Of a stretch of DNA of 64,000 nt, positions 1 to 64,000 are shown piece after piece; position 1 is the first letter of the stretch; each line of letters begins with the position of its first letter. The position numbers were made by a program, and so were the translations under genes. The notes beneath the pieces were generated by a model. It worked only from the letters and a program-made list of their open reading frames with translations. It was not told the DNA's origin and made no database searches. The DNA comes from Strigamia acuminata (Eukaryota > Arthropoda > Chilopoda > Geophilomorpha > Linotaeniidae), in contig OX442315.1 of NCBI GenBank assembly GCA_949358305.1, positions 16,642,427-16,706,426 on the forward strand, in the 5' to 3' direction.

Positions 1-3000
1 AACAAAACATGTCTAGGTGAACCCAGCAAATCCTTGCGTGATATTAGTAGGGGAAAACGTGGTTTGGTAATTTCATCAGCGGTGTCGTAAAAGACGAAAC
101 GCACGGAAAGCGAACAGTCGTCAAAAAATGCCGTCAAGTGTGGAATGAAAACGAGTTCTCATCAACAAATTTTCTTCTTTTTCTTTTTCTTATTCTCCGG
201 CTGCCGCTCAATTTCTTCGCCTTTTTTTTTTATTAACTATTCTCGGATAATTTACGCCAGTACTATGATTGAATACAGATGTGGTCATGAATATGCGAAT
301 CATGGTCTTGTATTTGCACGTTCGGTATGAAAAAAAATAAATCGCAAATGACGTCGTTTTATGTAATACACGGGCTTAAAGTGGCGCGCGAGTTTATTGT
401 GGCGTTGAAAATTTAGGTGGAGGCGATCCATAAACAAAGGCGTTGCAGTTTCATCTAGGAAGAAAGGACGGTTAGTAGCCACTAAAGATGGTTGTAGTGT
501 TTGTTGTTCTTTTATGACAGCGGGTCTCTGGTGGGCCATGGTCAAGAGGTTGTTATTAGTATGTAACTACACTTAGGATGATTACGAGTGGTCAAACACT
601 TGGTAGTTTCTAGGTAAATAAACACAACTCGGGAGGGCATTTAAGGTCTTAAAAGCAAAAATAATGATAAGTCGGAGCGGTTATTTTCGCTCACTCGATT
701 TTTTCTCGTCGAATGCGCTGTTGAAAAGTTCAAAAATATGACAAATGTTATGTTTGCATTGAGACCAATCTGGAAGAACTACACGTGATCTACAACGGTG
801 TTTTTCTAACTTTCTCCCTCGTGACCCCCGGTATAAGATAGCAAATATGTTTTTGACTTCGACCTTAGGAAAATAAATTCAACTTGAATTTTTATAAAAT
901 TGAATGATGATTATAATATATAATTTAATAAATAAATTTTTTAAAAACGTTGGTATTTAGAAAATGTTAATTAATTCGTTAATTAACTTCAAAATGTTTA
1001 GCAATTTAAAGATCTCCTCGACCGCATTAACTCACACGTTTTGTTCCATGCGTAGCACATTTTCCTTAATTTTTATTGATTACTGACCCAGGGTTTTGAC
1101 CGGTCACCACCCGTCAAATCAGATGTCGTGATAATGATCGCCCGAAGTTGTGGCGACGTCTGTATAGGTTTTTTTTTTTTTTTTTTCCTTTTTTTCTCCT
1201 TTCTCAAATTTGCCAAATGTTCACTCAAAGAACTGGAACGAACAACTGATTTATCCATGTTTAAAGAACATTAGAGAGCACTTTGGCATACAAAAGAATG
1301 TTTAAAGTACAAACTTTGTGATAGAAACCAACAAAGATAAGAAAAACAAAACTTTGTTATTCAATTTGAGCTGTCAGGTTGTGAAAGATAGTTGTAGAAG
1401 TTGAAGGGCTGTGGAAAACCGATGTTATAGAAGCTTCAGATATTTTTTTTTGTATGTTACTCTCGTGATTTCATCAATTGAGCCCGCTAAGTCAAACCGC
1501 TGTATTGGGCCACTCAATCTGAATGATTGTGATGGAGCAGTTGTCACTGATAAATGATGGGAGCATTTATTGCACATGAATGGCCAATATTGCACATGAC
1601 TGAAATTCAATACAGGTCGTCAACGTGTTCTCATATATCTTAAATCAAACAAATCGGATCGTTCATTTGATAAAAATGAATCGAAGTCGAAAGTAAAATT
1701 GATTTCACGAATCGCTGTTGCCAAATACAAATATCCACAAACCGACGAACAAAGTTTAGTATTTATACAACACTGCTCGGAACTGACCGTATTATTTACC
1801 CTAAAACAAAACCATGAATCGAATATGTTTATTCCCTATGTAGAAAAAAGGAAAGAAAATCACCATCTTGAGTTGGGTTTGAACTCGTGACCGGCAGGCT
1901 GAAAGGCAAACCCGAGGGAAAGAAAAGCCACGAAGGAAAGGGGGAAAAAATACATTCAAATTCAGCATAGCAGAGATTTGAAAAGTGAATTATTTAGGTT
2001 GTTTGTAAAGGGAAATCAGTTGGGACTACTGACCAAACAAGCAGTTGGTCCGAATGAGTTGTGTCTCGAGTGTTGAACAGAAACAGTTTATTGATTAGTC
2101 TGGAAGGCAATTAATCCACAATCCCTTGTTAGATCAGGCCTGCGTGCGTAAATAAAAGATTTATTGTATGTTGTAATTCCTTGCAACAGCACTGCCTCAT
2201 GAACATGTGTTTCCTGCTTCCTTTTAATTCTTTTTTTTAAATTCTTTTTAATTGATATAAGACAGATTTAAGAAGAAGGGTATTTCTTTTTCGATTTAAA
2301 AAAAAAAACTTTTAGTCAATTGAACTGGATTTTATTATAGACTGAACATGAGGTTAATTGCTTGTTACCAACTCCAGCACACCCGAGAAGGAAAAGAAAA
2401 AACGAGGAAGGAAAAAATCAGAGAAGAAGTTTGAGTAATTTAAACTCGGGGTGAAAATTGGAATTTCTAAAGGGGAAGTGCAGTGTCACGTGTGAGTGAA
2501 AAATGTCTTTTTGCAGACTCAAGAAATTGGAAGTTTGACCTCGGAGGTGTCTTTAGATTTCTGGACTGAGAGATGAAAGGAAACAGCTGCATGCAATGCC
2601 TTTTTGCCAAGTGGTCCTTCTTATTTAAAGATATATTGGCTGAAGGCACGGCGAAGTCGAAAGAAAGCTTTAATTTATACAACAGATTTGACAGAGGAAA
2701 ACGGGCCGCGATTGTCGAAGCGATGCCATTGAGCTACAGTTTTGCGCACTTATTAAGACTGATGATGGTCGAGGCTCTCGAGAGGACGAAGCCGGATTAA
2801 AGAAGCGCTTTTTGGACGTGGTCACGGTTTGCCAACTGGCGAGCAACTCTTTGCTTTGTGTCGCTTGTTGCGGATGTCTTTTCATCTTGTAAGCACACCA
2901 GTATTCGCCATCCTTGCCAGCATTGTCGATTTTTATTTAGTGCCTCTTGTTGGGAAGCAGATGGTGCAGATACTTCGCCACGTGACTATCATTGTGAGGA

Positions 3001-5707
3001 GACGAAGGCGGAAATTATTTGTACGAGGGCTTGAGGTTTGGAGTTTGCTTAATGAGGGATGCCCTGGGCTGTGTCATCAACATGAAATGAAATTTTTCTG
3101 ACTGATAAGGTGTCAGATGCTCGTTACTGGCTAATTAATGACGAAAGTGAATTCCATATTTTTCTCTCGTCTCATTATCACGTGGCAAAATGAGGCTAAA
3201 CAGGATGCACGCTTTATTTTTTATTTTTAATTTTTGAGATTTTTTTTTTTGGGAGAGTTTGGTAGTCATTACTGAGTGTCTTGGTAATTAAGAGTCAATG
3301 ATTAAAGTAACTTGTTGAGTGGTTGGGATTCAGTTAAAATAAATTTGAGGTTCACAAAAAGTTGGGGGAGGTGATGGAGGAAGGAAAAAAGCACGTGAAA
3401 GCTTTTGAAGGGAAGTGTGATGCAGCGTAAAGTTCCTGATTGAGTGCGGGAGTCACTTAAGCCGGGTTTACATGTACGCTTTTCCCTTTTTGTGTCACTC
3501 ATACGCTTCAGCCAGGCGCGTTCAAGTTGAGCTTGGTTAACTTCGGTATTGGGCGCAACTACAAATCGATAATGTGCATTGACCAAGCAAAATTTAAATT
3601 TTTTAAAAAGATTTAAATTCTAAGATTTGTTGACGTTTTTCTAGCATGTTTTATTATTTTGAGTGGTGTACGATCTGCGACATCTGTTGGCGAAATTTTA
3701 TATTAATATATTTCATCTGTGATTAGTTCAAGACTTGTTTTCGCCGATTTAAATAGAATAAAATTAAAATAAAATCAATAAATTTGTTATTTTAATATTC
3801 GAATTTGCTCGTATTTCAACCGGAGTCAAAATTGAGGCTTCCGAGAGAGTATTAGAATATCAGATCACTCAGCTGTTCTGATCTCCTCTTGTTTGACAAG
3901 TTGAAAAAGCAAATATCTAAATTGGCCTCCCCAACACGTATGGACGCGATATTGGACATTGTTGATAGCAGTCACAAACACAGCTAACGGATGACTGCGC
4001 ACAGTAAAATGCAAAGGATATCGCTGACAGCAGTTGTAAAAACTGACAAAGGACGGTATTCAAAAGAATAGTTTTACATATCAAAAGAAATAAATTTTAA
4101 CTCCAGAAATGACTAGAAATGCTCCACAATGAAAAGGAATCGATACGTCTTCAAAAATAAAAGAGATTAGTCAATTCCGAGTGTTTTTTAGTGTCATTTC
4201 GTCGGTTTTTTCAGTTTAAATTTAAGTTAAAAGGCATCAACAGCTATATGCGTCGTATACCTTATATATGTGAAAGATCATTCCTCTGGGAAAAGTTGTC
4301 TTCAAGATAAAAGCTGCTCACATGTTGGTTTATCGCACGACAGACCAGGTTTATTCGGAAAGAGAGAAGAGTGCAAAGTCTAAGCTCACTCGAGACTTCT
4401 TCTGCCAACATGGATTTACTAAATTCACTCTTTGAAGAAAAAAGTGCTCCGAGTGTTTTCGGAAAGGTGAAAAATGATTGTTGAAATGAGGTCTTAATTA
4501 TGAGTAAAAAGTTGTGGAAAGTGATGTTTGAAAAAATGCAAATGAGATAATAATAAGGGGCAGATTTATCTGCCCTTTAGTGCTGAGGGATGGTGAAGTA
4601 AAATGGAGTGAGGTAATAAAAAGGGACACATTTTTCTGCCCCGAGAAAGATGTTTTAGCGAGTAGCCAAGCAGTGAACGTAATCCTGTTTAATTAAAAGT
4701 GCCTTGCTTTTCAAAAGAGATTTGTTTTAACACAGCACGAGAGGCTTTTCGGTTAAATCACGTTGAAGGAAATGGCAGTGATTCAAATATACTAAAACAT
4801 CGCCTGCGCCGAATTTCTCGTGTTTGCCATAAAAATTGTCAAACGCCTAAACGAGGGAAATAAATTGGTCTGAGTTGAAGACATAGTGGATGAATTAAGT
4901 TAGTTGTCATATGAAAAGTGCCTCGGAAAATGTTTCGCGCCGTAAAGCTGAGTTTATTTTTCGAAACCTATGAGAAATCATGTATGAAGTTTGTACACGT
5001 AAATCGTTCAATAGGGGCCAGGGCCCTCGAACAAGGTGGCTTAAAGAGATCGGAAAAATAGAAAAAGAAATACAAGTGGCAAGTAAAAGAAAAGTTTTCA
5101 CTTGAGAATAGCCACATGTGTGTAATTCCCTCCAGTTGTGGCTGCACTCTGGCAAAGGCAGAAATAAGCAAGCACGGGGTCTAATTGGAAGGTCTACCAA
5201 TATATATATCAAAATATCAACGGTGAAAGCAATAAAAAAGTGACTTGTACGTCAAGTATTGGTTGCTTGTTGGTTGCACTTAATAAAGTGACAGGGGGAA
5301 ATGGAGACTTGCACGTGAAGGTTTGTGGAAATGTCGTTTAAAAACAAACTGAGCACAAATTAAGGTTGTGCAGAGAAGTTTATTACGAGGTAACGTGTGG
5401 ATCTGGAAAAAGCGGATATTGCCTCCGCTTGGAGTCGCTAGACTTGTCTTGTTTGGCCTGCAAAGTCACAGCAAATGACGATGATGGCTGTTGTTTGGGA
5501 AATGTCACTTGCAGCTGTGTGCGCGCAATTCCAATCTCTTTCACTTCGTTTCCAAGTGTTACCAGGGGCGGACTGAAGCAATCGCAACGCATGTGGATTT
5601 GCATGCAATTAAAAAATTCCTGTTCTCGTTGGATTCCTCTTGTTTGTCTTTGGGCACTTTCAAAATGAGCAGTTTAGCTAAATTCTTTGGATCAGTGATC
5701 AATGTGT
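1..5707. other. No gene recognised; intronic or intergenic AT-rich DNA
   Basis: I see no exon-like open frame with recognisable protein similarity on either strand. The stretch contains poly-T and poly-A runs (for example near 1171-1190 and 3230-3250) and scattered short frames under 105 codons without conserved motifs. A phrase near 1871-1905 loosely resembles a tRNA-derived T-arm but is too weak to call. The stretch ends at the target site of the LTR retrotransposon. Confidence 0.5.
5704..5707. repeat. Target site duplication, left copy
   Basis: GTGT directly precedes the LTR and recurs directly after the other LTR at 20660-20663. Four base pairs fits Gypsy-type integration. Confidence 0.8.
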
Positions 5708-6152
5708 TGTAATGAGCTCAAATTACTGTGGAGAATATTAACAATAAAACTAAACTCATTGATGCCGTGCCAGGACTTATACAAATACTTCACAAATAAC
5801 TCAATTTTAACTCAAGCTTCAAGTTAAACACTAAGAAAAATAATGACTCTATTATTTCTCAATAAAAAGGCTGATTTATTCAAACTTAGAATAAACACTA
5901 AATCAAATACAAGATATTAAAATACGGATATTATTTTGTGATAAAATGATAAATTAGACGACTGAAGAAATAATTTACTAAAAGAAATATAATTAAAAGC
6001 AAAGGAAAACGATAAAGAATCCAGTCGATTCGACGACTCCACTTCTCGGGAACGCCGAACGCTTGGATTCGCTTCACTCGACGCTCGGCTCGGCCTCGGC
6101 GTTTTTTCAATACGGACTCAATTCCGTTCCAACTACTTCCTCGTGACTCGTT

Positions 6153-6166
6153 CGGGCTCAATCCCG
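6153..6166 (-). other. Dispersed hairpin 1 (LTR)
   Basis: Minus strand CGGG-ATTGAG-CCCG: 4-bp stem, hexaloop of the AWTRWG family. It is repeated in the other LTR at 20074-20087. Confidence 0.75.
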
Positions 6167-6691
6167 CTCTCTTCGTCCTCTCCAGGTCGCAACGTCGTCG
6201 TCGCGGCGTCGTTGCGGCTGATTCCGCCTAACAATCTCTCACACTCGCGCTCACTTCGCTTCGTTGCGAGTGAGAAATCTCAGTCCAACAATGGCTGTTG
6301 GCCGAGAATAGAAATCCCTCCAAACAATACTTGTTTGGCAAGATGAAAATCCCACTGTCACTAACTGAAGTAACAGCAAGAAGTATCTCACAAATTGCTC
6401 CGGCAATTTGCAAGACTGAGTCCAAATACTCTGGCAATCTTTCACTAATCAGCTTGTAGAATGGTGTTTTCTCAGGAAGATTTTTGGTGACTGGTTGCTC
6501 TCAAAGTAAGTTTCAAACTGAGGAGTTTTTCTGCTCCTCACAGGAAGTGTTTCCTGCTCCGGGAGGTTGCGGGCTGGTTTCCTTGGCGACCACCCACAAT
6601 TCCTCCCACCCTGCCTACCTCCCTTTATCTAGACAGGAAATCATAAAAAATATAAAATAAAATAAAACAATCTCCAATTTAATATTTTATT

Positions 6692-6707
6692 TCGGGCTCA
6701 TTCCCGA
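6692..6707 (-). other. Dispersed hairpin 2 (LTR)
   Basis: Minus strand TCGGG-AATGAG-CCCGA: 5-bp stem, consensus loop. It is repeated at 20613-20628, about 31 bases from the U3 start. Confidence 0.8.
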
Positions 6708-6738
6708 CACTTCATTAGTGACCACTAGGGTCACTACA

Positions 6739-6752
6739 CCTCCCCTCTTTTT
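6739..6752 (-). other. Terminal polypurine tract
   Basis: The minus strand reads AAAAAGAGGGGAGG, immediately followed by the 3' LTR. Position and composition are those of the plus-strand primer of LTR elements. Confidence 0.92.
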
Positions 6753-6783
6753 AGGAAGGTTCTCCGATTTCTTCCTTCACTTC

Positions 6784-9700
6784 TCATTTCTCGATTCGGA
6801 AAACTGACTCCGGAGTGGGAGCTTCGCTTTCGGAAACCGAAAATTTTGGCAGATGCTGGGTTGGTCCCGAGGTGGCGCCATTATTGACATGGAGCCAGAC
6901 TTCTTTGATGAACTTAGTCCTCGGGAATACTCGGTCATAGTCGATATCATATTTTTCGCGGGATCCGGTGGGTGGTCTCCGCACTGCAACTAGCCGTTGA
7001 TGCTGAATTATACGTTTTGGCTCTCTAACAGCATTCTCGAGCCACTTCAATGCCTCATGGCATAACGTCGCATTATAAATAAGTAGAGTTCGCGCATATT
7101 CGGGGAATCTCAGACCTGGGTACAACTGTTTTATTTTCCTGTAGTCTTGGTTTGAATTCCTTTTCGCCCCTTTAGTGGCTGCCGAACTTCTGCCAGACGC
7201 TGTTTTTTGCGAGCTTCCACTAGCTCTATTTAAGGGCTCATTCCCTTCGACATCAAACATCTCGGTATCTGTAGTCAATTTTAACTCGACATCGGATTCT
7301 GGAGCTATGGCTTTTTTGGTTGGCTGGTGGCTCGGCGTGGCAGTCATAAAGACCGTGGGCACCGCCCCTTCCGCTGTTGGTGGGTCAGCTACCTGTTGCG
7401 CACACGTCCCAAATTTTCGTTGCAGTTGCAAACTCTGTCTTCTCAGAATCCATTCGCCCCGCAATCTTAACATGCACTGCCCCGACGTTTCTCCCGTTTT
7501 AAAAACTTCTCGTTCCAATTGGGCTCGAATGACAGGTGGGTCTCCCAATACTGTTTTCCAGCTATCGAGCAACTCGGGTGGGATGCCCATTGCTGACGTC
7601 CATAGGAAACTTGTGGCGATCAGCGATGCTTCGACCGCTTGGAAAACTCCTGGAAACAAAAGTCTTATTAATGCCACTGACATTTGCACTTCGAACCAAG
7701 CTAGCCATTCTTTGGTTCGCAGCTCGGTGGGTTGGGCGATGAAGGCTTGAGCACATCTCCGTCGTTCATTTAGTGATTCTGCTAATTGGGCTTGCTGATA
7801 CTCGTCCATCGTCGGGGTCAGAAGTCCTTGGTTACATAACGGAAATTTCAAGTACATCGTCCACAGCTGTCGATAGTATTTATCGAAATCTTCAGCTAAT
7901 TTGACTGACGGGTCTATTGTGTACATCACGGTGGCTACTGATGGAATTGGCAGTGATAAGTCCGTTTGGGGAATTGGTTCCGTAATTGGTTGCAAGTGAG
8001 GATGAGGCACTCCCAAGGCGGCACTCGGCGTAGCTTTTGGTTGTACCTTCCTTGGATCTCGCATCCTTGGACGCAGTATTCGCGATGGTCCTTTTTTCCG
8101 CGCTGGTTCCCTTGCCCTTTTCTCCCATGCCTGGGCTAAGGCCTCGTCAAGAGTCGGCAACTCTCGGCAGCTGGAAATCTCCGGTGATGACACTCGCGGC
8201 GTTGGTGTTGGTGGGCACGTGGTTGGAGTCCAGGTAATAGGAGTATGCGTACTCTGTGGTGGTGTCTTTGGCGTCTGGTCCGGTCTTGGAGGGGTGGCCG
8301 GCGGTGGTTTCTGCACTTCCTGCTGCCTTGGCGGGGTAGTAGGTGGCGTTCGTGGCCCTCTTTTGCTGGTTTCACCTCCTTGTCGTTTTTCAGTATCGTG
8401 TGTGGCTGTCGCTGTTGGCTCCCGTTCCTCCAAAATGCGAACAGTCGTTTCAGCCAATTGCTGCTCTTCCTCCGAATCAGGCGATGGCGAACGTTGACAC
8501 TCGTCCATTACCACGTATTGATCTAGCTCCATCTCGTGTGCCGTCAAATACTCGTCCGACGAACTCCTGCGAATTTGCACCTGTAGTGTCTCCTCTTTAT
8601 TTGCCGAAATTGTCACTTTTCTCGCTGGGCGCATTTCTGAATAGCGGTGTGACGACCGTGGGCGTTTCTTCGCCCGCTCAACTCGGTTTCCTTCGGCTGA
8701 CGGACGCTTTTCTGTTGCTCGTTGGTGTCTAGGTACGTATTCTCGATCCGCCGTTTCGTGTCGCCTCGAATTCCTTTTCGGACTCATTTCCGAGCTTCGT
8801 TGCTGTCTCTTTACTTCCCTCGGTGAATCTTTGTCCGTTCGATTTAATCTTTTCTCCATTTGAGGTTGACGAGGGAAATATTGTTGTCTCGGACTCTTAC
8901 TCCTTCGTCGGGGACTTTCTCTTCTATCTCGACTTTGACATCTTCCCGTTTGGTGTTTTTCTAGTGTCGAACTTCGGTTCTCTCTTTGGCTTTCTCTCGG
9001 ACTTATTTCCGCACTTCTGTACTCTTTTCGCCTAGATCGGAATTCCCTGGTATGATATTTTGGGCTGATTCTTCGGGGAGGAGTTTTCCTTTTGGGTCTC
9101 TCACTCCTGGAGTAACGGAGGGCTCCTCGTGATCTGGCTTCTCTTCCTCGCCGTCTGGTTTCCTCTTCTTCCGATCTGACACATTTCAGAAACTCCACTT
9201 CCTCGTGTAATTCCTTCACCGTTTCTTCTGCCGCCTGCTCTAATGCTGCCTCCCACTCGTCCTGCTCCTGCCGCTGTTGTTTGGCGTAGACGAGCGGTCC
9301 AAAATCCTTGGCTTGCGGCTCACCTTCTAAATTGAGCGGTGTGATGTTTTGGCCAATGAGTCCCGTCATATGGAGTTGGTGCATCTTGTACTGACTCTTT
9401 ATGAAGTATGGCGGCTCTTTATCTAACTCCGGGGAAGGCAATAAGGCCTGAGCTTCGAGGTAAGCTGTTTTCTCCTCCATATATTTAGCCGCTACTTCTG
9501 GTGCTCCGGCTTTCAATTTTGCCATCACCTCTTCCACGAATTTAAATTTGTTTGTCGCAGGATTCTTGTATATTTTGAGATCGGCTGCTTCCTCCTCCTC
9601 TATCGGATATTCGTCCCCTATCATCTGGTTCCAAATTGGGCCATGTGTGTCCTCTGTAATTGGGATCTGTCTCAAAACTTCGTGGAAACATGTTTTGAAT

Positions 9701-9882
9701 CCTTTGAATAATCGTTTCGTCGTTCCCCAAAATCTTTGAATTGCTGTTGTGAAGGCTTTGCGTGCTTGAAATGCTGTATAACCTCTCTCAACGAATTCTC
9801 TCTTGTATCTATATGGAATTCTCCCTCGATGGATATTCCTTGGCAACCTAGCCGCTCTCGAAATTCTTCCCCACGACGCCAT
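6784..9882 (-). CDS. ORF3, SR/RE-rich protein in the env position; function unknown
   Basis: This intact 1,032-residue frame lies between the spacer and the 3' polypurine tract, where env sits in errantiviruses. I see no signal peptide, membrane anchor, furin-type site or fusion-peptide organisation, so it is not a recognisable envelope protein. Residues 1-220 are a helical, acidic/basic globular region starting MASWGR. Residues about 230-430 are strongly Arg-, Ser- and Glu-rich with many RS, SR and SPR dipeptides. Residues about 490-600 are Pro- and Thr-rich. Residues about 640-860 form a second helical domain with several Trp and a hydrophobic LIRLLFPG segment, followed by a C-terminal domain to residue 1032. 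It could be a nucleic-acid-binding or Gag-like accessory protein. Four dispersed hairpins lie within its coding sequence. Confidence 0.8.
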   Translation of the reverse strand: MASWGRISRAARLPRNIHRGRIPYRYKREFVERGYTAFQARKAFTTAIQRFWGTTKRLFKGFKTCFHEVLRQIPITEDTHGPIWNQMIGDEYPIEEEEAADLKIYKNPATNKFKFVEEVMAKLKAGAPEVAAKYMEEKTAYLEAQALLPSPELDKEPPYFIKSQYKMHQLHMTGLIGQNITPLNLEGEPQAKDFGPLVYAKQQRQEQDEWEAALEQAAEETVKELHEEVEFLKCVRSEEEETRRRGREARSRGALRYSRSERPKRKTPPRRISPKYHTREFRSRRKEYRSAEISPRESQRENRSSTLEKHQTGRCQSRDRRESPRRRSKSPRQQYFPRQPQMEKRLNRTDKDSPREVKRQQRSSEMSPKRNSRRHETADREYVPRHQRATEKRPSAEGNRVERAKKRPRSSHRYSEMRPARKVTISANKEETLQVQIRRSSSDEYLTAHEMELDQYVVMDECQRSPSPDSEEEQQLAETTVRILEEREPTATATHDTEKRQGGETSKRGPRTPPTTPPRQQEVQKPPPATPPRPDQTPKTPPQSTHTPITWTPTTCPPTPTPRVSSPEISSCRELPTLDEALAQAWEKRAREPARKKGPSRILRPRMRDPRKVQPKATPSAALGVPHPHLQPITEPIPQTDLSLPIPSVATVMYTIDPSVKLAEDFDKYYRQLWTMYLKFPLCNQGLLTPTMDEYQQAQLAESLNERRRCAQAFIAQPTELRTKEWLAWFEVQMSVALIRLLFPGVFQAVEASLIATSFLWTSAMGIPPELLDSWKTVLGDPPVIRAQLEREVFKTGETSGQCMLRLRGEWILRRQSLQLQRKFGTCAQQVADPPTAEGAVPTVFMTATPSHQPTKKAIAPESDVELKLTTDTEMFDVEGNEPLNRASGSSQKTASGRSSAATKGAKRNSNQDYRKIKQLYPGLRFPEYARTLLIYNATLCHEALKWLENAVREPKRIIQHQRLVAVRRPPTGSREKYDIDYDRVFPRTKFIKEVWLHVNNGATSGPTQHLPKFSVSESEAPTPESVFRIEK
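7232..7247 (-). other. Dispersed hairpin 3 (ORF3)
   Basis: Minus strand AAGGG-AATGAG-CCCTT: 5-bp stem. The loop starts at codon position 1 (Asn-Glu). Confidence 0.8.
8778..8793 (-). other. Dispersed hairpin 4 (ORF3)
   Basis: Minus strand TCGGA-AATGAG-TCCGA: 5-bp stem. The loop starts at codon position 3, a different phase from the copy at 7232-7247. Confidence 0.8.
8998..9011 (-). other. Dispersed hairpin 5 (ORF3)
   Basis: Minus strand CGGA-AATAAG-TCCG: 4-bp stem. The loop starts at codon position 3. Confidence 0.75.
9175..9190 (-). other. Dispersed hairpin 6 (ORF3)
   Basis: Minus strand TCTGA-AATGTG-TCAGA: 5-bp stem. The loop starts at codon position 2, so all three phases are used within ORF3. 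Confidence 0.8.
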
Positions 9883-9894
9883 GGCTTCTTGGGT

Positions 9895-9900
9895 CTGTAT
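9895..9900 (-). promoter_or_regulatory. Candidate 3' splice site for an ORF3 subgenomic mRNA
   Basis: The minus strand reads ATACAG ending at 9895, after a T-rich stretch, and 12 nt before the ORF3 ATG (9882). That start codon itself sits in a strong GCCATGG context. By analogy with the spliced env mRNA of insect errantiviruses, this may be how ORF3 is expressed. I could not identify the partner donor. Confidence 0.45.
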
Positions 9901-10215
9901 AAAACATTATTAAATTCAATTTTCTCTCAAATTCATTGTATTTTATCTTTCTCTGATGTGTGTGTTATTTTTGCGTATTTATCTCGATTTTGAGTTTTAT
10001 TATTCTAAATTTTCTCACAAGATGGCGCTCCGTGCTAATTTTTTGTGATAGGAGTCCTTTTTATACCACTCTTTTGCAATTTTTGGCGAATAATTAGCAC
10101 TTTCGTCATATAAAACCAGTTATTTACGTGATAACTAATTTTATTTTAACTTATTTCGAGACATTCGACTCCTTTTCCTTTTAAATCGTGATTTCGCCGA
10201 ACTTGTCACGTTGTA

Positions 10216-10231
10216 ACGACATATTTCGTTC
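10216..10231 (-). other. Dispersed hairpin 7 (pol-ORF3 spacer)
   Basis: Minus strand AACGA-AATATG-TCGTT: 5-bp stem in non-coding sequence. Confidence 0.75.
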
Positions 10232-10310
10232 CGTCATTTCCACGAATACTTTAAGCACTTTCAAATAACACACCCGATGAGAGAAAATACTTCCTTATTC
10301 ATTTATATTT

Positions 10311-10324
10311 TCGACACATTTCGA
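10311..10324 (-). other. Dispersed hairpin 8 (pol-ORF3 spacer)
   Basis: Minus strand TCGA-AATGTG-TCGA: 4-bp stem in non-coding sequence. Confidence 0.7.
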
Positions 10325-10398
10325 TTTTTACTACCTCACTGTGGTCCCGTCTTTTCGGTGGTGGTGATTTCCGTGGTTCGAACATCTTGAGATGAACT

Positions 10399-10412
10399 TC
10401 CGCTTAATCGGA
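10399..10412 (-). other. Dispersed hairpin 9 (pol-ORF3 spacer)
   Basis: Minus strand TCCG-ATTAAG-CGGA: 4-bp stem in non-coding sequence. The stem differs from every other copy. Confidence 0.7.
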
Positions 10413-10626
10413 CCCTTCTTTCACTTGGCTGCACACTTTTTCTTCGTTTTTTGGTCGTTCTTCCCTCTTATTCTTACTGCCTTGTTGTTAAAATCCGGGA
10501 TGACTTTCTTAAACTTGCTATTGTTTTGATGTCAAGTTAACAAGTGAGATTCGCCTCGACCAATCACGTTCGAGCTGCGACGTCGTCCACTTCCGGACTC
10601 CCGAGTGACGTCGCTACCTTCTATTT

Positions 10627-13600
10627 TTAGAGGTAGTCTGGAGGCTTAATCCTCCCCCTATCTCGAAGTGAATATTTCTTCAAGATAGCTTTTTTCTTGA
10701 TTTTTCCTGGTTGTTTTTCACGCAAATCTTGATAAAATTTCTTTATTTTCTTCTTTTCTACCACTCCTCCCCTCTTTTTAGAAAAAGACGCAACTTGTTC
10801 ATCTGTTTCTAAACTTAAGTCCCGTGGAAAAAGTGGCAATCTTTCTTGCGTGTTGTCATTGGAATTTACATCCAACTCCTCGTCGCTCTCCAAATTGTTA
10901 TCCTTTTCACCGCTTCTTTGTTTACTTGAAACTTGAGAACTCACGCCTGCTGTGTCTGAACCTGACAAATCCTGTAATTCCAGTTGTTGTTGTGATGTTT
11001 GTGGATCCTGCAAACTTTGTGTGTTATCCAAAGTGTGAGATTCTTGTGCATCTTCTAAATTTTGCGAATCTTGCAAACTTTGTGTTTGTTTCAAAGTTTG
11101 TGATTCCGCTGAATTACTATTATTCATCCGACTCATTTCAGTGGTCTGCGAATTTTCTGTCTCCGTATTTTCTTGTGTTTCGGATGTTGTTGGCTCATCA
11201 AATAATGTATTAATTATTTTTCCATTCGGATTGCTCTGAGTTTGATCCTTTTCCCAAATTTCTTGATTAAATTCCGGGAAATAAGGTGATAATTCGGACA
11301 TGTGAATGGAGCGAAAGATCTTATTATCTTTTAGCCGTCGCAGCTTCACTGCTCCTCCTTGGTGGACTTGGATGATCACATATGGTCCGCTCCGCTTGTC
11401 GGATAATTTCGCCGAAATCCCTTGTGACGCTTTTGATAATGGGTGATCATCTTTCCATACCAAATCATTTGTTTTAAAGTCGTCAAACTTTTTATCCATC
11501 TTGTGATTTTGCACTCGTTCGCGCAAGTCGGTTATGTGCGCCATCATATGGTGATATGTATCTCTAATTATTTTCTCCAGTCGTTGGATGTAAATATGTG
11601 GCTTATTTGGGTCTATTTTTGCAATTCCATCCAAAATCCTTGGATCCCAAGGAATCCTAAATTCTCTACAGCAATTCAAGTATGCTGGAGAATAATCGCG
11701 GCCTGTTGTTGCCGTTGTGCGTATGCTAAACGCAATTTCTCTTAAATATGTGTCCCACCTTTTGTGAATATCTGTGAAAATTGACAAAATATACTTTAAA
11801 TCGCGGTTGGTCCTTTCTACCGTGTTGGCCTGCGGATGATATGGCGACGTAAATCGCGGAGTAATTTTGAATTTTCTACAGAATTCGTGGTATATTCGGG
11901 CCTTAAATTGCGGGCCGTTATCTGACACGATTCGGAGCGGGAATCCCCATCCCATACACGTGTTGTACAGACAATCCGCTATATCTTGTGCGACGGGGTC
12001 GGATAATGGGTAAAGTTCCGGCCATCTGGTGGCTATATCCAAAATTACTAAAATGTAATTGTTTCCTTCATCAGTTCTAATCAATGGCCCTACCAAATCT
12101 ATACTTAGACACTCAAAAGGTGCGTATGGGCCAATCTGTGCTGCTTCTACTCGTGTTTTAGTCCGAGGTTTACACGCCTGACACCGCGGACAGTGTTTAA
12201 TAAATCTGGTGGTGTCACGTTTGATTCCGTCCCAGGTATAAATCTGACGCATTCGATAAAGCGTCCTCGCAATTCCGCAATGGCTTGCGAGTGGGTGGCC
12301 GTGCATTTGCCATAACACTCGGAATCTTAGTGATCTCGGTATCACGACCTTCAGGGCTCGCGAATCCTCGCTTAAATCATCTGACAATGTTGGATGGTAT
12401 TTTAATAATAAATCCTCTTCTAACATGTGTTTAGTCGCCAAAATGCGATAATTCTTCTTTTGTAATGGTGTTGTTACGTAAGCTGGGAATTGTTCTGTCT
12501 CGAGGTAGTATCGCATTGATTGGCAATGGCGATCCTTTTTCTGATGCTCTATAATTTCTTCGCGTGTCGGAGGCATGCAGTCGGCTTGCTCCGTGACTTT
12601 TGCAATAAATGCTGTCACCATTTCGCATTTGGAAGTCGGCAAATATTGAACTTCTTTAATTTCCGGACTTAATTCCGACTCTTCTGCCGGCGCATTATGC
12701 ATGTAACTCCAATATGCCGTGACTTGCTCGTCTACTAATCGTTCTTCATCCGACTGAGGTTTTGGCAACTGATTCCAGTTACCCACGACCCATTTTCGTG
12801 GTTCTGTCGGGCAGTATTTTAAGTCACCGTCGGCTTCCCCCGTCTCTTCGTTGTCGCAGATGAGTTGAATTGGTGCTCTAGACAATGCGTCTGCTAAAGT
12901 GTTGGCAGTCCCCTTCAAATATTGGATTGTAAAATTATAAGACATCAATTCCATCTGCCAACGAGCAAGACGTCCAGCTGGCTCTTCCAGTCGCATCAAC
13001 CATTTTAGCGCCTCATGATCCGTCTGCACAACGAAACTTGTGAACTCCAAATATGGTCTAAATTTTCGGAGCGCCCAAATTACCGCCAAACATTCGAGAT
13101 CCGTGGCGCCGTAATTAAGTTCTGCCTGTTGCAGACATCTACTGAGGTACACACACGGTGACTCAATCATCTGCCCATCAATTTCTTTGATCTGCATCAA
13201 GGCAGCACCCAATCCTTTCTTACTCGCGTCTGTCCTTACGATGAATGGTTGGTGTAAATTTGGCAAGTGCATAGTTTTGGCGTCGGTCAGTAATTGCTTA
13301 ATGTTATCAAAAGCAACTTGGTGTACTTCCTCCCAAATAAATTCTATCCCCTTCTTCAGGAGTGGGCGTAGAGGTTCGGCCACCGTGGCCAAATTCTTGA
13401 GAAGTCTATGAAAAAAATTGACCATGCCAAAAAATCGTTGTAACTCTGTCAAATTTTTTGGCGCTGGAAATTCCTTTATGGCCGCTACTTTGGCTGGGTC
13501 TACGCTTAAGCCGTTGATTCCAAGTTTGTACCCTAGAAATTTTAGTTCCTTCCTGCAGAATTTTGACTTTGTTGGGTTTACATGCAATCCAGCTTTCTGT

Positions 13601-15948
13601 AATTTTCCTAAAACTGAATCTAGATGTTTCATGTGTTCTGCGTACGTTTTTGATACGATCACAATATCGTCAAGGTAGGCCCAAGCATATTTTCGGAATG
13701 CTTCGCCTAATACCTTTTCTATTAGTCGCTGAAAAGTGGTTGGCGCGTTGACCAGCCCGAAAGGCATGACGTTAAACATCAGTCTGCCTTGCGGACTCCA
13801 GAATGCTGTTTTCGGACGGTCTTCTGGTCTCAGATCTATTTGCCAGTATCCTTTTGTTAGATCAATGGTTGAAACCCATTGAAATTCGCCGAGCTCTCTT
13901 AAAATTTCTGTTATTGTCGGCATCTGGGGCGGGTCATACAAAGTGTGTTCATTCAGCGCTCTGTAATCAATACAGAGACGTGGCTCTGAACCTGGTCTCA
14001 TTACCAACACAATCCTTGTCGCATAATCGCCTTCTGCAGTTGTTACATAGCCCTTATCAATCATTTCTTGGCATAATGTCCGCAATATTTCCCTTTTTTG
14101 TGGATTCCAAGATTTAAAAGGAACCCTTATTGGTTTGTCCGTATCTAAATTGATGGTATGTTGTACCACATGAGTCTTGCCCGGGTTTTTACTCAAAATT
14201 TTCTCATATTTCCTCAATACATGCTCCAATTGTAAAGCTTCTGTTAATTGCAGTTTGGCTTCTTCTATCATGTCATGCAAGCCATTGCCAACTTTCAATC
14301 GTGCTTCAAATGCGCAAAAACTACTCTCTTTTCGAAATGTTTTTCGCAATGATTCTGGCTCTTCCAGTTTCTTCTGTTCATATTTATCCATGATGAATTG
14401 TGGCATATATGGTTGTGGCACGTCGATAGTGGAAATAAAGTTCCACTTGCCGTTGAGCGGGTTGGGCTGTATTTTCATTCGTTTCATGGCATCATTGCCA
14501 ACCAACATGAATTTCATGTCGTGTGGTAACACGAGGAAATACTGTTGCATCATTCCATGAGTCCAACGAATCATCATCCTTATTGTTCCCATTGGTTGCA
14601 CTTTTTTATCTGCTGTATTTACAGCCATATTGGCCTTGACGGGCCACACTTCTTTTTCCAAACCCATTGCCTGAATTAATGGCCATGAAACACAACTACG
14701 GTTGGCTCCTGAGTCTAGCATGGCAGCGATGGATCCTTGTTCTGTTTGGAGGTCTATTGTTGTCATCCCTTCCAAAACATCTTCTTCTGGCAATAATATA
14801 TTAAAAATTCTGATGCGTGGTCCTTCCGGCTCCAATGTTGTTAACTCTTTAAATAATGGATCCCATTCCACAGGCTCAGTTGGTGTATCTGTCATCCATG
14901 CTGCTAGTGATGGTGTTTCCTCATAGGTCTCTTTTACCTTTGCCCAAAAAATTGTTGCTTCATTTTCTTGTGTGATTTCCACATTTTTTAGGGCTTCCGT
15001 CACTTCTGCTGTGAAATAAGTTCTATTTGTTTCATAAATTTCTTTTATTTTTGGACAATTTTCCAACTCTACTGGTGGAAATTTTATTCCTACTATTTGT
15101 CCACATTCCATTTCGCAAATCATTTCTCCTCTTTTTGGCATTGTGCCAATTGCTTCTGGTGACGTGAGAGTTACTGGAATAGTTGTATTTTTTAGTGGTC
15201 CATTATCTTTCAGAATATTCTTTTTTGATGAAGTTTCAGCTTGTTCTGGCTTGGGATCCGTCACTGGTTTCTGTGTCGGATATCTCATCCCTACGACTTC
15301 GCCGTCTTCAAAGTTAAAAACTATTGTCCCTTTTCCACCTTCTAAAGTTCCAATCACTTTACGTGGTTTTTCAGCTAATTCTGATTGCACATATTCTCCA
15401 GTTTTGGGGTCTTTGATGAATCGTGCTCCCTTAGGTGTTTGTGCTGTTGGTGGAGTTTCTTGGATATTTTCAGTCAAATTCTTGGGTTCCACTGATGTTT
15501 TCAATATTAATGAAGTCTCTGATACTTCCCCATCTAATGATCGGTCATTCTGTAAATTTCCACAATTTTCAGAATTTTCAGGCAGTGTGGTTGTCTGTAT
15601 GTTTTGCGAATTTTCAGAATTTTTCAGTGATTCCTTTGATTCTAATAATGTTTCTGTTATTAACAGCGTTTCTGTTATGGCTTCATGTATTGGCTGGACC
15701 TCCGATAATCCATCCGAATCTTGTACCATTTCAATTGTCAATTCTGATGTTTCTTCAACTGGTTGGGCTTGTAGCAGATTTTCCGAATTTTTTGTTGGCG
15801 CGAGCTCTACTGCTTTTATTGAGCCCGCGCGTTCAAGTTTTTTGTGATGCTTTCGGATAAGGAGTTTACAAGTTGTTCCATTTCTTCTGCAGACATTAAT
15901 CTTTTGGGATGTGGGCATTGCCGCGCCCAGTGTCCAATTTGTCCGCAA
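10627..15948 (-). CDS. pol: Pol polyprotein (protease, RT, RNase H, integrase), -1 frame relative to gag
   Basis: The frame is open for 1,773 codons and overlaps gag by 133 bases. The first Met (15948) is probably not used, since synthesis should enter by frameshift at 15843-15837. Domains in order are a Ser/Asn/Glu-rich N-terminus, retropepsin with an LDSGA active site (about residue 411), RT with YLDD (about 758-761), RNase H (TDAS near 905, later TDHEALKW), and integrase. The integrase has an HHCC zinc finger (about 1222-1262), a DDE core with SIDLVGP, SDNGPQF and NTVER, and a GPY/F module (KRSGPY). The C-terminal 200 residues are a Ser/Gln/Glu-rich tail with a basic end. No stop or frameshift breaks any domain, so the enzyme set looks functional. 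Confidence 0.96.
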   Translation of the reverse strand: MRTNWTLGAAMPTSQKINVCRRNGTTCKLLIRKHHKKLERAGSIKAVELAPTKNSENLLQAQPVEETSELTIEMVQDSDGLSEVQPIHEAITETLLITETLLESKESLKNSENSQNIQTTTLPENSENCGNLQNDRSLDGEVSETSLILKTSVEPKNLTENIQETPPTAQTPKGARFIKDPKTGEYVQSELAEKPRKVIGTLEGGKGTIVFNFEDGEVVGMRYPTQKPVTDPKPEQAETSSKKNILKDNGPLKNTTIPVTLTSPEAIGTMPKRGEMICEMECGQIVGIKFPPVELENCPKIKEIYETNRTYFTAEVTEALKNVEITQENEATIFWAKVKETYEETPSLAAWMTDTPTEPVEWDPLFKELTTLEPEGPRIRIFNILLPEEDVLEGMTTIDLQTEQGSIAAMLDSGANRSCVSWPLIQAMGLEKEVWPVKANMAVNTADKKVQPMGTIRMMIRWTHGMMQQYFLVLPHDMKFMLVGNDAMKRMKIQPNPLNGKWNFISTIDVPQPYMPQFIMDKYEQKKLEEPESLRKTFRKESSFCAFEARLKVGNGLHDMIEEAKLQLTEALQLEHVLRKYEKILSKNPGKTHVVQHTINLDTDKPIRVPFKSWNPQKREILRTLCQEMIDKGYVTTAEGDYATRIVLVMRPGSEPRLCIDYRALNEHTLYDPPQMPTITEILRELGEFQWVSTIDLTKGYWQIDLRPEDRPKTAFWSPQGRLMFNVMPFGLVNAPTTFQRLIEKVLGEAFRKYAWAYLDDIVIVSKTYAEHMKHLDSVLGKLQKAGLHVNPTKSKFCRKELKFLGYKLGINGLSVDPAKVAAIKEFPAPKNLTELQRFFGMVNFFHRLLKNLATVAEPLRPLLKKGIEFIWEEVHQVAFDNIKQLLTDAKTMHLPNLHQPFIVRTDASKKGLGAALMQIKEIDGQMIESPCVYLSRCLQQAELNYGATDLECLAVIWALRKFRPYLEFTSFVVQTDHEALKWLMRLEEPAGRLARWQMELMSYNFTIQYLKGTANTLADALSRAPIQLICDNEETGEADGDLKYCPTEPRKWVVGNWNQLPKPQSDEERLVDEQVTAYWSYMHNAPAEESELSPEIKEVQYLPTSKCEMVTAFIAKVTEQADCMPPTREEIIEHQKKDRHCQSMRYYLETEQFPAYVTTPLQKKNYRILATKHMLEEDLLLKYHPTLSDDLSEDSRALKVVIPRSLRFRVLWQMHGHPLASHCGIARTLYRMRQIYTWDGIKRDTTRFIKHCPRCQACKPRTKTRVEAAQIGPYAPFECLSIDLVGPLIRTDEGNNYILVILDIATRWPELYPLSDPVAQDIADCLYNTCMGWGFPLRIVSDNGPQFKARIYHEFCRKFKITPRFTSPYHPQANTVERTNRDLKYILSIFTDIHKRWDTYLREIAFSIRTTATTGRDYSPAYLNCCREFRIPWDPRILDGIAKIDPNKPHIYIQRLEKIIRDTYHHMMAHITDLRERVQNHKMDKKFDDFKTNDLVWKDDHPLSKASQGISAKLSDKRSGPYVIIQVHQGGAVKLRRLKDNKIFRSIHMSELSPYFPEFNQEIWEKDQTQSNPNGKIINTLFDEPTTSETQENTETENSQTTEMSRMNNSNSAESQTLKQTQSLQDSQNLEDAQESHTLDNTQSLQDPQTSQQQLELQDLSGSDTAGVSSQVSSKQRSGEKDNNLESDEELDVNSNDNTQERLPLFPRDLSLETDEQVASFSKKRGGVVEKKKIKKFYQDLREKQPGKIKKKAILKKYSLRDRGRIKPPDYL
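10640..10655 (-). other. Dispersed hairpin 10 (pol 3' end)
   Basis: Minus strand GGAGG-ATTAAG-CCTCC: 5-bp stem covering the codons for Arg-Ile-Lys-Pro-Pro just before the pol stop. Confidence 0.78.
10766..10781 (-). other. Internal polypurine tract, exact 16-nt copy of the terminal PPT
   Basis: The minus strand reads CTAAAAAGAGGGGAGG, identical to 6739-6754 next to the 3' LTR. It lies inside the pol C-terminal tail, encoding part of KKRGG. It could prime plus-strand synthesis like the central PPT of lentiviruses; this role is inferred. Confidence 0.6.
11128..11141 (-). other. Dispersed hairpin, wobble variant (pol tail)
   Basis: Minus strand CTGA-AATGAG-TCGG: consensus loop with a 4-bp stem containing one G-U pair. 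Confidence 0.5.
11314..11331 (-). other. Dispersed hairpin 11 (pol, downstream of GPY/F)
   Basis: Minus strand AAAGAT-AATAAG-ATCTTT: 6-bp stem, the longest of the hexaloop family, encoding Lys-Asp-Asn-Lys-Ile-Phe. Confidence 0.82.
12664..12677 (-). other. Dispersed hairpin 12 (pol)
   Basis: Minus strand CGGA-ATTAAG-TCCG: 4-bp stem between RNase H and integrase. Confidence 0.72.
13655..13670 (-). other. Dispersed hairpin 13 (RT catalytic motif)
   Basis: Minus strand ACGAT-ATTGTG-ATCGT: 5-bp stem. Its 5' arm contains the last two bases of the first and the whole second Asp codon of YLDD, and the loop encodes Ile-Val. Confidence 0.75.
13993..14006 (-). other. Dispersed hairpin 14 (RT)
   Basis: Minus strand TGGT-AATGAG-ACCA: 4-bp stem, encoding Val-Met-Arg-Pro. 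Confidence 0.72.
14122..14135 (-). other. Dispersed hairpin 15 (RT N-terminal side)
   Basis: Minus strand AACC-AATAAG-GGTT: 4-bp stem. Confidence 0.72.
15798..15843 (-). promoter_or_regulatory. Programmed -1 ribosomal frameshift signal (gag to pol)
   Basis: The heptamer A AAA AAC (15843 to 15837) is in register with gag codons. It is followed by a 6-nt spacer (15836-15831). A 10-bp stem then pairs 15830-15821 with 15807-15798, with one G-U pair and a 13-nt loop. The gag stop lies within the loop region. Pol is in the -1 frame relative to gag, exactly as the signal requires. Confidence 0.92.
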
Positions 15949-18900
15949 TTATGGCACGGTGCATTTTCTGGAGTCAACTTTATTTGGTTGGCCTTATTGC
16001 CATCATCAGGGTTACTTGGAGTTGAAGTCTGTTCAGTTTTTTCTCCAATTTGCGATTTATTATTTTCTTTTTTCAAATTAAAATCAACTGAAAATGGTTT
16101 TGGAAGGAAGGACGTATTTCCTTTCATCTGCGGTTGCAAGCTCGTCTGCTGTGGTTGCCTCGCCTGCATTGGAGGCTTATATTTTGTTATTGCTGGGTTA
16201 TTTTTTGTGAATAACACACTTGCCGCATCCATTAATTTGTCGACTTCTTCTTCTGTATATTCGGCCAGCATTATCTGGGTATCTCCTATTGACTCGCTGG
16301 ATTCACCTGGGTATTGTGTCCATTTGACATTTGGTCGCATTGGTATTCGTGGCTGTGGATAAGGAGGATGTCCACTCTCTTGTTTTTTGGTGGAGGTTTC
16401 CTCTCGTAACAGCGAGAATTGAGAACGCGGGCGCATCATTTTTGCACCAGCACGAGTGTAGTCTGACTGGTGTCGCTGTCTTTCATCTCGTGCTCTCTGC
16501 TCTTCTATCGGGATGTCTGAAGCGTACCGGTCGTCAATGTACATCTGGTGGTTTCGGATGAATTGTGATAATTTTTCGAAGGAACTGGCCATCGGTGCAT
16601 CCACCATTCGCAATACTTGCTCGGAGAAAGGTGTCAGGCCATTCCTGAATTTTCTGTCTTTGTCAAAATCGCTGATATGATATGGGAGTTGGGTGAACAA
16701 ATCTTCTGTACGTCTTAAGTACGTGCGAATGTCTTCTCCCAACGTCTGTTTGTGATTATCCCAATATTTTATCATCATGGCGTTGGACTCTCCATATTCC
16801 TTCATAAAAGCTTTCACAAATTCGTCCCAGTGTGAGAAGTTACTTTTCCGCAACCAATTTGTTGCACTTCCAACCAACATTTTCGGAATTAATTTTTTCA
16901 AAGTTACGTCCGGGTCCATCTCGTGATTTATGACTAGGTGCATAACTTCATCTAGGAATTGGGTACCAGCCTGCCAACCTCCATCAAACATATCGGGAGT
17001 AATTCGGTCCCATTTGATTTGATGAGATGGGGTGTAATGGTGAGTCCAATTGCTCGAACAATATTTCCGAATTATTTTCCGCAGCATCTCGTCCATTTCC
17101 TGTGATTTCGAGGGGATTTGAGACAATCGTTCATCGATTTGTCTTGAGATAATTTCTTCCAATTCCTCTGTGCTTTTCGGTAATGTGCGTGGGTTAGTTG
17201 GCGGTGGATCTCTATCGTCTTGTCGAAAATTTCCTCCACCTCTCCTTTCCTCTCGTGATCTGGAAAAATTAGGCTCGTCTCGACGAAATTGGTCAGAGTG
17301 AGAATATTTTCGATCATATTCCTCTCCTCTTGGCGGAGGGCTGGAATGTGATCGTCTGTCGTCTCGATACGAATCATCACGTCGTCCCTCCGAATAATCA
17401 CGTTGTCGATACGAATTATCTCGTCGATCCTGTGAGTTGTCACGACGTCCTTGCGATTCTCTTTGGGTATAACCTTCATACCAATAGGAGCCCCTTTGCC
17501 GTCGTGATTCGTCTTGATAATCAGATTGTTGACGTGAATTATTTCTTTCCATTGACTCATTTTGATTGTAATAGTCTTGTCTGGTCGCTTCGTGATTACT
17601 TTGCTGACGTGTTCCGTCGTTGAAACGAGCAGCACCTTGTTGGTGTGTCTCTTGTTGATAACGCGACACATTTCGCGGTTCTACTTCATATTGTGATCGT
17701 GTCTCGTCGGAAAATCGTACTTCCGTAGGTGGGCGAATTCCTCGTTGATTACACGACTCATTTCGTGGATCTACATTTTCCGGTTGCTGGGAATATTTGC
17801 CTTGTAGATAATCATTGTAATCCCTAACTTTCGTATAACTGGCTTGTCCAGTTGCTTCATCATGTCCAGTCGCAGCATTTTGGTTGCTGCTTTTATCTTG
17901 CTCTGGAACTTCTTGATCGTGTTGAAACTTTTGTTTTTCATTTTCGCGACTTATTTCGCGTTGCCTATCTCTTTCATTAGCTGCTGACAAGTGTTCAACT
18001 GCTTCTTCCAACGTATATTTACGATGGTAACAAGGATCGTTCTCATTTATTGGTTTTTCTGTGTAAACGTCAAATGATTTTCCTTCATTTTTTGTAGAAG
18101 ATACTCTGACATTTTCAGTTTCCATCTTTTTGGGCTTATCCCAAATCTGCGGGTCTGCTGGATCTAATCCTGTTACTTTACCTTGTTTTTTGTCTGTTGC
18201 AGCTGATTGATTTGTTAGATGCTGACGATTTCTTTGATCAATTATGTCCAATACGTTTGGATTTTTGGCTGGTGAAATTGAAGCACGTTTGGAATCTCTT
18301 TTTTCATCCATTTCACCTTTCCTTTTTAGAGAGTTCCTGGACGATTCTGGTGACAAATTCACCACTTCTGGCCGATGAGGCGGAATATTGCTTGGCACTT
18401 GATACCGACATTGTGCAAGGTACTTAAGCTCTTCGTTTTCTTGACGGGCTCTTTCCGCTGCTTCTTGTGCTTCAAGAGCAGCCTGACGAAGGTAATGAAT
18501 TTCCCTGCTCTCCGCCGACTCCATAGCCCTTTGCTTTGCCAACAATTCTTGTTTTTCAGTTTCTAAACGGACTTTTTCCGCCTCTATCTTCCGATTTTCC
18601 TCCAAAATGGCTTCACGCTCTGCTACCGCTTGTGCTTTTCGTTGCGCACGCAACTCCTTCTGTTCAGTTTCTTGACGGAGTCGCTCTGCCGCCAGTTTAT
18701 TCCTCATGGTGCGCATTTCTGCTTCAAGTCGGTCTTTGGTAGCGCGAATTTCTGCATCTAATTGATCCTTCTTGGCGCGAATATCTTCATCTGTTGTTTT
18801 CTTGGCCAATTCTGCCTCGAATTTCGCTTGTTTGGCGTGGCGTTCCTCTAACTTGAGCCGTTTCAACATCTGGAATTCTTCGGAATGTGCCAGTTGCAGT

Positions 18901-19505
18901 CGCCTTGCTCGATCGGCCATTGCTGCCGTTATTTGTGCTACGTCTTCATCCGAAAGTTGCACACCTTCCTCATACTGTTGGTGACGCTCCTGGAGACTGT
19001 CTTCCATCTCTTTCATGACATCTGCGATGCGTTGGCGAGCTCTCGCTAGTTTATGGCGGGTTGGGGAGTTTTCCCCTGAACTTTCCGCCTCATCGCGGGC
19101 ACGTCCTGACGCTTGTTGCTTGTAGGCTCGCACTAGTCGGCCACGCTTCCTTGCTACGGCAATGACTTGCTCCAGTGTCATATTAGAGAGGTCTATTTTG
19201 CTTGTTGGAGTTGAATCCACTGTGGCTGGCGTGTCGCCATGTTGCGACGAGGCTCCGGAGATACTTGATTTTCCAAGCAAATCTTGGGACTCCTCTCTCG
19301 TTTGTTTCAGCCAAAATTCCCCTTGCCGTTCAGGCGATACTTCCAGACGAAATTCCTTGCTCGTCATGGCCTGGGTGTCGTCTGCATGGTCCGACTCGGA
19401 CGATGATGAAGGATGCACATTGGCTGCTCCTGCGGTCCTTCCGCCTCGTGTGCGAGGTCCGCGGCCGTTTCCCCGTCCTCTCCTCGAATCTTGTGGCTGC
19501 GACAT
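15816..19505 (-). CDS. gag: Gag polyprotein, unusually large, with coiled coil and CCHC zinc knuckle
   Basis: This 1,229-residue frame is the first after the 5' LTR and primer site. Its start is 19505, 101 bases after the primer-binding site. Residues about 165-360 form a long, highly charged Glu/Lys/Arg/Ala coiled coil. Residues about 500-780 are hydrophilic and rich in Gln, Asn, Tyr, Arg and Asp, including degenerate RDxSY repeats near 678-725. Residues about 820-990 match the Retrotrans_gag core (capsid-like helices with spaced Trp, Phe and Leu). A single zinc knuckle C-x2-C-x4-H-x4-C lies near 1181-1197. The protein should assemble the particle and bind genomic RNA. Typical Gypsy Gags are 300-600 residues, so the N-terminal half is an extension. 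The last codons carry the slippery site leading into pol. Five dispersed hairpins fall within it, including a pentaloop variant. Confidence 0.93.
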   Translation of the reverse strand: MSQPQDSRRGRGNGRGPRTRGGRTAGAANVHPSSSSESDHADDTQAMTSKEFRLEVSPERQGEFWLKQTREESQDLLGKSSISGASSQHGDTPATVDSTPTSKIDLSNMTLEQVIAVARKRGRLVRAYKQQASGRARDEAESSGENSPTRHKLARARQRIADVMKEMEDSLQERHQQYEEGVQLSDEDVAQITAAMADRARRLQLAHSEEFQMLKRLKLEERHAKQAKFEAELAKKTTDEDIRAKKDQLDAEIRATKDRLEAEMRTMRNKLAAERLRQETEQKELRAQRKAQAVAEREAILEENRKIEAEKVRLETEKQELLAKQRAMESAESREIHYLRQAALEAQEAAERARQENEELKYLAQCRYQVPSNIPPHRPEVVNLSPESSRNSLKRKGEMDEKRDSKRASISPAKNPNVLDIIDQRNRQHLTNQSAATDKKQGKVTGLDPADPQIWDKPKKMETENVRVSSTKNEGKSFDVYTEKPINENDPCYHRKYTLEEAVEHLSAANERDRQREISRENEKQKFQHDQEVPEQDKSSNQNAATGHDEATGQASYTKVRDYNDYLQGKYSQQPENVDPRNESCNQRGIRPPTEVRFSDETRSQYEVEPRNVSRYQQETHQQGAARFNDGTRQQSNHEATRQDYYNQNESMERNNSRQQSDYQDESRRQRGSYWYEGYTQRESQGRRDNSQDRRDNSYRQRDYSEGRRDDSYRDDRRSHSSPPPRGEEYDRKYSHSDQFRRDEPNFSRSREERRGGGNFRQDDRDPPPTNPRTLPKSTEELEEIISRQIDERLSQIPSKSQEMDEMLRKIIRKYCSSNWTHHYTPSHQIKWDRITPDMFDGGWQAGTQFLDEVMHLVINHEMDPDVTLKKLIPKMLVGSATNWLRKSNFSHWDEFVKAFMKEYGESNAMMIKYWDNHKQTLGEDIRTYLRRTEDLFTQLPYHISDFDKDRKFRNGLTPFSEQVLRMVDAPMASSFEKLSQFIRNHQMYIDDRYASDIPIEEQRARDERQRHQSDYTRAGAKMMRPRSQFSLLREETSTKKQESGHPPYPQPRIPMRPNVKWTQYPGESSESIGDTQIMLAEYTEEEVDKLMDAASVLFTKNNPAITKYKPPMQARQPQQTSLQPQMKGNTSFLPKPFSVDFNLKKENNKSQIGEKTEQTSTPSNPDDGNKANQIKLTPENAPCHNCGQIGHWARQCPHPKRLMSAEEMEQLVNSLSESITKNLNARAQ
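15989..16002 (-). other. Dispersed hairpin 16 (gag, before the zinc knuckle)
   Basis: Minus strand TGGC-AATAAG-GCCA: 4-bp stem, encoding Gly-Asn-Lys-Ala. Confidence 0.72.
17662..17677 (-). other. Dispersed hairpin 17 (gag)
   Basis: Minus strand CGCGA-AATGTG-TCGCG: 5-bp stem. The loop starts at codon position 1. Confidence 0.8.
17752..17767 (-). other. Dispersed hairpin 18 (gag)
   Basis: Minus strand CACGA-AATGAG-TCGTG: 5-bp stem, 75 bases from the copy at 17662-17677, with a compensatory C-G to A-T change in the stem relative to that copy. Confidence 0.8.
17945..17960 (-). other. Dispersed hairpin 19 (gag)
   Basis: Minus strand CGCGA-AATAAG-TCGCG: 5-bp stem. The loop starts at codon position 3, unlike the two neighbouring gag copies. 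Confidence 0.8.
18129..18145 (-). other. Dispersed hairpin, pentaloop variant (gag)
   Basis: Minus strand TTTGGG-ATAAG-CCCAAA: 6-bp stem with a loop one base shorter than the family consensus. Confidence 0.5.
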
Positions 19506-19605
19506 CTCGTTTTAGTCACAGAAAAGAAGAAAGAAACAGAATACTCTATCACAAAATAACTTTTATCACACAAAATTGGTCCCTCAACTGAAGATAAGTT
19601 GTTAA

Positions 19606-19626
19606 GGTTCAAATAACGGGCCCCCA
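19606..19626 (-). other. Primer-binding site, tRNA-Pro-like with internal gap
   Basis: Two bases inside the 5' LTR, the minus strand reads TGGGGGC, which complements the acceptor end of tRNA-Pro including CCA. It ends ATTTGAACC, which complements the T-loop and T-stem of the same tRNA. The joining bases are about 4 nt shorter than in a continuous complement of animal tRNA-Pro. The tRNA sequence is from general knowledge, not from this window. Confidence 0.7.
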
Positions 19627-19628
19627 AG

Positions 19629-20659
19629 TGTAATGAGCTCAAATTACTGTGGAGAATATTAACAATAAAACTAAACTCATTGATGCCGTGCCAGGACTTA
19701 TACAAATACTTCACAAATAACTCAATTTTAACTCAAGCTTCAAGTTAAACACTAAGAAAAATAATGACTCTATTATTTCTCAATAAAAAGGCTGATTTAT
19801 TCAAACTTAGAATAAACACTAAATCAAATACAAGATATTAAAATACGGATATTATTTTGTGATAAAATGATAAATTAGACGACTGAAGAAATAATTTACT
19901 AAAAGAAATATAATTAAAAGCAAAGGAAAACGATAAAGAATCCAGTCGATTCGACGACTCCACTTCTCGGGAACGCCGAACGCTTGGATTCGCTTCACTC
20001 GACGCTCGGCTCGGCCTCGGCGTTTCTTCAATACGGACTCAATTCCGTTCCAACTACTTCCTCGTGACTCGTTCGGGCTCAATCCCGCTCTCTTCGTCCT
20101 CTCCAGGTCGCAACGTCGTCGTCGCGGCGTCGTTGCGGCTGATTCCGCCTAACAATCTCTCACACTCGCGCTCACTTCGCTTCGTTGCGAGTGAGAAATC
20201 TCAGTCCAACAATGGCTGTTGGCCGAGAATAGAAATCCCTCCAAACAATACTTGTTTGGCAAGATGAAAATCCCACTGTCACTAACTGAAGTAACAGCAA
20301 GAAGTATCTCACAAATTGCTCCGGCAATTTGCAAGACTGAGTCCAAATACTCTGGCAATCTTTCACTAATCAGCTTGTAGAATGGTGTTTTCTCAGGAAG
20401 ATTTTTGGTGACTGGTTGCTCTCAAAGTAAGTTTCAAACTGAGGAGTTTTTCTGCTCCTCACAGGAAGTGTTTCCTGCTCCGGGAGGTTGCGGGCTGGTT
20501 TCCTTGGCGACCACCCACAATTCCTCCCACCCTGCCTACCTCCCTTTATCTAGACAGGAAATCATAAAAAATATAAAATAAAATAAAACAATCTCCAATT
20601 TAATATTTTATTTCGGGCTCATTCCCGACACTTCATTAGTGACCACTAGGGTCACTACA
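19629..20659 (-). repeat. 5' LTR of the retrotransposon
   Basis: This is the promoter-side LTR, because the element is transcribed leftwards from here. It is essentially identical to 5708-6738 and carries the same two hairpins at 20074-20087 and 20613-20628. Downstream of it in element orientation come the primer-binding site and gag. Confidence 0.96.
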
Positions 20660-20663
20660 GTGT
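20660..20663. repeat. Target site duplication, right copy
   Basis: GTGT directly follows the LTR end and matches 5704-5707. Removing the element and one copy would restore a continuous empty site. Confidence 0.8.
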
Positions 20664-23600
20664 GAACTTGGTAAAATAAAAATGCCAAATGTAGGGTTTT
20701 GAAACATAAATTAGGCGTTGAAAAATGGTTTTCTTCACGTGTGGGATGAAAAGATTAGTGGTTGGACGAAAAAATGTTTCTTTTGCGTCATTTCTATTCA
20801 TGTTTCATCACGTGTTTGTTTGTATGCGGAGAAGATAATAAAGTTCAGTCGTTAGCGAGAGTTTGCCGTGGCAGTTTGCATGCAAACTTTTTCATCTTAT
20901 TATTTTAAGAAAATTTTGTCAATTCGCACTTCCGGTTTATGTTTTTACGAAGGGGTTGGTAACGGTTGCAAAATATTTAGTCGCAAACACAAGTACTAAC
21001 GGTCATTTCGGTGTTGCAGGCATGATATTATCATTTTGAAATTTGAATAGCACTCGTTTTGCGCAGTCGTGTTTGAATTAGCCACTTAAATATTCACTAG
21101 GATAAACCTTTCGTGCCCTTTGCCCACTCTGGATTTATTCGGGTCAAGATTATCTAAATTATTGACTCAAACTGCACCACAAGAATGTATTTTACAATAT
21201 ATATTGCTTTTCACTTAATACATTCGAAAATGTGCAGCATTTTACGGAATTAAGTATATTATTTGCAGTCCTACATTGCAAAATTCGTTGCAGTGCATCG
21301 TAATGTAATTTCAATGTGTTTTCGAACCATATGGGTAGTTTAACCCCGAGTTTTAATATAAAAAAGTTTGACGCGTGATTCTGCTCGTCGTCGTGTTTGT
21401 GAGTCTACTAAATACATCACAGATAATGTTTTTTCCCGTAATTTTTTCTCTCGCAGGGTTATAAATCGGTGATCCAATGGCTCCACACCCTTACGGCACT
21501 TGCACATTAATTTTTACGACTTCTCAATTATTATTCGCACGTGCTCCTCATACTTTTTCTCTCACTGGCGGATTGTAAACTCAATTCTAAACTGTGTTAA
21601 AAAACATAAAAGTTTTGACGTCGATAAAGTTGACGCTGATGTTTTATAACTGAGCAATAAAGAGCCCCAACCCCCTGTTTTCTTGGATAGTCCACGCATC
21701 TGAAACTAGTTGGCACTTGACGCGGGTGAATCCTGTTGGGGTTTAATATTCCACTCGGTGCCATTGGAGCGGCAGATGCACGGCTAGTTGGCGGTTTAAT
21801 GTTGTCACTAATTCGAAACGATGGCCGACAGGGAATCAAAGCTAAGCACAATGCCCTTCCACAACACCGACAAAAAAAACCTCAAGATCCCACGAGTTTT
21901 CACTCCCTGACTCGCATAGAAATACTGTTCAATAGACGGATCCATCGCCTTATTTTATATCCCAAAGGCTATCCGGGGAATTGAATAATCTGAGGCACAT
22001 TCATCCGATATCTCATTACTGCAAAACTTTTTTCCAACATTTTTTTCTTCTCCTCTTTTTAGAAAAATAATAATTTTTTTTGTTATATAGGCCTAACTAA
22101 AATATAATATTTTTTTTTTATAGTATGTGGTTGTACACAAGTTCTCGAAGTGATGCCGAATCTTTGAGGCTCAGCATCCAGCAGCACAGGCCGTCCTCAT
22201 CATTAGCCTGGTTTACAGGTAAAGAGTTTGATCTACGCAATTATGTTATTAAAAAGTTATGGTGCGCTTATTGTTTGAAACTGGCGTGAAGCCAATCGGG
22301 TAAGGCAGATATAGTTTATAATTTGTGACTCGAATCTGTGCAGTGAACTGATGCAGCTTTGCAGATTAGTTGGGATTATTTCATTGTGGAGATTCTTTTG
22401 TGAGAAAGTTTCCTGCTCTTCTTAATGCTTTGCATGTTTAACGCTACTTTATATTTTTCAAATGTTCTTAAGTCATTAAAATGCAGTTATTTTATCCAGA
22501 TAAATTATCCGATTCCTTAGTTAGCATTCTGTCAAGGTATGAAGTCTCTTTTCTTTTATATTTTTTAGGGGTTTGTCGGAAGGTAACCCTAATACTTTAA
22601 GTTGGTTTTTTTTTTGTCTTGGAAAAAATTCTAATTTATTCTTGGCTTGATATCTAAAATCCACTGAGAAATGTATGTGCTAACCATAACCACTTAGCTT
22701 CAGAACTCAAGTCTTTAACCAATTGTGTGTTCTATCCATCTTATTCTTGATATGGAGAGTAGCTAATGTTTCTCTTGGGAAAGAGGAAATTCATTCATTG
22801 CGCGTTGCACTTTCATCTCGTGAAAAGATCAAGATGGCGAAGAGACAACTCTAGTCGTCTTAATAAAGATTTTGAAAAAAATAATTAATAGTTGCATTCA
22901 AAAAGTCGTTTATTAAGTGTTTTAGGTGTTTGTGTTTGTGTTTGTGTTTTGTGATGTTAAAGGATATAAAAATACAAACACAAACGCAGAAAACACTTAA
23001 AACACGTTTTTTGTTGCTACAGAACATGTGCAGAAATTTTCCTTCCACCAAATCGATTTAACAAAACTCTCTTAGTAGGAAAATTAGACTTTTTTTCTTA
23101 TTTTTATTTTTTTTTATTTATCACAAAGGAATAAGAAAATGTAATAAATTGTGACCATCTTTACATGATGTTTACAAAGGCATAGAATGCAAAAAGCAAA
23201 AAAAAATAAAGGATTTACGTAAATGATTCCCATTTTTAACATTTCTTATTTTCATTTCCTCCTCCCAAAAAAGGCGATGTAATAAGATTTCTTTTTTTTT
23301 TTTTTTGGTAAAATATTTTTATCATCCGTCAAGTCAAGAGAACAATACGGAAACCGTGAAAACGACAACGGAAATTGACGTTTTGACAAATTACAGGGTT
23401 CTATTCAGGTCTAGTGGGCAAGAGAAATGTTGGTTTTTACGCGCATCATATTTCACCAATTTGACACATTATCTCACTTCTTTACAACAAATTACTACAG
23501 CACACTTAAACATGTGGGACAAAATGTTAATCAACTCGGGGCCCGGGCCATTATGAATGGAACTTTCCATTTTCGTGTTATCACAAACCAGCAGTGACCA

Positions 23601-26026
23601 GATAAAGTCCAGCGAACATGACATTTTCTCCTCGATTAATGTAAGAGAAGGAAAAAATCGACAACCCAAGCTATGGCCGACGCTTGCAGCACGAACTCAG
23701 ATATGAGGTCGTCTCCTCGGGGAAACGAACAGAACAGGAAGACAAGAAACATCCATGAAAAAGATTTCTGGCCCTTGCATTCATCTCTGAGCCTCACGAG
23801 AATACATTGGACCATGTTGGAAGAAATAGAAAAGTAAAAAAAAAAAACAAGTGTCGTCTCTACCCGTTATTCTAGATGCAAAAAATTGTCTTGTTTGAAC
23901 CGGTCTCACGATACGAATCCAGTTTGGGAAGGGAAAACATCAAAAGAAAGAAATGATAATAGAAAAAGAGAGATCAGTTGCCGAGTTATACAAGGAAATG
24001 CTTTTTTGTTTGTTGGATTTGAAATTTAAAATTCTGGGCTTAAAGAGCGAAGGATTCAAAGGGTTTTAGCATTTAAAAATAGGATTTTTGGATTTATTTT
24101 TTTTGGGTGTGATTTAAAATTAATAATCTGATCACGGTTTTGAGTTTTAATGGAAGAAAAAGATTATTTTTAATGAGTTTTGGATGTTTTATTGGGGAGG
24201 AAATGGTTTTATGGTTTGTTTTCTGGCGAAATAATACTGTAGATGTAAGCCTTTCTTCAACCTTGCGGTCGCCTTTAAGTTTGAATTCCTTCACTTCGTC
24301 GGTAAAAATGCTGTGGGGATTACGGGATCTAAACATAATGTGACAATTCTGTGATCCTAGACATTTTTCACTGCAGAAATGCAGAAATGCAGGAATTCGA
24401 GACGGCAAGTTTAATTTTTTTTTTGTAAATAAATAATAAAAACGCTTTTTCTAAATTGTGTAGAAAATATTTTTGCGTTTAAATGTCGAGTTAATTTCTG
24501 TGGGTATGCACTTCTGTTAGCAGATGATCTTATGAGTACTAAGCTTAAATCACAATTCAAACTAGGGGTGAAAGTAAGCCGGAACTCTCCGGAACGTCGT
24601 GGAAACAGAATGCCGTTCTGATGAAAGATTTCAAAGCAGAACATCCTGCAAAAAAGAAAAATGCAACGTCGAAGGAAAGGAAACGATAAATACTACGCTA
24701 ATTTGTGGAAATTATTATAATTAAATTATTATTATTATTATTTATGCGATTTTTATATGTTCACTTCCGGCAAGACATTTTTTGTGCTTTCACTTTTGCT
24801 TCAAACTTCTTCCCCATGATTTCATACAGCAGTTGCCAAGCACCCAAAATATCATCCTCGCAATTACCAACTGTAAAATGTGTAATGAGACAAATGAAAT
24901 TAGTGGCGAAAAGCTAAAGACCTTTTGTTTTCTTACTCTTGGCACTCTACTTTAACACTGTCATAAAGTTTTACTCGCACTAAACAAACAACAAACTCAG
25001 TCATCTATTGTATACTCTTGTTATTTCTGCATGATGAAGCAGAGGCGCTGCGATGTAAATACACAGTTGATTTGGCCAACATCAAAGTAAAGACGGGGAT
25101 GAAATGCGACCATGAATGCCACTGTCAGTCAAACCTATACCAATGGTCGAACAGGTCGGCAACGTTCCTCTTCCGGACACTGACAGCATTTCGGACAAAG
25201 ACCCAATGTTGCTAGGCAACCGAAATATAAACCTTTGCTGCATGATTCATTTCAAATGCTTATAGATATGATATGGAAAGGAAAATTTTGAAACGCAGCT
25301 TTTGGATAGCAAAATTGCAATAAAAACTACAATGCGTAGGAATTTAGAGTGTACGGGTTTGAAAAATGAAGTGCGGATCACAAATGCGAGCAGTTTATTG
25401 ACAACAAGAAGCGAACTAATGAATTATGGATGTGTTGTTGGGAATTTATATGTTTTGGAATATATGGGCGTCTATTTCTATCTATATATCTAAAGGGACA
25501 TGTAAAATTAAGGTTTTGATTTAGCTTTAAGTTGAAATTGGAATGAAAAGTGGGGGAAAAGTTTGGCGCTTAATAAATTTTTTGAGAATATATTGTGTGA
25601 TCCAACCATCTGACCTTAAATATCGTTTTATTTTTTCTCTTTTTATTTTGTTTAGTCTGCGCTTTGTAATTTAGGAAATAAAAAAAATACAAATAAAGGA
25701 AATATTTATGAGTAAGGATTAGGTTTCACTGTTTTATTAAGTTTAAAGTTCTCATACTTAAGTTTTGAAAGAAACATTTTTATTTTTTTATTGTCTTAAG
25801 GCTGAAAGAAAGGAAGAAAACACAAAAATGATTGATTGATTGCGTCATAAAAATGTCAGGATAAGTATTTTATTGCACCATATTAATAAAACGTTTTTTA
25901 TTTTTATTTTAAGCCATTAATCCTGGAACCATTTTGTTTCTTTTTCTACGTAATGTGAAAAATGATTCTTTTCTCGTTGTAATGGGTACAATAATGTTGG
26001 TAATGAAATTGCAAAAATTAGCATTA
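20664..26026. other. No gene recognised; host DNA right of the retrotransposon
   Basis: I found no exon with protein similarity. Open frames are below 105 codons and lack motifs. Visible features are A/T-rich low-complexity tracts, a GTTTGT-rich patch near 22918-22950 and one copy of a dispersed repeat at 24562-24597. Confidence 0.45.
24562..24597 (+). repeat. Dispersed repeat fragment, copy 1
   Basis: A segment reading AGGGGTGAAAGTAAGCCGG and continuing with ACTCTCC recurs as an imperfect reverse complement at 27925-27965. It is probably the end of a transposable element; the family is not recognised. Confidence 0.5.
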
Positions 26027-26197
26027 CAGTCGAAACTCTTTAAGGGACCCGAAAAATTGATTCGTTATAACGAGATGTCGTTATATCGAAATTTTTAACA
26101 TGGTGTTCTATGGCCAGTCAACCTAACCGACTATTTTTTGGTATTTGTTATATCGATAATTCGTTATATCGCGATTCGTTATAAAGAGTTTCGACTG
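26027..26197. mobile_element. Small non-autonomous DNA transposon (MITE), pogo/Tigger-like
   Basis: The 171-bp unit begins CAGTCGAAACTCTTTAA and ends with its near-perfect inverted complement (16 of 17), flanked by TA on both sides as expected for Tc1/mariner-superfamily insertion. The interior has repeated GTTATATCG-type motifs and no coding capacity. The CAGTCGAA-type terminus resembles pogo/Tigger ends by general knowledge. Confidence 0.75.
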
Positions 26198-27924
26198 TAT
26201 ATCAATTGTCAGGAGTCTGTCTATCTGTCTATCTGACATCTATCTCTTCTGAAACCGGCAGATAGATTTAAAATCTGAAAAGTGCATTCAACAACTCTCG
26301 ATGCCGAGATCAGGGCTGGCTACTTTTCAGATTAATTGCATTAACATCAGTATGAATTATTATAATGTTAATGAATATTAATTAACGTGTAAATATCACT
26401 GATTTAGTGGAATTGGAAACGTATTTTATGTGACCTTTTAAATTTTAATAGGTTATCAGATCACAAACTCAAACAAGCAGAATATTAGAAATGTTTAATG
26501 AACAGGATCTTTTCTCTCTCTCTTGATGGAGATAAGGTTTTATCTTTGATTCGTTAACGACTTTGACAGCATAAAAAGTTTTTATTGGCCAAGTCATTAT
26601 GCTCGAGATCATTTCCAATTTCGATCATGTTTAATTAAGATCTGATGCTTGGTTCATTTTGCCAATTAGACCGTACGGTGGCAAACGAAAACGACATGAA
26701 TTTTTACAATTGGTTTTCGCGCTAATTAATACTGAAACTGCAAATTAAGGCAAAAGCGCTTGTCTCAAACCAAACAAAACTCCTAATTGAATTTTCCACT
26801 TTTTGGCTACAAGTTTTTTTCCTCCTCGAAAACGAGGAGTCGAGTTGCAATATTTTGTTTGAGGCTTGAGCTATTATTTGCTTTCTCAAGACAAAAGTAA
26901 GAAATAAACAACAGCACTTAGCTAAGTTGATGAGAAAGGATTTGTCAGCTTTAAATGCTACTTAAGATGAAAGGATGGAATGAGATGAGATGGACATTGG
27001 GGGACATTGACCTCGCAATTCGCTCTCAACCTGCTAAGGCACTAGATTAACCTTAGAGGACCCCGAGTCCAAGGAATGATGGGACGAGGAAATATTTTTT
27101 CATTTATAAAAGCCCAACTTAGATGCCAATCTGGCCTCTGGATATTTTGTCTACCTTTCCTATGGTTTTACATCTCTGAGCAGAGTAATACACCTTCAGG
27201 TCGTTGGTAAGACCGATAAAAGTCAATAGCAAATTGAATGGAGAAAAGAAAAGGTTTTGGAGAAAATGGTTCCCTGAATGTCAGGCAGAAAATGTATTTT
27301 TTTTTTCATTTGGTATAAAGTTTTTGATGGCAAATCAATTTGTAAAGGGAATAAGGTGGCACATTTGCACAAACAACATTTTAAACCACTTTTGACGCAC
27401 TGTATTTTTCATGTTTCTGCGATATAACTCTATTTTTCAATAAAAAAATAAACACAACTTACTCTGGAAGAAAATATAACAAGACAGCCTTTAAATTCAT
27501 CTTACATGCAATGAGTGATTGTTGTTTGGTTTCATTGAAATCGGACAATTTTGACGTAGAGCTACGTCTTTCTCCGATGTAGGGAACGGAAACTCAAAAA
27601 TTTAACAAACGAACAATGTGATACAACATACTCAGCCATGCCGTCTGTTTACCGCACAGTACAATGCAACTCAACAAAAATAATCATCACTATAATTATT
27701 ATTAGGGCTGGAAACAATAGAAAAAAGAAAATATGCGACATGCAGCGTGGATTTGGAACTTGATCTGAAATCCCAGATCTAGTTTTGCAGTTAAACAATT
27801 GTATATTTGGTGAATAAACGATTGCATTCAGAAACAAAATATTTCGTCTAAAAATTTGGACGAGAAGTAATGGGAATGCACCTATCGTTACGGTTTTTTG
27901 CGTTATGATGATTTATTAACCGGA

Positions 27925-27965
27925 ATGGCGTTCTGGAGAGTCCCGGCTTACTTTAACCCCCGGTT
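27925..27965 (-). repeat. Dispersed repeat fragment, copy 2 (inverted)
   Basis: The reverse complement contains AAAGTAAGCCGGGACTCTCC, aligning with 24562-24597 with a few substitutions. Confidence 0.5.
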
Positions 27966-29250
27966 AAAACTATTATCTATCGGTTCATACGGTGCTTACA
28001 CGTGAATATACCATCGGAAGGATTTAAATTAATTTTTGTATTCCTCATGAAGTTATGCGCAAATATCAGACTACAAATATTGTTAGGTAAAACATAGAGG
28101 TTCATTGGAGTCATCTATTTAAATTGTTGCAAGCAAAAACATTCGTTTTTCAGTCCTGGCATTTTGGCAAACATAAGTAATTTATACATGACAACTTCAC
28201 TGCACTGCATGAGGTCATGAAGAGGAAGCGAGTTGTAATTCATTACATTATAGATATATGAAAAACAAATGGAAGTAGTTTGAAAGGTTGCGTAAGTTGC
28301 TTGGAATTTTGAATAAGGGATTAGAGTCAGTCGTAAACGGGATTATTCTCTCATGACTGAAACAAATACCGGTATGCAGTAGGGAAAATTGAGAGATAAA
28401 ATTTTATTTCGTACGAATGGCTCTTTTAGCATATAGATTGTAACAAAATGCTTTTGTGCATGAAATAATAATAATAATAAAAAAAAAACTCAAGATTTAA
28501 ATTGACGTGTCAGAAAAACTTTCCACGTTAAACTGACAAAAAAGACAGGTTCATTCGTGTTAAACCACAATAGAGCTAATTCATTTTGTCACGTAAAACC
28601 GTTTTCTGTTGACATCAATTTATTTCCCCTTTTCCTTTGAAATTTTAAACGCGCCAACGCGAAATCAATTGGACAAAGAACATCTGTAATTGGAAGTTTT
28701 TTTCTTTTTTTCTTTTTAAATATCTGTGCTTGAAACTAAATGACGCTCATTGAAAAGAAAGATTTTTTTCTTCTTCTTTTTTCGGTTTAAATAAAATATC
28801 TTCGTTCTAACGAAGCAAGAAAAGGAATCAAGATGAAACTCGAGTGAAAATCAGATTTTAATTAATAAAAACAATGTTTTTTTTTGTTTACCGAGAGAAC
28901 TGGAGATAAAATAATGTGGCAAAGCTAAAGTTTTATGGAAAAGTGATTTCTCGTATTAGACTCGTTCTTTCAGCATCAAATTTCATTCATTAAGTCAATG
29001 AGGCTTGAGTTCATCGCTTTAAGCTTTTGCGTCCCGCCTTCATGGCAGCGATAAATGGAAAAAGAACATTGGAAAGCCTATCGGTGCACTTCCTCGGGTT
29101 TCAGTCGGCACTCGATGTAAAATCTTTTAAATTAAGTCGGCTTGATGACGCCCAAAACATGATTTGGTCCTCTCATTAACATGTTCATTGTGTGCTTAAT
29201 AAGAGGATCTTGTGCCACAATCACAAAAGGGTTGATGACTAGGTTCAAAG

Positions 29251-29271
29251 CTCTCTCTCTCTCTCTCTCTC
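29251..29271 (+). repeat. (CT)n microsatellite
   Basis: Uninterrupted CT dinucleotide run of about ten units. Confidence 0.9.
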
Positions 29272-30675
29272 GCTTGATCGGGAAAAAAGCCAAGAGAAGG
29301 GGGGCGGGTGGAGAGAAATGGAAGAAAATGATGCCAGAAGGAACGGAAGAGTGGACACAAATCTTGGCAGCCATTGTTATTGGCACGGCACGAAGAAGAA
29401 TGTAGTGAACGAGATGAGCTCGGGGGGGCTGCCCTGCCGAGATCGCAGATTCGTCTCGGCGAAGACTCCATAAACATTTCAGCGACTTGCATTTGTTTGA
29501 GCTTATTCCATTTTGAAATGGTCTTGTCGTGTTTCAAGTGCCGTAACATTTGAACTCAATGGAGCGGAAGGTGGCGTCGAAAGAAGACGCTGCACTTGCC
29601 AATGAAGTGCGTTTCGCACACCGTCATTTGCTGCACGCTCGTTCAATGACCCGCGAACATCTCCGCAAGACCTTTCTGCATGGACAATATGACATATACC
29701 ACTCCATTCATTTGCAGGGGGAAAAATCTTGAATCTTGATCCGTTTTAAAGCGGCAAAAGGAAAGAAAAATAAGTCGTGATAAAGAATCATTTTGAGATA
29801 AGCCGCTTAAGTTGCAAGTTTGGTCTCTCTCTCTCGCCTTTCCCGCTCTCTTTCTCTAGGCTTTTACTATTTATTCGCGCCCTGTTTATTGCGCTACTAA
29901 GTCAGGTGTGTCTCTAGGGTTATCTGTTGGCAAAAATCCCCTTCAGAACAAAACCCCAAGTGTTTGTTGGGTTGCGAGCCGCCCTCAATAAATGGCGTTG
30001 AAGAGTGATTGATAAAGGCAAAGGTTGCGCCGTATCTCACTCGGATAACGAGGTAAATGAGAGTCAATAAAGGACGATTGGAAGAAATGGGGGATATGGT
30101 CGAGATTTGTCGGAATGGCACAAAGGTAAAAAAGACAAATAATAAAAATAAGAAATAGTGTTGATGCGAGGGATTTTTGCTCGCTTCACAACACACTACT
30201 GAGTTGAATGCCGTATGAACGGTTTCTTGGGTAATGAATTTGTGAAAATTTTTCCGACTCGTTTGGCACGAAATTATAAGTGGAAAATAAAGGGCTCGTT
30301 AAGGCTTTTAAATATGCATCGTTTTGCAAATTTTGAATCGTGATATTTGGGGCGTGATTCGCTGCTTGCCACGAAATCTTTTAAGTTTAAGTCGAGAAAA
30401 ACTGTGTTTGCTGTGATTACGTCAAGTAAGAACAGCTGCAGTTAACACACGAAATAATAATCTGCTAAGGGACAGTGTCAAGGACCTGCACCACAAATTA
30501 AAAGGAAATTGACTGCTCGAAAACAGGGGGAAAGAGGGGAAGTGAAGTAAGTGGTGATTTGTACTGTACAACTACTTGACAGAAAAGAGGGAAAAAAAAT
30601 TAATTGAATCACCGTAAATGCTCTCATTGAGCGTGGGATGCTAATTGAACGCGGTATCTACAGCAGCGCGATTAT

Positions 30676-30861
30676 AAATTGACCAAAATGACTGAATTCA
30701 ATATCTAAATTGACTAAAATGACTGAATTCAATATCTAAATTGACCAAAATGACTGAATTCAATATCTAAATTGACCAAAATGACTAAAATAAATGTCTA
30801 AATTGACCAAAATGACTAAATTCAATGTCTAAATTGACCAAACCGACTAAATTCAATATCT
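30676..30861 (+). repeat. 31-bp tandem repeat, six copies
   Basis: Six consecutive 31-bp units start AAATTGACCAAAATGACT and end CAATATCT, with increasing substitutions in units 4-6 (for example AAATAAATGTCT and AACCGACT). Confidence 0.93.
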
Positions 30862-33800
30862 AAATCTAGGTTCTGTCAACAGAATTTACGATATATTCGA
30901 TTTAGGCATCAGTTTGCAGGGTATATCTTTAGATATATTTATTGTCTTCTCACTAATTAATAATCACAAGTGAAATGTTTACCAATTCTTTGTTTTGTTG
31001 TCAAGTTGTTGACACTGCAGCTGGGCCCCCGAGTAGCATTTTCTTCATAATTGATGATTAACTCCCTCGAGAATATTTACAATTAGCATAATTCAAATAC
31101 AGAAATATGAAAAATGTAAATTTTTGTAGATATTTTTTTAAAAATGTTGTAAATGGTGATTGAATTAGCAAAATGTGTATTGCAAGCAAAGCGAGTGGAG
31201 AAAGTGCAAATGTAATGAGAAGAGTTGAAAGCAGTTCTCATTTCTTGATTGATCGTTGCCTATCTGGGATTCATTCCACGCATGCCTGGATGAAAATATT
31301 TCTCACATAGGTGGTATAGCGCAGTGATAAATGACACTGTGTGGGTGATAGCGCCGGCATTGCCTTTCTGCAGCCAGGAATTTATTTTCCAATATGTTCC
31401 CCCACTCGCAGGCACATTCGTGCATCACAGTAGCACTTGAGCCTCTCTGCTTTTACCAAACACTACTCCCCATCATCCATTATATTTAAATCAATAAGTT
31501 TGAATTTGAAAACAGTCTACTTTAGAAAAGGACACACATTATGATAGCTTTAACTTTCCTTCTATTCACACTCACATAAATCCTCATAGTTGTGCACGCG
31601 ATTCGCCAACGTTTCATACAAGCAAAAGCAGAAAAGCAGAAACATAATTTACCGCAATTTCAATGCATTTCAAGAGGTAAATGTTGGTTTTCCTTGCTAT
31701 TATCGTAAAAATGTTTTAAAAACTGCTGAAATTGCAACAATAGTTTGAGACAATACTGCATTAATGGGATTAAACGAGTGCATTTATTAAAATGGCGTTT
31801 TAGAACACTCCATTTGAAACGCTTTCAGCTGGATGATTGAACCGCGAGTAATTTGAAGGATTTGGCTTCTTGGAGGAGTGAGTTAATTGAATTAATGCCT
31901 TGATTGCTACATTGTTTTTCTCGTTTTGCAAGGCAATACTTGCAATATCTCGTTTAGTCTTGCGCTGCCGTGTCAGCGCGAAAGGAATCTAACTTAGCAC
32001 TTGACGGAAAATCTTGAGTGGATTTTAGAATTGTTAGATCATTACCAACACCGTGTGTTAAAGGATAAACAGAAGTCGTACGGAACGAAAGGGCCTGAGA
32101 GAAGATGCGGTTTTACACAAACACACACGGAAAGAAGGAGAAAGAGAGAAAACTGCTCACTTGAATCGATTGCAGGTGCTTCAACTAATTTTGCTGCTCA
32201 GACTTGACTCGGGGAAGTGTTGTGAGACATACAGATTTACTAATTACGCCTTTAATTTTTCATTTGCTTTGTGCGCATGCGGAGAGTGGGCTAGGGGTTG
32301 ATGGCGAGTAAAAAAGAAGGGTATAGCCACAAGAGTGTTTAATTAGAGAAATCTCCAGACGAGGAATTTACCACCCACCGGTTCTCTTGTAACCCAAATG
32401 GAGGAAAAGGGTGGTTGAATGGCCTTCATTTAAGCGGCTGTATTATAGCATTCAGCATTCGTTTTGCCAATAAATCAAGGGGCAAAAGACTACTATTTCG
32501 GGAATAGGAATTTAAAGCTGAAAGTGGATGAAACATTTCGCATGCATTACTTTACACTTTCACCAATTTTAATTAAAACGTCCGCCATTGTGAAGGGAGT
32601 GAGGGACTCGAGGAGCGTACAATTGACAGTTTTGCATTGGAAATGTTTGTTCGTGGATGGGGTGTTGAAGATCCTCAATGGTAATCTTGTATCTTGGAAA
32701 TTGAAAATTAAAGCTCGTATTGTTCAATGTGATTTTTAGACACGATATTTTTTTTCATCTTTTGCTTGTTTTTATCATATTTGGATGGGAAAAGATATTG
32801 GCAAAACGAGTCTTAATTAGCAAGAAAATTATACTTTGTATCAATTCTTGGGAATTGGGAATTAAATGAGTTTTATTTTTGTTTTAATTAGAGAACCGTT
32901 TAATACTTGTATTTCGTTTTTTTATTTAAATTAAAATCAAAATTGGACAAAAAAGGAACTACTGTATTAACTCATTTAACCAGAACGTATTTTCTGTTTT
33001 AAGCGTTTAACTTTCAAGGTTGTGTAAAGTACCGACATTTTAGTGTTTTGGTTATTGTTGGTTATCATTATAGTTAATTTGTCCTTGCTATTTTATAAGT
33101 TTTAATGAATCATATGTTATACGAATTAAAGGACAACAAAGTGTAGTAACGTGACATAGTTGCCAATCATTTATTTGCACGCAACAAAGGAGAAAGAAAA
33201 AATATTTTTTGGAATCATTGATGTTTTCAAACTTATGCGTTCCACTAGGAAGTTGTTAAATGATGATTGTGGTGTCAACTTATGCACCGACACAATTTGT
33301 CATTGCTTTTTCTTGTGAGAAAATTTTAAAATTAAATATTCAGTTCTTGCTTTGGTTTGGTACAAAAACAACTCAACTCAATTCATTCGATCTTGGAAAC
33401 CTTGAGGCAAACTCAGCACCTCGTCCTGCGAATACAGGAATGCAAATTTGTGGTTAGAAACAGAGCACTTGTCGTGATGTTTCCTCCAGACCTTTATATG
33501 CCCCCTATAGACCCTCGAACCACGAAATAGTCGATCGCAACATGCTGAGTTTGTCTTAAAGGTTTCCAAACAGAATGTACAGCACGAGATAATGGAAACC
33601 CAAACAAAAAAGAAAAAAAAAGAAGCTTTTTGAGCGTTTATTTTATTGGCTTGAGAGTATAAAAAAATAGCTAATACTAGTATTTTAAATTTTAATGAGG
33701 AAATTCAAAGAATACAAAAAGGTTCATTGTACTCAACATCCCTGTTATTGCAGTGGTATAGAAAGTCATTAATTACTGCAAGTAATTGGTGTTGGCAGGC

Positions 33801-34784
33801 GTAACGCACCAAGGAATGAGTTTGATAACTTTTCGTGAGCTTTGACGACGCAGAAGCGCAACTGCGCACATAATTACACACGGGAGGAGCGAATTCCATG
33901 TAAATCATTTGTTTGACATTCTCATTATTCAAGGGAGATTTGTCCCCGGGATTACACATGGTGATCTGGCCTGCCAGTTTGCATTGCGAACAATAGGCTC
34001 AGAGTTTCGCCAAATGGAAACGTCGTTGAGTGCCCTCGTTTTCTTATTGCATTGAAAATGGCAGCTGTTTTGCTTTCATGTAATGCACAGTGCCAGTCGC
34101 TTGATAATCTTTCACTCTCTTTTTACCGTTCCTTCTCCTTTTTTTCTCGTAACTTTCCACTTCAAATAGGTTTTGCCGTGCCTTTGGGGAAATTAAGGTA
34201 GTTCCACTCCTTGCCGCATTATTTTTCCGCGTAGCAAGAAGGAAATCCAGAGATTATACCCGTTCAAGCAATCAGCAGACGGATGCGGTTTTGTTACTTT
34301 AGTTATTAATTCCTAAAGACCCATCACGTGGGATTTGTGAGAATGAAGGAAATTAATGAGTAAAAGTCGGTGTTTATTTAAAAAATTAAAATGAATGTTT
34401 TATTTTGGCGTGGTTGCATCATCTGATGGAAAAATGGGGGCAGCAACATGTGGTTAGGAGAAATGTGGTATATTTGGGGTTTTGCTTTCTTTTTGGCCAA
34501 AAGTAGCGTATCTTGGTTTATCAGGGAGGATAAATCGGATTACCTTCTTTTTTGGCCAAAACCACAGCTTCTTTTATTTTATCTGCAAGGAAATATGAGC
34601 AAATCTGTTTCTGGTTTTGATTAAACAAATTGAATCTATTTGGCTGTAAACAAAGCTGGAAAAAGGAGAAAGGAGATTGTTCCTAGCAACACACAACACA
34701 TGCATGATATTGATGAGGAACAGCAATTCTTATCCTTGTTACGGATAAAAAAAAGAAAACAGTTTATATGTAGAATAAAATCCT
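30862..34784. other. No gene recognised
   Basis: AT-rich, with homopolymer runs and short frames without similarity. Confidence 0.4.
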
Positions 34785-34866
34785 TGAGTGGGAATCAAAC
34801 CGCAAGTCTCTTGTTGACTGCACAAGTGCAGTACCAGGGACTCCATCTGAACCACAGACAGTAATC
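34785..34866 (-). repeat. tRNA-derived SINE-like copy 1
   Basis: On the minus strand the segment starts near TGTCTGTGGTTCAGATGGAG (A-box-like) and ends with GGTTTGATTCCCA (B-box-like), the spacing of a tRNA body. It shares its start, the central TGCA-rich segment and the B box with 35026-35116. Confidence 0.5.
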
Positions 34867-35025
34867 CTCTTCAACCACACTGGATGGAAGTAGAATTTTC
34901 CAATCACAATCAGGGATACGACCAATTGCCACGTAAAGTTGGAAAATGTAAGAAAATTGTTTCAAATAATTTCTAAAATATTTAATTATATAATGTATAC
35001 CGTAGTATTAATGTAATACTGTAGG

Positions 35026-35116
35026 ACTGGGAATCAAACTGCAGTTGTCTATGTGTCCGTGGCAAATGCAGTAGCACTGTGCAACCAAGGATTGCAACCA
35101 AGCCACAGACAAGTAA
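35026..35116 (-). repeat. tRNA-derived SINE-like copy 2
   Basis: Same orientation and layout as 34785-34866: a TCTGTGGCTTGGTTGCA start and a GTTTGATTCCCAGTC end on the minus strand. The two are clearly related but diverged. Confidence 0.5.
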
Positions 35117-38100
35117 TTAGGCGGTTTTAAAAATACAGCTTAGTGCGATTATTGAGATTATTCGTTTCATTTTCGAAAATCACAATATATTAGGAATTAA
35201 AAGCCAATGGGATTTAGTATCTGTGCGAGGATTAGTTTCCCTTGAAAAGCCATAATGGCTTCCAACGCAATTTTAAATTCGGTCACATGACGTGAATAAT
35301 TTAATTTTCGTAATTGCAAAAGTCGAACATTCGCTCGATTTTTGAAAAGTCCAATGTTTCGTTCCATTGCCAGCATAATTAATTCAATTTGTTTAATCAA
35401 AACTACTTTAAGGCATTCACCGATCGCTTTATACTAAATAAAAACGCAATATAATTGCAATTTGCATAATCACAAGTTGTAGCAATTTTTTAAACAACAA
35501 AGTTGACGTGTACAAAGCCGAGACGGGTAAAAGATGAGAGTAGATGCGTTGTAATGCAAGAAAGTGTATCTCACTTGGCTTGTTTAGTCGATGGGGATGG
35601 GGCCCGTCAACTTAATGACATGCTCTTGGCAACGCAGTAGGTCGTCTGGTGGAGGAGGAAGCGCTTTAATCTCTGCCAACAGCTGTGCATTAACGAAGTT
35701 GCTTTAATTATTCAGCGAGAGAGTTAACGAGGATTTATAGCTGGCGTCTTGCTCGCGAAGATTGTGCTACTTGATTAGAATAAACACACACATAAAAGGA
35801 AATAAAGATGCCCATTGTCCGAGAGAAGTGTGTCACTGGACACCAATTTGGGTTAGCAACTTAACTATCAAAATTTCCACCTTTACTCGTGTAACGATGC
35901 AATCATTTCAAATTCAAAACTCACCGTTCTTTTATATTTGTTGTCTTGAAAATGCTTTCTTTCGTCTAGTTTTGATTGTTTTTTTTTTTTTTGTTTGTTT
36001 TTTTTTTTGAAGTGGGATTCTGTAATCCATCATTTCCTGAAGATTCCTAATTGACATTTTGATGCACTAATGCTTAAATAATTGGTTAGGACATTTTTCT
36101 TCACACGAAGGGACCTACTGGGAATGAGATGGATCGATGAATCGATTGATCCATCAGTCATACTCACATTTATACCATTTGTAAAAACTGGCATTTTAGA
36201 TGAAGCGCAGTGCGACGTGTAACGCACAGAAGACGACAAGCGGTCAATTGGAAAAAGCGTGCAAAATGGACCGACCCGTTGACGTCACAGTGAACTTTGA
36301 CTTTTCAAATTGAATAGTTTTTGAATTTGGGTGGATCCATCTTTTGCCTGTGTCTTTTGCTTTACACTTTTGTTGACCCCGAGGAAATGTAAATGTAAAT
36401 TGCAGTGGCCAGGAAAAATTTTCATTTCGAAAAGGAGAATTTAAAAAATAAATAAAAAACACCTGACAGGTGTTAACGATGCCAAAAATCAAGTAAACAA
36501 ACTTTGAACGCATATATTCTCTATGATTTTTGTTGTTTTACAACTTATTTTAATTTTTCTATCCAAATTTCGGCTCTATGATATACTTCTAACTTTTCCC
36601 CCTTCTATACGAACAAAATACTTAGTTCTATGTAACCAGTCGAGCGAAGTAAGACGTAATGCAGTTCACCTGCCAGCCCAAAAAAAAAGATTCCAGCATT
36701 TCTTTACTGCTTATTGTGTTTCTCTGCAATAAGATGTTGAAAACAGATGTTTGTGGTGTCGTTTTTTCGCAGTCCCGTCTTTTCACAATGTTTTCCAAAG
36801 AGATTAATAATTCTCTTTTACAGTTTGCAACAAAACACTGTACTTTATTCTCAATAGAAAAAAATAAATCGAAAAAAAAAACAAGAAAAAAAAAACAATA
36901 TATTTCCTTTTCTTTTTTCAACTGAAAATCACCTAGTTTTACGAATGACAAAACATGACATTTCATTTCCCCTTATTGATTTTTTCCATGACTTATTCAT
37001 TTGCATGTAGTTTTTTTGAACAAAGCAATTAGCTCAAGAGGTCTTTCCATTACAAACGGAATTGTTTTCCCCCCGTCATGATTCGACAACCATTTTGTCG
37101 GTTAATGTGTCGAGGGTATTTTTTTCCAGGGGTTTGTTGTATGCAAAAAAAGGAGATCGTATGTTCAAGCAAGCCGAAGTAAAAGACATGAGTGGGCTCG
37201 TGGAAGGGAGTAGCATTTGCATTTCCCTTTCCTTTCTTCTCGAATGCAATTTAACGTTCCCTCTTCTGTTCCTCGAAGGCGAAAAGAACTCTCGAGATGA
37301 TGTGTTGTTCCCGAGAGAAGATGCTTCTAATACAGAGAAGTTGGTTTTGAAGAAGGTGGGAGTGAATTGGCAACATGGCATCGCTACCTGATTCCACTTT
37401 GACCATTTGGCAAGTGAAGTAGCAGTTTTCTAGAGCCAAAGTCCTGCTGGTAATGTCCAAACGGACATCTCTTACCCTGATGTATGTTGTGTGCGAGGGC
37501 GCTGGATTTCTTGCGATAACAGCAAATCTGGCCGATATCTGCCATCTTAGTGAGCAGAGTAACGGAAAATTTACCAAGCGATGCCTCGTCTTATCAGCGA
37601 TTTCATCTGCTCCGAGAGCAGAAAGAAAAGGCAGTTCCCAATCCACTCGTTCGAATCTCAATCAATATTTCTCATGCACAAGAGTTCGGAGATTCGATTT
37701 TTGTCTATAAACATTCACGGCGCGAATAAAATGTGAGTAATTTATTTAATGTTTCATTAGTTGGCTGTGATATTTTAATTTTACACGGGTTAAATTTTAA
37801 ATTTAAATACGCTTGTCTGGGGTTGTTGTGTTGTCCCATTAAGCCATTACCAGTACGACGTGTTTTAGCGCGCGCTTGTATGTTTACACGAGTTATTGTT
37901 GTACTGTGACACTTGAAATAAAGTTAGTTGCAGGCTTGCAGCTCAAGGAACATAAACCTGGAACAATTGGTCGGACTTACAGTAACTTAACGTCCTGTTA
38001 GGAATTGTGCAGTTTATTTCGGTCTATGTTTTAGCTTTATGGCATTTTGCATCGCACGCATTTGGTGTAGTGGATGTGACGTATTAAAGCATTGCCCAAA

Positions 38101-41100
38101 CAGACCGCTTGCCAATCGGATTGCAAAAACTTGTGAGCGTGTGTCAAACACAAATATAGACGTAAGGGGCAAGCTGTGGTGCCACCTTAACCGTCCAACT
38201 TTTATGTGCACATACTAGTGTTGTCAAAACTGGTATACTCCTTAAGGGAGGAGCAGCAGACTGGCTTGTCCACGACTGTGCAATATATTGAAGTTGTTGA
38301 GACAAGAAAAATGAGAAACTGTGCAAGCTGACAACCCTGACCAGTCTCACAAGAGCAGTTTGTATTATGTCGAGCTCGAGCGAGTCCCATAGATTCCAAG
38401 TGACGAGGATAGGCCTTTGGGTTGTTACTCGGGTTTCTGTAATGCTTCTCGCATTAAGTCCTTTAAAATGTTGACTTTTGCAATCTTCTTTTCTTTGTCC
38501 GTGGATTTAGCCTTGTTGGAATTTCTGCTCTTGTGCCCAAAAGAAATTTCATATGGCTCATTATTCGTCATCATTATGAGGGCAAGAAAACATCAGTGAG
38601 CCATTTTGGCGGCTATCAAGCCGGTCCTTAGACTAATCAGGTCTGATTTAGGACTTTGTTTTTCCTACATTTCGAATGTAGTTGATGGAAGCGGGCAAAA
38701 GTGAATTGCATAAAGCGATAACTCAGAAAATGGGTGACGTGATTTTACAGTTTGATGGTTAAATTAAACTTGAACGAGACAGTGTAGGGTGTTTAAGGTG
38801 ATGGATGATGTGTCTAGGAGGTGGACTCAGTCGTTTGCCGATTAAACGTGACAGGTTGCTCAAGACGTATTTCAAAGAGTCTTTGCACGATGTTTCCATT
38901 CACAGGATTGTGGTCAATTCGGTGTGAAAGCAATTGGTTTGTACTGCTATAAATCAAAGTGGCGTTGCGACACGCGAATGTTGAGTGGATGTCGCCTTTT
39001 CTCCGACTTAATCACCATTAGTGAAAGGCGGGGTCACCTAACCCTTTTTTGCTTGCTCCCTCTCGTGCCCACACGTGGCAATAGGTTTCCACTTTCCTGC
39101 CAACTGGCGGCTCACCATTTTTCAACGTCAACTCACTAATTGCCGCCATCAAGGACTCGCCTTTTTCAAGCAAAACAATCAATTACCTCAAACTCTGCTT
39201 GCAACAATATGGCGCAATGTTAACTCAGGTGGTGCGACTCTGGTGCAATTTCGTGTCGCATTTACGTACATTGACGTAACAACAACAACAGAAGCTTCTT
39301 TTGGTTTTGTTTTTATCAATGTACGTACGCCAATCTTGGTTTATTCATACAACGGATTTTTTTTGTCGATTTGGAGGAACTTTTAAACTTGTAACGGTTT
39401 TTAATGAGCAAAGTTAGGCGCCAGCAATTCAATTTCGATACTTTCCTCTTTGTGTGTTTCGGATGCAAGTTAAAAGAAATGGTACGAATTAGAAATGTAA
39501 TTGCGTTTTCTTTGCACCGAGCACCAGCACTCACTTCAGGTCATCGTCTCGCCTCTCTACACAAACTCTTGAGTACGTGTCGTTTCAATATTTGATGACG
39601 TGAAGTGCCATTCCTTTCAAGAATTCTGGAACACAGTGCTCAGCTTGAATACAGTAATTTTTATCAACAAAAACAAAAGGTTATGAATAATAGATAGATA
39701 TATAAATATAAATATAAAATATTTTTGAAATTTTAAATGAATATTTCTATTTTTTTCTTCAAAAAACCATTTAGTTGGTTCTTTAATGGCTTTTTAGTCA
39801 GAATAAAGTAATCAAATTCATAGCCATTTAAAGTATTAATAAAATGATGTAATAAAAGTAAAAATTAAAAAAAAAGCTATTCCATTTAATTAAATTAGTT
39901 CCTTGAAGTAATTCTTGCCTCATAAAATATTTATTTATTTTAAAGGAAAGAAAAGAAAAAAAATAACTTTTTATTAAGAAGGTTGTAATTAATGAATTAT
40001 AGAAGAGACAAACCGAAGAACGCCACAAATAAGTGGCTTAAGTGCAAAAGTGTTTCCTTGAATAGGTTTCATAAATGATTTGTGAATTACAGTTTTTGCT
40101 TGTCGACACTTCTGTAATTGCAATAAACGTGTGCGACAGCAAAGCTCAGGGGCAGCCACAACATTTAAGAAAATAAAAATTTAAATCGAGCATTACAAAA
40201 CTGTTTATTTCCTACTTTTATGCGGACCATTTCCAAAAACAAACCAAACTAACTAAATCCCTAGCTTCACTCAACTCAACTTTTAAGATTACACTATTTT
40301 TTAAAAAAAAAAAGATTTTATCTTAGTAATTGAGAAAAGTTAGATTAGATAGCTGGACGTGTAATTTTTCACTTTAAGTAAAGCCTATTGTGCAATTCCA
40401 AGAACCTAGATACTTCTTTAATCCAAACCAAACTAAACAGGCAGTATAAATTAAACGATTGATCTAAAAGCGATTGTGAATATTTTATTGCAGAGATGTC
40501 AATTAATTTCGATATTATTGTTGTTAGAACAAGCTGACAAATAAATCGAAATACATTTTCAATCAAATTAAACTGATAAAAGATTGTTAAACAATTTATT
40601 AGCACATAAATAACCTGCTAATATCTCATTGCAATGCTTTATTGCCACTAAATCGCGACTGCAAATATTTGTTTCCCCTTCTCTTTGAAATGTAAAAACA
40701 GAAAATGTGGCCATTAATGACTGTAGGACTTTTCGGTATGTCACATTCTGGTCATAAATTTTACCAGCGTTTTTTTTTTGCGGACAGGCGAGAAAATTTG
40801 CTTTGGGGTAATTGAATTTTTGTCATCTTCTTGGGAACGCATGAGTGTAGACACTAATTAAATATGCTAATATAACGAGGGTGTCGAAGGTCAACGTTGA
40901 GTCTGTCCGTTCCTTAATCTGGAGGGCGGGATATCGTTTCCGTGAGGATGAATTCGCAAATAAATTTACTTAGGAATTGTGTTAAAAATCTGTGCTCAGG
41001 ATGACTTTAAATATGCAAACGAGAAGTTATTTATTATTCAACACCCGACCCTGGTGCCCCGAACCAGACAATTTAAACTGTTCCAACATGACAAGTTGCG

Positions 41101-44100
41101 AAATTGCGACTTGTTTTAGGTTTAGGTTTGTTCATTACTTTATAATCAGCGGAAATTCTCAATTATGCCATATACAAATTTCGAGTTTTATTTTCCCTTT
41201 AAAGTTGGACTTGTTTTTTTTATTTTATCGTTTAGAAAAATCAACTCTTTGCTAATCTAAATCGTTTCTCACTCGTGAATTTTCTAGTGTTTACGACCAG
41301 CTTGGCAAATTATGTTTTACAACATCATAAATCATCTCTACTTATAAAGTATTTCACTAAGGAACGAGACTATAACTTACTAAGCAGCTTTAGGTTCTTA
41401 GAAGAAGTTTTTACAAGTGCGGATTTTTATTTTATTTATATTGGACGTTCTTATGTAATGTAGTATGAGAATAAATTCATTGATTGATTAACTCCAAATG
41501 CAAAAATTCAAGACGTTTATGCTGAACTAACCAAGGAGTGGCTTTCGGGTACAAAGAACATTCTTGTCGTTCCAATATGTGGTTTCAAGTTGAGCGAGAC
41601 CATAAAGAGGATGTAACTTGAAATGTTAAAAAAGTGGGCAAAGGCTTTCTTGAGATAAATAATTACACTCAATTAAAACTCAACAAGTCAAACATCAAAA
41701 TCTTGAGTGTGACCTTTGGCTTTAATTTGGGACTCTAAATGTCGTTTATTATATCAAATATAAACAGCCTAACGTGTAAAAATCTCATAAATGGTTAGTG
41801 ATTTGAAACGCCTTTCTTACGACATTCTGTAATCCATTTCACTCAGCCCATTTTATCCGACCCTATTGGGTATATAACCTCAATAGAAATCAATACAACC
41901 AAGTTCCTTCTCCGCTTTGGTATTTTTTTGGTTGTTCAACCTAGCGATGCATGAATCATTGCAAGTGTTTATCAAAACACAAAGGAATAAATAATATTTC
42001 ATTATTCCGTTGTCAAAAGTGCGTTTTCATTTTCTATTCCAATCATCGTGCTATGTGGCAGAGAAAACAATTCCTTTTTTTTTAAATTTATTTTTTTATT
42101 TTTTTATTTATTTTTTTATTTTTTTGTTGTAACATCGAGGAAAAAGTAAATAAAGAACTGTTGAATCCATATCATAAATTGCGCCTTCAAACTGTAATGT
42201 GCATGGGATTTCCTAATGAGAAATGATGAAGTTCACTTAAATCGATTCTCGTTCTTCTAAACAGTTCCCCCATTTAAGAGTTTTATCCCAACCTCCCTGA
42301 ACTTTAAGAACTCGCAAAATGTTTGCCATAAATTTACACTGCATCTCATCTTGTAAATCATTCGCAGAAGAAAATTAAAGAGGAATAAAAGTGCACTCGC
42401 TCATTCAAACACACTTCTAAGGTCTGGACCCTTTTTCCTCAAGCGTATTAATTTATTCATGGCAAAATTACACGTCTCCCAAAAGGGTAGAAACATTTAG
42501 TTTGATATTTTTTAAAAAAAAATTAAGTGCATGTAGCAATCCTTATGATTCAAAAATATATTGAAATTATATTGCAATATATTTTGAAATGCTTTGGGTT
42601 TCGCGAGAATGCATTTTGTAATAGACTTTTGATGATATTACATTTTGTAAAACCTTTTATGATTATTTGTTAAATATGAATAAATTTTCAAATGCATTTT
42701 TTTTAAAATTGTATTATGATGTGACTAATTTTGCCAATAGATCATTTAGGGGTAAATTTAACAGGAATGCTACAACTTGAAAGTAAATTACATAAAATCG
42801 TGTTTTATGTTAGTTTAATGTCAGATTGCACTTTTATAATATATTTATTTAAGTAATATTTATTTTAGAGCTTGATGCAACTATGGCAAACCATTCGTAA
42901 CATATACTGGACTCAGTTATGTGCGAATGAAATACCATTTACCCCAACCGAACCGGAAATTATACACAGTAAACTGAACACAGTTTAATAATCCCCATTT
43001 AATTACAACTAACATCACTTCTAAATATTATTATATTTATAAGTGGCCAATTGGTAAATAGCTGAAAACAGCTATTTAAACCAATATCCATCCAAAGTTG
43101 TGGCGATGCAGAAAAGCCAACCGTACCTCTCGGATAACAACGCATTACACCAGATTCTAACCAGAACCCGAAGCCATATCTAACCAGATTTAGATGACAT
43201 CTTTTGTTCCAGATAGAAGAAAGATTCATTCTTCTCTGGACCGTAGAAACCGCAAACCGAACTGATAATATTTTAAGGTTTCAACCACAAGATTGTATAG
43301 TTTAAAGAATTACATTAATTTGATCAAATATCGACCTTACTGTTTATATAATTTTATTTATGCAAATATTTTATTATATACCCAACCAATAAATTTGATA
43401 AAACAAGCACCTCCATTTTTACTTTATCTCAGTTACACAGTTCACTACTTTCTCCTGTTAAACTTATCTCACCTACTGGAAGTTTGACTAGTTTGGCTAA
43501 GTATGCTAAATACTTGCGCCGATAGGTCATAGTCACAATGAAATGCATTATTTAATGTACAAATAATATATTAAATTCCACAAAATGCTATACATTTTGA
43601 ATTGCATTAACAAGTAAGTGAAAAGCAATATATATTGTAAAATATATTTTTGAAATTTTTACATCCAATTTCCGAAGGGTTAGTTTGTTCTTCGTGCTTC
43701 ATTTAACTTGATTTGAATCATCCCTATTCTCACTAAATTTGCTATAATGAAATACTTTTGAGGAATAAAATTCCTAGTAAAATTCCATAATATTTTTTTT
43801 TATAGTTGGCTCTTTCACTTAGACTAGTTTATGATAACCGGTTTCGTTTGAGAAAACGCCAAGTGATGGCAGCCCGATGAGCTGCTTTTATTTCTAATCG
43901 ATAAAATAAAAGGACGACTATAAAAGGAACGTCATCTTTGCCACGGAGGGAGAAAGAGAGAGAAAGAAGAGCATAACATAATTGAAGCTGTTTTTAAAAG
44001 AGGGAAATAGCGTCCTCTTTTGCCCTTCCAACAGGTAAAAGTGGATTAAGGCTGCTCGGAATATCAACTCGAGATGATGCAATTCTACAGTTTTCAAGAC

Positions 44101-47100
44101 TAAGGGATTTGCTTTTCTTTCTTTTTTATTTTTTCCTTTGCACATTTTTTTTTCTATTTCTTTTTTCATCTTTGCTTCCTTGGGAAAGATTGAAGCTGTG
44201 TTGCCATGGAAACGGATTCGGGTCTAAGGGAAAGTACGATCACATTGCCAATAGATAAAAACAAGGGAAAAGAAAGCACACGTTTTGTTTCCCCGGTAAA
44301 ATGAAATACGTTAGTTTGGTTTCAAAAAAAAAGTTTAAATTGGAAAGTTTTTTCTTTTCTATATTATTTTTCCAAAAAAAATATTAATAAAACAAAGATT
44401 TTCTTGTTTGACAATTTTTTTTATTATTTTTTATTTATTTACAAAATTTCATTTATTAAATATCTTGACCGGATTTGCAGTAAGGTTGATAAATTGTCGT
44501 AGCCCGTTCGGTGACATGCGATTTAACGGAGGATATCAAATTAGCTCTCCCTATTTTGCGCTTAAATTGTCATCTTTCAAACTTGGAACTCTACCAAAAA
44601 TTTGTTCTTAAAGAGTGCGAAGGAAATGCGTTTGCCCTGCGTCTTTATGGCTACCTCCTCTCTCTATTCTTACTCTCTGCTTTGGTGGATCCACTTCATT
44701 AAATGACCAGCTTTCAGGCCAGGGGCCTCCAATTGTATGTGCAGGCCACGCATTTCTGCCCTGGACTCGAATCGAGGTTATCAGAGGCAAACAGTTATCC
44801 TCAACTGTCATTTCTTATACTCATGCATCTCTTCCCCCTCTTATCTCTCCCCTGCTACCTGCAACAGTATCCTGCATCTTTTTTTTATTGTTCCACTACC
44901 CCCCGACATCTCCCCCACGTTTTTAATGCCGCAGCCCGCGTAGGAAATGTAATCATTTGAGTCAATAAACATTCCCCATTCACACGAATTCGCAATATAA
45001 ATTTCTTTTGCGATAAAAATATACATAAATCTTCAATTTGGTGATGGTTTCAGTGAGAGAGAAAAAATGTTGAGATAATTAATTAGTTTTCTGGCTTGGA
45101 AATGAATAAAATGATAAATCTTTGCACTTTTTGATTTTGGAAGTAATTAGTTATTTTTAGGGTTTTGGATAGTGTTTTTTTTCTTTCATGGTTTCTTGGT
45201 GCGTCAGAAGGTGTCTATAAGCGATGTTATTAGACAGGTTCGTTGATGAACTCATTTGTCAGTTGCAGCTATTGTTGAAATGAGGTGGCGAGAAAATGGG
45301 GGATAATGCAGTTGTGATTTCTCCTGGTATGTGCAGCTCTGCCATTGAGGTCTTGTCTTGGGAGCGGTGGTTTGAGTGATTGATCGAGTTCGATTTACCA
45401 GTCAAGACCCCAAAGGAAGAATGCCTGTGGGACGACATTTTTGAAGAACAAACCTTGTTCGTTGCATTTGCATTTAACGTGGGGAAAAACCACAGATACC
45501 CCGGCTTAGGTGGATAGGAACAGTCTACAAAAACATTAAGTGCATTCAAAGTTTCTCTGTAAACAGCAAAAACAGCAAAAACAGAAGACAAAAACTTGCC
45601 TAAGTATGAATGCATGTCAGGTTATTTTATTTTATGTTTGTTTATAGTTTAGTTATTGGGTTTTACAAGTAAATAGCAATTAAAATTACTTCATTTTCAA
45701 CCAATTCTGCTTTTACTCATTGTTTATGTGGCTGCCATTTTGAATTTGGTTGTAAAAACAAAAAACTAGACATAAAAACCACTTGAAAAACCACTCGAGT
45801 TGTGGTTTCTGTTTTTGTAGTTTTTGATGATGGTTTATGGCTGTTTTTTCGTGTCCCATTCTGCTCTTAAAGAGAATAAAAACATCAAAAACAGAAACTT
45901 TGAATGCACTTAAATTTGAGTGATAAACAATTGATGTGAATAGACACATGTCTTAAATCGGTCAAATAAAGAAGAGATTCAAAGACAACGGTTCTTTTTG
46001 TGTTTGTTTTTGTTTGAACAAGTAACAAAACAAAGAAGGGAGAAAAAATAGTTTGGTGAAATGATTCAAGTATTTCCCACTGCTTTTGGTAAAAGCAATC
46101 TCCACGATTAGTGTGTGGGCAAACACGATTTTCATTTTTTTTTCCATTCTCTTTTTCATACATTATGGGTATTATGGGTATTAAGGTTACCTTCCTATGA
46201 TTACAATTTTTGTTTGCAATCAAATCGATTGCACGTCATTTTAAATCCTCTATGACAGATTCTAAATTGATAGCTTAGAAAAATTCATTTATTCACAGTT
46301 TAACTAAAAAATATCGAGAAAAAAAAACTTAGAAATTTAATCACCAGAAGGACAGTAAAAGGAAAGAAAACAACAAACACTATTTCACTTGATCTTACCA
46401 GTATGGTGCATCAATGATTTAAGGCGTATCTTCAACGCAACTCACATGTAATTTTTCAATCAATTCCCAAAACATTCAAGTGATAAATGTCCTCTTTTTT
46501 TCCCTCTTTAAAAGAGAAAGAAAAATGGAGGAAAGGAAGCAAAGAAAAATTGTCTTTGGCTCTTAGTAATCTAATTAGTATTACTCAAGATTTCTTATGG
46601 GATTTTCATCTTTTTCAAGCGCCCAGGAGACGCCAACGAGTTGGATCTGTTCATTTCTCAGTCCGAGGTCGGCCATTCTTAATTCGATCTGCTCCATATT
46701 TCCCTCCATTTAATGCCCCATTTTCGGCAAATAATAAAGATAACGTTCCCCCTTTGCTTCGCTTCGACTATTCCTTGTGTACACCAAAACACTGATCTCT
46801 TTTTACGACCCAAGGCAAATGTAATTTTACTTCTCTCCTGCCACTATTATTTTTTTTCCCTCTGTTCTCTGGGAGTTGCCAAAGAAATGAGAAAGATGAC
46901 CTAACGGCTCGTTTGCAGTGAAATTTTTTAAGGAAACGCAGTCGACGCGCGTTATCTTTATAAATGTCGCGTGCACAATGCGAGAGGAAATTGCCAGTAT
47001 TATACCGAATTCATTAAGTTCTCGAAGCCGTTAAGGGCGCTACATTTTTCACATTTTACACTTATTTTGAGTAATTTTCAAGTCGCCGTGACATTATTCA

Positions 47101-47490
47101 CAATTCGCGTGTCGTTCAAATGGGAGGGAGTGAAAGAATATAAGAGTATAAGACTACACAAAATGGTGTTTGATATGACGTTAGTGTTTGCAGCCTTTTT
47201 TTTTCATCTTTACTCAATTCCACAATAGATTTTTCTCTTTATCTGATTGCCTTGATGTTTCAGGCACGAGTCAAATATTTGAAGTGGAGGAATAAACCAA
47301 CATGAAACCCAACTCTTGGCTCTAGATAAAAAATCGATATTCGCACGGAATATTTTCCTTTTCATCTTCTACCTACTTTGATAAATTAAAAAAAAAATTA
47401 ATTTTTTTAAAAATTTTAATTTTATTAAAAAAAATTTAATTTCATAAAAATGTTAATTTTAATTTTTTTTTTTATTTTGTTATATTTTTC
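35117..47490. other. No gene recognised; probably upstream and 5' intron region of the LRR gene
   Basis: I see no coding exon. A 3' splice site at 47491-47492 implies at least one upstream untranslated exon of the following gene within or beyond this stretch, but I cannot locate it. Low-complexity T/A tracts occur near 35980-36010, 42078-42125 and 47390-47482. Confidence 0.4.
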
Positions 47491-47507
47491 AGGTGAGGTC
47501 TCGCACA

Positions 47508-50500
47508 ATGTCCAATGAAGCTGCGCCGAGAACTATAGTGCCGTGTGCCACATTCGTCGCCCTTGTCACGGTCTTGTTGATGGCACCAGCTCGCGGCAAC
47601 GACACCGCACACAACGGGTGTCCAGCTTGGGATGACAACCCGTGGTGTCCTTGTTACTACCTGGAGGAAGGCTTGTTCGTGGAATGTCCCGGGACGACAT
47701 TACATCGATTGAACGCAATCCTCACACTCATCTCGACGCCGATCAAATCGCTCAGCATTTACCATCTGGAGGAAAACGTGACGCATTTGCCCGCTTCCCT
47801 ATTCGCGAACGTGACCATCTTCAACCTGCAAATCTCATATTCGCACCTCATATCCATCGACGAAGACGCTTTCCGCGGCCTCGAGAACAAACTCGAGAGT
47901 TTATCAGTTGTCAACAGCCACCTGACAGAAGTGCCCTCTGCCGCCCTCAAAGGGCTCAAGAATCTGCGCGTTCTCGACTTGGATTCGAACCAGATCAAAG
48001 AGCTGGCCGACTATGTGTTTTATGAAGTTCGCCTGTCGAGTTTGAACTTACAGAGCAACGAGATCTCGTTTTTACCCGAGTACGCATTCGCCGGGCTCGA
48101 GAACACTCTGGTGGAACTGGTGCTCGTCAACAACAAGTTGGATGGAGTGCCGTTGAAGGCGTTGCGCCGCCTCAGGAAATTGGCGACGCTTCGTTTGGTG
48201 TGGAATTTGATATCCACCATACCGGACGATGGATTTACGCGCTTGACGGCGCTGGAGAGACTCGACTTGAGTTCGAATGAGATCTCGGGTCTGAACGAGG
48301 CCAGCCTCATCACCATGCCTCACCTGAATATGCTGTCGCTCTACATGAACCACATCCAGCACATCGACAGCACCGTTTTCGTGCACCTGCTCGACTTGGA
48401 AACGCTCGATCTGAGCCACAACAACGTCCTCAGCATCGCCCCGCGCGCCTTCGCCGCCAACAAGAAGTTGAGGACCGTCGACCTGACTTTCAATCACCTG
48501 CACGGCACGGAGAACGGCGTGTTCTCCAATCTGCCCAACCTCAAAGAGGTGTTCCTCTCCAACAACAACATCCTGCAAATCACCAACCAGACGTTCGTCA
48601 ACGTGTCGCAGTTGGCCGTGCTCTATTTGCACAACAACGCGCTGCAGTTCATCGAGAACGGCGCCTTCCACGGCCTGAGTCGGCTCTTTCAATTGCAGCT
48701 TTCCTTCAATCAAGTCACGGAAATCCCCTCGAGTTTGTTCAAGTACAACCGCGAGCTGCGCTCCCTCTCTGTCGACCATAACAAGATTGGAGACATTCTG
48801 CCGGGGACGTTTCAGGAATTGGTGGAACTGAGGGACCTGCGTTTGCAGAACAACCTCATTCGCCGTATTCGAAAGGGGGCTTTCTATTCCCTGCCCAGTT
48901 TGCAGGAGCTTCATCTCCAAAACAACCGCATCGAGATAATCGAAGAGGAGTCGCTACAAAGTCTTGCCAATTTGCAGTATCTCAACCTGCATGGCAACAG
49001 CATCGTGGAAATTGGCGACATCCTCAGTCGATATCCGTCGAGTCTTCAATCCCTTCAATTGGACAACAACCAAATACACACGTTGCACAACTCGAGTTTC
49101 CGCGGCCTAACCAAGCTCGAGATCCTCTGGCTCAATCATAACAAGCAAACTAAAGTGCGCAAGGAAGTGTTCGTCGACTTGTCTTTCGTGCAGAAACTCT
49201 ATTTCGATCACAACGAAATTTCCACCATCGAGGACGGCACTTTCGACAACATGTTGAGACTGCGCTATCTCAATCTGGACAGTAACAATCTCAATCATTT
49301 GGGAACGTACACGTTCAGGGGTGCGTACGGGCTCGAGGAACTTTATTTGTCCAATAACATGATTATGGACATCGAGCCGCAGTCTCTGCAGCGACTCCCG
49401 AGTCTGCGCAAACTCGATCTGACTAATAACCAGATTTTTGCCCTCCGAACGTACATGTTCGAGGGCACCACCAACTTGGAGGAGTTGGTACTCGAGAACT
49501 GCATGACGGAGGAGATCGACAAGACCACTTTTCAGTCCATGGGGTCCCTCAACCTGCTCAATTTGAGGAATAATCAGCTCAATACCGCGCATTTGGATTT
49601 CCTCAACGTGCCTCCGTTGAAAATCCTCATTTTGTCGCAAAACAATCTCTCCCAAATCGCGCCCACGTGCTTTGCGCCGCTAATAAACCTTGTGAGGTTG
49701 GAACTGGACGAGGTGGAGTTGTCTACCGTGCCCGACCAACTGTTCGAGGGTCTGCGAGAGTTGGAGGAACTTCACTTGGCCGGAAATAACATTGTGCAAT
49801 TGGAAGCGAACACGTTGAGTCCGCTGCATTTTCTGCGCCAGCTGCACATGGACCACAACAAATTGAATGGAGTGCCGGTCGGAGCGCTGAGCAAAGTGCC
49901 CAACTTGGAGGTTCTATCATTGGCCGGAAACGCCATCTCGGAGTTTGGCGAGTACTCGTTGAGCGAGCACGTGAACCTGCGTCGCCTGAATCTGTCGGGC
50001 AACCGCATCCGGTCGATGGAGAGCAGCGCGCTCAACAACCTCACTCTGCTCAAAGTGATGGATTTGTCCAACAACCAATTGAGAAATCTGCCTTTTGGCG
50101 TCTTCAAGGACCTGCACTCGCTACAGGATCTGCGCTTGAACAACAATCGATTCAATTTCATCCCGAACAGCATTTATAACACTCATTTGCCGGCTATTCA
50201 AACGCTCGTGTTCAATCGAAACCCCGTCGTCAAGGTGCGCGAGGATCTGAACGAGAAACTGGGTTTGTCAAACATCGAAAGACTCGAAATCACTTACACA
50301 AATCTCAGCATCATCACCTCGCACGACTTCGCCGATTTCACCAATCTGCACCAGTTAATCCTGCATCACAATCGCATCTCCAAAGTGTCACCCGGAGCGT
50401 TCAAGGCGCTCATGCATCTGCAAACCCTCGATTTGAGCGACAACGAACTCGAGTTGTTGCCTCAGGAGCGCTTGCACGGTTTACTTGCTTTGTCATCGCT

Positions 50501-51718
50501 CAAATTGTCACGGAATCACGTTCACGAACTGGCCGATTTTCCAACGGATCAGGCCGTGCTCGAAACCCTCGAGCTGTCTTTCAACCGCTTGACGAAAATC
50601 GAGGCGAGCACTTTTGAAACGCTGTCCAGTCTGGAGCGACTCCTCCTCAACGACAACGCCATCAATTGGGTGGCCGACACCGCATTCCGCAACCTCACCA
50701 AATTAGCGCAACTCGATTTGAGCAACAACAAACTCACACATTTGGGTGTTGCCGCACTCACCTTCATCGAGGGACACATCACCTCTCTTTTCATTGCCGG
50801 TATAATACGGTTTAGTACAAAACAAATAAATATAAATGGTTCAAAAATACACTTTCAAATTCATTTTTTCAATTCTATTCTATTATGCTGTACATTTTTT
50901 TTGTATATTTTTGAACCATATAATATCAGTTGAGTTCAATTCAATCACCTCATTTTTCTCATTTTTCTTCCAAATGTCTTAAATGAATCTGTTTATTTCT
51001 AGGTAACACGTTACAATGTGATTGCCAATTGCAAGAATTCTGGGAATGGCTCCAAGACCACCTGAAGCTGCTGCCGGAAAACACGACTAGCGGCATCACC
51101 TGCTGGACGCCGCCCGCACTCCGCCACCAAGCGGTTCTGACTCTCCAACTGTCATCATTTTGTCCCCGACACGTGATTACGACGCTGGACGTCTTGGAAG
51201 TGCACGACAAATGCATAGTGGTGCGATGGGACGTGCGAAACGAAGCGGGGGTCGGGGGTTTCCAGGTAGTGCATTACCTGACGAACGAACCAAACGCCCC
51301 GATGGCCAGCAGCCAGGTCGGGGCGGACGAACGCCATTTTCGCATCGACCATTTAATTTCGGATATGTGGTACACTGTTTGCGTGGTTGCCATCGGCGAC
51401 GTGTTACGCTCGGGCAGTCGTGCAACGTTCGACGTGATGGATACGTTGAATCATCGCAACGTGCAGAACAGCACGAGTAGACGATGCCAAAATATGCGCA
51501 CTCTGGCGCCAAAAGACCCCGATAGTTTTCTCGTGGCCCACCTTAATCTCATCCTGGGCTGCAGTGGCGGCGCGCTGCTTTTAGTGGTGGTGGCCATTGT
51601 GGTGACTGCCATCAAGTTCCGTCGGCGCAAGAATACCAAGCGAGAGAATTTGCCCCAAGAATACATATCTTATCGACATTTCTCCATCCAGTCATCCGAC
51701 GGAGTTTATACCACATGA
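47508..51718 (+). CDS. atk: Artichoke-like leucine-rich-repeat membrane protein (two coding exons)
   Basis: The coding sequence joins 47508-50799 and 51003-51718 (GT at 50800, AG at 51001-51002, phase 1), giving 1,335 residues. The exon begins at 47493 after TTTTTCAG and the first ATG is 47508. A signal peptide covers residues about 1-30. A Cys-rich N-cap with CPCYYLEEGLF and ECPGTT follows. About forty LRRs of about 24 residues run from about 65 to 1100. An LRR C-cap starts LQCDCQLQEFWEWL at the exon 2 boundary. Next come an FN3-like segment, one hydrophobic span (LILGCSGGALLLVVVAIVV) and a 40-residue basic cytoplasmic tail. The N-cap and C-cap match insect Artichoke (an extracellular LRR protein needed for ciliated sensory organ morphogenesis) best in my recognition. 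Chaoptin-like relatives are the alternative. An AATAAA lies at 51885-51890. Confidence 0.8.
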
Positions 51719-52869
51719 CAACGGCCTACCCCTGAAACGCAGGGGAATACGTCGATCGAAGTGATCAGCTTCAATGATGGACAATCATGAGAATAACCAG
51801 CTCTCCTCTCCCCCATTCCCCTTCTTTCTCTTCCCATTTCTCTTCTTAAAGCAGCTTGTCCTACTCTGCTCAGCCCAAAGGGGCAATAAACTGAATTTAC
51901 TCACACAATTCCATTTAGTGACGTATTTGTGAACAGCTCCATTAAATGGATGATGGGTTTGTTTGGTTTTTTTAAGGGGGAAATGAATACAAATATGAAA
52001 TAAATCAATAATTTTTTTAAAGAAATAAGAAATATTAATACGAGACAATTTTAAAGATCGAAGATCAAAGTGTGGATAGTTGCTTTGTCTAGTAATTGCC
52101 AATTTACCTTTGTACAAAATCTAATTTATGCCGCCATTGCGATGGTGAATTAAGTTTTCGCAAGTCTACGTTCGATACGAGTGCGACTCACTCTCGTGCA
52201 CGTCGTTGACTTCGGCTCGTGATGGGAGCTAATTTGGGTTTGAATTTCAAATTGACTCAATGTTGTTAGGAAATAAATTTGATTCGTCAATATGTACAAA
52301 GTGAAGAAAATCAATTTTGTAATTTTTTCTTTTTCTTTTTTTTTGAAGAGAACACTTTACCAAAACAATTACTTGAAACCCCCAATTTCCATTTTGTTTA
52401 ATTACACGTGATAATGGGATGACGGTGTAAAATATGTTGATAAAATTGATTGTTTTGGGCAGGATTAAGTGTTATAAAACGATTCAACAGTTGGATATTT
52501 AAAACAAAAATATGAAATTAGCTCAACGTGAATTACTTGAAATTTATTTATGAAGAATTGAAAATGTTTGTAAAATAAATGTCCATCCAAAATGAAATTC
52601 AAAATGTAAATATGAATACGGTATTACAAAATCACCGACATACAGTAAACTTTTTTTTTTGTTAGATTTGTAATGATAAGAAGTGAATGACAAGTATGAA
52701 ATTAAAAGCAATTTTTTATACTATTTCATGTGAGATGTGGAAATAGATTTTAATCTGACCTACAATTACTATCGTGTCTTCCCTACCGGATAAGATAGTA
52801 ACACAACACTCAACTTAACTACTATAAAATATTTCTAAATTAAAAAAATTATGAATTAATTTCACTTAC
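51719..52869. other. 3' UTR of the LRR gene and intergenic AT-rich DNA
   Basis: AATAAA at 51885-51890 is the likely polyadenylation signal of the upstream gene. The rest has no recognisable coding exon, apart from a possible last exon of the minus-strand gene near 52770-52835. Confidence 0.4.
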
Positions 52870-54602
52870 CATTATGTTGTATTGAATGTGTGTCATTGGC
52901 TGCATGTGGTTGAAGATGTGGGCCTCTTGGATATTATTCTTTGCCTTTTTAAGACAAAATGACGTCAGTATGACAACATTCTTTTAATATTTTCAGACGA
53001 CCGGCGACTTACCGATGTGAACCAATATTCATGAATTAGGAAAGTTTTGTCGTCGTAGGCTCTGAACTGAACTGCATCGATCCCACGACGTCGTTCTTCT
53101 TTGTAAAATGTATAGGTGTAATTGCTGAGCCCCAAATATGCCATCGGATTGTTAATGATAACTTTATTGCCATTTATAACTTTCACATCGTCAGCGGTAG
53201 TTGGAATGGGCCCGAAGTTGCATTTGCCAGTTGTTTTGTCAAAAGAGTAAGATAGTCCTGAAAATTGATTTCATTATTCATATTTTAATGTTTATCTCAT
53301 TCCACATTGTTTGTTTACCACTATAGAAATCGTGGACTTCAGTTAGAACTCCTTCAGGATGTTCGTGTTGTGTGTCAATTATTTGTCCTTTAACAATTGG
53401 TCTGTAGTCGAATCGAGTGTAGTTCATTTCACTGTCAAATACATGCTGTAACAAAAACAAAAAAGTAAGATTTTTATTTCATTCTATCGCCTTTATTTAA
53501 ACTTACGTTCTGATAAACAATAAAATCCGTAAGTCTGTCTGCTGATTTTGTTATAATTTCAGACTGATATGAAAATTTATTAGGAAGTTTTGGAATAGTT
53601 CTGCCGCTCAAATTATTCAAACCGAAACAAACAACGTCATCTGGTATCTATAAAAAAAATCCCAAATCTTTATTAATCGTAAAAATTACGTTGTGAAAAC
53701 TTACATTGAAAATGCCTTCGGGTGCATAACTTTTTTGAAAGTCGAAAAAAGTTACAAAGTCCTCCCTAACTTCTCCATTTATACTGGCTTTTGACCAGAC
53801 TGACGTGGGCACGGATTCTTCACCACCGTGAAGTGGTTTCCAGTTGTTATTGGTGGTCATGTTGACTTTCAGATAGACTGCGTTCGAAGTCAAGCAAATT
53901 CCATACATTTGCACCTCTACTCCGTTCTCAATACCTTTGCCCAAGTTAACGGCCGCTAATTCCTTTTTTTTATCATCCGCTGCATATCTCAGGTACCAGT
54001 CGGCTGCATTCATTGAGGTTTTTTTGTGATTTTCGTTTCCTACGTCCCATCCATTTTCGTCGCTTAATGTTTCCACCTTGCAGGCTTCTTTACCTGAATA
54101 AATGATTGAATAAACTATTAATATCGAATTTGTTTGGAAAACATTATAATTTTTACCTTTTTTCTGGCTTTTTTCTGCCACTCTGATCAATTGTTTTCTT
54201 CGTTCGTCAAAAATAACGACACTTTTAGCGCCTCCTTGCTCATAACTGAAGTAACCATCTCCTAGTTTAGCGTATTCTAAATTTATGGTTGTCTTAAGGA
54301 AAGTTGATTGAAGTTGAGCAAGTGCATGGTACGATTCGGGAACCGATGGTAAAGTAAGGTGGGCTAAATATTAAAGGAAATAATTGATTTTTCTTTTTTA
54401 AATATTTTGTTTGTTTCCTTCTTACGTGTATCAAGAGTAGTTGTTGGGCACACATCGTCGTCGGCAAACACAACACAACCAAACGAAAAGACGGCAAAAA
54501 GAAGTTTAATCCACAGCTATTATAGTAAAATAAATAATATTATGTATTTAAAATATTGCTTTGTTCTTTTAAACGATTTGTAGAAAGAATCCTTACCTCC
54601 AT
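52870..54602 (-). CDS. Secreted protein with LolA-like architecture, eight exons
   Basis: I joined exons 54602-54597, 54516-54426, 54363-54157, 54093-53705, 53647-53507, 53445-53319, 53257-53013 and 52944-52870. All have GT-AG borders and compatible phases, giving 427 residues. The last junction (acceptor near 52945) is the weakest and the true 3' end may lie further left. The start MELWIKLLFAVFSFGCVVFA is a signal peptide split across exons 1 and 2. Two related modules follow: the first has PESYHALAQLQ, FSYEQGG, DERRKQLIRV and a Cys; the second has VPDDVVCFGL, LPNKFSYQSEI and FDYRPIVKG. This layout resembles invertebrate secreted proteins annotated with a LolA-like domain. That assignment is from general recognition and moderate. 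No enzyme motif is visible; lipid binding would be an inference. Confidence 0.6.
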
Positions 54603-55800
54603 TTTAGGAAGAAAATTATGGTCGAAGAACAGTCGTCCAGATGATTGAGTTGGTTCGAAGACTCTGGAGTACTGAGGGGAGTTATTTGGAGATAATAATT
54701 TAGAGAAAGAAAAAAAAATAAAGGTAATGTCAAACTGATTGAGAATTATCAGATTGAAACAATTGAATAAAAATTGTTGTAAAGGGAAAAACATTTTTTG
54801 AGATAAGATAATGTCAAAAAAATCACAATGTCTTCAGTTCATGAGCAAATACGTGAACATTATTATCTTGAAGTACTGATGTACGAAGGATAGTGCTTTT
54901 ATTTCATTGAAAGAAGATTTTAGTTTTAAAAATTAGCTAAGTGCAAGTATTAAAATAAAAAAGAATTTTGAAAATAAATTTTGAAAACTTTTTTTTGGTT
55001 TTAGAAGTTGACACTAGGGGTCAGTAGTCATTTACTACAAAAAGATGTCAAAGAAATGAGAGAAATTTGAACTGGAAAATCAAGAATACTACAATCTCTC
55101 GAAAGATACAAGTATTGTTATCTTTTGGGAGTGACTGTATAGATATAAAAAAATTAGTCTCTCCTTGATAACAAATTCGATTCAATCTGTCTGATTATTC
55201 TCTTGTGTACTTCAATGAATTTACCTCTTCATTAAAAACTATCCAACTGATTTTCACCGTAGATAGCCATGATTTTCTCCATGTTTCAAATACATGTTTC
55301 CCCTGTCACAGAGGAGGGGAAAACCGGGAAAAACCTCTCCTGCAAGGCGACCGATAACGAGGCTACCGCAGTGATTTTACCGCAAATAGAAATCGAAACC
55401 ATTCAACCCGCTTCAGCCGCTATTGTGTCCTTCAACTCTACCAATTTGTGGGTCCGGATTTCGACTTGCTGAGAGAATACAAGGTTGGTGGAGCAATTAT
55501 CAATCTTTGTCACCCACAAACACTGGTAATTAGTACTTAAGATGCTGCTCAGCACGCCAATTGATCTTTAAACGAAGCGTACTTGAACTACATGGAAAAT
55601 AAATGCAAAAAAATATATAAATAAGAAATTACCTCTTTACATTAAGAGGCTATTTCTTATTTATAAATTTTTTGTATCTGGTACCAGACCAGCTCCAGAT
55701 TTTAAGGAGAAATATATTATTTGTATAGAGATATATTATTTATTGGTATAAATATTTGAGATACTCAAAAGTTTTCATTACCTTTTTCTGTTTGCATACA
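54603..55800. other. Intergenic region, possible remote exon
   Basis: This holds promoter-side sequence of the minus-strand secreted protein gene. The GC-richer patch 55269-55500 looks more coding-like than its surroundings and ends near a GT. It might belong to the decayed nucleotidyltransferase-like gene that follows, but no similarity is secure. Confidence 0.35.
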
Positions 55801-56497
55801 GGTTCTTCGCTCGTCGTTCAACAGTGATATAAATATGTCGGCAGAAAAGAAAGCTGCATTGGACACGTTGTTACTGCAGTTTTCACACAGCTTGGTACCG
55901 ACCGATGCCGACCTGAACTCGGGATCAATGCAATTCAACGGCTCAAAGTATTGGCTGAACTTGGTAAACTGCAAATCATGAGTTACGATGGTTATCTCTG
56001 GGACAGCAGCTTAATTCATGAAGTGGAATTCATCAAACAACAAAATGCATTCACTCACGGCTTGATCCGTTTGGCCAAATTTTGGAATAGAAGTATTTGC
56101 ATCGAGGAATACGTGAGCTATAGATCGAGCATCATCGAGCTGATCGCATGCGGCCAATAAGATCGAACGGCAATGTAATGAGAAGTCCCTCGTTCGTGGT
56201 TTCAGTCTATTTTTAGATGCGTTGAGAAATCTGAAGATTGTCAAAATCACGTTTCATATGTTTTATTCTCAGTCACTAGTAAAAGATAACGTGTTACGCC
56301 AACGTCCTCTTGTTTTGGATCCTTGTAACGCGTGCAATAATTTTGCTTCTGCTTTGTGTTCTAATCACGACGTTAGAGAGAAGTTTGAGCGCTTTGCTGA
56401 TGTTAGTCTTTTGAGATTCGGTTCCCTTTATGATTTGTTCGCAGCGCAGCCTCCGTTTTTAGAAGTTTGTACGCGTCTAGTTGAGATGGTATGTTGA
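55801..56497 (+). pseudogene. Frameshifted OAS-like nucleotidyltransferase C-terminal fragment
   Basis: An exon-like stretch follows TTTGCATACAG (AG at 55799-55800). Its coding potential switches frames twice. One frame gives SDINMSAEKKAALDTLLLQF, a second runs through INAIQRLKVLAELGKLQIM, GYLWD and HGLIRLAKFWNR to a stop at about 56158-56160. A third frame carries SLVRGFSLFLDALRNLKI and RQRPLVLDPCNACNN to 56497. LIRLAKFW and RPLVLDPxNxxNN resemble the C-terminal domain of 2'-5' oligoadenylate synthetase-like nucleotidyltransferases. The catalytic N-terminal half is not found nearby. Either this is a decayed copy or an unrecognised intron hides the joins; the TAA at the second switch favours decay. 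Confidence 0.5.
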
Positions 56498-57271
56498 GCA
56501 TAATACCGAGGGATCAAAGAGAATTATAGTTACCGTATTGAAAGAAATGTTGAGGGAATTCATGAGGTGGTTAAAAGATTAAAGCATTATATCTGTTTCA
56601 ATGTTAAGTGGTTGTCGTGATCCGACTTTTTTAATAAAAATCCGTGTTTAAGATTACTTTGATACCTGAAAATAATAATTAGTGGGTGAAATGATTTTAA
56701 CAAATGATTTATTATGTAATACGAATTTTATTTGCATGAAAGCTAATTTAATTAGGGTCTAGAATCTGTAATGGTGGACACGGGGTAGTAAATTTTTTTA
56801 ATTTTTTATTATTTTTATATATTATTGTATTAGTATACGTATATTGAAATAAATATATATACCGGTAGTTTTTTTGAAATATTGGTAGAATTAAGAAAAA
56901 CTCGTTTCAAGTTTGCCGCGTCAGCCGACATGTTGTGGTCCGGATTCGTTGCGACTTTGTGAAGCCACGAGAAAAAAATGTGTAGGACGCATACAATTAT
57001 GAATCAAATAAAAAATAAAAATAATTTAGACATTAAATTAATTTTTCTAATTTTTCGTTTTAAAATTTATTCTATTTGTTTAGAAAAATTAAGACGCAAA
57101 TAAAAATTAGAAAACATTAAGAAAAACCTAATTTTAAAAATATATAAATTAAATACTATTCACTTAACATGTCCTATTTTATTCGCTACTAAAAATAAAA
57201 ACAAAAACAAGCAATGATTTTCTAATTCGCAACTGCGTTACTTCGTTTCTGCATCGCGATCCTGTTAAATC

Positions 57272-57281
57272 CAAGATGGCG
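57272..57281 (+). promoter_or_regulatory. CAAGATGGCG box upstream of SBP2
   Basis: Matches the YY1/Pho-type motif often found just downstream of transcription starts. It precedes the first recognised SBP2 exon by about 200 bases. The ATG inside it opens only a 19-codon frame. Confidence 0.35.
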
Positions 57282-57475
57282 GGCCCCTTGTTATTGTCGA
57301 GCGAATTACGTGCGATCAGAACTCGACGTTGAACCCGGTCAACAGAAACAATTTTAAGCGTAATGGAGAAAACCGAATATCATGACAGCAAAAACAAGGC
57401 ATTTAACTTCCCTCTCCCTCTTAAAATACTAATCTAACGAGGAAGAACGGTTTAAAAATAATTTTATTTTCCCAG

Positions 57476-60400
57476 ACGTCAACACTATCCGTGGACGTGG
57501 AACCATTCGTTCCTCGTCAGCAACCGAGTCAAACGAACTGTGAAACTAATTGCACGTCAATGCGCACTACCCAACGTCCGCAAGGTATTCCGCCGTACAT
57601 AACTAGCTGCTACCCTTTCGTGCAAGAAGATTGCGCCGGGTAAATAAAAATATCTTTCGACGACAAAAACAAAAATAAATTTATAAAAATTCAATAAACC
57701 ACTTCAGGTGTGATTATAAAAACACACCCTGGTCCACCTATGTGCCTCCGCAGTTCTCATTTCAGTTCTCTGGCCTTCAGGCTTCGTCTACTGCTCAAAG
57801 GTGTACATATTCGCGGTATCCTCCTAGTCAGTTGTCGCCCCGTTACAACACTGGATTTTACTCGCAATATAAACACGATTCCCAGTACACTTGGGATGGA
57901 GTCGACCGAAACAAAAGCTGGGTATTGAAAAAAGTAAAGGAGAATGAGAAAGATGCGCAAATTTTATTCATTCACTTAAATGCAAATGTTTTAGACTGGA
58001 AACTGGAAGTATCAAGACACCGCTAACTATTTGGATTTGCAACAACAAGAATTCTATTTCCAGCAGCACGAAGATGGCCGATACATATCTCATCCTCAAG
58101 AGTATTATAATTCTTCCAGAACATTAATTAACAGGCCGGCGTTCAGGAAGGGTAATAAATCTAAAGACTCCCAGAAAGAAGGTTTGTATTCCATTTTCAA
58201 GGAATGCTTGTCCACAAGTGGAGAAGAAGTGGTCATTTGTGTGGAAAAAATAAATAAAAAAAATTAAAAAAAAGTAATAAAAAAACAACTTTTTAATTGA
58301 ACTTTTTAATTAGGCAGTACTAGTGAGACCAGCTCGACCGATTTGTCGTCGCAATCGTCGCACACTCGTACTCTGGGCGACTTCTTCCCGAACCTGAAGT
58401 CGGTGAAACGAAGCAAATCTCTTCCAAACAGTGCCGCCAAGTTCGAATCTCCGAGAGGCAAATCGAGTAAAAGTGTTCCGTCGGCGGTGAAAAGCGGCGA
58501 TGTTAACGAGTGGCCTTCACCAAACGCATCCAGCTCGGGCGAAAAAGCTGCAAAGAACACGTACGTGTTGGAATCTGGCTTGAACAAGCCAAAATCCTTC
58601 GCGGATATTATCAAAACGAAGCCCACCGAGCTCAAAACCAACACCGTGCAGTTCGACACGAACACCATGTCGGCCGAGGAGCTGAAAGCGTGCAACAAAC
58701 CCACAAAAGGTGAAATGAATATAAATATCAACATAAGTAAAGTACGGCCGAATCAGATGAAAAGCAGGATCGGGAAAAGCACGCAGTTTTTCCAGCAACC
58801 GAAATACTACACGGACATATCCCCACGTTGCATCGTTAACACGTCCGTGCCGCAAATCGTTAACGACAACAGCGAAATGCATTGCTCCGCCTCCTGCAGC
58901 GACATTCGAGCACTGCGCACGCCCCGCAACGACCCCGCCGACCTGCAAAGGAGGGTTATCGGCAGACCGATGCAAGACCACATACTCATGTCGAGCTCGA
59001 GGCCGGGCGAGAAAACGCCGCGAGAAAATGCTTTCTCGTCTTACAACGAGGACAGCAGACGAATGTCGAAATTCATGGTGAACAAAATGATTTCGGCCGA
59101 GAACATGTCGGTTGTGAGACAGCCCCTGGCCGACAGGGGATTGACGTTTATTTTCGAGTCGCCGCCCGACAACGTCATGAACTGCGGCGGCGAAATAAGA
59201 CACTGCGAGAGGCAGTTGCACGAGCACAAGAACAGCATGTGGAGATATTCGACTCGGTATCGAAACATGAATTGGAATAAGGCGCATCACGAATGGCTGA
59301 TCGAAAATCCAGCTAAATACTCCAAAGACAAGGCGATTTATCCCCGACATCGAAGCCACGTGGTGAAGGCAAACGCGATGGGAAATCGTCAAGCTCTAGT
59401 CGACTTCGCCAGCAGAGGAGAGAACGTGGAATCGGAAGTGCAGGGTGACGACGCCGCCAACAAACTGAAGAAAAAGAAGAAGAAAAGCACCAAAGAAAAG
59501 AATCAGTCGAGGAAAAACCAATTGGCAGCTGTGCAAGGGAAAATGTTACTTTTGAGTCCGGAAATGTATTCAAAGTTGATGGAAGCTAGTAACCACAAAG
59601 GAGCGTCCAAGGAGCGCGGATCCAATTCTCATTTGGACAACGAGGAGGAGTATCCTGAATTGGGCGGACAGACGAATAGAGATTCGACGCCGAGAGTGAA
59701 GCGCGTAGCGTCCACCACGGAGGACGACGAGTGGAGTGATGTGGATTCGGATTATGATTTGGTGGACGGCATTTCCAATTCGCCAGGCAGGTCTTTGAAG
59801 ACTCCGAGGGATGGGAAAGCGGGTGGGGATAAGCCGCCGTTGTCGTACAGCGCAGCCGTGAAGCAGACTAAGGATAATATGGTGAGAGGAGATTGCGCCA
59901 ATTGTTTTACATTCGTTTTATTTTCCATCTGTTTTGTAGCTTCAAGCGTGCTCCAGTACATTGAATGAAAATGTAAACGAGGAGCAAAAGGGCGGTGAGT
60001 TGAGGGGAGAAAATGTTAATATTTGTTTATTTGTTTGTTTGTTTATTTTTTTTAATGGTTTTGTAATTGATATAGGGAAAAAGAAAAGTAAAAGTTTGAA
60101 GAAAAAGGTTGGTGCAGCTCAAGATGGAGGGCAGGTGAAAGTTAAACCAAGCAAGCCAAAGAAAAATGCTCCCATTCAGTTGGATATAACTGAAATGCTT
60201 AATCAGTGTGAAGTATGATTTGATTAATGTGTTATTGACGTGGATTGAATACAGAATTGTTGCAGAAAAAGAAGAAACTGAAGAAAACTAAAGTTGGATT
60301 TTCTGTAAATAAGTGGTCTCGACCACAGGTGGGTATTTTTATATTTATTCGTTTTTAAATAAATAAATAAAGGTAATTTTTTTCTTTTGAAGAATTTTCC

Positions 60401-61764
60401 TGTCGTCGCTAATATTTTGGATTCGACTGCACCAAGTCGAAGGCGTGGGAAGGAAAGGGAATTGCCCGCTAAGAAACATCCGAGTGCACTTAAAAAGGTG
60501 AATAGCTGTTTAAATTACGATGCTAAGAAACTGACTCGTTATATTTTGTTTGCAGATAATTTTAAGGGAACGAGAACAAAGAAAGAAAATAAGAAAGTTG
60601 GAAGAACAAACCAAAGTTCAACAAAATACTGGATCCGATGTTGAAGGTCTGTATTTTTAGTTTTAATTTTAATTTATATTTATATATCAGGGATGAATGA
60701 TTTGTCTTGTAATTTTTAGGAGCAGATTCGGCATGGGAAACTCAGGGTAGTAACTCGAGCACTACTGCGTCTATTTGTGGTGGAATTGAAGACGAAACTA
60801 AAAAATTATTGATTAACGCTGCTTCGATAGTGCACAGCCGGCGGTTTCGAGAGTGAGTTTTGATTCGATTTAATTATTTATCATTAATTTAAGAACTTAA
60901 CTCGAACTAAATCAACTTGTCCCGTTAGATATTGTGATCACATGCTCAATCCTGAGATTGACTCGGTTGTCACGCGGTTATTGCAGGATTTGATTCGTTT
61001 TCATACGAGGCTATATCACAAAGACCCTATCAAGGTATTAAATTGTTAAAATAAATGAATTTTCTCGTCTAATCAATTTTTCAATTTTTTTTATTATTAA
61101 TTTCTAGGCTAAAAGCAGGCGACGTGTTGTGTTAGGGTTACGTGAAGTAACAAAACATCTTAAACTTAAACGTCTCAAGTGCATCGTATTAGCGCCCAAT
61201 TTAGACAGAATCAGATCTAAAGGTTTGTGCCAAATGTTCCTGCCAATATTAAAGTTTGGAAATAACAAAATGAATTTTTTTTCCTAGGGGGCTTGGATGA
61301 TGCGATCGAATCAATAATAAATCTTGCTAAGGAACAGGACATTCCTTACGTATTTGCTTTAGGGCGAAAGTTACTTGGTCGAGTGTGTTACAAACAAGTG
61401 CCAGTCAGTTGTGTTGGAATTTTTAATTACGCCGGTTCAGAGGTACTTGAGATTTATAATTGAAATAGCAATTTTTACATTTAAAAAATCATTTTAGTTC
61501 GTAAATTATTAGCTGGAATGTTGTTTTTCTCTTTTGGTTGTGCAATTTGTGATGGAGAGTGAAAATAATTGATACATTTGTAGGTTCAATCGTTTTAATT
61601 TTTTTTAGGCTAATTTTAATCAGTTAATGGAGATGGTGGCACGTGCTCAAGTGGAGTACAGCGACTTGGTTTCTCGAGCTCAAGTGGAGTATCAAAGGAT
61701 GCTAGAAACGGTGCCAAAATCCGAGGGCCAAAAATCGGAAATTAGTAGTAATGAGAGAAGTTGA
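57476..61764 (+). CDS. SBP2: SECIS-binding protein 2 (SBP2), fourteen exons, 5' start uncertain
   Basis: Exons: 57476-57639, 57708-57921, 57995-58181, 58314-59881, 59940-59994, 60076-60212, 60266-60328, 60393-60497, 60556-60646, 60720-60852, 60929-61034, 61108-61222, 61288-61442 and 61609-61764. All have GT-AG borders and continuous phase, giving 1,082 residues. The frame is open into the first exon's acceptor. The start is either Met at 57560 or lies in an unseen upstream exon. The N-terminal two thirds are disordered and Ser-rich. The Sec-incorporation region shows PIQLDITEML and ILDSTAPSRRRGKEREL. The L7Ae RNA-binding domain shows GLREVTKHLKLKRLKC, KGGLDDAIESII, FALGRKLLGR and VGIFNY. The protein binds SECIS elements in selenoprotein mRNAs and recruits the Sec-specific elongation factor. 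RAQVEY is duplicated near the C-terminus. Confidence 0.92.
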
Positions 61765-62265
61765 TCGCGATGCAGTTGGAGCAAATGTTAACTTCTTTTT
61801 TATAAAATACTACTGTAAAAATATTAATGAAATCAAAACGAATTTTTGTTGTTGTTGAGTGTTATGTAAATACTAAAAATGTTTATCATTGTTGTGCAGT
61901 TGGAACATCCTGCGTTTTACAATAAAAACAAGAACAAAACTATTTTGTTTGTGTCGAGTTAATGAATAATAAATAACCCATAGAAAATCGGGCCAATTGT
62001 TTTCTAGTATCCTGCAGGCTAACTTACCTTTTTCAGGAATCCTTCCGACTATTTCTTTTCTGTTTTATTGCTATCTAACCAAATAGACACAAGCAAGAAT
62101 GAAAGAAAATAATAATTTCACTATTACGAACATTCCAATATTTATTGTTCATGCCAATTACAAAATGTCGTTCGATAGGCCTCGCTTCGGGTGGGAAAAA
62201 ACGCGTGTTTCCTGTAAATATAATTCATAACATCGCAATAGGGTTTACAGTGCGAAACTAGGTAT
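61765..62265. other. SBP2 3' UTR and intergenic DNA
   Basis: Apart from the polyadenylation signal, nothing recognisable. Confidence 0.4.
61921..61926 (+). terminator. SBP2: Polyadenylation signal of the SBP2 gene
   Basis: AATAAA, 157 bases after the stop codon, in the sense orientation. Confidence 0.6.
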
Positions 62266-62500
62266 AATTACAGTTTTCCGGCCACCTCTGAGATCATCTC
62301 CAAAATTTGAATTTAGGGATAGTCAAGGGTGGGGAATCGAATGGCGTTGATGGTTTTGGGGGCAAACGAAAACGGAAGAGGAAATCAGGAGATTAATGGC
62401 TGTAGGTTAAGCAGGGAATCATATGGCCCATTGTTGTTGTTGTTGCTGCCTAAATCCAAATTTTGGAGATGATCTGAGAGATGGCCGGTGAACTGTAATT
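62266..62500. repeat. 52-bp inverted repeat with 131-bp loop
   Basis: The left arm 62266-62317 and right arm 62449-62500 are near-perfect inverted complements (about five mismatches), both containing GATCATCTCCAAAATTT or its complement. The interior is non-coding. A MITE-like or foldback element remnant is likely. Confidence 0.8.
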
Positions 62501-62615
62501 GTTCCCCAAACTATCAATTGATATTGTCACTACTTTATTACGAAATAAGCGAAAGATAACAGCTTATATCGATGTAAAATTGCCTCGAGCGATCGTTGTG
62601 GGAAACAAAATATCT

Positions 62616-62729
62616 GTAACAAATTCTTGAAATAACAATGCACCCGCGTACGAGAATGCGCATCACCCAGGAGTAACAAATTCTTGAAATAACAATGCAC
62701 CCGCGTACGAGAATGCGCATCACCCAGGA
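62616..62729 (+). repeat. 57-bp tandem duplication
   Basis: Two identical 57-bp units (62616-62672 and 62673-62729), starting GTAACAAATTCTTGAAATAA and ending CATCACCCAGGA. Confidence 0.93.
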
Positions 62730-64000
62730 CTTGGTGGTTTCACATATTATAGTGTTTTTGTGAAAGAAAAGTTAAAGGTTGCAATGCTCGATTCCTTCTC
62801 TTTATTTCTGAAGACTAAATAGGAAGTTACAAGTTTTAATTTTATAATAATTCAGAGCTTATTGTAATAAATTATCAAATTTATACATTTGCTTTGTATT
62901 TTTTTGCGGTAAAGCGATAGAAAGTCAATCTGCAGCTGAAACAGTCCTCTCTTGTGCGGTCACTGTGAATAAATTGCACATAAAAAAGCAAACAAATAAC
63001 GAATATCAAAAGAAAATGTTTTCCTTTCCGTTTTCAAGTTGAGATTGGCCGCATATTTACATTAGTTAATTTATAAATTTTTTAGTAACTTGTTCCAAAA
63101 AGAATTTTCTAGGAATAGGGGTGAGAATACACAGTGAGCATGTCATCGTTATAGATTTGGCACCTGTTTATGACCCTGTGACTCCACCATCAAACAGAGG
63201 AGGAAGAAAACAGATGCAGAAAGACAATCCACCGAGTTAAGATGCTCATGACATGGCTCTCTGGGCGGACCCCGAGCCACAGAGAATTAAATAAGCTATG
63301 ATTAAAAGTTATACAATTTTTTTTAAATATCTCAGTAGCGATTGGAGAAGATCCTGCCCCGACACGGCCTCCTGTCGACTAACAACTCGGAGAAAACCCA
63401 ACAAGGTGTACACACCAAATAAACAACGTGATATTATCATATTAGTATAAAAATATCTCAGCACATGCCCATTAATTGCACTTTAACCCTCATTTAAATT
63501 TCCAAACTGCAGCAAATTGGTTTATTTTATTCATTTCTTAGTCTTTATTAATTTCTTTTAAAATCTATAGTCCAGATATTTACTAGTTTTATATTTTATA
63601 ATTTCCAATATTGCAAATCAAAATCGTATCTATTACTTGCTGCAATCTGTAATCAGCAAACAAAAACAAACCATTTTTATAACATCATGATTCGATTGCA
63701 CACACACATACACTGATAAAAATTGTTCCTTCAAACCATTTTTTCTATTTAAATACGTCTGTATAAAATAATAAAAATCAATAATCCCACCCATTGTAAA
63801 ACAATAATTTTTTAAAAATCGTGTTGTTGCGGATCTTCTCCAGGTCCATGATATTATGTTTTTTTTTCTTTTTTAGAACTCTAATGCTCGGTGCAAAATA
63901 AGCTACAATTGTAGTCTACAGTCGTTTTTGTTAATTTTTCTTCTTAAAGTAACCTACTGTCCAGTTATTTTAAAGTATATATTCTAATAGCAGTGAGAGA
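62730..64000. other. No gene recognised
   Basis: AT-rich sequence without exon-like frames; nothing further seen to the window end. Confidence 0.4.

Follow-up and report, generated by a model that had tools for sequence, protein, structure and literature searches.

What could maintain, throughout a single retrotransposon, a scatter of short hairpins whose stems differ from one another and whose hexaloops are nearly alike? The question is raised by family A, an element of Strigamia acuminata that lies in a 64,000-nucleotide window of contig OX442315.1, the window being the whole stretch of DNA analysed. Perfect hairpins around the hexaloop A-[AT]-T-[AG]-[AT]-G (AWTRWG) had been described there in a sequence-only reading, and this observation is confirmed by a recount and by the controls set out below.

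The element and its hairpins

Family A occupies positions 5708..20659 on the minus strand, as defined by the blastn match between its LTRs. The 5' LTR (19629..20659) and the 3' LTR (5708..6738) are 1031 bp long and 99.9% identical, with one base different, and the limits first proposed, 6153-20628, had to be corrected because the LTR extends to 5708. On the same strand are the open frames for gag (15816..19511, stop to stop, from the ORF list), pol (10627..15948) and a third protein, ORF3 (6784..9906). Gag has a CCHC zinc knuckle near its C-terminus (PF00098, E 6.3e-7), and pol encodes reverse transcriptase (RT), RNase H and integrase together with a weak protease signal below the Pfam cut-off. 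ORF3, of 1040 amino acids, has no Pfam family, and its C-terminal 110 or so residues are common to two related families, B and C, at 27-29% identity. The LTR pair, the gag with its knuckle and a pol in the order RT, RNase H, integrase are those of Ty3/Gypsy elements; the long third frame and the hairpin set set family A apart from them. Among the 120 of 963 RT matches that were listed, identity was 34-44% and those bearing names and domains were Ty3/Gypsy-type pol proteins. One scan of viral contigs found no relatives of this RT, and no relatives of Gag residues 830-1230 at E 0.001 were found among 3075 word-sharing candidates. Comparison of Gag with solved structures gave one weak match (E 0.019), which covered the knuckle and was to a Gag polyprotein.

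With one LTR counted, 20 of the 55 AWTRWG loops on the sense strand of 5708-20659 have a perfect stem of at least 4 bp and 12 of at least 5 bp, close to the 19 sites in about 50 loops counted earlier. Between 6153 and 20628, with the LTR duplicates included, the minus strand holds 58 loops and 22 such stems (nine of 4 bp, twelve of 5 bp and one of 6 bp). The spread over LTR, gag, pol, spacer and ORF3 that had been claimed is borne out site by site, all on the minus strand. In the LTR are found AATGAG (5 bp, 20613..20628, LTR copy 6692-6707), which has 65 genomic places with at most three mismatches, and two ATTGAG loops, one on 4 bp (20074..20087, copy 6153-6166) and one on 5 bp (20033..20048, copy 6112-6127). 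Gag contains AATAAG at 17945..17960, AATGAG at 17752..17767 and AATGTG at 17662..17677, each on 5 bp, and AATAAG on 4 bp at 15989..16002. Pol contains AATAAG (4 bp, 14122..14135), which is not retained in the 95% family, AATGAG (4 bp, 13993..14006), ATTGTG (5 bp, 13655..13670) on the YLDD motif of RT, ATTAAG (4 bp, 12664..12677), AATAAG (6 bp, 11314..11331) and, at its end, ATTAAG (5 bp, 10640..10655). The G-U variant reported earlier is also present in pol, at 11128..11141 (loop AATGAG, 11132-11137). The spacer between pol and ORF3 has ATTAAG (4 bp, 10399..10412), AATGTG (4 bp, 10311..10324) and AATATG (5 bp, 10215..10230), and ORF3 has AATGTG (5 bp, 9175..9190), AATAAG (4 bp, 8998..9011) and two AATGAG loops on 5 bp (8778..8793 and 7232..7247). 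The stems fade after 5 bp and have G-C at pair 2 in 16 of the 20, as though the short stem served to display the loop. Predicted pairing in a 120-nucleotide context averages 0.54 and falls below 0.25 at seven of the 20 sites.

The hairpins are strongly biased to the sense strand of the element. The opposite orientation, formerly said to give none, gives one in 27 loops. Absence from the right flank holds over 43,372 bp (0/154 and 0/121 on the two strands), and the left flank gives 0/28 and 1/19, the single match being the LTR copy of the hairpin at 20043, since the LTR extends to 5708. Twenty evenly spaced 10-kb stretches of one contig, 200 kb in total and taking in pieces of other Gypsy elements, gave 5 hairpins in 1062 AWTRWG loops on both strands. 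The expectation of about 0.2 put forward before is reproduced as 55/256, or 0.21; permutation of the right arms over the 55 sites gives a higher mean, 0.81, with a maximum of 7 in 20,000 permutations against the 20 observed. Of 276,480 loop patterns of the same shape, enumerated exhaustively, A-[AT]-T-[AG]-[AT]-G ranks first, and none of those disjoint from it gets to 7.

Nor does the protein code account for the set. The codon-preserving control that the sequence-only reading had called for, here an analytic protein-preserving codon model, expects far fewer hairpins, 0.64 against the 14 observed in 41 coding loops (P about 8e-20). As had been stated, hairpin-bearing coding loops lie in several codon phases, two in gag, two in pol and all three in ORF3, and a shared protein motif is rejected as their cause because the phases vary.

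Related families with loops of their own

Two related Ty3/Gypsy families of the same genome carry comparable sets with different loops. Family B has a CCCARA hexaloop, with hairpins at 7 of 24 loops and 0 of 7 antisense, and within its open frames the signal is weak (3/16 against 0.47 expected, P 0.003). Family C has an NCCNN pentaloop, chosen after inspection of its own hairpins, with stems of at least 5 bp at 20 of 984 loops and 0 of 660 antisense; for 5-bp stems its coding loops give 13/824 against 1.38 expected under the protein-preserving codon model. In families A and C, then, pairing is selected for beyond the protein code. The loops are specific to their families. That of A forms no hairpin at its 20 occurrences in B or its 21 in C, and CCCARA forms none at 10 in A or 13 in C. 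The loop of C, taken as ACCKW, gives 0/34 in A, 2/43 in B and 10/60 in C, and as NCCNN it is weakly present in B (6/980 against 15/8462 in host loci). The idea of one loop common to all Gypsy elements is rejected, as the families differ.

B and C are close relatives, with identities of 74% in Gag (over 836 amino acids), 84% in pol and 50% in ORF3, and at two homologous LTR sites the hairpin has been kept and the loop switched. These sites also include one two-sided compensatory pair change. What had earlier been called covariation in family A compared different sites of one element and was not covariation proper; the change between homologous B and C sites does supply an instance.

Among relatives of A the hairpins turn over. 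Of eight in the piece that could be compared, L030 keeps two stems and L031 four, at a background identity of 57-58%, and the others were not found. The 6-bp hairpin of pol is retained in both (5 bp in L030, loop AACAAG in L031), and that at the end of pol is present in L031 and broken in L030. Of the spacer hairpins, the one at 10399..10412 is missing from both, that at 10311..10324 has an unchanged stem in relatives, with loops ATTAAG and AATAAG, and that at 10215..10230 has 4 bp with AATAAG in L031 and is broken in L030. One genomic copy of a family A LTR hairpin shows a compensated pair. Relatives also lack stems through single uncompensated differences, and among four listed genomic copies with identical RT protein one no longer has the pair that closes the hairpin on YLDD. 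Uncompensated loss, which had been named beforehand as evidence against the hairpins, is thus found at some sites only; conservation of every family A hairpin is rejected in favour of turnover. In 3-kb pieces of four families with RT 80-82% identical to that of A (L032-L035), AWTRWG hairpins number 1/38 and no other clear loop was found, and in partial, more distant Gypsy elements they number 1/79. Strong stems are numerous in L033, with no loop motif apparent among them.

Splice-donor-like sequences were also seen: A, L030 and L031 have AAGGTAG immediately downstream of pol, and B and C have CAGGTAA in the spacer, about 500 nucleotides beyond pol.

Possible readers of the hairpins

A dispersed structure-plus-loop RNA code, specific to the sense strand and beyond protein, composition and chance, is strongly supported, and this part of the sequence-only reading stands. 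Its purpose is less certain. We infer, with confidence a little short of even, that the hairpins are sites in the genomic RNA of the element recognised by a protein of the element, most likely Gag. Such a reader would recognise the loop letters when a short stem, itself almost free in sequence, displays them, and the scattered copies together would serve as dispersed packaging signals. By these Gag could pick its own RNA from the transcripts of the cell and the RNAs of sibling families, and the hairpins may help to nucleate and condense the RNA into the particle. Loop and reader would change together, with one loop per family. The different loops of families in one genome, where host proteins are common to all, point to a reader encoded by the element. 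CCHC knuckles were found in the Gag of both A and B. As the Gags of B and C are 74% identical and their loops different, either few Gag residues set the specificity or another protein reads the loops.

That other protein might be ORF3, with the hairpins controlling nuclear export, splicing choice or translation, in the manner of Rev or a translational repressor, instead of packaging. We regard this as unlikely, although it is the chief rival reading. ORF3 is the protein most divergent between B and C, as the loop is, appears by eye to be rich in basic residues, and has a C-terminal domain in all three families; the splice-donor-like sequences after pol or in the spacer would also fit. However, hairpins are spread throughout gag, pol and ORF3, in greater number than export or translational control would require; searches that included Pfam found no known domain in ORF3, and its C-terminal part gave a model (pLDDT 55) too poor for a structure search. 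A host RNA-binding protein acting in localisation, stability, translation or silencing, with families having drifted to different host readers, seems improbable; it had been named earlier beside Gag and ORF3, and is made less likely by the different loops of families in one genome. Host-read structured loop motifs are common, such as the iron-responsive element (IRE, CAGUGN) and the Smaug and Roquin sites, which occur in host mRNAs in one or few copies with fixed loop letters and a nearly free stem. Family A resembles them in its fixed loop letters and free stem and differs in its loops, in having about 20 per RNA and in family specificity; the sampled genomic background, moreover, is without such hairpins.

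That the loops pair with some RNA acting in trans, whether a small RNA, a tRNA or an snRNA, each family having its own partner, is a still slimmer prospect. Short presented loops with fixed letters would suit RNA-RNA kissing, and the orientation bias would fit, but the loops of A are degenerate at half their positions, a different partner would be needed for each family, and among the curated Rfam models none reached threshold in 5600-20800 (one match below threshold, RT-3 RNA, 22.1 against 40.5 bits). Visual inspection shows no complementarity between the loops themselves, and this speaks against kissing between copies of the hairpin. Template switching by reverse transcriptase, which could perfect small inverted repeats as a mutational by-product, has some appeal in that family A has an excess of perfect hairpins outside the motif over a shifted control for loops of 5 (31 against 14.6) and 7 nucleotides (32 against 16.7), with no clear excess for loops of 4 (19 against 18.9), 6 (25 against 18.1) or 8 (18 against 19.1). 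It may add to this general excess; as the source of the motif hairpins it is very improbable, since it leaves the fixed loop, single orientation and family specificity unexplained and loop-specific sets contradict it. Chance, codon usage or multiple testing is scarcely credible and is rejected by the arm permutation, pattern enumeration, genomic background and codon model. It is true that the loop was fixed after the first dozen copies, that the same statistic scores down to 1e-11 on other loci and that, in one set, nulls with shifted arms go as low as 1e-13. Yet five high-scoring loci (L006, L013, L019, L003 and L028) proved on inspection to be repeats with near-identical stems, whereas family A reaches 1e-23.7 with differing stems. 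The apparent loop set of L020, also inspected singly, was rejected on the same ground.

A broader proposal may be made, which we consider about evenly balanced. This Ty3/Gypsy lineage may write a family-specific RNA identity code of as many as two dozen or so hairpins, in which stems are nearly free and the loop is a password (AWURWG, CCCARA or NCCNW); a co-evolving reader encoded by the element would keep sibling RNAs apart, and new families would arise by a switch of loop, even of its length, on kept stems. With a reader encoded by the element, this would amount to self/non-self discrimination among the transposons of one genome, and fixed loop with free stem would become a simple search rule for other retroelements and RNA viruses. 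The natural loop swaps between B and C make the specificity of reader for loop directly testable by comparing natural families. To our knowledge, the choice of RNA by the Gag of LTR retrotransposons is poorly defined, and a limited literature search, covering titles and the openings of abstracts, found no published equivalent of such hairpin sets in a retrotransposon.

The case for dispersed packaging signals has been built on degenerate matches to loops in the genomes of viruses. In family A, statistics on the sequence by itself reveal both the consensus of the loop and the perfect stems, at very small P. As set out for single-stranded RNA viruses by Twarock, Bingham, Dykeman and Stockley (2018; PMC6281560), multiple dispersed stem-loops with a common recognition motif, in the apical loop (x)xYA for MS2, are read by the coat protein, and Gag-like proteins are suggested as readers too. 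Family A likewise has many stem-loops with one loop motif, beyond chance and on the sense strand (20/55 against 1/27), packaging of that RNA being assumed. It differs from those viruses in being an LTR retrotransposon, with sibling families of different loops in one genome, known from sequence. Retroviral packaging signals classically lie upstream of gag, concentrated in the 5' leader. In MMTV, for example, structured RNA near the 5' end is bound by Gag (PMC8096270). Unlike such signals, the hairpins of family A are scattered over the LTR, all three open frames and the spacer. As with those signals, however, each of the three families has two hairpins upstream of gag: the pair lies in the LTR or terminally repeated stretch and precedes the gag open frame by about 420-570 nucleotides, its members being 40 nucleotides apart in A (577/617), 49 in B (636/685) and 48 in C (3946/3994).

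Hairpins of the element

The hairpins with the loop AWTRWG lie in element A (5708-20659, minus strand), an LTR retrotransposon whose open frames are long; the sequence-only reading had given the narrower limits 6153..20628. Its LTRs, 1031 bp each, differ from one another at a single base, and the sense order is LTR, gag, pol, a 720-nt spacer, ORF3 and LTR. The open frames, all on the minus strand, are gag (15816-19511) with a CCHC knuckle, pol (10627-15948) with RT, RNase H, integrase and a weak protease match, and ORF3 (6784-9906), of 1040 aa and without a Pfam family, whose structure model is of poor quality. The 120 matches listed of 963 have 34-44% identity to the RT region, and named Gypsy-type pol proteins are among them. 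For Gag residues 830-1230, none of 3075 candidates was a relative at E 0.001.

The proposed hairpin family is borne out. With one LTR counted, the sense strand has 55 AWTRWG hexamers; a perfect stem closes 20 of them at a minimum length of 4 bp and 12 at a minimum of 5 bp. Permuting right arms among the 55 sites in 20,000 trials gave a mean of 0.81 stems and a maximum of 7. Among the 276,480 loop patterns in which three positions are two-fold, AWTRWG ranks first in stem number, and no pattern disjoint from it in this enumeration reaches 7 stems. The sequence-only reading had seen no hairpins among the opposite-orientation loops it checked or in about 5 kb of right-hand flank; the flank indeed has none (0/154 and 0/121, hairpins per loop occurrences), and one of 27 antisense loops does have a stem. 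Genome background was 5/1062, counted on both strands of 200 kb of contig C3 in 20 stretches at even spacing, which include pieces of families B and C and of other Gypsy elements.

A protein-preserving control, which that reading had named as a check, indicates that codons do not account for the hairpins. With protein and loop kept fixed and the codon usage of the element, an exact calculation over synonymous codons puts the expected number of 4-bp stems in the 41 coding loops at 0.64, where 14 are observed (P 7.7e-20), and that of 5-bp stems at 0.34, where 9 are observed. Hairpin-bearing coding loops use two codon phases in gag, two in pol and, as had been claimed, all three in ORF3. The stem fades past 5 bp, pair 5 being formed in 12/20 hairpins; pair 2 is G-C in 16/20 and pair 1 is A-U or G-C in 15/20. 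Predicted pairing probability in a 120-nt context averages 0.54 for the 20 sites and 0.36 for a set of 80 further hexaloop hairpins in A, and is below 0.25 at 7 of the 20. Outside the motif, perfect hairpins number about twice the shifted control for loops of 5 and 7 nt; a general excess is not clear for loops of 4, 6 or 8 nt.

Loops of related families

Three of the 20 sampled stretches contained relatives of A, with pol 52-55% identical to it. Families B and C come from this regular sampling of one contig, which took no account of hairpins, and in a loop scan run without assuming A's loop the best loop differed family by family. In B (L009, L021 and L022, with L007 as a copy that is 98.8% identical over 3.3 kb) it is the hexaloop CCCARA on stems of 4 to 9 bp, with log10 P -10.4 after removal of duplicate contexts and -3.0 for the shifted-arm null; in C (L017 and L023) it is the pentaloop ACCKW (log10 P -11.0, null -3.2). 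With duplicates left in, the nulls for B and C went as far as -6.5 and -7.1. In a post hoc count of C's 31 distinct pentaloop hairpins whose stems reach 5 bp, 20 have CC at the second and third loop positions. Under the codon model, C has 13/824 coding hairpins of 5 bp against 1.38 expected (P 2e-10) and B just 3/16 against 0.47 (P 0.003); the terminal repeat and spacer contain B's remaining hairpins. High scan scores at five further loci proved on inspection to come from repeats with near-identical stems, and the apparent loop of L020 was discarded on the same ground.

Specificity of the loops was counted on the sense strand over distinct contexts: those of A and B form no hairpins in the other two families, and that of C is weakly present in B. 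AWTRWG hairpins number 20/55 in A, 0/20 in B and 0/21 in C; CCCARA hairpins 0/10, 7/24 and 0/13; ACCKW hairpins 0/34, 2/43 and 10/60; and 5-bp NCCNN hairpins 1/663, 6/980 and 20/984, with 0/660 on the antisense of C. Twelve other loci, picked because nothing in them matched A, B or C at length (L001 does so over 65-79 aa), gave 3/688, 1/155, 1/577 and 15/8462 respectively on both strands.

Identity between B and C is 74% for Gag, 84-85% for pol and 50% for ORF3. In the terminal repeat both families have the stem AATAATCG/CGATTATT, around the loop CCCAGA in B and the loop ACCCA in C, and a second hairpin, 49 nt (B) or 48 nt (C) further, has GGAAC/GTTCC around CCCAAA in B and GAAAC/GTTTC around TCCCA in C, the stem change being two-sided and compensatory. 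The spacer has two hairpins in each, 41 nt (B) or 38 nt (C) apart, whose stems and loops differ between families. The B list has 8 sites, 7 of them distinct since one appears in both copies; 4 align to C, where 2 are hairpins with a loop of the C type. Seven of C's 11 listed ACCKW sites, one of which (L017 9194) falls outside the element, align to B, and B's loop is at none of them; at the C site L023 8053, B too has a 4-bp hairpin, with the loop ACCTG. Both terminal-repeat sites are therefore common to B and C, and coding sites mostly are not. The C homologue (L017 ~1640-1660) of a B pol hairpin site (L009 7362) has GTTTC/GAAAC closing a CTCG tetraloop.

Turnover among close relatives

All results come from one host genome (237.5 Mb, 157 contigs), in which 101 matches to the RT of A were scored from 3958 first-look candidates: 21 at 100% identity, 30 at 94-98%, 2 at 90% and 48 at 80-84%. 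Three equal-score matches (G000:C9:4405789, 4425215 and 4444641) have an exact 19,426-bp spacing, apparently a tandem array of one element family. Relatives picked by RT identity (L030-L035) were compared over 3-kb pieces spanning the pol end, the spacer and part of ORF3. AWTRWG hairpins number 8/12 in A, 4/13 in L030 (RT 96%), 3/12 in L031 (RT 90%), and 1/10, 0/7, 0/8 and 0/13 in four families at RT 80-82%. Against background identities of 58% (A-L030) and 57% (A-L031), the stem is kept at 2 of A's 8 hairpins in L030 and 4 in L031, one of the latter with the loop AACAAG. Two further A hairpins are broken in L030, each by a single uncompensated inner-stem difference; the rest were not found in the L030/L031 alignment, in which gaps affect two ORF3 sites. 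At two places that lack an AWTRWG hairpin in A, L030 has one, and L031 has stem-loops there with the loops AACAAG and GAGAAG.

The LTR hairpin of A occurs at 65 genomic places within 3 mismatches, 43 of them exact. In one copy CAGG/CCTG replaces CGGG/CCCG around the loop AATAAG; the fourth pair is broken in two copies and is a wobble in one, with the loop AATGAA, and the remaining inexact copies differ outside the stem. The one compensated copy agrees with the earlier claim of maintained pairing, but the uncompensated breaks in L030 run against it. The RT YLDD site gave 219 matches; among those at the head of the listing, the stem persists in the 95% family with ATAGTG as its loop, pairing in the 90% family includes wobbles, and the closing pair is broken in the 80-82% families and also in 1/4 listed copies with identical RT protein. 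The hairpin at 14122-14135 is not conserved in the 95% family. Coding sites therefore turn over. A search with the stem TCGA fixed by the pattern gave 119 matches, 71 with letters shown, of which 23 fall in A-related elements as judged by position and context; 13 A-type copies have the loop AATGTG, 9 copies of the 95% family have ATTAAG and 1 of the 90% family has AATAAG, and the shown matches outside these elements look like simple repeats. One relative at RT 80% (L033 1-3001) has many strong short hairpins but no evident common loop; its 3 kb contain 12 hexaloop stems of at least 5 bp, and some of these are nested in tetraloops.

A possible reader of the loops

Free stem, fixed loop, one strand and many copies point to a loop-reading factor that would act on the element RNA, with packaging of that RNA as the putative purpose. 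Such a reader is more likely to be encoded by the element than by the host, because sibling families in one genome have different loops. It could be the ORF3 protein, in keeping with B and C differing less in Gag than in ORF3; however, the sites cover the entire genomic RNA and, in each of A, B and C, include a pair in the LTR upstream of gag. For this reason, and because the dispersed packaging-signal model describes such sites for coat proteins and mentions Gag-like proteins in its conclusion (PMC6281560), Gag would be the preferred reader.

The C-terminal ~110 aa of ORF3 are common to families A, B and C at 27-29% identity, and L002 3034-4529 is a fragment related to B/C ORF3. A splice-donor-like AAGGTAG directly follows pol in A (window ~10620), L030 (sense 791) and L031 (sense 785), and a similar CAGGTAA lies in the spacer ~500 nt past pol in B (L009 8891) and C (L017 3190); perhaps there is spliced expression near ORF3. 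Elsewhere in the window, 47463-51718 contains a large chaoptin/artichoke-like LRR gene, whose top match is a protein of the mite Leptotrombidium (49%), with other good matches in Halotydeus (44%) and spiny lobster (45%).
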